Of a stretch of 64,000 nucleotides of DNA, positions 1 to 64,000 are shown in pieces; position 1 is the first letter of the stretch; each line of letters starts with the position of its first letter. Under the pieces are notes generated by a model. That model made no database searches and was not told the DNA's origin. It saw only the letters and a program-made list of their open reading frames with translations. The DNA comes from Apostichopus japonicus (taxonomy: Eukaryota > Echinodermata > Holothuroidea > Aspidochirotida > Stichopodidae), in assembly GCF_037975245.1 (NCBI RefSeq), contig NC_092572.1, positions 13,458,269 through 13,522,268 of the forward strand, given 5' to 3'. A program made the translations under genes and the position numbers.

Positions 1-1178
1 AACTAAACCTACAAATAATGTGCATAACATAGCGATTGATGAAATTATTATCACACACCAGTTCATTTCACCTTACAGCAAGTTATAACAGTTAGCAACA
101 TAATTCAGTATTCAGCACGTGTTCCAAACCTTTCCTATTATTCTCCATTGATTATTGCAAAAGAGTATATTATTAATCAAGGAATCAAGTTACCATCCTT
201 ATTGATATAAGCATTGATTAGTTAAGAGATAAAACGTTGTTGCTGGTTTTAGCAGCAAAATAATCTCAAATACAAAAATATTAAAACAGATTTCATTGAT
301 AGCCAAAGGCATGCTTCTAGAAGTCATCGCGGTACTGTTTTTAAGCTACTCAGTGTCGCCGACACAACTTTGGGTACTCTGTACCTGAAAAAAAAGAAAC
401 ATGGTTTTAGTTACACTAAACATGATACCAGCACATGAATACGATTTTATTGTTGAATGCACAGTACGGTATTTATTCCATGTGTTTAAATCGTTCAGCT
501 CACGTCTGTACAATATTGTAGCCATCTGCCTCTTAAATGCATAGTCCAGTTATATCACTTGAGCAAAACTTCTTTATTTTCTTTCATTTTCCTTTTGAAA
601 ACAGTGACGGGATGTTGCCTTATGTTATTAATGTGATGTATTGTGATATAATGGATAGGTTGAAATTGTTAAGAAAGAAAACAGAATACCTATTATCGAA
701 TACGTAATACACGAATAAAAGTATTGTACAACCCAAAGTAAAACACTGCATGGGATGTAACGCATATCCTTGCGCTATAATCATTACGACTATAATTACG
801 ACATTATCTTAATACCAGATTTAAACTATTATATTAACATATATTGATTTAAGTTTACAATTAAGTTAATTCTAACTGTGAGAGAAGTGTTTCATCACAT
901 TCATTATTTTAATCATTTGTAACAAGTTGTCGACTTACATAACGACACGAATGTATCATTAGCGCCATCTACTCAATAGGAAAGGAACATTAAGCAGTAA
1001 CGTTGTCGGGGCAACTATCTATAAGTACGTGCTGTAGTAATCGAATCAATCATGTTAGATTTTGGACTGCGTAACCTATAGCAATAACGTACGCCTTATT
1101 GACCAAAATATAATTTTACCGATGAAAAATATTAGAGACTGATGCGCAATTAGTAAGAAGCATACAAAAGTGAAAAGT
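1..1178. other. No gene recognised at the left edge
   Basis: AT-rich sequence downstream of N1. I found no counterpart of the extra N2 terminal exon (30949-31070) here and no other coding signal. Confidence 0.5.
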
Positions 1179-1243
1179 TTATTTCCAAGTTCCATTTGTT
1201 GGGTTGAGCGTTTCTTCTTTTCCGTCGTTTTGTTTCCTTGTTA
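1179..1243 (-). CDS. N1 exon 9: last exon with stop
   Basis: Acceptor TTTTCCCTTTTCAG|T; the phase-1 frame reads TRKQNDGKEETLNPTNGTWK and then TAA. N2 31578-31675 shares the GTWK motif but continues to FYAA before its stop. Confidence 0.45.
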
Positions 1244-1692
1244 CTGAAAAGGGAAAAGACATTCATGACTATGATGAAATACAACGAAGAATGATTCACA
1301 AAACTGAATGTTTAGTTAATGACATTATGTACAGTGTTCCTTTTTAGCGGACATTACAGGTATACAACACTGATGTCACCCATTACCAGGCTAGGAGTGT
1401 TAAGAAATAAGAGGGCGAATGTATGATAATCATACTCATGTTCAGTGTTCCTTTAACACATACAAAACAGTGATGTGATGAAGTTACGATGGAGTGTCCA
1501 GTAACACTTTCCGTAGGTGATTTCTTGATACAATTACACCGTTCCGGCGTAGAGATTGACACCATCTGAGGTAAGGGCATCGAAATTATGATTATATTAT
1601 TAAATGATATCATTACAATATTATCAAACATAATATTGGCAAGGTACGAACCAATTATAATGCTTTAGAATGTCACCACTATTAAAACTCAC

Positions 1693-1757
1693 TTTTAATC
1701 TTAATTTCGACACCACAAACACAATCAACCGTATTGGGAACATCGCATTCAAGAAAC
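1693..1757 (-). CDS. N1 exon 8: C-terminal
   Basis: A 65 nt exon, phase 2 to 1, behind an excellent acceptor (CTTTTTCTTGTTTTCCAG) and with donor AAAA|GTGAGT. It encodes FLECDVPNTVDCVCGVEIK and on. N2 32478-32551 has the same phases and a related start (FVGYNVPVKVG). No function recognised. Confidence 0.5.
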
Positions 1758-2220
1758 CTGGAAAACAAGAAAAAGAAGACAAAGAACATAACTTTCAAAA
1801 CGTTCAACAACTATTTTGTCATCAAAGTTCCGTAAAATAATGAACCAAACATTAATCGTTTTTACTTCTCATTATGATACGTAATGGTATATCGAGTTAC
1901 GATAGCTTACACATTTTTCTCTCTTCTGATGATTTCTATCAGATATTTCTCGAGCTGCGATAGTCGACTTCAGTGTATGTTCACGACTGCGTAGCCGATT
2001 TTCATTCGCATCGTATCAGTCGGAAATATGAATACTGACAAGTAGTCGGCGATGGCCGTGTAGTGTGCGGTTGTTCATGACTTCCGCTTCCCAGTTTTAA
2101 CACATGTAACCAATCGCGGAACAAATTTGTTGTAACACGGAGTATTTTATTGGCTAATATGAATAAAATCGTCATGATTTTGAGTCTGGAGCATGGTGGC
2201 AAAAAAATAAAGTTAATTAC

Positions 2221-2399
2221 CGTATCCCCTTTGTAACGTTTTGTGTTTCGTCAATTGCCCACAGAACAATTTTCTTGAAATTTTCTGGCCCTCTAAAGGT
2301 GAAGCTACGGAACACAAGTAGCTGAACCTTAGGCAAAGTCAATTTGAGGAGAAAATCAATAGGACAATCTACACCAAGCGATATTTCAGAAAAATGTAT
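2221..2399 (-). CDS. N1 exon 7: C-terminal, LRR-like stretch
   Basis: A 179 nt exon, phase 0 to 2, with acceptor TTCTTTACAG|A and donor ATACG|GTAATT. The frame reads HFSEISLGVDCPIDFLLKLTLP and on. It aligns with N2 33551-33723 (ADCPLDFLLQLELPEIEIIEL). Regularly spaced leucines suggest a leucine-rich-repeat-like strand, but the family is not certain. The long open frame that runs upstream through the GGGAGGA repeat is intron, not exon. Confidence 0.65.
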
Positions 2400-2440
2400 C
2401 TGTAAAGAATAGAACAAATGGTAACATGTCTTTTCATTAA

Positions 2441-2859
2441 GAAGGGAGGGAGGAGGGAGGAGGAAGGAGGAAGGAGGGAGGAGGAGGGAGGAGGAGGGAG
2501 GAGGAGGGAGGAGGAGGGAGGAGGGAGGAGGGAGGAGGGAGGAGGGAGGAGGGAGGAGGGAGGAGGGAGGAGGGAGGAGGGAGGAGGGAGGAGGGAGGAG
2601 GGAGGAGGGAGGAGGGAGGAGGGAGGAGGGAGGAGGGAGGAGGGAGGAGGGAGGAGGGAGGAGGGAGGAGGGAGGAGGGAGGAGGGAGGAGGGAGGAGGG
2701 AGGAGGGAGGAGGGAGGAGGGAGGAGGGAGGAGGGAGGAGGGAGGAGGGAGGAGGGAGGAGGGAGGAGGGAGGAGGGAGGAGGGAGGAGGGAGGAGGGAG
2801 GAGGGAGGAGGGAGGAGGGAGGAGGGAGGAGGGAGGAGGGAGGAGGGAGGAGGGAGGAG
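2441..2859. repeat. GGGAGGA heptamer minisatellite, polypurine
   Basis: The first 70 bases are irregular GGAGGAGGGA-type units; from about 2514 the repeat is almost perfect with a 7 bp period, close to 49 units. It lies in the N1 intron 2400-3711, only about 40 bases upstream (in sense) of the exon 7 acceptor, so the pre-mRNA carries a CCCTCCT pyrimidine tract over 400 nt long there. The matching N2 intron lacks it. The DNA could form G-quadruplex or triplex structures. Confidence 0.95.
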
Positions 2860-3711
2860 AAATAGAACGTAAGAAGTATCTTTCTGGTCATATGTAAAGA
2901 ATATAAAGAAGATGCAATTTTCAACTCCACGTCGTAGAACGTTTTAATCATTTTAAGGATGAGGCTAAATGCAGGCAGATGTATACAATTGTGCATATCT
3001 ATGTGCAGTAGAATTTTATAACTGTGTAATATTTTAGTGTATTTAAAAATCAAATTTGTTTCATATGTTTCAAATATTTAATAAAATAAATTATATCGGA
3101 GCAATGAGAACCAAGTTACAGAATTACAGTTTTGTGTAGTGATTGAGAAAGAATATATTATGTTAGTTAATATTCTTTGATATGCTTTGTATTTTAGCTA
3201 ACAAGAAACCCTCGACCTCGTAAATGTCTTCTTTTGCATAATGCTTTAACTAGTGTTGTCTTTTTGCATTTCAAGATAAATACATCACTATGCATGTTGC
3301 TGGTGTAACAATATTTTAAACTGAAGCCTTGATTTTAATCATATTATGAGTCGTTAAACGGCAGCCCGAAATTTGCTCGTGTTTACGAAATAGCATACAA
3401 ACATTTTCACATTATTGATAGCGAAGGAACTTGAATTCTTCATAAATACAGAGTAACTTAGCAATACCGGTAGACGTTGCTCGCATGAACAAATAAGTAA
3501 TTAGAATGTAAATTTAAATCGGAACATTATTTCTAATTAATGACGTACCTTCGCATTTACAGTTACATTTGCGACATAGCTTTTGTTTCATCACCTTTTT
3601 TTCATCGTATTATCGGTGTTTCGTCTTTAAGCTTGTAAATTGTTACACTTACACCCAAAATTTCGGATTGAGATCCTGTAGCTTGTGAACATAAAAACAA
3701 ATATTACTCAC

Positions 3712-5246
3712 ATTTGACTGTACGGAATTGATGAAGAACACCTTTAATGCGTTTTGGTGATACCGTGTATCCAGGGTTCTGGCACGTATCGTTCTTTGGG
3801 ATGGCATTCCCTTTAAACGAGTCAATGGATTGCTAAAGTCAGTGATTTTAACATGATTGTTATTTTCGATGTCTTTAATGACGTCATCGTTTTCTGTTTC
3901 GTATAGACAGTCTGCAAGTTGGTTCCATAGTTGCTCTTCTGCTAAATACCGGAATATTTGTTGTTTCATGGTTTTGGACAGATCGCATAGTATGATAAGT
4001 AAACGAGAAAACTTTGCCTGATTAATATGCTGTACCTTTAAAACGAGATCTACCCAATGTACATTGTCTGACACAATATATTCGGCTACACAAAATTCTT
4101 GCACATAGTCATAAAACTGATTAACGTTAGCTGATGAGTTATATTTTAGTCGACGTTTGTTATGTTTGATATATCCAACAGATTGGCAAATTTGTATCCA
4201 TTCGTTGCTAATATCTCTTTTCTCCAGAGGTGCGGCCAAGTTGGAATCAAACAATTCTTTTCCAAGTTTAACACGTACAGATGTTAACTTTTCCTTGCAA
4301 GTGTCTAATGACCCGTCAGAATTATCAGCAAATGTTTGATTGAAATGAGCAATTACTGAACGAACCAATGGAGTTAACTTATTAAGATTAACTTCTTGGA
4401 AGGGTCCTTTAACTCCAAGCAGTTGTGATGTTATAATGTTAATAAACAAAACCGTGAGCATTACTGTTGTTTTGAAACCAGATAAAATATTGTTTTGGTC
4501 GAAAATTGACCTCACTTTGTTTTGCAAGCATTCCATTGAAGAGTCAGTTGGACTTCCTGACAACCGCTTGTAATAAGAAACTGTCTTCACTATATATTCA
4601 TCAATTTGCTCATCATCAAAACCTGATAATGTTACTTTCGTGTATGGTTCTTTACAAACACAATTCTGCTCATCGACATATCGTGATGTAACCCAAAGTC
4701 TTAAGTGTGGGTATTGATTCCACATTGCGTTACCAAATAATCGTTGTATTAAGTCTTTGTTCTCTTTGTATTTCGTATTTCCTTGAGATTGATTCTTTAA
4801 TCCATCTAGTAACAAATGGCACTTTCTGGTCCTTATGATATCACACAATACCTCATATGTAATATCCAGTGATAGGAGGTTGTGTACGTTACGCCCAATT
4901 CCACGAGAAATATCAATATCGTTTAGTGGTAATATGAAGAGTATATCTTCCTTTTGTTCTTCTTGTGTTTTGTTAAGCCACTGGCTCGCCATGTACTTGC
5001 ATAGTGCTGTTTTACCTTGGCCTATGTCAGCGATTAAAAGAACCCTTTTGTTATCAATAACAGTTGAATTAGATAACGATGTACTTGTGATGCTGCACTT
5101 AGTGCTAGTAAAGTCTGAAATATGACACTTTATCCCGGTGTAGAGCTCATGAATAGGGATACTTGCTCCCCACGTGAACGACTTTATATAGGTCATTCCC
5201 TGGTAACGACACTGAAGTTGTCCCAACAGGTTAATTAACGCTTCTT
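3712..5246 (-). CDS. N1 exon 6: NACHT ATPase domain, Walker B degraded
   Basis: A single exon of 1535 nt, fully open, phase 1 to 0. The acceptor sits in a strong pyrimidine tract (CTATCTTTTCACTTAG) and the donor AAT|GTGAGT is identical in N2. NACHT features in order: an N-terminal MTYIKSFTWG segment typical of invertebrate NLRs; Walker A ADIGQGKTAL; Walker B HLLLDGLKNQ, where DE has become KN; sensor-1-like LWVTSR; and a winged-helix-type motif YDYVQEFCVAEYI, where NLRs usually have H..QEF. It starts within the exon without an ATG, so it is not a self-standing gene. The ATPase is likely weak or dead. Confidence 0.85.
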
Positions 5247-8200
5247 CTAAGTGAAAAGATAGATAATGATATTGTTATAAAGCAGCTTGAAACCTTCACA
5301 CTTCATTTACAATTTAGAATACTTGAAACCGAGTCAAACCAACTCAAACAGATTATAAAATACATAGTTTGAAGTCTTGTAAATAAATGTTACTTCATGT
5401 TCACAATAAGTGTTGATTTTCCCATGTCTGACAGTTTGTAACATACACAAACTGCATGCACTAAGTAAGAGTAAGAACTTCTTTCATTGTTGTATATTGT
5501 TGTTGTAAGTACGTGTAGGCCTACGCAACTATTTGTTGGACACATGTGTTTGTTGTAAAAGCTGTTGCTGTACCTAAAAGACATTTGAACACAAGATGCG
5601 TGGCAATTTAAAGAGATATTTCGCTACCTAATGTTGTTCCTGAGCAAACATGCTCATATATAAATAAGGAAGCCGAATGGGAATATGACGGATACCGCAA
5701 CCTATAATTGATCAATATTAACAGCACAGTTCTGTTATCTCTGTTATCTAATATAATTGGCTTACAAAGTTTGGCATGGGGTGGGAGCTGGTAAATTATG
5801 CTATCAAGACCATAGTATGGATTCAAACTACAACTTGAGCACGGTATGACCTAGATTTGTATTTGTTTCAACCTCGAATTATTTTGAATTCTGTTACTAG
5901 GTTGAGGTGGTTGGAATTTGACCTAATGGGACCTTATTGGTATCGATGTGCTGTTGTTTTTCTTAACATAGTAATGTAACACAAAAAAACGAATAATTAC
6001 CATTTTCAATATGTTGTTCAATAAGAGGATTGTTTGATTCCTGAGAAACGGAATAATAAAATGATTGGTCATGTAAAACGAACATACTGAGAAGGAGTCG
6101 GAATAGAAAATAAACGACTGGCGCTTAACTATGTGAACAAATGTCATTAAACCAATGCTAGTCAATGTGTTAAAATGGTACGCCTTACTCACCCCTACAT
6201 GTTCAATATGCAGCTGGTAAGATGTGCTCAAGTGCCACATGTCCAACATTTGCACTAACATCGCTGTTCATCTCACACCCGTTAGGAAACTATACTGAAA
6301 CTTGATAGGTTATGTGACTTTTTGAGTACCATAAGGTGACACAGTGACATGTGGGAATCTTACCGTTTTTGTGATAGTGATATGTGTATGTATGTGGATA
6401 ATCAAGAATGTTTACCACTAATCTCTTACCAATACACACACCCGTCGATGTGTATATCGGCATGAGATACAATCCCACCAGTGACTTACGGAGCAATATG
6501 TTCAGATGTCAAATATAAAGTAACGCAACTTTTACTGTGTATAAAATTACATCAATCTAAAACTCCAAAGTCCACATGGCTATCGACGACGGTTGAATGG
6601 TGCACGTACCAAGATAACAAATGATCGAAAGTATGGAATGAACTGTGCACATGCCAAACGGAAAAATTGCTGATAGTTTTAAAATAATATATCAAAAAAT
6701 GAAAATTTCAATGAAAATTTAGAGCGGTTTTAACATAAAACAATAAACTCCAAAGATTGCCTACTTGTCAATAAAGCATGTTATACAACTATCCCAACGT
6801 AGAAAATCATATCAGAGCATAAACATACTATTCATTACATAATGTTTCTCTCGGAGTTACCCAGCCATGAAAATTGTATATAAATATTAATCATATAACA
6901 TACATCGGCATTTTTCTTACAAAAAAAAAATCAAGATTACTATTATTGAGAGCACAATAATTCTGTTTTAAGATTAAAGACGAAAATAAAGAGGGAAAAT
7001 GTTATTCAGTTAACTTACCAATTCCAAATTATTTCGGCCATCGGTATTTTGGGAAACGTTCCCTGATATTAACATTGGGAGTTAGGAAAAGTTAAGAAAA
7101 AGCGTTGATTTTTTTCTTTTGACAAACACATACGTTCTTGTTCCAGTATTTTCTTTCCCGTCCATGCTAATTCAGTACACGTTCATCAAATTCATTGTAC
7201 ATGAAGCTTATCGAAATACACAACTTTTGAAATTAAACTCATGTCTGTTAATTATTACCCAACAAAGGTGGATATTTATTAAAGTATTTAATTATGTAAA
7301 CTGAAATCCATCTGGTACAGTTTTTAACTTACTATACACGTATAAGTACATTACCATGCAACATGAACATTCAAAACCAAAACGGTAGTCGGTGACCTCG
7401 GCAGCAACAAATTAATTGCGTTTTAATAATTTTTATCGTGAAGATGTAGGACGGCAAGGGCATAATTGATGATACTTTGATGGTAGTCTTTATGCAAAAA
7501 TATGTCTAGGGACGTTAGACGTTTTCACCATATGAAGTCAAATTAGTTTCTGAAGGACTGTCCATTCGGTTTTATAATTCTGTTTGTTAGGATTAAGAGT
7601 GCCAAAAAAATAAAAGATCATAGGCAACATAGTTGTGTAAGGCATAAAACCGCAATTCCTTTATAAAAATGACTTATTGTATTTCATTGTTATTTGTTCA
7701 TACAGCCAAATGTTGAGTAGAAAGTTTAGGAGACTTGTGTGGTGTGAGACTAATGCGATGTTTCAAGCAACTAGATAATGTGGAACATGATAAAATACTT
7801 GGTTCGAGGTTAATGATGTATAACCGTACTATTAATCTCGTCTTCCGTTAAACAAGACTAGTTAGATAAACGTAGAAAGTAAGAAAATAAAGACGCTTCT
7901 TTGTATGGTTATTTGAACCGTATTCAAGGTTTTCAATTGAAATAGAGAAAAGGGTTGATTTAATAACTCCGCAGCAGTTAAAGAATAATCAATTGACATT
8001 CAAATTTAATTCTAGAAAAAAAGAGAATAGTTATATACCACAACGCACCAAGTCTCAAATCGATTATATTACCATGTCAATCTAAATTGAATAACTCTCT
8101 AATTGACATATTGTTTTAAAGTATGAACAATGATATGACGTCATTATTGCACACTGTGAATACTATCTAAGGTAGTTAGCGCAGTAATATTCAAACTAGA

Positions 8201-9816
8201 TTGGATCCCATTTAATATATTTTTTTACCTGCACGAGCATAGGCTACGACACGGCACAAACCAACAATACATACGTAGATAAGCCCATGTTGTATTGCTA
8301 CTACTCTTTTTGTTGAATAAGCTACATTTATCAGTACTGTAAGCTGTATTTTTCATACGCGAAAGTGCGCTGAACAAATAAAGTGCTTCAACTCATGAAA
8401 ATGGAAATTGGTCGAATCCTTACGAATTTGTGCCTATTCACCGCCGAGTACCAATGGTGGCAACTAGGACTGTTACTAGTAGCAATAGCGTTGGTACCAG
8501 TTCCACTAATATCATTTGATTCTCGATCCATTGCTTCTGCTAAATATTTAGGTCGCATACGTAAACGTGTTGGTTCACATGGCATTGTGTCATGTTCTTA
8601 AATAAAATAGGTTCCTTGTGTGGAATTATAAGAACAATTGTATTTTTTCATGTTTGAAGGCCTATTAATACAGCCAAATGCTTGGCACATCGGCATTTTC
8701 ACAGTACTGATAGCGTGGTTATAGCGTTTGCTCAGCTGTTATAACAGAACAAAATGAACGGATGACGTCACACTACAGGAGCTATGAATACGTCATGAGT
8801 CGATTTCGAACGTATAGGTCGTTGAAACTGATAACGAATTTGCACAGTCTCATCAGCTTATTTCTCTAATTGTAATCAATCGTCCGAGCACCACACCTAA
8901 ACCTTGCAAAGCTTATTACTGGATAAAGCGCTTTTTTGCCGTAATGGTTTATTATTGACACACGGTTATTTTTTCATCACAGTGTTCCACTTAGTTCAAT
9001 CATGTATTTAACATAAAACTAAACACAACCATATCGCAATCTACCCATATGACCTACATAATGGTTGGCAATTATTCGCAAAAACAGCAGGCCTAAAGAT
9101 AACTAAAACCTTACTTGATTATGTGGGTTCTGGGTACTCTTTTTTAAAGTGAATTCTAAGTACTACATAATAACACAATATTCTAATTTAAGAGAGCTAG
9201 CTAAGAACGATCCATTTTTTTATGAAGCTCATGCCACATTGTGTGAAATGTACGGTTACATTCTAAATAGTTTTTCCATGGTAGAAATTGTGTATAGAAA
9301 ATGTGCTGGAATTGAGTAAAGCTGAAAGGAATTTGTTTCATGCAGTTATTAGCTTTGCTTGCTGAGATATTGTCTCTAATTATATAATTATCTCTGATTA
9401 CATTATTACTTAATTATCTAAGAGTTAATCGTTCTATTTAAGTTATTATATGTACACTTGTGATCTTAGTGTACTAGTTTATAATCAGTGGATATCAATA
9501 TATCAAAAACGCACTTGATATATTTAAATATAAATATACTGCAATATTGTTAGTCCCTCTTCGTTTTTAGGCAACCAATTTCTCCGATATGTTTAGTATC
9601 GATGAGAAATGATAGCAACAAATAGTTGACATTACCATACCATACTTTTGTTTGTAGCGGATGTCTTGAAAGTTTGAGAATCTGACATTTCCTTCATGCT
9701 TATCAGAAAGATATTAGTTTCAGTATGATATTAAGAATATCTATGTGCCACTGTCACTTACTATGTCACCTACATGAAGGAAATCTACCACTTGAAAATC
9801 AGAATGAAATACTTAC
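5247..9816 (-). other. N1 introns around the linker exon
   Basis: Apart from exon 7019-7062, no coding exon is identified. The segment 8380-8620 and flanks match 37770-37990 in the N2 intron, showing that intron sequence was duplicated along with the exons. The small frame-restoring exon expected between 5247 and 7018 was not found. Confidence 0.5.
7019..7062 (-). CDS. N1 exon 5: cytoplasmic linker
   Basis: A 44 nt exon with acceptor TTAATATCAG|G and donor TTG|GTAAGT, phase 1 to 0. It encodes NVSQNTDGRNNLEL after a split arginine codon. The N2 exon at 36871-36920 has the same phases and a similar polar sequence ending in EL. This is one of the two lines of evidence that the Ig-TM and NACHT exons belong to one gene. 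Confidence 0.55.
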
Positions 9817-9969
9817 TATTCCTCTTAATAGCAAGGCAGATAAACACAAAGGTACAGAGAACTATTAGTGAAAAAGCAACCATCACGGCAATAATCCAAC
9901 GATCTTCAAAGAAAGTGGGCACACTGTGTTCCAACGAAGAGGTAGGTGCTGCTGATACAAAGCATCGAT
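9817..9969 (-). CDS. N1 exon 4: transmembrane helix
   Basis: A 153 nt symmetric phase-1 exon with acceptor CATGCAG|A and donor AATA|GTAAGT. It encodes a short stalk (SLEHSVPTFFEDRW), one hydrophobic helix (IIAVMVAFSLIVLCTFVFI) and then the positive stop-transfer residues AIKRN. Topology: Ig domains outside, NACHT inside. The N2 counterpart is 39456-39608. Confidence 0.75.
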
Positions 9970-10563
9970 CTGCATGAAACGAAAAATAGTTTGTGACATA
10001 TATTTAAGTGAATATTTAGGTCCCATTTCATCACATTCCCTAAACATTTGGAACAAGCTTATTACATCATAACGTATATCTCCACATTAGTTTTATTTGG
10101 TAAAAGGACTCCATTCGATAATTTTTTCCAACTTCCTTGTTTTTTATTATTTTATTATATGTTTATTAATTTATTACATTTCATTAAGAACGCTCATAAA
10201 ACTACTGTTAATTCCTACTCTTGAACGTGTCTTTGATGTTTATTATTTAAAACAAGCAGCATTCTAATGCAATGACAAAACAGTTGTCCATGTTCAAATA
10301 ATATGTACCAAAGAACTATTCAGTTTTTATTACGTGTAAGAAAAAGTAGTAATAGTAATGAAAATGTTGTGCAAGTTATATCACCGTAAAACTAATTGGG
10401 ACCAATTTTTTTGGAGATTTTAGCTTGAAGTGTTTACGCTTCATTCTCGTCTTATGAAGGAGCTCCCATTTCATTGTTTCACTTTGACTTAATATATTAT
10501 ATCAATATTCCAATGCTTCACCAAAAATCTCCATGCTACTAAAATATAACATGCAAGACTTAC

Positions 10564-10890
10564 CAGAAGTAAGTTCCAGAAAACTATCACTGACGTCGAA
10601 GTCATTCTTCCCTATTATCGTGCAACGTAGTCTTATAGCTGTATCGCAATTCGGTACAAGAACTCCTATCATAGCTTCGCTGTCCCACGTATCACTATAG
10701 TTATCATATGTGACCCTTTCTTCTTTAAAAAGAACGGTATGATTAACTGCTGTTTCAAGTAATAAGCTAAGATTAACAAGTGGACGAGCGTTGTTGATGA
10801 TGCAAGTGACGTTATGGATCTTATTTGGAGCAGTGATACATTGACAGGAAGAGCAGTTTGTAATAGCTGGGCAACTTTGATGAGGCTGGA
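10564..10890 (-). CDS. N1 exon 3: Ig-like domain 2
   Basis: A 327 nt symmetric phase-1 exon with acceptor CCTACAG|T and donor TCTG|GTAAGT. The translation is open and cysteine-rich (CPAITNCSSCQC near the start, HNVTCIINNARP, later IRLRCTIIG), with several N-x-S/T sites. The spacing suits a membrane-proximal C-type Ig-like domain. The N2 exon 40097-40423 is the same length and closely similar. Confidence 0.7.
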
Positions 10891-11313
10891 CTGTAGGCGA
10901 AAGGAAGTAAAATTAATATCCGTTAATATAATTGTTACCCAAATTTTAAGCAATTGAAATTATATATATTGTTACAGTCATAAGAAGTTACTAATGGCCG
11001 ATGACCTTTTTTTTAAGTAACACTGGCCATAAAATATTTGATGAGCGTGAAAAAGGCCGTTTATTTCCCAATTCAACAAACTAATTTACAAGAACCAACA
11101 GTTCAAAAAAAATGGAAGTATTGACTTTAACATTTTACTTCAGCTCCTACTTCATCTCCTACCAGAATACAAAACTGACTAAAATATGTACATGTATTTA
11201 TACTTCTAACGCAAACGAAGATGACATAAGATGATGATACAAAGAAACACCGTGGAAATAATGTGGCTTTTCTTTAATAATTTAACTGAAAGCTAAAAGG
11301 TCATCATACTCAC

Positions 11314-11621
11314 TGGCAGCATCTAACTGCACTATTTGTTCTACAAAGACATCATCTGAGTAAATGCAAAGAATGGCGTAACGACCATAGTCTTCATTCT
11401 TTACGTTATAAATTATTAAGGCTCCTTTGTCGGTAATGTCGTAATGTCCTTCTTCCCGTATAGGTACTGTCCTTTTCCATCAACTATCTTCACAAGGGGA
11501 GTTGAAGAGGACGTCTTGTCTTTGTACCAGTATACTGCATCGAAATTGTCCAACTTGCAATCCATTGACACATTTTTACCAATAAGAGCGTAATTCCTTC
11601 TACTGCATTGAATTGTGTTGC
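11314..11621 (-). pseudogene. N1 exon 2: V-like Ig domain 1, frameshifted
   Basis: Acceptor CCTTAG|G, donor A|GTGAGT. The exon is 308 nt against 309 nt in N2 (40840-41148) and is otherwise collinear. One base is missing near 11471-11478, where N2 has a run of six A on the sense strand and N1 has four A followed by GG. The shifted frame soon meets TAA. Before the break the Ig features are visible: the first cysteine (VSMDCK) and the tryptophan (VYWYKDK). After it, in the original frame, DYGRYAILC is the DxGxYxC strand F. Either real decay or an assembly indel. Confidence 0.7.
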
Positions 11622-12947
11622 CTAAGGATAAAATATAAACATATGGGGTAGATTACAGCTAAAATGAGAGATGAATGTTCTATATCGAAACATGATCGCA
11701 ACAGTCTCGGAAATGGACGTAATGTATTCTTCGAAAGGAACTTTTCAAATACATTTTCAGTATTTTTATCAATACAAAATAAAAAGAAGGTCAATCCACA
11801 AAGTTGTATATATCATGGCGAATTTCTAATCAAATGGTTATGGACTATGGTTGTATCTGCAAGTAACTCACCAAAAAATGTAAGTCAAATATTGGTTGTA
11901 CGAACTTTTCCTTAAACTGTCAGTTATTTAACACATTTATTTAACACATATATCAACTATTCTATAAATTTATCTCGTTAGACTGCACTGTTTTTATTGT
12001 AATGATGTGTTGTTTTTGTGATCGTACTCTTCTAAATGTTATTACCATTTAGTCGTGCAAGATGCGCAAGGTACACAATATCGTAGGCTCGTCCTGATTC
12101 GTCCATGAAGAGCTCGTACTTTTAACCTCTCTTAGCCAAGTCTCTGGATTGTACTATTTTGAATAAGGCTATCACGCAAGACTTTCTGGTATGCCTGATA
12201 TCAGCTAAGACATTACCTTATGGAATTTTTGAAAAGTTGACATTAGTTCTAGATACAAGCATATGTGTAAAAAAAAATACATAACTGTTTGCTGATACTA
12301 TTTCAGTAATTAATACTTCAGATACGCCAATGATATGCGCTACTCTTCCGTCGTTGCACACGCCTGAATTGGTGCTGAAATACATTTGCACTTATTAAAA
12401 TGTCATCGTATTTGTTCAATAAGTTGTTAAGTACACTAACGCTTTGCCCATTACATGGAACGTTCAACAAGGAGGCTGGTCGTTAACATTACGTTGCCAC
12501 AACCCGGATTGTATGGTACAGTCACAGATTTGTAGCATATCGTCAGTCAGTGCTTTACCCAGTACGTTTCTGTATGTGATTTTGAAGACAGTTTGTTCGT
12601 TTATTGTCGCAGTAGTTACTTCCTCTAGCCATAAACCTAAGTGTAAATATGGTTTATCTTTAGTTGAAATACGACCCATTAAATGCGGAAAATGGAAACC
12701 AAATCTAACACCGATGTTTGTTATTTTCTAGGTCTACATACTTCGTTATTTTGTATCGAAACCAATTTACTAGATTATCGATTAAAAGGTGTTTTCGTTG
12801 AAATAGTTGTCCTTTATGAAGCATGCCCAGAATTAATTGCAATAAAAAGATGAAATCAAATCTACCAGAGCACAACCCGAGTTAAGTGTTAGCAATCATG
12901 ATGTAAATGAATTGTTTAGTACGCTAAGTATAAAGTCATATACTTAC

Positions 12948-13039
12948 CCGCAGAAAACAGGCATATGACAAGCAAAGAAATTTCTACTATATTAGCAGCC
13001 ATTTTGTTTCCGTCAAACTTGGTAGTAACAGCAAAGAAA
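12948..13039 (-). CDS. N1 exon 1: 5' UTR end and signal peptide
   Basis: The acceptor TTCTTCCAG lies at 13040-13048 and the ATG at 13002. The reading MAANIVEISLLVICLFSA is a short hydrophobic leader typical of a signal peptide. The donor is GG|GTAAGTA at 12947, phase 1. The same exon, with the same splice sites, is at 47084-47175 in N2. Confidence 0.75.
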
Positions 13040-13565
13040 CTGGAAGAAATAGACGGAATATAATAACTAACCTGCCGAAGAAATGTAGGCAAACATTAAT
13101 AGAAATTATCTCATAAGCAAAATCGCCAATATTGTTGTAGCTTTCAACTTCGTAGTCATTAATCTACGTAAAACTTACCAGTCGCAAGACGAGATGTTAA
13201 TTCCTTAGTGTAGCAAATACCTGTTACTCATGCGAGCGCATTTGTAATGACACTGTATAGCACGGTTTATGTTTATAAGATAGGGCTAAGAGTACGTGTG
13301 CTTCAACCTTGTTGTTTAACGATGTCATCTGTAATAATTGTATTCATACCTAGATGCACTTTGGACGTGCTTTCTTTACTTTTTTCAATAGTGATGGAAT
13401 GATTTGTTTGGCTGGGAGCTAATTGGTTAATGCGTAAACAAAAAATGGTTTGCAGTACTGAAAACAAAGTACACGCGCAGATAAAGTCGAGGTCACAAGA
13501 AGTTATTGGCTCCTTATCAACTCTAACGGGTGTAATGACCCATAGAAAATCCAACAGATAGTTAA

Positions 13566-13629
13566 TATACATATATATACATACATATATATATATATAT
13601 ATTTACATACATATATATATATATATATT

Positions 13630-13660
<31 letters not shown>

Positions 13661-13702
13661 GCGTATATATATATATATATATATACGCATATATTTATAG
13701 TT
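13566..13702. repeat. TA-rich microsatellite with palindrome
   Basis: Alternating TA and CATA repeats. Positions 13655-13694 form a palindrome: GCGT and ACGC arms around a (TA)n core, inside wider AT arms. It could extrude as a cruciform between the two divergent genes. Confidence 0.85.
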
Positions 13703-14156
13703 GTTATAATGTGAAACTCTAATGTAATTGCTACAACTACAATCATGTAACTTGTTTACTTAACGTTACTAAAACCTTAGTAACAAATATTTCTATTACG
13801 CACCATTTTCACATAGTTTTGTTGCATATGAGGCAATTCCGAATGGGGCAATTTTGGGGCAATTTTGGGGAAATTCCATGCTCAAGGCTGTGTTCGTCAT
13901 TGCCCCATACTGTCGGGTAATCCCGAACACCAAACACAATAAGTTTTGTAGCATAACTTAGCATTGGAATAAGTATATATCACACAGAGATTATTCCATA
14001 TTCATCCCATAGCCATTATAAGAGTTATCTTCTTTTATTTTAAAGTTATAAGCTGAAATAAAAAGTTGCTTAACATTCTCCCACTTTCCCCTTTATAAGT
14101 ATATATAAAATTAAAATTGTTGTGAGTTGAAAAATCAAGAACAGCAAAAACAAGTT

Positions 14157-14229
14157 CCAGCCTCAACCGGGGTTCGAACCCGGACCTCCCGCCTTATTTA
14201 CGGACATCCTAACCACTTGGCTATGGACG
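14157..14229 (-). repeat. tRNA-derived SINE head (pol III A and B boxes)
   Basis: On the minus strand the A-box-like TAGCCAAGTGGTTAGGATG is followed about 30 bases later by the B box GGTTCGAACCC with a perfect T-arm stem (CCGGG/CCCGG). The 5' and 3' ends do not pair as an acceptor stem, so a tRNA-derived repeat fits better than a working tRNA. A second B-box-like GGTTCGAACCC lies at 14247-14258 on the plus strand. Confidence 0.55.
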
Positions 14230-14655
14230 ATAATTGTATGTTCAGAGGTTCGAACCCGGTAAGGAAGGTCCGAATTCCACTGTAGGCGTATAGGCGTTCA
14301 CCTGTACTGGTTCTGTTTTGGTGACATACTTGCCTTACTCTAGAAATCAAACATCATGCTTACCAACTCGAAATCATTTATGATTCCTAACGTCGGATCT
14401 CGAAAGAGATACTTTGAACAGACTTCGCTAACGACATGGAGGTAAACGAAAGAGTAATATCATAATGACGTAGCATGTTATGCATTTTACGGATGATGAA
14501 CAGTATGCATACAATTCCATGGATTAACCTTTCGCCATTTTCCTGACATAAAACTGAAATTAAAAAGAAATCACATGATCTGTCTCAATACGGAGCTTTT
14601 CAGGTGACGAAGAGGTAGTAAGATCGCTCGCTCGCCCTTTCTATTGATGTATGGT

Positions 14656-14797
<142 letters not shown>

Positions 14798-15321
14798 TTG
14801 ATAGATATTCAGATCTGACTAAGTTAACTATTTGAACATTAATAACTAAATATTTACTCAGAAACAGGTTCTTAATATTTCTAACCATTACCAAATTCAC
14901 GTGCAAATACACAATATTAGTAACATGCCTAAATATTCCAGTATTGAGACATTAATAATTCCAGATCTGATATCTTATTACGATCTTATTACCTAGGCAT
15001 ATTGAAATATTGAAATGCAAGCTATTTATACATTAAGCATTAAATTAACGCCATAATGATATCTGAATATATCAATATCTAGTCATTAATTTAGACTGTA
15101 CTTAAATATCGAGATGAAAGCTCGTTTAAATATGTAACCATCATACATTGATACATCAAAATAAAAGTTATAAGTGCGTTGATCAATGATCGTTGACATG
15201 CACTTAGAATGTCAACACAAAAACTCCGTAGCAGTCCTTTAAACTCATCTGAATGATGTGCTATGTAACTTTACATTGCTACAATATCACCATTAACACT
15301 CGAATGGTAAACGCGGATATC

Positions 15322-15373
15322 ATGTATTTAAAACGTGTGTTATTATTAATGGCTGTCAGCCTAGCTTTTTCAG
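15322..15373 (+). CDS. K1 exon 1: signal peptide
   Basis: The reading MYLKRVLLLMAVSLAFS, with donor CAG|GTATGT, phase 1, is a clear hydrophobic leader. K2 49443-49494 is nearly identical. Confidence 0.8.
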
Positions 15374-15481
15374 GTATGTATAGTTTGTTTTCCTATGTTT
15401 ATGTGAACGAATATATGACAGTACATTAATGTAAACATTGCAATTCCATTTTTAAAATAATTATTTTCTATTAACAAACAG

Positions 15482-15814
15482 GCTTCCCAAACGGAAAATT
15501 TCAGCAATGTTTGTGGAATACGAGTTTGAGCAAGAAGGTTTCTTTGGTACCTTGCCGAGTATCTAACGACAATGGATTGTGCCTGGTGTGTCCCATGGAT
15601 ATATCTGTGTCCAGCGATGTAATTTGGAGACGGCACGACGAAAGGATTTTTCTGAATGAACATCGATTGGTTGATGATAACATTTTGCGGGATGTGTGTC
15701 ACCCTACATTTTCCTCCCTTTTCATCCCAACTGTTACCTTCCATAACGCAAACGAGACGTACCAATGTAAAAGTCAGAATGGAACTACCGTGACGTTTAT
15801 ACTGAGAGTTATAG
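15482..15814 (+). CDS. K1 exon 2: Ig-like domain 1
   Basis: A 333 nt symmetric phase-1 exon with acceptor AACAAACAG|G and donor ATAG|GTAGGT. The Ig core is visible: cysteine in LCLVCPMD, tryptophan in SDVIWRRHD, and the strand F cysteine in NANETYQCKS. An N-glycosylation site (NET) sits next to it. K2 49605-49931 is highly similar. An overlapping minus-strand open frame is a shadow. Confidence 0.8.
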
Positions 15815-16001
15815 GTAGGTACCGATACAAAGTGACATGCTTATATTCCTATTTAATACAAAATCAATCCGCTATAAAATAACTTGAGAACAGTATTGTC
15901 AGTCCCAAATATTGATATCTCTAAGGCCAAATTCATACTTAACTTGATATATTACAGACACAATTTCATTCATGCAATAAATTTTTGTTCCTTCAATTTA
16001 G

Positions 16002-16295
16002 TCCATCCTACACTTTCGATTTCAAAACAGTCAGCCGGGTCGTTTTGTTCAGAAATAATGAAAAGACTAGAATGCATTGCAAATGACGTTTTGCAGCCAG
16101 TGACGATGAAGTGGACAGTGAACAACAATGCGATTTCAAGTAAAACATTTTATGAGATTTCGAATCAAACAGTTGCATGGACGAAGACATTCAACATCCT
16201 TAGGGAAACTGACGTTGTTAAATGCAAAGTGTCTGGACCGTATATCACTCAGGTCACAACGTCATTCAACTGCTCTCGAAACGATGAAGTGCTAG
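16002..16295 (+). CDS. K1 exon 3: Ig-like domain 2
   Basis: A 294 nt symmetric phase-1 exon (acceptor CTTCAATTTAG|T, donor CTAG|GTAGGT). Core residues are RLECIAND, MKWTVNNN and VVKCKVSG, the C...W...C pattern of a C-type Ig domain. The K2 exon 50397-50690 has the same length. Confidence 0.8.
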
Positions 16296-16522
16296 GTAGG
16301 TCAATTTGATTAAATTCCTAACATTCAGGTAATCATTTATCAAACTGACAAAGTCGATAATTTGATCATTCTTATTATTCCGTGACACACTGAGTTAATA
16401 GACGAAGTGTCTTAAACATATCCAGGTAAACAGTTCTGTTCAATATTAATAAGCAATAATGTAATGACGTAGTTTATGTTTCATGTGACGTTTGATGCGT
16501 AAATACATTTATATATACATAG

Positions 16523-16541
16523 GTGTGTGTGTGTGTGTGTG
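16523..16541 (+). repeat. (GT)n microsatellite
   Basis: A short GT run in the K1 intron after Ig2. Confidence 0.9.
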
Positions 16542-17024
16542 GGCCCATATGCGTGCGTATGTGAGTGTACGCAGCACAAGCCTTGACAGGGGTAGACTCG
16601 GCCCTGATATTTTGATGAGAAAAGCCTCGGCTATCTTTGTACCATAAACTAAATCGAAAGCGAAAGGTTAGTAAGAACGAGTTCATTGAGACTGCAATGT
16701 CAAGTGCAAAACATAAACTATCAAATTCACCATGAAAAGAAAAACTTGAAAACTTTTGTTGAACTGCAACAGCTGAACGGAACAAAGAGTATTACAGTAC
16801 ATTTTTGATACAAAATCTAATAGTAATATTAAATACGAAGTTATTCAGAATGATTAAATTGAAATATAACGTGAATACTTTTAGATACTAGAAATTATAT
16901 CTGAAATTAAGAACTAACTATTCTCAATGCACAAACCAATTGATAACGAGAACGATTTTAAGTAGAAAACATAATTTAAAACACAGTAAATTACATAAGT
17001 TTCTTTTATTGAACCTAGCTACAG

Positions 17025-17150
17025 ATGAGCACAATTCAGGATCCGACGGGACGAAGTTACTACTGGTTGTCTTTACAATCACTCTTCTTTGCTTTATTGC
17101 TTTGATCATAATCCTTACAGTCACATTCATCGTAAGGAGAAGTCAACAAA
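17025..17150 (+). CDS. K1 exon 4: transmembrane helix
   Basis: A 126 nt phase-1 exon with acceptor AGCTACAG|A and donor AAA|GTAAGC. The segment LLLVVFTITLLCFIALIIIL is a strong single helix followed by the stop-transfer residues VRRSQQ. It is not visibly similar to the TM exon of K2 (51358-51474). Confidence 0.75.
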
Positions 17151-17896
17151 GTAAGCTGTTATGTTAGATTTACTTGTCATGTGATGGTCTTTTTACCAAA
17201 CAGCTGTTCAGAAGAAACATTTAAATATGGTTACATACAATTTGTGAGATCTGATTAGAATAGCTATGCATAATTTTAGCAATGACGAAAGCGTTCCAAA
17301 CCCTAATCATAGTGGAGAAAGATGACTGAATCCGAGGGAAGGGACAAACATCGAGAGGCAGTGAAGATGAAACTTGAAGAGTCAACCACAACTTTAACTC
17401 AAATTTCTAGCACTCCAAACTTCATTATTTTAGTGCCATATTACATTTCTTAGCTAAAACAAATAAGTTAAAGTGATTTTATTAAAGAGCACTTCTTATT
17501 TTAATAAGAACGGGTTTTGGCATGGTCTCTCACAAGACATGGAGCACCTGACCACGGTGTTGCCATTCTCACCTACCCCTACCCAAACCAACTCAATAAT
17601 CCATGTTTTGTCTTTGCAAAGAAACTCATCGTAATTAGTTATAGTTGATTCTTGAAACAAAATCCATTCCGTATCAAATTGCCGTTTTTTATTCATTTTT
17701 AATTTCAGTTCATATGCTTTGAGATTCCATGTTGCACTTGTATTTATTAAACGTGGTTGTACCGAATATTAGTCCATCAGAGCGAGCAGTGTTAGCAAAT
17801 AACTCCCTTGTTTACACACTAGGCCTGCATGGGTATTTGTAGAATTCAACAAAAAATTCTGACATTGAACTCTTTCTTTCTTTTATCTTCTTCAAG

Positions 17897-17921
17897 GAAA
17901 ACGTAGCTTTAAAGCTCAGTT
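17897..17921 (+). CDS. K1 exon 5: juxtamembrane micro-exon
   Basis: A 25 nt exon, phase 1 to 2, behind a strong acceptor (TTTTATCTTCTTCAAG|G) and with donor GTGAGT. It encodes basic RKRSFKAQ. K2 has a matching 28 nt exon with the same phases (52063-52090). Confidence 0.6.
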
Positions 17922-18355
17922 GTGAGTATCCCAATGTTATTGCTACATTTATATGTTATTACTGCAAACCTTCAGTATCCATACACTCAAAATTGTACCC
18001 ACCACTTAAGTGTTGTAGATTACATCTAAAGACTTGCATAATGTCGAGTGTATTGCTTGGCGCCTCGGTGTTGTTTCCTTCTTATCACAAGAAACTTTTC
18101 ACAGAAAATCTAAATCTGTCCTGCTTTTCCAGTAAATTAACAGTATTAAACTTTTATGTGGTTTTCAATTTTCTTTTTCTTCACGTTAGGATCTGGAAGA
18201 ATGTTAATATTTATATTAAATATATTTGTTTGAGGAAAGCATTAAATTATTAATCTAAACTCTATCAATTCTTGTAAGAATATTGTTCTAGTCAGCCCTT
18301 ATTTTGCTCACTTGCCTATCATCCAAAGGCTACATTTTATTATTTGATTTCATAG

Positions 18356-18435
18356 AACTCCCTTACCGGACTTACCAATTTCTGAGAACCGAATACACGA
18401 AAATGTACAATATGAATCGCCAGATGAATTACAAG
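18356..18435 (+). CDS. K1 exon 6: juxtamembrane with tyrosine motif
   Basis: An 80 nt exon, phase 2 to 1, with acceptor TTTGATTTCATAG|A and donor CAAG|GTTTAG (weak). It encodes TPLPDLPISENRIHENVQY and then ESPDELQ. The acidic context of the tyrosine would suit phosphorylation by another kinase (inference). Confidence 0.6.
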
Positions 18436-18934
18436 GTTTAGGTTCTTTTCTTTTAATAATCGTTTTACACAAAGCAGAATCCCATGCATCAATTGTCGTA
18501 CATTCTATATTCTTGAAATTAGAGAAACACGATGGCTTTAGATAGTAACCAAGAGTTGTTGTTAGAGACGACATAAATGGATATAACGCTATTTCTGACT
18601 TAGATTGTTAGGATATTTTTTACTTATTGTGTGGGTGGGTGTATTGCAAGGTATTCGTAATGTAGTTTTGATCAGACGCCTGCATGCATATATCAACTGA
18701 GTAAGACAGGCACTGCTGCATTTTCGTACGATTACGCAATACTCTTCTTTTGTCACTTTTCATTGTTTTTGAAAGTCTACCTTTAACATTTCTTCCTCAT
18801 TTCTGTTGTAGGCTATACAATATGCACTCAAGTTTTGTATAAAAACTAGCTGATACAAAAATGTACATTTAAGTCTCATCAGCTTTTCAAAGAAATATTT
18901 AAATATTATATGCATTTCCATGTCTCATTTATAG

Positions 18935-19084
18935 ATGTTGTGTACTTTTATGGAGACAACGTTGTTTATCATCGATCAGACATTTTGCTTGGGAAACGTC
19001 TACAGAGCTCAGGACGTATGATAAGATGGACAGCTTCTCTTCAAAATGGGAACAGACCTCCCTTTATAGCCAACACTTTACCAG
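18935..19084 (+). CDS. K1 exon 7: kinase N-lobe beta1-beta3, Lys lost, donor mutated
   Basis: Acceptor TCTCATTTATAG|A, phase 1. The frame reads YHRSDILLGKRLQSSGRMIR, then WTASLQNG and PFIANTLP. This aligns with LxLGKxLGxGxFGxV and VAVKTL of receptor tyrosine kinases: the glycine loop is degraded and the ATP-anchoring lysine is Asn. At the boundary required by phase and by K2 the next bases are GA, not GT (19085-19086). Confidence 0.65.
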
Positions 19085-19304
19085 GATATTATATTAACCA
19101 AACAGTTTTTAAACATGCGTGAATGTTGTTATTTTCTTTCGACTCTTTATTAGTTATACAATTGTTTGATATAATAGGGGAAAAAAGTTCTAATTTAGTT
19201 CGTGCCCCATAGACATTTACTGTAAATAATTGGTTATGAAATAATGTATTAATTATTTCTATTATCCCACCATGCGAGTAAATGATATCTATTTATGTAT
19301 TTAA

Positions 19305-19328
19305 TTATATATATATATATATATATGT

Positions 19329-19369
<41 letters not shown>
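19305..19369. repeat. (TA)n microsatellite
   Basis: TA repeats interrupted once by GTATAC, in a K1 intron. Confidence 0.95.
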
Positions 19370-19370
<1 letters not shown>

Positions 19371-20213
19371 TACTAAACTCATACATATCATATATAAAAT
19401 TCCTTAAATGTTTTGTAATATTCTCATAATAGGAAGATTGGAATATTAGACGTATGATAGATATGATCCTAAGGTTCATTGGTACTAGCATGTTACATAT
19501 TATGAAATGTTCCCATATATATTTTCCTTCGTGTTTTACCCCGTCCAAATCATTTCCAGACATGAGTTGAAAGTAGACTATTATTGTTATAAGAACGTGA
19601 TTTTCATGTGCAACATAAATGATATGATGTCTACTACATGGTTAATTTGACGATACCATATTTGGGGCAATAAATACAACCAGATGACCAAGACTTTAAT
19701 ACATCATATTCTATTACATCGTAAGGTGATCAAATTACTAGGAAAACCAATGTTCGAATGTCCCTTTACCTCCCTGTCACACACACATGCACACGCACGA
19801 ACACAGTGCGTAGACATGCCCACAGTTGTCTATCGACAAAACGACAATGTTCACGGCTCGTACAATGCCAGTAACCACTGCCTCTGCTGGTAATCTCTTA
19901 CTGGTGTACAGAAGCCCCTGTCCCTCCAATTCTGAGCAAAACTGTGACTATTTGGGTACATTCACGTGTTGTAGTTCTGGATTCATATAAAACCGTTAGC
20001 CACTCAACCAGCTTAGACAAAGATCGCTGAGCTTTTGTCGGTTACACACGTCTACAACCGTCAGAGTTGTAATTATGAATATATTTACATACCTGTGTGT
20101 GTTTGTGCATGTTTTTGCTCTCTCCCTCTTTTATTTACTTATATTTATATTTTGGGTTATTTCTTTCTTCTTGTTCATTTCTTTGGGCTTATGATTTCTT
20201 GCTTATATTACAG

Positions 20214-20324
20214 ATTCTTCATCAAGGGATGATTGGTGTGAGATTCGATTGTTTGCAGAATATCTTCGTAACATACCAAAACATGTTAATATTGTCGACA
20301 TCGTGGGATGTGACACTAATAAAA
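20214..20324 (+). CDS. K1 exon 8: alpha-C helix and beta4
   Basis: 111 nt, phase 1 to 1, acceptor TTATATTACAG|A. It reads WCEIRLFAEYLRNIPKHVNI followed by VDIVGCDT. This matches the kinase pattern E...FxxEIxxLxxIxxHxNIVxLLGCCT. The donor GTACCG is weak. The K2 exon 54305-54415 has the same length and phase. Confidence 0.75.
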
Positions 20325-20484
20325 GTACCGTAATAAAACTTTTTTTTTATTTTTTTATATATAAAATAATAAAACTTGATATTCTTTTTTCGTGATACCC
20401 ATCCCAATATTTAATGTAAGAGAAAACATATTTGTTGTTGAATGTTTGAATGAATTACGTTTCTTTATATTCTATTCTTGACAG

Positions 20485-20685
20485 CCCCTCACTTCATTTA
20501 CACTGAATATGTAACAAATGGAACACTGAAAGACTTCCTGGGTCAAAGTTCAGATGGATATGAATATTCAACATCTATTTACAGCCCTCATGATGACTCA
20601 GCTACCGCGTATGTAAAAAATAAAACAGTTGGCGTCGTTCTCCTATGAGGTTTTGGATGCAATGATTTTTCTAGAATCAATAGAC
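20485..20685 (+). CDS. K1 exon 9: hinge, insert and alpha-E, off frame by one
   Basis: The acceptor TATTCTTGACAG|C opens the hinge PHFIYTEYVTNGTLKDFL. The end of the exon reads QLASFSYEVLDAMIFLESID (alpha-E) in a different frame, with donor GTAAGT. The two frames meet at the A6 run 20615-20620, where one A too many explains the shift; the length (201) is one more than phase requires. True frameshift or homopolymer error. Confidence 0.7.
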
Positions 20686-21394
20686 GTAAGTTGTGAAACG
20701 TATAGGCTAGCTAATAATGTAAAACGTGTCAATGAAAACAGCCATGTTTTTATTTCTAGTGATCGTAACCACCAACTGGCGTTCCTACTCTCAATGATGG
20801 TGTTCGTTTACCGTCTGAAGAACACGTTAGCCTAAGCAAGTGAAATAATATCTAAAGGCATAATCATATTTGACCTACTCCTCTTATAGTGCTAGAACTT
20901 TACGTATACATGTGTTCATTAGGGCGAGAGGTTAATAATATTGACGCACAACTAACTTACAGGACAGGATTCTTAATATGATACAAATATATTTGGGTTT
21001 CTTTACTTTAAAGTTACTACATTCTAGAATTAATACCTATTCATTGCCAACCAGATAAAGTCGTGTATTGTTGGGTGAAATGTTATTCTAGTCAATTATC
21101 TTTATATAAAATTGCGTTCTTGTATTTTCATGTTAAATTCCGTCGAGACCACAGACGAATATGTGGCCACGAGACATGCACTTGTTATTTGATTGATCAC
21201 TCTAACACATGCATCAGTAATTAAATACGTCAAGAAATATTGTGGTAGTTGCAATATTTCATGACTAAAGTAAATATATCGTGCCCATATATATCTCTGC
21301 TTTCTATTAAAGGAGCACTTTCATTAGGTATAGGTATTCTCATTGTGATATTGTAAGTTCAGATGATTATATTCCACTGATTATAATTTCTCAG

Positions 21395-21514
21395 TGCGAT
21401 CATCCTGGAGTTTGTGCCAAAAAGGTTCTTATGAGTTCCAGAGATGTATGTAAATTATATGATTTCAACGCCTGTTCTACCACCAAGAAGTTTATATCCG
21501 GCATAGACTTTGAG
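21395..21514 (+). CDS. K1 exon 10: dead catalytic loop and DFN
   Basis: 120 nt, phase 0 to 0, acceptor ATAATTTCTCAG|T, donor GAG|GTACGT. It reads CDHPGVCAKKVLMSSRDVCK followed by LYDFNACS. Against HRDLAARNVLL....VKICDFG the HRD is HPG, the RN pair is KK and the DFG is DFN. The catalytic base and one Mg ligand are missing. Confidence 0.8.
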
Positions 21515-22136
21515 GTACGTACTGTATGGAAACCGTAAGTGGGACAAATAACTCAAAATGTGTATTTTGGCTTAAGATCCTCTTTATGTTTACTTCAACT
21601 TGAAGCATTACATCGCATGAACTGATAACTTTGTAAAATACATTTAATTTTCTTAAATGTCCAATTAAACTTTCTTAAAGTGGATAAAGTACATAGTTAA
21701 CATATGTTAGTTGATTTGAATGCTAAAGAATGTTAAACTAGGTACTTAATTAATATATAACAGATATTAAGGAAAGTAGTTATTTAAGGATTAAACAGTG
21801 GATTTTTAAAAACAAATACAATCCCTTCAGGGCTTCCATTGTATGGAGAATTACGTTAATCACAATCTTGTAATCATGTAATCAAAATCATGTAATTTAT
21901 ATCATACTGATGGCGGTAACCAACTTGGATGTTTTTCAATGTAAACTTGGAAAAGTGCCCCTCTTTGTGTGTGTTGCAGGTACTTCAGGCTTTGCTGCCT
22001 CAAAACGATTTTCTGCTTCCATCAGAACAGATCGCCGATGACCTTGTACCCTCCACCATAACATTAAGTCGTTTTTAAATTTAAGAGGTATCACGTAAAT
22101 GTATATATTTTACTGACACTATGCTATCATTTGCAG

Positions 22137-22248
22137 AGATGCAGCCGTCTCCCATGGTTTGCACCAGAAACGATATTCAAACGTGAATACAGTCGTTCAA
22201 GTGATTCCTGGTCTTTTGCAGTATTCATGTGGGAGGTCTACTCAAACG
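22137..22248 (+). CDS. K1 exon 11: APE motif and alpha-F
   Basis: 112 nt with acceptor CATTTGCAG|A and donor ACG|GTAAAA. It reads [20 protein letters not shown] then [10 protein letters not shown], the P+1 loop and alpha-F of a tyrosine kinase (PVRWMAPESL....SDVWSFGVLLWE). Confidence 0.8.
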
Positions 22249-22744
22249 GTAAAATAACGATGGTACCAATTTGGTCAAGGGAGCTACCATGCTAGAAAAA
22301 CTGTTTCACTGACAGCCAGGAAAACAAAATATTATGTGTATTCTCTCTATTGCTTGCACCAAATGAATTTATAAAAGCTCACTTTGTATTTTTGTTGCAT
22401 TAATGTACTGAAAACCCTGACAAATGAATGAAATAATATGTTACATTAGTATGAGTCTTATATATAGTTCAAGATTTTAAAAATGTAAACCAGTTGGTAT
22501 TTTCCTACAGATCTGAGGTAAAATTTCTACTTCAGTCGGTTATTAAAAACACTCTTTAGTGATTACTATGTGATTTCAAATTGTAACAAAATTAAATCGC
22601 TCATGCAAGTATATAGAAGTGAGCAAGCTGCGTTACATTTACGAGAACACTCTATGAACATGATTTCTTCATCAACAATTCGTTTTGTCTGTCCTTGACT
22701 GAATTATTGTTCATAGGCCTACACGGATTATTATCTTGTCGCAG

Positions 22745-22841
22745 GTGGGACACCATTTATCCAGAGAACATTAGGCGACATTAAATCTGCATTTGATGAA
22801 AGCCCTCCTCTGTCGCAACCAAACCGTTGTCCAAATGAAAT
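22745..22841 (+). CDS. K1 exon 12: alpha-G region
   Basis: 97 nt, phase 1 to 2, acceptor ATCTTGTCGCAG|G, donor AT|GTAAGC. It encodes GTPFIQRTLGDIKSAFDE through QPNRCPNEM, where kinases have GG.PYP......L..G....P..CP. Confidence 0.75.
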
Positions 22842-23272
22842 GTAAGCATTATACACATTAAATATAGCACAATTTAACATCATATTATAACATTTTTGCT
22901 AATTTCAATGTAATCTATACTACTATACTAATTTCCAGTTAAATTGTGCCTATTCTGAAGGGTAATCATACCATTTTAACCCCTGATATGCTCACTTAGA
23001 TAATCATAGTCTTTATTATTCTGTAACGTAAGATATATATTTTGCAGATGTCAACTGTTTGTTGTCTTCTGACGAAAGTTTGATGTTTTACTGACTGTCT
23101 TGGGTTTTTTCACATCCGAAGTAATTATGTTGCATCATGACTAAACTTTGACTCAGCACTGGTTGTCAATTTCTTTTCTTTATCCTCGTGTTTGTCTGCT
23201 TATTTTTTTTTGGTCTCTTTTTAAATTAAATGCACAGTATTTTCACCATTGTCTTCCTCACTCCAATAATAG

Positions 23273-23417
23273 CTACCTGTTAATGAAACGTTGTCTTTGC
23301 CTTCAACCCGAAACGAGAATCAAGTTGGCGAAGCTCAAAGAAGGGTTAAAACGATTTATTGATGGTGAAAGTGTCGTAAGTAAAGATTTCGATTGTTTCG
23401 ATAATAAAATAATTTAG
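23273..23417 (+). CDS. K1 exon 13: C-lobe end
   Basis: Acceptor TCCAATAATAG|C, phase 2. It reads YLLMKRCLCLQPETRIKLAK, as in YxLMxxCWxxxPxxRPxF. The donor-like GTC|GTAAGT after 23375 (103 nt, same as K2) may lead to a last exon that I did not find; reading on instead gives a stop at 23415-23417. Confidence 0.65.
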
Positions 23418-26400
23418 AGATTAACAGTCTTGATTTGATGCAATGATGAACAATATTACTCTATGCACTATATATAGGCACGATTTAGAGAAAATATACG
23501 CACTCTCTCAAGAATATCACTAAGGAAAGTTTACTCTGCATACTTTGCATACTTTAACTAATTTTGTGGAATGTGATTAAGAGAAGCGAAGTATTAGCAG
23601 AAATTTCCTACGTTCAAATTATTTTACTACTGAACATTATATAAATAATGAGAGCACGGCTCCTACGACACTTCTGTAACAAAAATGTACGTTTTAATTT
23701 TATGATTGGGTTGAAGAATAAGTTTGAATCAATTAATTTCACTCAGTTCGCCTCATAATATTTAATAGTCGCTGAACAAAATTTCGAAAATACTAGAAAG
23801 AATGACCAAGAAGAAATTAATTCGTTTATTGCGTGCTTATATCTTAGGTGTCTATTCCTAATTGTTTTGTATTCACATTTCAAAAGACCAACCATGAAAC
23901 ATTGCTCTATTGCTCTTTAAAGTTGTCTGTTTAAAGCAAATCATTTTAGAGTTAGCGTATCAGTCATTTTATTTCTTTTAGGCTACTTGCCTCTCTGAAT
24001 TTCTTTACTTTCATTTTCTTTTCTGTTTAACTTAAAGCTTAAAGCTTACAGAACCATAGTTAATTTCCTGTTTACAAAGAAAAGTCTTTAACAGACTGGT
24101 GAAAATTGACTGAAGATTCCCTACAGGAAGACGCAAAATAAACTGCTTGTTACTTAACATGAGAGAATATATGAAACAGTGAAAAATTTCTATTCTCAAA
24201 GTATTTACAGTCTATATTTACAAAGCGTTCCAACCAACTGCTTGGTTTGTGATTTATCACGTACATTTAACTATTACAGCGAAAATTTTTAATTCAGCCA
24301 GACGGTCAAGAATTTGTTGACTATTGTTATTCAAATAAGTTGTAAGCTGCGACTTTTCTTAATCCTACTGCTCACTATTAACTTCACTGGTAACATATTC
24401 TCCTCCACAGATATACACCAAATCCTACAGTCATTCTCTTTATCGCTAACGTTTGCAGCTGTCGTGTTGGATCAAGTATAGTTGAGCATTCAAGCAAATC
24501 TCTAGACAGAACGTGAAAATATGCATAGCTCAATAATTCTTACCATTTACTCATTCTGATTAAAAGAACTACACCAATTTATTTACGTCGACCTATAAAT
24601 GCTGAGTTTTGTCTGTATTTAATATGTAGTGATGAGTAACACTGTAACATGAGTATTTTAACACAAAAGTAATTAATTAATTTGTTTTCTCAAAGTTTAG
24701 CAGAATTTCGCGAAATGTGACAGCCTATTATATATAAACACCCCTACTCATGCCAACATTTCTTTAAGGGAGGCTGGGCACTCTTAAGGCCCTTCCCATG
24801 TACACACATTTGGTAGCGGATCCTTTTGCTCTTCCAAAACGACCTTTCTGGAACGCCAGTTACTTGCCTCACAAATATGGAACACATATCAGCTTTGGAC
24901 ATTGTTGGCGAAAAACAAAGACATTTGGATGAGAAGTGCTGATAAGAAAAACTAGACGGTATACTGTACACCAAGATTGCTCCAATTGTCTTTTTTATGT
25001 ACTTTTTTTTATCTTACTAGAGTAAGTTTATTTTCAATATCAACTTGAGTTCTTACTTTTAAGTATAACGTTCGAATAGGTTATTTTTGAAGTTTTGTAT
25101 TGATTTATGCACTATTAACATGAAACAGTAGTTCCAATCAACACATAATATTTTAAGGGTTTGTGCAAATTTGTTATCTTGACATGCGCATAATGGTCAA
25201 ACTGCCGTTTTTGGTTCTTTTACTTTGATCCTATGACGTCATAGGTCACGGAGGCAATACTTCCCAAGCCTTTACAGTCAGACTAATTTCTTATATGATT
25301 CATCTCTAGTACACTTAAAGTCAATATTCTGCACACATACGAAATCTGGAAATATATTGGTTGGTTATGCTAACTAGGGCAACCGTACTCCGTACTTCAT
25401 GGGAAACCGTACTACAGTACATTTCACACACTAATTAGATTATTCATCGACGTATGTACGTACGTGCAAAGTGTATATGTAGTGTACACTAAATCACTAG
25501 CATTCTGGAATAAGACCTTACGACGAGTTTGTCAAACGAATGCGGATACTATTGGGTTAAACAGTAGTTCCAATCACTGAACGTATTAAAGAATGTCACT
25601 GCGAGATACGGTTTTTAACGTTATGAACCATAATAAGCCAACCTAGCATTAGTGCGTTCTTATTGGTTTCCTTGCAATCGTTGAGATAACCTTCGGTTGT
25701 TTTGTTTCACATTTGAGTGGACTAAAAAGAATACAACAAAACATGCATGTAAGTAACTTATAGTTGAGTGTAGAAATCATATTCTTTAACATGCAAAACA
25801 CAGCCTAAGATTGAGAAATTGTCTAGAAAAAGGTTACATATAGCCGTTTTGTACAATGAAGTTATTTAACTATATAACAACGTGCTGTTTATATGCAGGC
25901 ATGCCACTGCCTGTTTTATCACTATTTCATGTCAATCAATAGAAATACTTCAATGGTTGCACTTTGTCCCTAAGTATGTATTGTTGGATATTGAAGTACA
26001 CAGTAGTTTCGGTTTTATAGCTTGTTATCGCGATCGTAAGGTATATTGCAACAGTCGGTATTTTCAGTACTCCCTGTATGATATGAACACTAAGGCTAAA
26101 GTTGGCTTTGATGATGGAGAATCACGTGTATCTTCGTAATTGTGTATTTGACAAATATGTAACCAAAGTTTTAAAGATAATCAGAAGTGGAAGTGTTATT
26201 ATATATATGACAGACTATTCTAAGACAGGATTTTGGCACCAAATCATTGTAATGAAATGAAACATATCAAGATGAGTAATACAATGAAAAAACTAATATA
26301 TAACAATATGAAAGGAGATTTCATTCCAAGGAATTTTACAACATGTGGAGTTTCAATATGGAATATATCATCGCATCTACATAGGGCAATAGCATCATGG

Positions 26401-29400
26401 CTAATGCTAGCCTAAAGATTATATGCATATCATGGATATGATAATATAATATAATAATGACTAGTACTTTCGTTGCCGTCAAGTAGTTTCTTTGTTTAAA
26501 AAAAAATCATATATTTGACGATATTTTTGTGCTCTTGAAGGGGTCCTTGATGTCTAACTTTCCTTGTTGGGAATTCAATTTGGAAAATATCATCAAAAGA
26601 TAGACCAGGTTTAATATTAATATATATTATTTCCAACGCACATTCTAGCATAGGTGCCATTATTCCATGTTTTTTTTTTTCTTTCTTCTTTTCGTTTTTT
26701 TTTTGGGGGGGGGGGGGCAAAAATGAAAGCAAACTATCATTCAATTCCAACAATCTACTTAAGGGTCTCGCAACCCCACCATACCTCATAGTTGTATTTT
26801 AAGTGAGTTTAATTGTAAAAATACAAACAAAATAGCAGGATTGAGCCTGTATTTCTTTGATACATTCTTAACCTCTTTAGGTGTGCTGAATTGTATTGAC
26901 TTGTACAGCAAGACATGGACAACGCTACAACATGTAACACTAATTATGTTTACTGCAGTACTGGAACCAATTATAAATAGAGGTATTACATCTTATTTGG
27001 TATATCTTCAGTAGCGTTATACCAGGGAGCTGCTTTAATATTGTTGCGTAATGGTATGAATGTTGTAAGAGCCACTTCGATGTTCCACCATTCGGCAACC
27101 GATTATTAGATAAATTTTGGACTTACGAAGTTTCATTTACGTTTGTGTACAATTATAGCACATGTTAATGAAAGTCCCATTATAGCCACCGTTTAGCGAA
27201 ACTTATTATTATTTATGTTAGTATTCTTCACATTCCAGTTCTGTGTAAATACATAACTGTTCTGTTTCATAGGCTGAAATGTCCTTTTAATATATGTTGT
27301 TGATGTTTATAGACTTCTTGTGCAAATGCTCACATTTTTGGTGAAATATTCTTTACTACGCTCTCCTTAAATTTCAAACAAATAGCTGAGCTACGATTAC
27401 GTCATCAAGGCTAATAGGTTCAGCCGTATACCAGCCTCTTAAAACAAGTAAATTTACGTTGAAATAGCTAGAATACCAAACGTTCACTCAAATTGTCAAC
27501 GACTTTGGAGGTGGGGTATCACATATCGGAATTGAGAAACTTTACGATGAAAAAATGAAAAAAAAAAATCAATACGAGGCATTTGATAATACATTTCGCA
27601 AGTCGAATCAGAAATCAGTGTATTTAAAGTCACTTCAAGAGAACAAGAATAGATACAAACTATAAAGCTGAAGTCCTTGAAATATATTCTATAGAATAAA
27701 AATACCCCTTTCTTACATATACGTACTTCAAGTCACTAAAAGCGATACATAATTACCAAATGGTAATTTGGGAAACGATTGAAAGTATTATAGAAAATGA
27801 ATTATTAGTAACTAATGACATCATATTAGAAACAAGTTATCCCACAATAGGGTTTCTTTTAACACATCAACGAGGCAGTTTTCTTACATAAAAACTTTGG
27901 ATTTTTTTCAAAACTAGATCAGCTATTAAATTATGAACATAAGAAAACCAGTTGGGCTTGGGGAAATGTCCCAAATGAATTGTTTGCGTTATAAAACTTC
28001 AACGGTCACTTATTTTCCATTTTCCCTCTTTCAAATCAAAATGTGACTTGTTCCTTCACTTTTGGCTTTATAATTTCAACGTCTAACGATTTCTACGATT
28101 TTTACTATGAATAAGTAGGAAATAATTGCTACACCTGTGTGGAAATATCGTGAATTACCTCTGGTAATACTTGTTTCATTGATAGGTGACGGGTGTTTGT
28201 CAAACGTATATGAATAAAATAAGGACCAAACATTTGATATGTGTGTGTGTGTACGAGCATGCGTATGTGTATGCGTTTGTATATATTTATGGCACCCTAC
28301 CTTGCTTACAAGGTGTTTCAAGTCGGTAGATTTTACACTTTTGATACGTAATGAGTGTAATATGTCTCTGCATTCTATTCAAGTAAAGTACAACTGCCGT
28401 ACGTAGTTAAAGTTAATTGATCGTGTACCTTAGGAATGTATTAATACACAATGTTGCGTAATCGCTTCGTCATGCTAGCTTGTCTTATGCAGCAGCCTTA
28501 AATGATATAGTTGTATTCATGCCGCCCAACTAGAAGGATGTGTGTCCTCTCTTTACTACACATGGATTTCTATCTTACTTAAACGTTAATATTGTCGTTC
28601 TGCTTTCCCCGTGCCTTCTTCCACGTGGTTTTTGCTATACCATTCTCATTGAATACACCTATGCTGATTTATCTCTCTCTCGCTTGCAGAACTTTTACCT
28701 TGTAAGTATTGTACTTTACTTGGATGTTCTAGATTCGGATTTAGGTTATGAATAACTTTTACTTGGAACCTTCTTTTCCATATCCCTTTGTGAAAAACTT
28801 GTCTTCAACCTGTATATTCGCCATTTCAATGACCACGCTTCACCGTCAACCTATTAAGTCAACATTACAAAACCACGTTCTCGCCACACTACCAAACCGA
28901 CTTATTTCGCCAACCTACCAGGAACCACACAAATTCTTCTTTCTTGTATCTTCTGTTGTGTTCGTGACTGCTGGTTAACTTCGAGTGATTGTATCCCTCT
29001 TTTATATAGCTAGCATTCACGTAAAACCATATACAATACAAACTGACTGTTTATTAATTAAGAAAACTTGCAAATGCTGTTGCAACAGTTCTTGTCAGAT
29101 AACATTTACGTACAGTACCATTGGTAATATGACATGGCCTGACTTGCAAATGGTAGAATACGAGAACCTCAAGAGTACTAGGTCTACAAATTCATAGCTT
29201 TCAAATCATGGTTTAGCGGAGACCTTGATGCACAGCTGTGTAAAGAAATTAAGATTCGTGCGTGACAACATTCCAAATAATTTTACTGCTCCTTTCTAAG
29301 AGTTTAAGCTCGCATACAGATATCAACGAAATTCTGACAATTTTGGGGAACACAGGTTTCAAGGGCTAATATACTTTACTGCCCAATTTAAGTGTCAGTT

Positions 29401-30162
29401 ACATAGAGATTTTTGTGTTCATATTCATGTCCATGTTATATCATGTCATGTTTTGTTAAATGATAATGCCACAGAAAGCTTCGCTTCTGGACCTTTACTA
29501 GCGCTCTCAGAAACATTCCACAGATTGAATTTCTCTAGCATTCTCTGATATAATTGAAATTCGAAAAAATATAATTCAATTATCTCTTACTGTGGATTAA
29601 ATTTCAAATTTGATTGTTTTGTTCAGGTAGAAAATAAACGTGGTAAGATTATGTGGAAACTGAAAATTAGTGGACTTGCATTTATTAATTAAAGATGCAA
29701 TTCAAGAAACTGTTTGTTACTACTGTCATTATAACGTGACCGTTTAAAGGGAACCTTGCGAATTTAACATCAACTCTAATTCTCTTTTTTTCCCTTCAAA
29801 TTCAATGCTCAATAAGCGTAAAAGCTATATTGTCTACGAGTATTCATTATACAAAGTGGACGTCTGAGTATAATAAACATGATAATCATGACTAAGAATT
29901 TTACGGTATCATTTTTGGATAATGAGCTCGTTGGGGGAGGTGCGAAACAAGCAAAAAATAGTGATACATTAATATTATATGGTTGGTATAAGTCCAGATA
30001 AAATCACTGTTACTCCAACCCGTGACATAATCCGAGGAAATAACCATTGTCTATAGCTATCTTTTTTTCGGCCAATTGAATTATGCATAATACATTTGTT
30101 ATAACGTAGATATTGTGTTGCTCTGCGTTCTTGATAAGATTTTGGAATACTTATTGATGCAT
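23418..30162. other. Intergenic region between units 1 and 2
   Basis: About 6.7 kb with only short scattered open frames lacking convincing splice signals or family motifs. It contains T(10)G(13) homopolymers at 26695-26717 and a short GT run at 28236-28251. I see no supported gene. Confidence 0.5.
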
Positions 30163-30948
30163 ATTCCGGTGATGAAGGCAACGATGTGAATACGAGATCA
30201 TATTTTTTATTAACCGTCCATGCAGTTGCCTGTACCATTGGTAGGCGACCAAAATCATCTTCTGTTTTAATTCCGGATCGTTTTTACTCTCTGAATAATT
30301 CCTTCAACATGATCCTACGAGTGAGCTGATATCAGTTAAAACATAAGCCAACTGGGTCTAGGTTTTCGGTAGGTCAGATAAAAGCCCTTCTTTAAAGAGG
30401 ATCGTTGGTGGTTATTCAGGGCCACACTGGAAAGGTCCGGATTTGCTGTCTTTCTGTAAAATACTTTGAACGGAGGTCGTCTGGAAAATGTCAGAAGATA
30501 ACCAGATGACCGATTTTGTTAAAATGTTCAGTGTAAGATCTTTGTCCGTCAGTTTTCTTAGCTTAGAAATATTTTACTGTAAATATTCTTTCAGTGTGCA
30601 ATTTTTAATAAAGTATTAACAAAGGAAGACCGAGTAGTCGCTGAATTTCACATGTTGTATCTTTACAAGTATTCACTTGGATATATGGGTTACATTCGTA
30701 AGGTACAGCTGTGTGGCTTTAGCAATAATTAAAGCAGTATGGCGTAGTGTACAGGGCAAACTACCACAAATCCGTTTTGCGTGTAAAACAGGTGAAGAAT
30801 AATGGGTTGCCCTGACGGAATCATTTCGGAATGATGTCAAGTTTGTTTACACTTTTCACTGAGGAAGAATATATGTTCTCATGTGATGCGTAGCTCTTTA
30901 AATGCACTTTATTCATGCAGTGCATGCGAATCCAACAGGTGACATCAA

Positions 30949-31070
30949 CTATCGGTTTGCTACTTCGTTCGCTATCTCATAAGGATCAAAGTTTAATTCA
31001 TGTCCACTTGTTGCGTGATGGTGTTTCTCGGCAGCTTGATATAGTTTATGTTGAATAGTCTGGTATTGTC
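30949..31070 (-). CDS. N2 alternative terminal exon
   Basis: A strong acceptor (TTTTCTTTACTTTTCAG|G) and a phase-1 frame QYQTIQHKLYQAAEKHHHAT with more to follow, ending PYEIANEVANR and TAG. The preceding exon ends in phase 2, so an extra exon would be needed between them. The unit 3 copy (63084-63151) stops early. Confidence 0.45.
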
Positions 31071-34000
31071 CTGAAAAGTAAAGAAAATTACTTTATAAAA
31101 ATAAATGTAAAAGTAACCTTCAGTGAGTGAGCATATTCGACCCATGTGAGCAAGTCAACTGTCAACCCATGTGACTTCAAAGTGCTTTCGCTAAGTAGAT
31201 TAACTAAGATTAATTCGAGGAACCTCAAAGTCAGAGGTTAAATAGGTACAATGCTTTCACTGTATTGGTTTTAATATCTCCAAACTGATGTCTGTGGGCA
31301 TTACATTTTAGACCGGTATTGATAATATAAACACAGTATAGTCGTTGCTGACGTAGATTCGAAATAATAAAACTAGTGGGTGCTTGTGAGAGTGTCGAAG
31401 GTTCCATTACTGTTACCAAGCTATCACGCAAACTTGTTCTACTCCACTGTACACCATATGCATTACCATCAAAGATACTTTCCAGTTTTGTAAAATATAT
31501 GTTTACGGTTCCTCCGATACTTTTCTTGGGGCTTTTGTACGAAATGTTTTCAACAAGAGTAGTTGAAACATTTTTACTTACGCTGCATAAAACATTGGAG
31601 GGTTCTTCCAAGTTCCACTTTTGAGGTCCAAGAATTTTTCGTCCCTAAAGTCATCCCAAGAACGTCTACTTGAAACTGCAAAATAAATGCATCGAGATCA
31701 ATCTGAGATTTCATTCTGCATGGCTGCTTTCAATAACACACAAAGTTAAAATCACTTGTTTTGTATATGGTGTTCATTATCTTCGACAGTGTAAACGATA
31801 CTTATTAAGTTTAGTTTTAGCAAAAATTGAGATCATATCACTAATAAATTACATGAAAGAGCAAAACCGATGCTGAGGAAAAGATTGAAAAGCCATAATC
31901 TAATGTTGTATTTAATTGTATAAGCAATAATTATTCCTGTCGAAAATTATAACACTCACTACAGATCTGCAGCTTTGGTTCCATTTGCGTTTGAAAAAGA
32001 GTTGTATACATACTTTGAGTTAAGATATAGCAACATCTACAGCGGGTGAAAAATTGATGCATAAATACTGCAAATGTCGGGGATAAAATTAGATTTATGT
32101 TACAAAGTAAAGAGGCAACGGTTTCAGCTTTCCGAATTAAACATCTGGATTATTTATATTGTAACATATTTCACATAACATATATGACTTACACGTATAC
32201 CAGTCATTTACCTTTACAAATACAAAAACAATGAATGCATAATCGTCTTTTGAGGTGATGGCGAATGCAGAACAATTGTTTACAAATTATATTATATTTG
32301 CTCTTCAAACTAAGCCGCAAGCGTTATTGAATTCCTCACCCACTCTCGGCATACACTACTCTCGGTCTACAAGAATTAATAGTTTTCAAAGATTTCGTTT
32401 GCCTTCATCGTAAGAGCAAACACATTAGCACAAGAAAACACACAATTAACGTATGGTAATTGTAATAATTTACTTACTTTGTATACTTGTTAAAGCTTCT
32501 TTGTCTTGGTATTGGTCACCAACCTTTACAGGAACATTGTATCCTACAAATCTACAAAACAAAATGATAATAAACGAGAATAACAATCTCTATATATAGA
32601 ATCTTGTTTACCGGATACTGAAAATACCAATGAAGTTTTGATTCAGCATCTGGCTACTGTGTACCTGTGGTTTTTATGGGACGGAAATTACAATAATTAT
32701 TACTCCAATCAGTTGTCGTCTTATTCCAGTGGCAGATATTATTGCTATTGTTTGAGATGTAGATTTTCTACTCTGTAAGCTGAAAATCTCATATCAAGAT
32801 TTCGTTCTTAACGTTAGTTGTGATTGCTTGAATGTTGGCTATTTTCTCGGAGAAACTAATGCTTCCTTTCTCTATTATGGGAATCAAAGTAGGTGGTCTG
32901 TTCAGGTGTCATCATGGCAAAACAATTCTAAAGCTACACATTTTGAGTAACTTTGATAATGTTTTTAATTTTTCCTTGTAGGGATACATTTAGAAATGTT
33001 TGGTTAGTGACAGATTTCGTTCTTAACGTTAGTTGTGGTTGCTTAAATGTTGGCATTTTCTCGGAGAAACCAAGGCTTCATTTCTATATTAAGGGAATCA
33101 AAGTAGGTGGTCTGTTCAGGTGTCATCATGGCAAAACAATTCAAAAGCTACACATTTTAGTTACTTTGATAATTTTTTTAATGTTTCCTTGTAGGGATAC
33201 ATTTAGAAATGTTTGGTTTGTGACAGATGTTATTATCATTTATAATTACATCACTATGCAACTGCTTTGAAAGAATAATATGTTTCTCATTTGTGAAAAG
33301 GTTTTATATTAGAAAGGAAGTATAACAAAATCAATATCAATATCAATGGTGACATTGCTATATTTGATGTAGCTAAATACATTAATTTAAGAGCTTCATG
33401 TTTTACTAAAATGTGTCAACGATAAAAAACACTAATAGAATGTGGCTGTAATCCAGGCTGGTGGAAAATTCACTTGACCGATAAACACGCATGGGGAGTT
33501 TCCCTTTTAGAATGATTATTAAGTTATTACTAAAGTCCTCAAATAAATACCGAATCTTTGCTGTGACATTTCTTTTCGCCCACTGTACGATCTTCATTAG
33601 TAAACCATCCTTTTGTTCCAGATTGATGTGATTTAACTCGATGATTTCAATCTCAGGCAACTCCAATTGAAGCAGAAAATCCAATGGGCAGTCTGCACCG
33701 AATGACATAGCTGCAAATTTTACCTGCGAAATAGATGAGATAAGACATGAGTTAATCTGTCCTTCTTTCTTATGGTCGTAAATATCGAAACTGATAGCAA
33801 TAAAATGATTAAAATAAGTGTTTACCCAATGTGTCATTATCGTGGTATAGCTTAGTGCATTTTATGTTATGGAATGGGCCATTTGATGACAAAAAAAAGA
33901 GAGTTTATAACGAATGTGACTTATCAGGGTCAATTTAAGAGAATAAACATTCCTCGCTATGTCTTTGGGTATGAAATAAATTTTCACTTTGTAACTGTTT

Positions 34001-37000
34001 GAAATACTGCATTCATATGAAAAAGTATCTGTTTGTACGAAGGAGTTGTCGGCGTGTAACAAAGAGCGTTTAATCGTACGAATTAATGATTAATTGGTAA
34101 GACCGGGTTAGTTTGTACAAAGACTGTAATAAAATCTAAGAGTTATATTATAATTTCTAGTAGCATGATGTGTAATGTATTCCATAAATATTTAGTAAAT
34201 TAATATTTTAGACAAGTCTTGTTATAATGAAAATTGTTTACTATGGTTGTGCTTCTATTGTATTATTATTCTCAAACTGATGCTAAATTGTATAACGCTG
34301 ATAAATCCCCCACACTGTCTTTCTTCCTATAATAGTTGTGAAAATATATTTCGCTTGAGTGTTCAGAATCAATCGACAGATTACAGACGATTACAAAATC
34401 ACTAATGTTTTATACAGTTTGCTACAAATTAGGAACGCTATGGGCGTTTGGAGACTTGTTTGTGACTGATAAAACATGGGTTAAGAAGATAGCAAAGCCG
34501 TTACTCACATTCGAGCGTAAACACTTTCCAATGAAGAGTTTGAATGAATTTTGATGATATCGCTCATCTAATCGCACAACTTTCATGGCAATATGCGACG
34601 TGTTCTTCAGCAGAAGGGAAAACTGTTTGACAGAATCTTCATTATTTTTCATATCAAGAATATCCTCATCGTTTTCCGATTCGTAGATGCAATCTGCTAA
34701 CGTATTCCAGCGTCTAGTTTCTAATAGGTGTTTCAATGTTTCATCTCTCATTTTATTAGATATGCCGCATATGAACCGCAATATTCGGGAGATTCTAATA
34801 TTTTCTTCTGTCTTGTTGGCTTCTAATGCGCTCAAGAATTTCTTTGAAGCGACTAAATCCCCTGAAACAATGTATTCTGCAATACAAAACTCTTGAATAT
34901 AATCATGAGAGAACATATTGTAGTCACATTGTGACACGCCAACATTCTGCAACGATTTGATAGGTTTTATATATCCAATTGATTTAGCCATTTCTATTCT
35001 ATGAGCTTGAAGACGTGTTTCGTTAAGATCAAAGTTTTTAATCGATTCATTGATATCATAATTTAAAGATGCTTTTGCGAGTTCCATTCGTAACGGTGGT
35101 AGCGCACTTAGAATAGCTTCGTTACCGTGCTTCTCCAGGAAGCTTCTGTCGAGGCAAGTTATGACTGAGCTAACTAATGAAGACATTTTGTTGATATTCA
35201 GCTCAAAGAATGACACTTTGATGTTTAGTAGCTTTGATACTATGATATGAATAAACATAACAATAAACAACGGCGTGTCCTTAAAGTCTGTTACTAAATC
35301 ATTTTGATTTAAAGTATAAATTGTTTTTTCTCTTAAGTCTGCATATATTTCATCCTTTCCTTGCTCCTTTTGTTTACTTCGTGCTGCATTGGCTAAACAA
35401 TCGTTATGAAGCGTTTTCGTTTGACATGGTTTGATGCGTTTGTAATACTCAATTGTTTTACCGACGTATGTTTCAATCTCTTCTGTATTGAATCCTAACA
35501 TCTCGACTTTAACGTATACGTGTTCGTAAATGCATTTTGACTGATCTATCTTTCGTGACGTAACCCACAACCTCAAATCCGGGTATTGATTCAAATTGGA
35601 CTCGTTCAATAAACGTTTTAATGAAATATCACTAGGTGAGACATCAGGTGGGGTATTTTCGTGTTGGCTTATTTCGTCTAACCCATCCAGCAGTAGATGA
35701 CATTTCCTTTTCAGTATAATGTCACACAGTTGTTCAATTGGTATGTTAACATCTCCAGGTAAAGTTTCATGTAATTGTTTCCCAATACCGGCATTAATGT
35801 CGATTCCTGTCAGTGGCAGAATAAAAAGCATTTCTTTTTTCTTTTCATTAAGTTCCTTCTTTGACCACTGACATGCTAGATACTGACAAAGTGTTGTCTT
35901 CCCATGGCCAATGTCTGCAATAAACAATGCCCTCTTAATGTTTTGAGAGTACTTTGGATCGAGCAAGGAATTGCTTGTTTTGATTTCTGTGGGGCTTTCC
36001 GGATAAGTAACATTAAAAATAGCTTCGGCGTAGAGCTCATCGATCAGAACCTTCTTTCCCCATGGTACTGGTTTTATATAGCTCATCGACAGATATTGAT
36101 ATTGAAGATGATTCATCAACTTGTCCATTTGTTCTTAAAACAAGAAGAGTCACAAAAGAATAGTTTAGTCTGAAGTTTTATAAACATTCTTGGGCAAAGA
36201 ATAAGTGTGAACAGAATAAATTTGGTTACAAATAAATAAATTTGTTTATAACTTTATTCATTTTTGAAAAGAGGATTTGAGTTATTTATGTAACATCATT
36301 TTCATATTTATACTTGAGTTTTGTGTCATTTTCTTAAAGGGACAATTCCCTAGTGTTGCTTCCTTTGTCTTTACATGTCAGGAGAAAATAAAGTTGTCAA
36401 GACTGAATAATACACTACATCATTACCTTCTGATAAAGGCGATGAATGTGTAAGAAGGGGTTCTGTTGCACTCTGTGAAAGATAATAACATGACAGTTAA
36501 ATGTTAATGATTAAAAATTGACATGTCGCATAAGAAATAGCGATTCGTGTACTTGAATATTTAGCAATACAAAGTTACATTCGACGAGACGCAATTACCA
36601 TTTTCGAGGAATATAATGCAAACAATATGTGATCAACACGTAGATATTCTAAAAGAGCTAAATAACATCTCAATTATGCAATGGCAACAAGTTAAATTTG
36701 ACATTATTTGTATTGATAAATTTATCAGCAATTGCTACCGTAATTATTATTTGGTGTATAATATAAGTCAAACATTGTTATAAAGCAATATTTCCAAAAC
36801 TCAAGGAACGCTTTAAGAAAGTCTGAAATATCATAATATGAATAATTAGTACTATTTATACTGAACATACCAATTCGGTGTCATTCCCTTGATGTTCGTT
36901 TTTGGAGTTGTCCTTCCTTACTAAAACAATTGTTAACAAATTGTTTCAAAAAAACGTTTTTAAAATTGAAAGAAAAAAAAAGAAATTCATGAAATTCGAT

Positions 37001-40000
37001 TTCAGAAAAGGTTGATACTGTTGAGCTACGTTTAAACGATGTACAATATAAATATGTCATCAGTAATGCGTTGGTTCTGCTAATATTTTAATCTACTCAC
37101 TATTCTAGGACGTCAACCTATCCTCATAATATTCGGGGTACAAGTGTACATAAATTATATTTAACCCATTCTTAAGATAATATTAAAACTATACCATATA
37201 ACATATACACAATTACTCAAATCATAGCAGAACATCTAATGATATGATTTCATTGTCTGACATGCTAAAATGTTGATCTGCTGATTAAACCTGCTTCAAA
37301 CAGAGAATTAACAGTTATGGGGATATCTCTATCTCAAGGCAATTCTTAAATGTCAAGGTAGCGAACAATTAAAAAAAGTGATCAAAACCACCAATAATCA
37401 TCCGTATGGTAGTACGCAGTCAAATAATCTAGAAAACCAAGCGCAATGGGTAAGTGACGAAGCAAGGAGCGGCTCTAATGGGCACACAATCTCCAGATTA
37501 CTATAAGTATCGTTCTTCAGTGGCTGGCCAAGAAACGTTTTGAAATTTGAACCAATGAACAGTGTGACAATTTTATTTAATGGTTTTAAAGACGTGGAAA
37601 GTATATGAGATTGTGTACACTGTTATTGGATATGTGTTTACAAGGTAGCTAGATTTTCAGATAGCTATTGACCTCTGCTAGAGATTTTGGAGCACATCAA
37701 TAGATGTCAGTAAGCTACATTTTTTTTCATATTCGAAAGCACACTGAACATACATAACAAACTGCTTCAACTCATGAACATGGAAATTGATCGAATCCTT
37801 AGGAATTTAAGCCTGTGTGCCGCCGAGTGCCAAGGATGACAACTAGGACCTTTTATAGTAGAAGAGTCGGTACCAGTTCCACGAATACTACTGAAACTCG
37901 ACCCATTGCAGAATGCGCGCGATCCCCGATCCCACGTTTTGGTTCATATGGCATTGTGTCATGCCTTTAAATATATTGGTTCCTTCTGTGGAACTAAGAC
38001 AAATCGTCTTTTCTCGTGTTTTGAAGGCCTGTTAGTACAGCGAAAGGCTTGGAACATCGGCATTTTCACAGTACTGGCAGCGTGGGGATAGCGTATGCTC
38101 AGCTGTGTTTACAGAAAAAAAGATGAACGGATGACGTCACACTGCAGGACTTATGAAAACGTCATGAGTCGGTTTCGAACGTATACGTCGTTGTAACTGA
38201 TAACGAATTTGCATCAGTTTGCCATCGTAGATCAATGATATGGATTCTAAGTTACCAGTGTGGTATTTCGATATTGTTTTAGATGCTCACAACAGTTTCT
38301 ATAACCAATCGGATTATTATTTTAAAGCAGTCAGTTTAATCATTTCAAACGTTCACTATAATGTACTGGCTAACCAGATGTTCATTAAGAATATTGTTCT
38401 TTCTTCAACGTTAACTTCTAAATATACAGAAAATTTTACTTTCGTACAGTCTCCTCAGCTTATTACTCTAATTATAATCAATCGTCCGAGCACCACACCT
38501 AACCCTTACAAATCGTAAACGACTGTATTGCCGTAATGGTTTTATTAATGAAACACGGTTATTTTTTTATTTCAGTGTTTCACTTAGTTCGATCATGTTT
38601 TTAACATAAAACTAAACACAACCAGATCGCAATCTACCCATATGACCTACATAATAGTTAGCAATAATTCGCGAAAACAGCAGGCCTTAACACATGTTAA
38701 CCCTAACTTGATTATGTGGGTTCTGCGTACTCTTTGTCAAAGCGAATTCTGAGTAAGACATAAAAATGCCATATTCAAATGTAAGAGAGCTAACTAGTTA
38801 CCATCCATCTCTTTATGAAGCTCATATCACATTGTGAGAAATGTAGGTTACACTTTTAATAGTTTTTCCATGGTAGAAATTTTGTATAGGGAATGCGCTG
38901 GAATTGAGAAAAGCTGAAAGGATTTTTTTTGTATGCAGTTATTAGCTTTGCTTCTCTGAGATATAGTCTCTGACTAAAGCCTAGTGTCAGTTTAATTATC
39001 TAAGAGTTAGTTAGTTATAATATGTACACTTGTGATCTTAGTGTACTAGTTTATAGTCATTGGATATTAAGATATCGAAAGCGCAATTGATATATTTAAA
39101 TATAAATTTACTGCCATGTCGTTAGTCCCACTTCTTTTTCGAGCAACCAATTTATCTGATATGTTTGGTATTAAGGAAATATGATAGTAACACATAGTTG
39201 ACATAACCATACAAAACGTTCCGTTTTTAGCGGATGTTTTGAACGCTTCAGACGACAGTATATGAAGTTCTTATTAGTAATCAGAAGACGTGCATAATGC
39301 TAAAAGACAGTCCAAATGAATCTGACATTTTCTTCATGCTATCGGAAAGATATTAGTTTCAGTATGATATTTAGAATATCTTTGTGACACTTTCATTTAC
39401 TACGTCTCCTACATGAAGGACATATACCACTTGAAAATCAGAATCAAATACTTACGATTCCTCTTAATAGCAAAGCAGATAACGACAAAGGTACAGAGAA
39501 CTATTAGTGAAAGAGCGACGATCACGGCGAAAAGCCAGTGATCTTCAAAGAAAGTGAGCACACTGTGTTCCAAAGACACCGTAGGTGTTGCTGATACAAA
39601 GCATCGATCTGCATGAAACGAAAATAATTTGAGATATATTTAAGGTATATTTAGAGCCAATTTCATCACATTCCTAATAACCAGTTTATTATATCATATA
39701 TATCTACATTTTAGTTATAATTGCTACAAAGAATTCCTAATCTTGCACGTTTATTTGATGTTTGTTAAATAAACAAGCAGTGTTATAATTCATTGAATGA
39801 CAAAACAGTTGTTCATTTTCAAGAAATATGTACCAAAGTGAACTATTCAGGTAACATTTAGGTGTAAGACAAAGTAGTAATGGTAATGAAAACGTTGTGC
39901 AAGTTATATCACCGTTAAACTAATTGGGAACAACAAATTGGTTTCATAGATTTCAGCTTTAAGTGTTCACGCTTCACTTTCGTCATTTGAAGGTGCTCCC

Positions 40001-43000
40001 ATTACATTGTTTAACTTTGACTAGTCATAGTATATCAATATTTCAATGCTTCACCGAAAATCTCCTTGCTACTAAAATATAACATGCAAGACTTACCAGA
40101 AGTAAGTTCCAAGATACTATCACTGACGCTGAAGTCATTCTCCCCAATGACCGTGCAACGTAGTCTGATAGTTGTATCGCAATTCGGTATAAGGACTACT
40201 ATCATAGCTCGGCTATTCCATGTATCACTAGAGTTATCATATGTGACCCCCTCTTCTCTAAATAGAACAGTATAATTAACTACTGTTTCAAGTAATAAGC
40301 CAAGATTAACAAGTGGACGAGCGTTGTTGATGATACAAGTGACGTTATGGATCTCATTTGGAGCAGAAACACACTGACAGGAAGAGCAGTTTGTAATAGC
40401 CGGGCAACTTTGATGAGGCTGAACTGTAGGAGAAGGAAGTAAAAGTAGTGTCCGGTAGTATAATCGTTACTCTAATTTTAAGCAATGGAAAATATATAAA
40501 TTGTTACTTTCCTACGAAAATGCCGCCGATGACCTGTTTTAAGTGACATTAGCCCTAAAATATTTGATGCGTGTGAAAAAGTTCTTTATTTTCAATACAA
40601 AAACAAATATGCGCAAACAACCAACAAATAAACAAAAATGGAAGTATTGATTTTACCACCATTCTTCAGCTTCCACTTTGGCCCTTTTTAGAAAACAAAA
40701 TTGACTAAATTATGTGCATGTCTTTATACTTCTAACGCAAACGAAGATGGCATAAGATGAATACACAATGAACTACTGTGGGAACTCTGTGGCTACTCTT
40801 TAGTAACTTTTTGAAAAACTAAATAGTCATCATACTCACTGGCGGCATCTAACTGCACTATGTCTTCTACAAAGGCATCATCTGGATAAACACAAAGGAT
40901 GGTATAATGACCATAGTCTTCAGTCTTTACGTCGTAAATTATCAAGGCGCCATTGTCATTGATGTCGTAATGTCCCTCTTCCAATGTAGGAACTGTCTTT
41001 TTTCCACCAACTATCTTCACAAGGGGAGTTGAAGAGGACGTCTTGTCTTTATACCAGTATACCTCATAGAAATTTTCCAAGTTGCAATCCATAGACACAT
41101 TGTTACCTATGAGAGCGTAATTCCTTCTAGTGCATTGAATTGTGTTGCCTGAGGATAAAATCACCCAAAAAATGAGGCAGAATACAACTTAATGTTCCAT
41201 ATCGAATCGTAATCACAACACTCTCTGGAATTCATGTATTTTCAAAGGAAAGTACTTAAAAAGTATCTTTCTTTCTTTTTTTTTTCAATTATAAAAAAAG
41301 AAGAAGGTTGTTCCGCAAAGTTGTATAAATCATTGCAAACTTAATGAATAAAATGTTATGGACTACATAACACACATGTTTACAATTTTCCAACTCATCC
41401 ATGAAATATACACCGAAAAATCCGAATTTTTCTTTTTAGCATTTAAATTTGTTACCGTAAAAGTCATTGTAAGTAAATATTTTCAAAATATTTCAAGGGG
41501 TCAAGTCGTCTCGAAGTACCGACATAAATCTATTTTCCAACAAAAGGTTCAAAGTATTTTTGACAAACAACGTGATTCACTGTAACGCGAGTAATGCTAA
41601 CGGTAACGTACAAAGACAGGGATTATAGTGTTCAATATTACACTTAACTATTAAGGTCTAAGTCAAGGTAGGGTTTGTATAGGTTTATACATATGTTTAT
41701 GACTTCTTAGTCATAAACTACAGTTTCAGCCTAGGCCTACTTCCACCAATTACCTAGGAAAGTCCAAAAGATCTTTCATAATAATTCCTAACGTGCAAAT
41801 GTACTGCTGTAGATAATGAACGGTTGTCAAATAAGCAGTGATCCCTGGTTTTTAACTTAAATTTCACTTCTAGTGTAAAAAACAATTTGCATTGCAATGC
41901 GCATGCCTAACTTAATTTTCGGCAAAATTGGGGGCTTTTTGTTTTGCATTTAAAGGTCTAATGCATATGCGCTTAATGTAAAACTGACCCATACTATATT
42001 AAAATGATATTTTTAATAGTGCTTTGGAGGGGGTAAGGAGAAGATGTGACTTACATGACACCCCTGATACCAGCATACCAACTACAACATTCTGGCGGCA
42101 TGGCTGTACTAAATCTGTAATGTGTATAGTCTATTTATAAGACAGCAAAGAGACTATCATAGCGCAAAACATGAATACTGTTTTTTTTCCCGGTTGAATC
42201 GAATTAAAACAATAAACAATATTGGCTATTGTTCTTTCTTTACACTTCTGATAGAGATTATAACAAAACAATACTTCTATTGGCCTTTTTGTATCCTAAA
42301 TTTACGAGCAGTTTCTTACAGATAAAGAAAGGATCAATAGCCTACACCAAGCCCGACTTACATCTCGAACCATAATGTTTAGATAATAACTCACCTCACA
42401 TACCTACACTGCAGTTAACAGAACAATATACATCAATGTATTTGGCTTTAGAGACATATATGAAGCTTATTAGTTCTGCCCCAAAGCACTGATGTATCTA
42501 AGTCATACACACACACACACAAAACGGTTACAATTAAAAACCTTGGTAATAAATTTAATGATCTATAATTATTATTATTTGTCATTTGAGTTGTATCTGG
42601 TTTGTTGTTTTAGCCAACTTTTCTGAAGTCATCTTAAAATAAAATGTAATGAAATTGAAGGACCACAAACTATTGAAGAGTGGCACTGCTAGATATAATC
42701 AATAAGTAATTTAAACTTTGAGAGGTTAGACAACTAACTACAAATCTACATTTAGTCGTCACAGTATACAAAACTTGTCAGATTCCAGTGAGAACAGTTC
42801 AGCTAAGATTGAAGTCTTACCAAGTGATGGTGCGGGTGATTTTGAATTTTATCCTGGAATGAGATGATGCTCTTCACAAAAATTAAGCTTAATCTAATAT
42901 TTGCTTACAGTTTCATGTACACTGTTACAATGTAAGTACTATATATGTGGATTAGGAGGTTTGAGGATTGTTACGTCAAAATTATCACCAGTACCCCATG

Positions 43001-46000
43001 ATGTAATCATAACAATCCAGACACTGTGGTTCTTGTAACACACAAATCTTGTAGTACATGGTGGTAGGCCTACAGTTGGTCTTCACCTTGTTGATTTTTG
43101 GTACTTCTCTTCATCAATCAAAGTAATATTCCAAACTGGCAGTTGTGAAGATTAAGGTCAAATTATGCGGTTTATGAAGTTAACTAGAGGGAAAATGCTT
43201 TTTTTTAAATTAACATTTGCAGAAGTCAGTAGTCAACAGAAGGTCATAGGGTACGTTCAGTGCCGAAGCTCCAGGATAATGATGCAAGTTGAAATATTTC
43301 TTATTCTCTCGTAACCACTTTTTAAATTACAAAAGCAATCTCAGAGACAAGAATTTATCTACAATTGAAGGTATTCCAAAGCCCAGAGGCTGTACTGCTT
43401 TCTTCAGTTCGCTTGTAACTATTGAACGTCAAGACATAATTACATTAGACAGATTCCAATTTAAATGCATTGTATATAAAACCTCCTATGATGGTCCAAC
43501 GATAGCCTACTTTTATCCAATGAAGGGAAATTGGACGTGAGCGAAAGTTATTCAGTTTTGCTTGACGCCGCCATTATCAACAGGAGATATTCACACTCAA
43601 TGTTGACGTTTGAAGAATACTTCAACGCATAGTACGTTATCAGCTATTGACGGTATAGGTAGCATTTCAAGGACTAATTGACAAGGACATATTGCCCAAT
43701 CTTTTTCAGAACGGCGTCTTTTGCATCCATTTCCGGTTTCACTTTGTCGGCAAAATATGTCTCTCTCTAGATCACCCCCTCTCTAGCTTTTAGACTTATA
43801 TTGCTACTTTTCGGCGGTATTACATCACTTTGATCTCGCTCTTAACCATTGCTCGCAATAGTATGTACGTTAATAAAACAATTGTCTGTCACATGTGATA
43901 AAACCCGCAAAAAATGGTTCCGTCTCCTTTATATATTAAAAACAAGGACCAGGAGTAAACTCGTTTACTTACAATAAATGATTTGATTATCTTTTAACGG
44001 AATTAATTCACATATTTTCTGTATTAAATATGCATCAAAAGTTAAGATTATTTGTAGCACAGTGTTAACCTTGCCTCAATGTCGATTGGTTTATCCATTG
44101 CACATCTTCAACGGAACATGAAACTGACTTGCAATCCAACCTTTTCAAAATGTTTGACTAACTGAAGGAAGTTTACGTAAAGATTATTTCATGAAAGAGC
44201 TGCTTATTTATCACATATAACTTTAGTGCAATGTTGCAGTTGCTACATATTTGGTACGTTGTCTTTCATTTACAACCTGGATACTACAGTATTTTAGTTC
44301 CCATTGATTCAGCTCCACCTGTCACACATTGTCAAAAATACACACCCTGCTAAATTATTCTTACAAGCCATTCATGAATATGTAATGTATAATACGTATT
44401 CTTGTTAGACAGTGTAATTTACATCAACTTATACAAAAATAATATATTACTAGGAACTTTATGACTCTGAAAGTCTCACCGAAATGCTATAAAGTTTCAA
44501 CAGAGTCTTATAAATCAGAATTGAATGAAGCGTTATTCTGGAGTTACCCTGCCTATGTATTAGTTAAATCATGGGGGAATGTGCAACGGAACCTTCCAGA
44601 AACCGTCAGCTAAGCTTGTACTCCTCCTTCCGCACTAACCTTAAAATACTTTGACCTAATACAGAGGCCGCTTTTATTCCCCAAACTGCTTCAGGAGGAA
44701 TGCCGCCGACAATTTCGATCCAGTGAAGGAATTTATTGACTGTAGGAACGTGCATATGTTACTCCAATGAGAGCCCCGAGTTCCTACAGGGATTTTAGTC
44801 TTAGCAAGTCCCTGGTTGTGCGTTTTGGTCCAATGGTTTTGAACGGTAATTTTTTTTTACGAATATTTTACCTGAAAAACGTAAGACTATGCCGATAGTG
44901 TTAAATACATTGCAAGTACAAAGACTGATAGTAGCATTGATGCAATGGAAACTATTCTGAAAAATAAATAGCAAATAATGTGGCAAAAAATATAAAAATA
45001 CTGCATTATAAATTACGGGAAGACCCAAATAAAGCTGAAAACAATGTAACTTGATACAAACTTGATTTAAATTGCATCAAAAAGATGTATCAATCATGAA
45101 CAGCAAATTAAAAAAAGTAAATATAATTCATATTTGTTACTGAAAGGACTACAGAAAATTTGTATCGGGACGTACATTTTCAGATAGAAAGACGATAATG
45201 TTGATCCTGAATGACATATTCCTTAGAAATAGTCAAAATTTAGAATGGAGAAGATTTTTGTTTTTGTAATAGATTTGAGATATTGATCTTTCCAAATCCC
45301 ATTTTGAACCTTCCATGCTTCTTTGCAATTTGCATCTATTTACAATTCTTTCCTGAAATGCCAACGAACATGGTGTGAAGCTTTTGTCGACGATGTTGTA
45401 AACTAAGCATAAAATTGACAAATACATTGCCAAATCGAGTATAATTAAAGTGATCATAGCTCCCAATTTCAAGCAGATATTATGAATGATATGTACAGGG
45501 CTGCTAAAGTTTCGTTTTTGGAATGTATCATTTCATATTTACTGTAAAATTCTAAAGATGTTTGGAAGCATTACAGTTATAATAATTTTCCAAAATTCGG
45601 AGAAAGAAACGATGAATTACGCAGTTATTCATGTTTATAGAATAATATGTGTTCTTTATTGATAAAAACTGTGATAGATTATGTTCAACTCCACCCCCCC
45701 CCACTAATTTGTTTCCTTTCGGTATAATATTACGTAGGGTACCGGGCATGTTGAATTATTGTTAAATAATCCCAGAACTTAAGGATTCTTAGCATATCAT
45801 ACAAACAAACATAACAATAGACAATATGAATATAAGTAATTAATGTTAGAGCTATTCGTAATAAAGAAGGTACTGTTTCTACCAAAAACTGGAAGTTGCT
45901 TAGGAAATTATCCAGTGTTTGTGCAACATGAGTAAAAGTAGCTAGCGGTTAAATTAACCTCCAACGTCTAAGGTTTAAATTAACGAAGAATTATTACTTT

Positions 46001-47175
46001 TAACCTCAAGTGGACCTTGCTTTCAAAAATATCGCATGATGTTGCTGCTGGGCAGGTATAATAAAATTTCCTTGCTTCTGCAAGTAACATATCATAATAT
46101 GTAACACAAAATATTGGTTAATTCTCTGAACTTTACCTCGCACTGCGAGCTATTTTACACAGTTCAGCATAAAAAGAATAATGGCGAAGAATGCAAAAAA
46201 TATCTATCATACCAATACATTTTAGACCAACGAAAAGGTAGCCAATCTTATCTATTAACTGTTCTCATTACTTTATCTCGTGAGACTGTGTTGTCCTATA
46301 TTTTAATGATGAGTAACTTGTGTTATCGTACTCGTCAAAATGTTAACACCTTTTCATAGTTTTAGATACAAGCATATGTGAAATAAATATATAAATGTGT
46401 GCTGATACAATATCAGTTGATACTACTTCAGATAAGCCAACGATATGCTTACTCTTCCGTCAAAGTCAGCCGTGAACAGTGCTTGACTTTCACTTGCACA
46501 AGCCATAATTGGTGCTTGAATACATTTGCACATATCATCATGTCATCGTTTTGGTTTAATACGTTGCTAAGTACACTAACGCTATGCCCAATATATGAAA
46601 CGTTCAACAAGGAGGCTGCTCGTTGACATTACGTTGCCACAATCCGGATTGTATGTTACAGTATCTAGAGTTTTACGTCACAGATTCGTAGCCTATCGTC
46701 AGTAGGTTCCTGTATGTGCTTTTTGAAGACATTGTCAGTGTTCGTTTATTGTTGCAGTAGTTACTTCCTTGAGCCCTAAACCTGCCGTGTAAATATGATT
46801 TATCTATATATGAAATACGACGCATCAAACACAGGCATTGGAAGTCAAAGTTAAACAGACGTTTTCTATTTTCTGGGTCTAAATATTTTGTTATTTGCAT
46901 CGAAAGCACTTTACTAGATTATCGACTAAAAGGTGTTTCCTTTGTAATGATTGTACATACCCGGAATTGATAGCAATAGAACAAAATGAAATCAATTCTA
47001 CCAGAGCACAATCCGAGTTAAACGTTTACATTCATGATATAAATGAATTGTTTAGTACGCTAAGTATAAAGTCATATACTTACCCGCAGAAAATAAGCAT
47101 ATGACAAGCAAAGAAATTTCTAATATATGAGCAGCCATTTTGTCTCCGTCAAACTTGGTAGTAACAGCAAAGAAC
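30949..47175 (-). CDS. Gene N2: Ig-Ig-TM-NACHT receptor, unit 2, best-preserved copy
   Basis: Exons: 47084-47175 (ATG at 47138), 40840-41148 (Ig1), 40097-40423 (Ig2), 39456-39608 (TM), 36871-36920 and 36427-36472 (linkers), 34509-36133 (NACHT), 33551-33723, 32478-32551, 31578-31675 (possible stop at 31578-31580), and an alternative terminal exon 30949-31070. Every junction up to 31675 is phase-compatible and open, giving about 969 residues if translation ends at 31578. Ectodomain: two Ig domains. One TM helix. Cytoplasmic side: polar linker, then a NACHT ATPase with canonical Walker A (ADIGHGKTTL) and Walker B (LLLDGLDE). Family knowledge: NACHT proteins oligomerise on nucleotide exchange. 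Function as an immune receptor is inference. The alternative, a separate Ig receptor and NACHT gene, is disfavoured by the two bridging linker exons. Confidence 0.7.
31231..31611 (-). other. Conserved open segment with Ig-like spacing, unassigned
   Basis: An open frame with NVLCSVSKN, YGVQWSRTS and SFIISNLRQQRLYCVYI, the C...W...C spacing of an Ig fold, then NAHRHQFG. The unit 3 copy (63325-63576) keeps NSGPTCNAHKHQFG. Its frame differs from the overlapping exon 31578-31675. It may be the missing phase 2-to-1 exon or a fossil exon. Confidence 0.3.
31578..31675 (-). CDS. N2 exon 10: C-terminal, stop overlapping a donor
   Basis: Acceptor TTTATTTTGCAG|T, phase 1. It reads SSRRSWDDFRDEKFLDLKSG and TWKNPPMFYAA, then TAA. 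That stop overlaps the donor-like GC|GTAAGTAAA at 31581, so either the protein ends here or splicing continues to the terminal exon. The GTWK motif is shared with the N1 last exon. Confidence 0.45.
32478..32551 (-). CDS. N2 exon 9: C-terminal
   Basis: 74 nt, phase 2 to 1, acceptor AGTTTTGTAG|A (inferred), donor CAAA|GTAAGT. It encodes FVGYNVPVKVGDQYQDKEAL then TSIQ. Homologous to N1 1693-1757. Confidence 0.5.
32798..33226. repeat. Direct tandem duplication, 215 bp period, two copies
   Basis: 32798-33012 and 33013-33226 are near-identical (both begin GATTTCGTTCTTAACGTTAG and share GGTGGTCTGTTCAGGTGTCA). It lies in the N2 intron between exons 8 and 9. Confidence 0.9.
33551..33723 (-). CDS. N2 exon 8: C-terminal, LRR-like stretch
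   Basis: 173 nt, phase 0 to 2, acceptor CATCTATTTCGCAG|G, donor ATTCG|GTATTT. It encodes ADCPLDFLLQLELPEIEII and a helix rich in K/Q ending NVTAKI. The same donor position is used in N1. The frame can run on to 33406, but the shared donor argues for splicing. Confidence 0.65.
34509..36133 (-). CDS. N2 exon 7: NACHT ATPase domain
   Basis: 1625 nt, open, phase 1 to 0, acceptor TCTTCTTGTTTTAAG|A, donor AAT|GTGAGT. Domain order, numbered from the ATG at 36128: MSYIKPVPWG (15-24); Walker A ADIGHGKTTL (71-80); LFILPLTGID (101-110); Walker B LLLDGLDE (145-152); sensor-1-like LWVTSR (187-192); and HDYIQEFCIAEYI in the C-terminal half, the NLR winged-helix H..QEF motif. The first Walker A glycine is Ala in both copies. 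An ATG lies near the exon start, but N1 lacks it, so it is probably not the natural start. Confidence 0.9.
36427..36472 (-). CDS. N2 exon 6: cytoplasmic linker 2
   Basis: 46 nt, phase 0 to 1, acceptor TTATTATCTTTCACAG|A, donor GAAG|GTAATG. It encodes SATEPLLTHSSPLSE. It converts the phase-0 end of linker 1 to the phase-1 start of the NACHT exon, which is strong support for a single transcript. Confidence 0.6.
36871..36920 (-). CDS. N2 exon 5: cytoplasmic linker 1
   Basis: 50 nt, phase 1 to 0, acceptor AATTGTTTTAG|T, donor TTG|GTATGT. It encodes LRKDNSKNEHQGNDTEL (first residue split), basic then acidic. It pairs with N1 7019-7062. Confidence 0.6.
36921..39455 (-). other. N2 intron between linker 1 and TM
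   Basis: Most of 37750-39420 is collinear with 8360-9780 of unit 1. No exon is identified. Short open frames here are not conserved between copies. Confidence 0.6.
39456..39608 (-). CDS. N2 exon 4: transmembrane helix
   Basis: 153 nt, phase 1 to 1. Stalk SLEHSVLTFFEDHW, helix LFAVIVALSLIVLCTFVVIC, then AIKRN. Donor ATC|GTAAGT. Confidence 0.8.
40097..40423 (-). CDS. N2 exon 3: Ig-like domain 2
   Basis: 327 nt, phase 1 to 1, acceptor TCTCCTACAG|T, donor TCTG|GTAAGT. Open throughout; CPAITNCSSCQC near the start, HNVTCIINNARP and IRLRCTVIG later. Several N-glycosylation sites. Confidence 0.75.
40840..41148 (-). CDS. N2 exon 2: V-like Ig domain 1
   Basis: 309 nt, phase 1 to 1, acceptor ATCCTCAG|G, donor A|GTGAGT. 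Intact frame with NNVSMDCNLE, VYWYKDKTSS and EDYGHYTILC: first cysteine, tryptophan and the DxGxYxC motif of a V-type Ig fold. Confidence 0.85.
41149..47083 (-). other. N2 first coding intron, expanded by about 4.6 kb
   Basis: The equivalent N1 intron is 1.3 kb (11622-12947). Its ends are recognisable here near 41160-41430 and 46100-47080, so roughly 41.5-46.1 kb is inserted or unit-specific sequence. I find no transposase, reverse transcriptase or clear terminal repeats in it. Short features only: a CA run at 42509-42520 and a C run at 45692-45701. Confidence 0.5.
47084..47175 (-). CDS. N2 exon 1: signal peptide
   Basis: Acceptor TGTCTTCCAG|G, ATG at 47138, reading MAAHILEISLLVICLFSA, donor GG|GTAAGTA. 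A further 5' UTR exon ends with the donor at 47313. Confidence 0.8.
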
Positions 47176-48712
47176 CTGGAAGACATAAACGGAATATAAT
47201 AACCAACCTGCCCAAGAAATTCAGGCAAACATTAAAACATTATTTCATAAACAAAATTGCCAACATTGTTGTAGCTTTCAACTTCTTAGTCATTAATCTA
47301 CGTAAAACTTACCAGTCGCAAGACTAGACGAGATGTTAATTCTTTAGTGTAGTAAATACCTGTTACTCTTGCGAGCGCATTTCCTTATTACACTGTATAG
47401 CACGGTTTGTGTTTTTACGATAAGGCTTAGCGTACGTGTACTTCAACCTTGTATAAATGTGTGCTGCTGTCATATGTAATAATTGTATTCATACCTAATC
47501 CTAGATGCCCTTTGGACGTGCTTAGTTTGTTTTTTTCAATAGTAATGGAATGATTTGTTTGGTTGGGAGCCAATGTACGTTTGAGAGTCACTGGTGGCAT
47601 TTTACGAATGGATGCCATATCGTTACAGTGTATGGCGTTTCTAGGTTCCTCGTTGCCCTACTTTTTAAGCATAACAAAATTATATATTGACCATGATATG
47701 TTAATTTCCATACTGTGCTCTGGTATGGACTAAGTACATTACACGTCAACTTAGGGTATTTATATCAATATTTACTTATATTTAGTTGAGTTGAGTTATA
47801 TAGTACGGGCGTAAAACATTGGTTTGCCGTACCTCTAATTGTAACATTGTTTGAACGCGTAGATAAAGCCGAGGTCACAAGAAGTTATAAGCTCCTTATC
47901 AACTCTAACGGGTGTTATCACCATCAGAGTACTCAGCAGTTAGTTCAAGTTTACTAATAGTAAATACCAAAACAATTTCGACTCATACCTCGTAAACGCT
48001 ACACGAACGAATTGAATGTAACTTTACCGATATTGAACATGTTTTCACAACAATTGCACATGAAATATCCTTTTAAGGTAGCATCCTCTATATTCAAACC
48101 CAATGTTGATATACCACACATAGGTTCTATCAAATAAAGACCTTTTTTCTCAAAGATAAGCCGCCCTCGCGTTCGAACTAGACAGACCTTTCATTGTGAA
48201 TTACTCCATGTTGAAAAAGTTAGGAGCCAGACACTACATTTCCGTTTAAGTACAGAGAATGCAAAATGGTTGTGTAAAATATTTGATTCATAGGCATAAC
48301 GTATTATACAACAAAATATGTACAGGTACGAACAAATCGGAATTACTGATTAAAAGTCTATCTAATACAGAAATCCATCTCACACTTTTCTTACTTCCCC
48401 CACGCATGATTAAGGGAAATTATCAGGTGGCAGCTAGTGTCTACTCAATGGAGTCAAAGCATCTTCATCTCTGAAAAATTAAGATAACTTTATCAAGATA
48501 AATGAGTTTATGAACAGATATTGTGGATTTAAATATGCTGTAAAGTAGCATGTAATAAATTACTCCGGGTGATTAAGAATATGAATACAATTCAATAGAT
48601 TGACCTTTTGCTTAATCCATGACACGAAACTGATATTAATTTGTATTTGCAGAAGTCGCATGATCTGCCGCAATACGGAGCTTTTCAGGTGGCATAAGAC
48701 TTACTGAGAGAA

Positions 48713-48799
<87 letters not shown>
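48713..48799. repeat. (TA)n microsatellite
   Basis: Uninterrupted TA repeat upstream of K2. Confidence 0.95.
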
Positions 48800-48800
<1 letters not shown>

Positions 48801-48901
48801 CCCGAGTGTTTTAATGGTGCATGGAATCTGACAATTTACATATAATTACCACTTCTTATAAGCAAGACAAGCCGTAAATAAAAATTAATCTGTAGAAAGT
48901 G

Positions 48902-48920
48902 ATATATATATATATATATT

Positions 48921-48972
<52 letters not shown>

Positions 48973-48991
48973 TTATATGTATATATAATAT
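48902..48991. repeat. TA-rich repeat
   Basis: TA repeat broken by TAGATA, TAAATA and TTTATATG units. Confidence 0.9.
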
Positions 48992-49442
48992 ATTCATGTC
49001 AGGTTCTTAATAGTAACGGTTGTACCATTACAAAATATACATGCAGGTGCAATATATTAGTAAACAAGCCTAAATATCCCAGTATTAAGACAATTAGAAC
49101 TTTAGATATGAGATCCTATTACTATCTTATTATCTAGGCATACTTTATTATCGAGATGCAAGATCTTTAGACATTACGCATTAAGATATAGCCAATATCT
49201 AGTCATTAAGTTATTTATGTACTTAAATATCTAGATGAAAGATCGTTTAAGTATGTAACCATCATATATTGATACATCAAAACTAAAGTTGTTAGTGTCT
49301 TGATCAATGGTCGTTGACATGCACTCAGGATGTCACCTTACAAACTCCGTAGCTTTCCTTTAAATGTATCTGAATCTTGTGTCTTTACATTGATAGGCCT
49401 GCAATATCACTATTACACACCTGACTGATAAACGCGGATATT

Positions 49443-58573
<9,131 letters not shown>

Positions 58574-61500
58574 CTGGAATGTGAATGGTCTACAGGTGGT
58601 ACCAATAACACTGAATGCAGTATACGCTTGAATGCACTTCTTCTATCTAATGGCTGATTCAACATTATATAATTTAACTTGCTGCTATCACCATGTCTAT
58701 CACAGATCTTGTTTATTAATCGAAGACCTCACATAGAGCACAGAGCACCCATACATTTATTCTAGTACAATTGCATATAGGATAGTGGACACATTTTGTT
58801 GGTCGAGCATCATTTAAAGGTTTACATATTATGTTGTATACCTTTATGATGTAATGAGATAGAGTCAAAATATTATTCCTACTTTAAGTGCTCAAACAAA
58901 TTCAGTTGCTTTAACAAAGTTTGTATTGAAATGATTTTTTATTGCACCATAAAAGGAGCTACTTTATGTTACTCTGCAGGAATTGCAATGGGAATAAATA
59001 TTCAAGTGAGGAATCATGTTCACCTCACGAATTTGTTAAAAATGTATTGCATAGCCTATTAAAAAAATATATGTATATATACATTCATATTGCCTGTTAC
59101 CTTTGGGGCTAACGTTTTGTCACTGATATATATAAAAAAAAAATCTACTTTGAAAATGTGACATCCTTTTTTGTCACTTTGTATCATGTGTTGAATATTT
59201 TTAATTAAACCTACCCATTAGTACATGACACCTTAAGTCAACTGTAACCATGGTAAAAGTGGAATACATTTTAGTTCCACTGTGAATTTTAAACAATAAG
59301 CTCTGCTAGTTTCACTACAGAAAGTTTTCTTTTCTTTTCTCGTTATCCCTAAGTTTTATTTCTTTATTTCTGAGTGATTTTATATTTTATATTTTTGTAA
59401 GGTTCCATTTAATCAAAGAATTTAACGTTAACGTTTCCTCACTGATGTAGAAATAAAACTCTACTTTTGAACGTTTACATCCTTGTTGGCTTTTTTTAAA
59501 TATTAAATTAAACGTATCCATTGTAATGACACATTAAGTCGTTTGTAATCATGGCTAGAAGGGATTACTCTTTAGTTCCACCGTGTCTTTTTTAATAAAC
59601 GTTGCTAGTTTCACGAACATAAAGTTTTCGGGTTGTTTTTTTCTCGTTTATTTCTAATTCTTTACTTTTGAGTGATTTCCTTTTTCATAAATTGGAGTGG
59701 TACTTATAAAGTACTCTCCATGTTTAACTTCCTACTTTCGAATCATTTACGTTTATACTGGGCTCGAGAAGTGTTTTTGTTAAGGTGCACTTGAGTTCAA
59801 ATTGAAATGGACTAGGCCTTTTAATGATGAGGAGTACAGTAGGTGGATTAGTCAAATAAACGACCAATACTGATACTCGAAGGCAATCAATTTGGAGAAG
59901 AATGGTGGTATTTCCCACGTATTCTACGATGCATTTTTATTCATTTAGCAACTCGTCTTTGAATCGAAAATATTTTAGGGTCACTTATTATCACTGATAT
60001 ACTGTTCAGTTTGGTTTATAATGTGTCCGTTATTCATTCACTTATCCAATCGTGCAACACTAAAATGAGACAAGGAACGTGATTTGGACGCACTTTGTAT
60101 GAAACTGTGAGGAATTGGTGATCAGCTGTACCCGCCAAGCACCATGTCGGTTACTTAATACACGCGTTTTTTAACTGCAGTGGCAATTAAGAAGTGATGT
60201 TGATGTCTAACTTTCTACTTTCGAATCATTTTCGTTATTACGGGGCTCGAAAAAGGTTTTTATTTTAAAGTGCACTTGAGTTCAAACAATACAACAATAA
60301 AAGAACAGGCCCTGCAACGGAGAGCATACAAATATAGAAACAGTAAAATAGAATGACAATAGGGAATGATACCTTTATCTCTATACACATATAATAATGG
60401 CAACTTCTGAACATATATCACATAGCTGTATAGCGTTAATCCATGCAAATTTCAACTGTAACTAAGAATAATGATATTACGAAACACCATCAGTTCTTAA
60501 CATGCAATGTTAGATATACAGTACCCTTGGAGTATCACCATAATGTCCTTACGTAGAGCATTTGACACAAGACAGCTAAAACACTAGATCATTTAATTGA
60601 TCACATCAAGAAGACTTAGAATATAATTAACATCAGAGCAATACCATTGCAGATAAGAAAACGCGACCCAGGGGAAGAGCAGTGCTCCACAATCCTCAGA
60701 TAACCGCATTAACAATGTCCTTTGTAATAACTCTCCTTAACGTCAATTCAAACTGACGGTACCCACATGGTTCTATGAACCAGCCACTTATAGCAATACA
60801 CTAATTACTCTAATACATTCTCAGCCTCCAAATTAAATAAATACGTGTGGCGATGCTTAGGTGAATGCACACTATCAGAGTGGTTATCTAGAGATACACT
60901 TCCTGTAAATAGAGTACATCAAAAAATAACGCGATTTCTTTTAAAAAAGAACTAAGAAAAAGAGAAGACAAGAAAAAAGGAAGAGAAAGAAGAGGAACCT
61001 AAATCTCAGTATAAGTTGAAGTAAACTCTCTTATTTTGCATTTAAAATGAATTTGGGGAAGGCTGTGACCTGATATTAATCAGCAAAGAATTCCCATGTG
61101 ATGCTTGCACAATGACGAATGCTATATTTTCCTACATTGTTGCAAACGCGATTAGGGCGTAGAAATTGTATGTGCCGTGAGTTGTAATTGCGAATGGCAC
61201 GGTTGTGAACAAGGAAATTTTCGACAACAGTTGGGACCTGTCCTTTAATAGTTCTACATGCAAATGTGGCTACATATACATATATTAAATCCGGAAGCTT
61301 GATGATTGTTTTGAAGAAAGCCTTTAAACATGTTATACAACTTTAATACATGTATTCCACGGTGGTTATAGGTTTTAGGACACCCCCAGTCTGTGACACG
61401 CTCGCCCCAGGGCAATATTTCCATCATTAACTGGGAAATACGAATAACATTGTCGGTGGAAACCTTACATCAGTCTATTTCTCTGTGCACCTGTCCATGG

Positions 61501-62310
61501 ACAACATTGTGTGATGAAATGTCATGGTGTTCCTCCCATCGATACCACAATGGTTTAACAATGGTAGTTATGATCAATAAACAGAAAAAAATAGTGGTTT
61601 TTACATAAATATGGCAAGGGTAATTTAAGAAAGACATTTAAAGATGATTAAAAATTCTATTTTGCAGTCTCTAAACACGTAACTGGCAACTTTGGAAAGG
61701 GAGAAAATTAACAGTTTTAATTGTTTTGACCTTCACAGAAGAAACACAAACTATGGACTTTTCCCTAATACCAACTTCTTCAGAAGTGGAAACAATGATA
61801 GTAAGGGTTACAACTCAGCTAATGAATCAGTAAGCTGCTTCACTGATGTTCAGCCAGTAAGTTGCTCTACATTCCCGTTGGTACACATATTTCAAACAGC
61901 AAGGCTTAATTTGTGAACACATTATCTCAAAATGGGACGGTCTCTTGGTCATTTTTTTCTAAATGTTGTTTACACAATGTACTGCTCAAAAAAGCGAAAC
62001 TTCTAGGGATATTAAATTTGGTATTGATATATATCAAATTGAGTACATGCAGGAAGTCTGTCAATTAGTAGAGTAGTCATTTTAGATCAACTTGGTGTCA
62101 ATATGAATTTATGTAATATCTCATATATGCTTCACTTTACCATATTTCAAATTAGTGAAAGCCTCATTGGCTACATCATCGAAACTACAATGCATTCTGC
62201 ATTCTGGTTACCCTCATTTTGATCACTGGTTTGTCATTTATGTAGGCAAAATCTTCTTTGTTTATGTGTTTCCTAAAGTCACACTGAATTTAGTAACGTA
62301 GTAGCAATTT
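58574..62310. other. K2 3' flank and intergenic region
   Basis: No gene recognised. Contains two diverged direct repeats: 59110-59300 with 59430-59620 (shared elements such as GACACCTTAAGTC/GACACATTAAGTC and TTTAGTTCCAC), and 59719-59800 with 60200-60288 (shared CTACTTTCGAATCATTT and GTGCACTTGAGTTCAAA). Confidence 0.55.
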
Positions 62311-64000
62311 TCCGTGAAGAAGGCAACGATGTGAGTACGAGATCATAGCTTATATTAATTGTCCGTGCGGTTGCTAGCCCCATTGGTAGGCGAACAAAAT
62401 CATCTTCTGTTTTGACTCCGGATCGTTTGGTCTGCAGGTCGAATTTGCATGTTCATCGGGTGGGCGCTCTGAATAATTCCTTCAACGTGATCCTACGAGT
62501 GAACTGATATCAGTTGAAATAAAAGCCGACTGGTTCTACGTTTTCGGTAGGACAGATAAAAGCCCTTTCTTTAATGAAGAGCGTTGGTTCTTCGTTCGTC
62601 AGTTGTCTTAGCATAGAAATATTTTACTGTAAACAATCTTTTAAATATAGTACTGACAAAGGAAGACCGAGTAGATGCCAAAATTGAACAGGGTGAATCT
62701 TTACAAGTCTTCACTTGGACGTAGAGATAACAAACTTAATGTACAACTGTTTGGCTTAAGCAACATTTAAAGTAGAATGGCATACTGAACACGACACACT
62801 ACAACAAATCCGTTTTGGTGGTGACCATGGAGCACGGAGCTATTAACAGATGTAATAGCTCCATGGTGTGACATAATTAAAGAATAACGGGTTGCCCTGA
62901 CGGAATCCGTTTGGATTGATGTCAATGTTGTTTACACTTTACATTAAGGAAAACAACGTATTGTATTGTGTAGCTCTTCAAATACTCTTCTTTCATTCAG
63001 TGCATGAGAATCAAATCGGTTACATCAAACTATTGGTTTGCTAATTCGTTCGCTAATTCATAAGGATTAAAGTTGAATTCATGTCAACTCGTTGCGTGAT
63101 GGATTGTTTCGGCAGCTTGAAATGATTTATATTGGATAGTTTGGTTTTGTCCTGAAAAGTAAAGAAAAATACTTTATAATCAAAAATTTATTGGTAACCT
63201 AGTGAGGGAGCCTGCTCAACCCATATGAGCAATTCAACAGTGAGAATGTCAACCCATGTGTCTTCAAACTGCTTTCGCTAATTAGAGTAACTAAGGCTAC
63301 GTCAAGAAACCTCAAGGTCAGAGGTTAAATGGGTACATTGATTTCACAGTATTTTTTATTCTCTCCAAACTGATGTTTGTGGGCATTACATGTTGGACCG
63401 GAATTGATACATATACACACAGTGTAGTCGTGGCTGACGTTCTGTTGCATTAGGAAGTACCCGTGCAGATGCAAACGAATTCCGCCAACTAGCATTGAGC
63501 TTAAAGAAGTTGAGAAGACATCACCTTTTAGTGGCTCGTCTCCTAGTGTCGGTGGAAAATGGTACTCATCAAACATTCAGACGCTTATAGAGACTAAACC
63601 ATGATTTCTTTCATTATTGATGTAACTCTGCAATCAGTGTATCTTGTGAAATGTATCAACTCTTTTACCCTAGATACTTTGTATGTGTTTGATGTTTTTG
63701 TAGTTAAAACTAAAATTACAAATTAACCTAACTTAAACGAAAAGTAACATATTTCTTACTACGTTCAAAGTGTTCATTCACATGCACATAAGAAGTTTAG
63801 TACCAAGTGATCTTTGTAATTTCCAATGTAATGTCCAATTGTTATATCAAAGTTAACATTTCAAGTGGGAAAGATACATAATATAATTTATCACGTTTCC
63901 TGATAAGTCTACTTTTCACATCCTGCTTTTCACTGCTGGGTCTGCTTTTCACACCCGTTTGTAGTTTTTTTTTTTTACATTTGATATGCTTGTGTACACT
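62311..64000 (-). pseudogene. Gene N3: 3' end of a third N copy, unit 3
   Basis: Collinear with 30163-31640. The terminal exon counterpart is 63084-63151 (acceptor TTTACTTTTCAG|G; GQNQTIQYKSFQAAETIHHA and then a TGA where N2 has GGA). The unassigned segment 63325-63576 keeps NAHKHQFG. The rest of this gene lies beyond the window. Confidence 0.45.
62825..62866. repeat. Small hairpin insertion
   Basis: CCATGGAGC (62825-62833) is inverted as GCTCCATGG (62858-62866), with inner arms GGAGCTATTA and TAATAGCTCC. The sequence is absent from the matching place in unit 2 (near 30785), so it looks like a small foldback insertion. Confidence 0.7.

Follow-up and report, generated by a model that had tools for sequence, protein, structure and literature searches.

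The N2 gene and its exon chain

The window, a stretch of 64,000 nucleotides from the sea cucumber Apostichopus japonicus (C12:13458269-13522268), carries on its minus strand a gene, here called N2. To define its exons, we took 47138 as the position of the start codon and 34422 as that of the stop, and combined GT/AG sites near the exon ends proposed by an earlier sequence-only reading. One combination of candidate splice sites reproduced exactly, letter for letter, the 883-aa public A. japonicus model P0001, which a protein search also returned at 100% identity over the 541-aa N2 NACHT exon query. The exons and the regions beyond them are as follows.

47139-47175, minus strand: putative 5' UTR, adjoining the start codon at 47138
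47084-47138, minus strand: exon 1, start codon and signal peptide MAAHILEISLLVICLFSAG, ending in phase 1 (splicing matches P0001; hydropathy)
40840-41148, minus strand: exon 2, Ig1 (V-set), phase 1-1 (Pfam; splicing matches P0001)
40097-40423, minus strand: exon 3, Ig2, phase 1-1 (splicing matches P0001; Ig-like by a weak fold match)
39456-39608, minus strand: exon 4, stalk and transmembrane (TM) helix, then KRN, phase 1-1 (splicing; structure model; hydropathy)
36871-36920, minus strand: exon 5, linker L1, 50 nt, phase 1 to 0 (splicing; L1-like stretches in paralogs)
36427-36472, minus strand: exon 6, linker L2, 46 nt, phase 0 to 1 (splicing; L2-like stretches in paralogs)
34422-36133, minus strand: exon 7, NACHT and the helical region after it (the form in P0001, which reads on to a stop at 34422)
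34509-36133, minus strand: exon 7 in its spliced form (donor at 34508)
33551-33723, minus strand: exon C1, C-terminal region past the NACHT exon in the spliced form (similar segment in P0007)
32478-32551, minus strand: exon C2 (similar segment in P0007)
31582-31675, minus strand: optional exon C3, of the GTWK type found in P0002 and P0008
30949-31070, minus strand: last exon (a similar tail ends P0007)

The order in P0001 is thus signal peptide, Ig1, Ig2, TM helix, two linkers and NACHT. The sequence-only reading had described these exons as lying on one strand, in order and in compatible phase, with the linkers converting phase 1 to 0 and 0 to 1, and the GT/AG borders of the spliced chain and its exact match to P0001 bear this out. 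P0001 is named isoform X2 and is probably a gene model from the same assembly as the window; gene models with several isoforms are usually based on RNA reads. The left edge that had been given to the gene, 30949, also fits, because splicing at the 34508 donor leads to the last exon at 30949-31070. Without C3 the spliced form of N2 is predicted to have 977 aa and to end in YEIANEVANR; inclusion of C3 shifts the frame of the last exon and gives 976 aa. Both types of ending occur among relatives (P0007 versus P0002 and P0008). An ITIM or ITAM in the last exon was considered and rejected, its tyrosines fitting no canonical form of either motif.

Domain composition and membrane topology

Pfam places a NACHT domain (49.6 bits) and a V-set domain (28.2 bits) in P0001, both above cut-off, and an HD2 match below it; Ig2 has no Pfam match in this protein. 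The NACHT exon contains the P-loop GHGKT and the motif LLLDGLDE. Canonical cytosolic NLRs carry a C-terminal LRR and an N-terminal CARD, PYD or death domain, whereas Pfam detected none of these in N2: no LRR was matched in P0001, P0002, P0003 or P0005 at E up to 1, and no CARD, PYD or death domain in P0001, whose N-terminus is instead a signal peptide followed by Ig. The search for LRR and CARD took in P0002 as a model with C-terminal exons.

An AlphaFold model of the 883-aa protein, built from 8 sequences, had a pLDDT of 46.8 and was poor outside Ig1 (about 65-80) and the TM, with Ig2 at about 50-65; in it, strands cover the two Ig exons, and residues 255-281 form one helix. A separate model of the NACHT (pLDDT 63.3) returned NLRC4 and NOD2 chains at all of the first ten Foldseek ranks (E 5e-13 to 3e-12), with low TM-scores (0.34-0.38 to the query) and an rmsd of 16-19 A. 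By sequence profile, the nearest solved proteins to the N2 NACHT were NLRC4 and NLRP3 chains.

The TM helix is followed by the basic stretch KRNLRK and preceded by acidic or neutral residues, which predicts that the NACHT lies inside the cell. Together with P0001 itself, the V-set and NACHT matches and the exon order of paralogs (see below), this supports a reading of N2 as a type I membrane receptor, with its Ig domains predicted outside, a single TM and the NACHT tethered inside, much as the sequence-only reading had proposed. The opposite orientation has been published for a protein of the same species, AjNLR-new (PIK48001.1, 1197 aa; JBC 2026, PMC13133943), whose authors are reported to place the NACHT outside and the Ig inside on the basis of predicted TM segments and of recombinant fragments that bound to cells. 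For N2, we consider such an inverted topology extremely improbable: its signal-peptide-like N-terminus lies on an exon of its own and basic residues stand just after its TM helix, while the first of the two TM segments predicted for AjNLR-new may itself be a signal peptide.

Relatives of N2 in the genome

We searched the A. japonicus genome (671.6 Mb, 35 contigs) with the N2 NACHT exon and found 52 places, 10 of them N2-type (68-100% identity), of which three lie at 13.49-13.59 Mb and seven at 18.15-18.32 Mb (L009-L018). Upstream DNA was taken for six paralogs (5.5 kb each, and a further 5.5 kb for one), and Ig1- and Ig2-like exons stood upstream of the NACHT exon, on the same strand and in the same order, in all six. 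L1- and L2-like stretches were both found in 9 of the 10 N2-type loci, several of them too short to reach significance by themselves (E up to 1.1); the tenth, L013 (upstream region L042), gave L2 alone at E below 2, and P0010, the model matching the ectodomain of the L013 gene, has L1-like sequence.

Searching instead with Ig2 gave 41 places. Taking NACHT partners from the 52 places above, a same-strand NACHT lay within 15 kb downstream at 28 of the 41, against 4 of the 41 on the upstream side, and at 14 of the 14 strongest places. One of the 28 pairs spans 13.8 kb and may not be one gene. The remaining 13 places may be Ig-only genes or may have NACHTs too diverged for the NACHT search. At the level of sequence, N2 thus belongs to a clustered receptor gene family. 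At least 106 NACHT places were seen genome-wide, many of them in arrays on C16, C7 and C12:24-34 Mb, away from the N2 family.

The gene models bear on whether N2 is one gene at all. At least six relatives have public models that run from Ig through TM to NACHT (P0003 and P0007-P0011, with P0007 and P0011 from the BSL78 annotation), whereas the models of three further relatives (P0012, P0013 and P0014) are Ig-Ig-TM proteins that end after the TM, without a NACHT, and P0013 matches the ectodomain of N4. These shorter models would fit a locus in which the model has fused two genes, one for an Ig-Ig-TM receptor that stops after its TM exon and one for a cytosolic NACHT protein; moreover, the last exon of N2 joins its TM exon directly in phase, giving a 321-aa form, although we set this isoform aside as without support. 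The sequence-only reading had likewise named an ending after the TM exon as the case that would speak against it, and the outcome is divided: the public model of N2 runs on into the NACHT, but those of the three relatives stop. Since P0001 joins all exons exactly at splice sites, the spanning models recur in at least six relatives and linker-like exons precede the NACHT in relatives, we regard two genes as very unlikely and continue with N2 as a single Ig-TM-NACHT gene.

Among the protein search matches, family members came from A. japonicus only, and five generic NACHT proteins, including two from the clam Ruditapes philippinarum, made up the rest; two of the searches scored only the best 7996 and 7994 candidates by shared words, so that absence elsewhere is not implied.

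Neighbouring copies

Several further copies lie in or near the window. A plus-strand gene at 15304-17164, with a second copy at 49550-50720 (plus strand), stands head-to-head with the minus-strand receptors and looks like a signal peptide (ATG at 15304) followed by two Ig-like exons. A TM exon with a short tail (17015-17164) is seen in the first copy only, no NACHT is seen nearby, and the second copy is homologous to the first only as far as 50800, short of the TM exon; Pfam Ig matches are sub-threshold in the first copy and absent in the second. At 63033-63149 (minus strand) there is a copy of the N2 last exon with an internal stop, which is probably a remnant because the next 7 kb past the end of the window (L046) gave no NACHT match.

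The neighbour N1 may be impaired. Its Ig1 match (11315-11634, minus strand) is split between two frames, its Walker B region (4792-4815, minus strand) reads LLLDGLKN and its public model, P0005, starts inside Ig2. The NACHT exons of L011 (N3) and L015 each contain one in-frame stop, and P0003, the model matching the N3 ectodomain, is shorter, at 817 aa. Upstream of the N3 and N4 NACHTs (L039 and L040) the L1+L2 linker pair occurs twice in tandem, and P0003 contains both pairs, which lengthens the juxtamembrane linker.

Two halves of apparently different ancestry

The signal-peptide/Ig/TM part of N2 has 82–84% amino acid identity to its neighbours N0 and N1, and the three ectodomains are mutually 82-86% identical (N1 in part), whereas their NACHTs are mutually only 25-39% identical, with N0 and N1 at 32–39% to that of N2. 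The comparison with N3 and N4 runs the other way: their NACHTs are 76–78% identical to that of N2 and their ectodomains 37–38%, and the linkers of N2, like its NACHT, resemble those of N3 and N4. Phylogenies gave the same division. In the ectodomain tree N0, N1 and N2 grouped together (99/99) and a clade of N2, N3 and N4 was rejected (p-AU 3e-42), while in the NACHT tree N2 fell with N3, N4 and the seven 18-Mb genes (95/99), a clade of N0, N1 and N2 was rejected (p-AU 8e-87), as was N0 with N1 (6e-6), and N1 and N2 as sisters were mildly rejected (p 0.025). The NACHT table and tree cover 15 of the 52 NACHT places and keep the N3 and C18d NACHTs, which have one stop each, with an X; the weak points of the tree are the long branches of N0 and N1 and the choice of the tested clades after the identity table. 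N1 Ig1, with its frame change, is represented in the ectodomain table and tree by its first 50 residues and was left out of the dN/dS analysis.

At the DNA level the two kinds of homology meet in the intron between the TM exon and L1.

37713-37723, no strand: mosaic junction in the TM-L1 intron, where N1 homology ends (37723) and N3/N4 homology starts (37713)

N1-homologous DNA runs in blocks from 47945 to this point and N3/N4-homologous DNA from this point on, while N0 homology reaches 38886 only. A 250-base scan from 42000 to 32751 found a single switch, with no step showing both homologies except for two short matches (40 and 47 bases) that fall within the coding exon of the NACHT. We considered whether the NACHTs of N1 and N2 might differ by rapid divergence rather than replacement, and rejected this because homology breaks off abruptly at 37723, whereas on the ectodomain side it holds at close to 80%. 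A recurrent breakpoint in common with the duplicated N3/N4 linkers was also considered and dropped, because the likeness between the N3/N4 repeat units continues past that point.

Judged by these alignments and trees, N2 joins an ectodomain of the N0/N1 subfamily to the linkers and NACHT of N3, N4 and the 18-Mb genes. Genes next to each other thus combine an almost unchanged sensor with very different NACHT modules. A mosaic would also result if the assembly had wrongly joined two alleles or two genes, and the protein searches found no independent assembly covering the N2 junction, with no BSL78 protein covering it among their matches. However, the long aligned stretches of both N2 halves have 79-85% nucleotide identity to the compared copies, so wrongly joining the present sequence of N1 to that of N3 or N4 would not give N2, and N0, N1 and N2 share one ectodomain type yet carry three different NACHTs, so that swapping is not peculiar to one joint. 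A mis-join thus appears quite unlikely, and a true mosaic remains our reading.

For N2 against its relatives, dN/dS was 0.30-0.48 for Ig/TM and 0.48-0.49 for NACHT, which indicates purifying selection, on average, over both. Values of dS were similar on both sides of the junction (0.20-0.31 for Ig/TM and 0.25-0.27 for NACHT), that between the N1 and N2 NACHTs being saturated. L1 of N2 against N3 gave a dN/dS of 1.42 on 16 codons, the linkers being too short for selection tests.

Taking the anatomy of a type I Ig-TM-NACHT receptor and the mosaic origin jointly, we hold this account of N2 to be highly probable. The event behind the mosaic was probably an unequal crossover or a segmental duplication. 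Among the matches listed in literature searches no report of module swapping was seen, and in PMC11508797 the words immunoglobulin and transmembrane are absent. The wider proposal, that the germline array trades Ig sensors and NACHT modules between genes through the TM-linker intron and so makes combinatorial NACHT-based membrane receptors, we favour by a little over an even chance.

Comparison with described receptors

The sequence-only reading took N2 for a receptor class not yet described. This has to be given up, as two Ig-TM-NACHT proteins have been published from the same species, AjNLR-new and AjNLRC4 (PLoS Pathog 2021, PMC8699970), and because the architecture is published N2 adds a member and not a class, apparently from a separate subfamily. 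AjNLRC4 is described as having extracellular Ig domains, a TM and an intracellular NACHT, without LRR or CARD, a design that N2 shares; it is reported to bind Vibrio splendidus through its Ig domains and to dimerise after infection, while its intracellular part binds beta-actin and phagocytosis is promoted. A second TM is also reported after its NACHT (PMC8699970). P0001 has a moderately hydrophobic stretch at residues 593-611, about 50 residues past the NACHT Pfam match, and the second TM of AjNLRC4 may be a buried helix of this kind rather than a membrane pass. The likeness of N2 to AjNLR-new is one of description, namely the combination of Ig, TM and NACHT.

N2 is not AjNLRC4, because the ectodomain and qPCR primers of the latter map to another chromosome. 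The qF primer has a single genome match at up to 1 mismatch (C16:4498344), and qR, EX-F and EX-R fall at the same locus, L047, with 0, 1 and 1 mismatches, which puts the AjNLRC4 ectodomain at C16:4.497-4.499 Mb, whereas N2 is on C12. Ectodomain stretches at that locus match N2 at E about 2e-5. The next NACHT exon downstream, L048, is 23% identical to that of N2 (273 columns, E 4e-8). In 47 loci and the window, the two AjNLRC4 IN primers found no match better than 9 mismatches and the AjNLRC4 siRNA none better than 4; the IN primers matched L048 at best with 11 mismatches, so L048 may not be AjNLRC4's own NACHT.

Further afield, NLRs with other domains including V-set are reported from the apodid sea cucumber Chiridota heheva, and V-set is stated there as not identified in sea urchin NLRs (PMC8913654); the likeness to N2 is the combination of Ig V-set with NACHT in a sea cucumber. 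In zebrafish NLR-B30.2 genes, gene conversion is reported to act differently on B30.2 and NACHT, with exon shuffling, so that sensor and NACHT evolve apart as in N2 (PMC4852459). The zebrafish sensors are B30.2 and LRR, however, and N2 switches from Ig-TM to linker-NACHT at a single, mapped junction in an intron.

In the likeliest mechanism, drawn by analogy with AjNLRC4, the Ig pair of N2 would bind microbial surface molecules, clustering by ligand would gather NACHT modules under the membrane and activate them, and active NACHT would signal to the uptake machinery, with uptake following. The step of analogy is long, given the low identity and doubtful ownership of the NACHT downstream of the AjNLRC4 ectodomain primers, and the signalling step taken alone strikes us as evenly balanced. 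The receptor might instead serve cell adhesion or self-recognition: nectins and RAGE are among the first solved Foldseek matches of the ectodomain model, at low TM-scores, and the array is multigene. This fold is nevertheless common to many Ig receptors, and for AjNLRC4 both microbe binding by the Ig domains and a loss of phagocytosis on knockdown have been reported (PMC8699970), so we find adhesion or self-recognition rather unlikely and microbe sensing the better reading.

Implications

With the receptor class itself known, the mapped module swap is the part of N2 worth following. Three neighbouring receptors whose ectodomains stay so alike while their NACHTs differ so widely amount to a natural experiment on the contribution of the NACHT, with the sensor held nearly constant. 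In addition, the signal-peptide topology of N2 bears on the published claim of a NACHT outside the cell for AjNLR-new. If exchange within the array is real, then one sensor type (that of N0, N1 and N2) would be wired to different intracellular outputs, and one NACHT type would be used with different sensors, as in N2 compared with N3 and N4.
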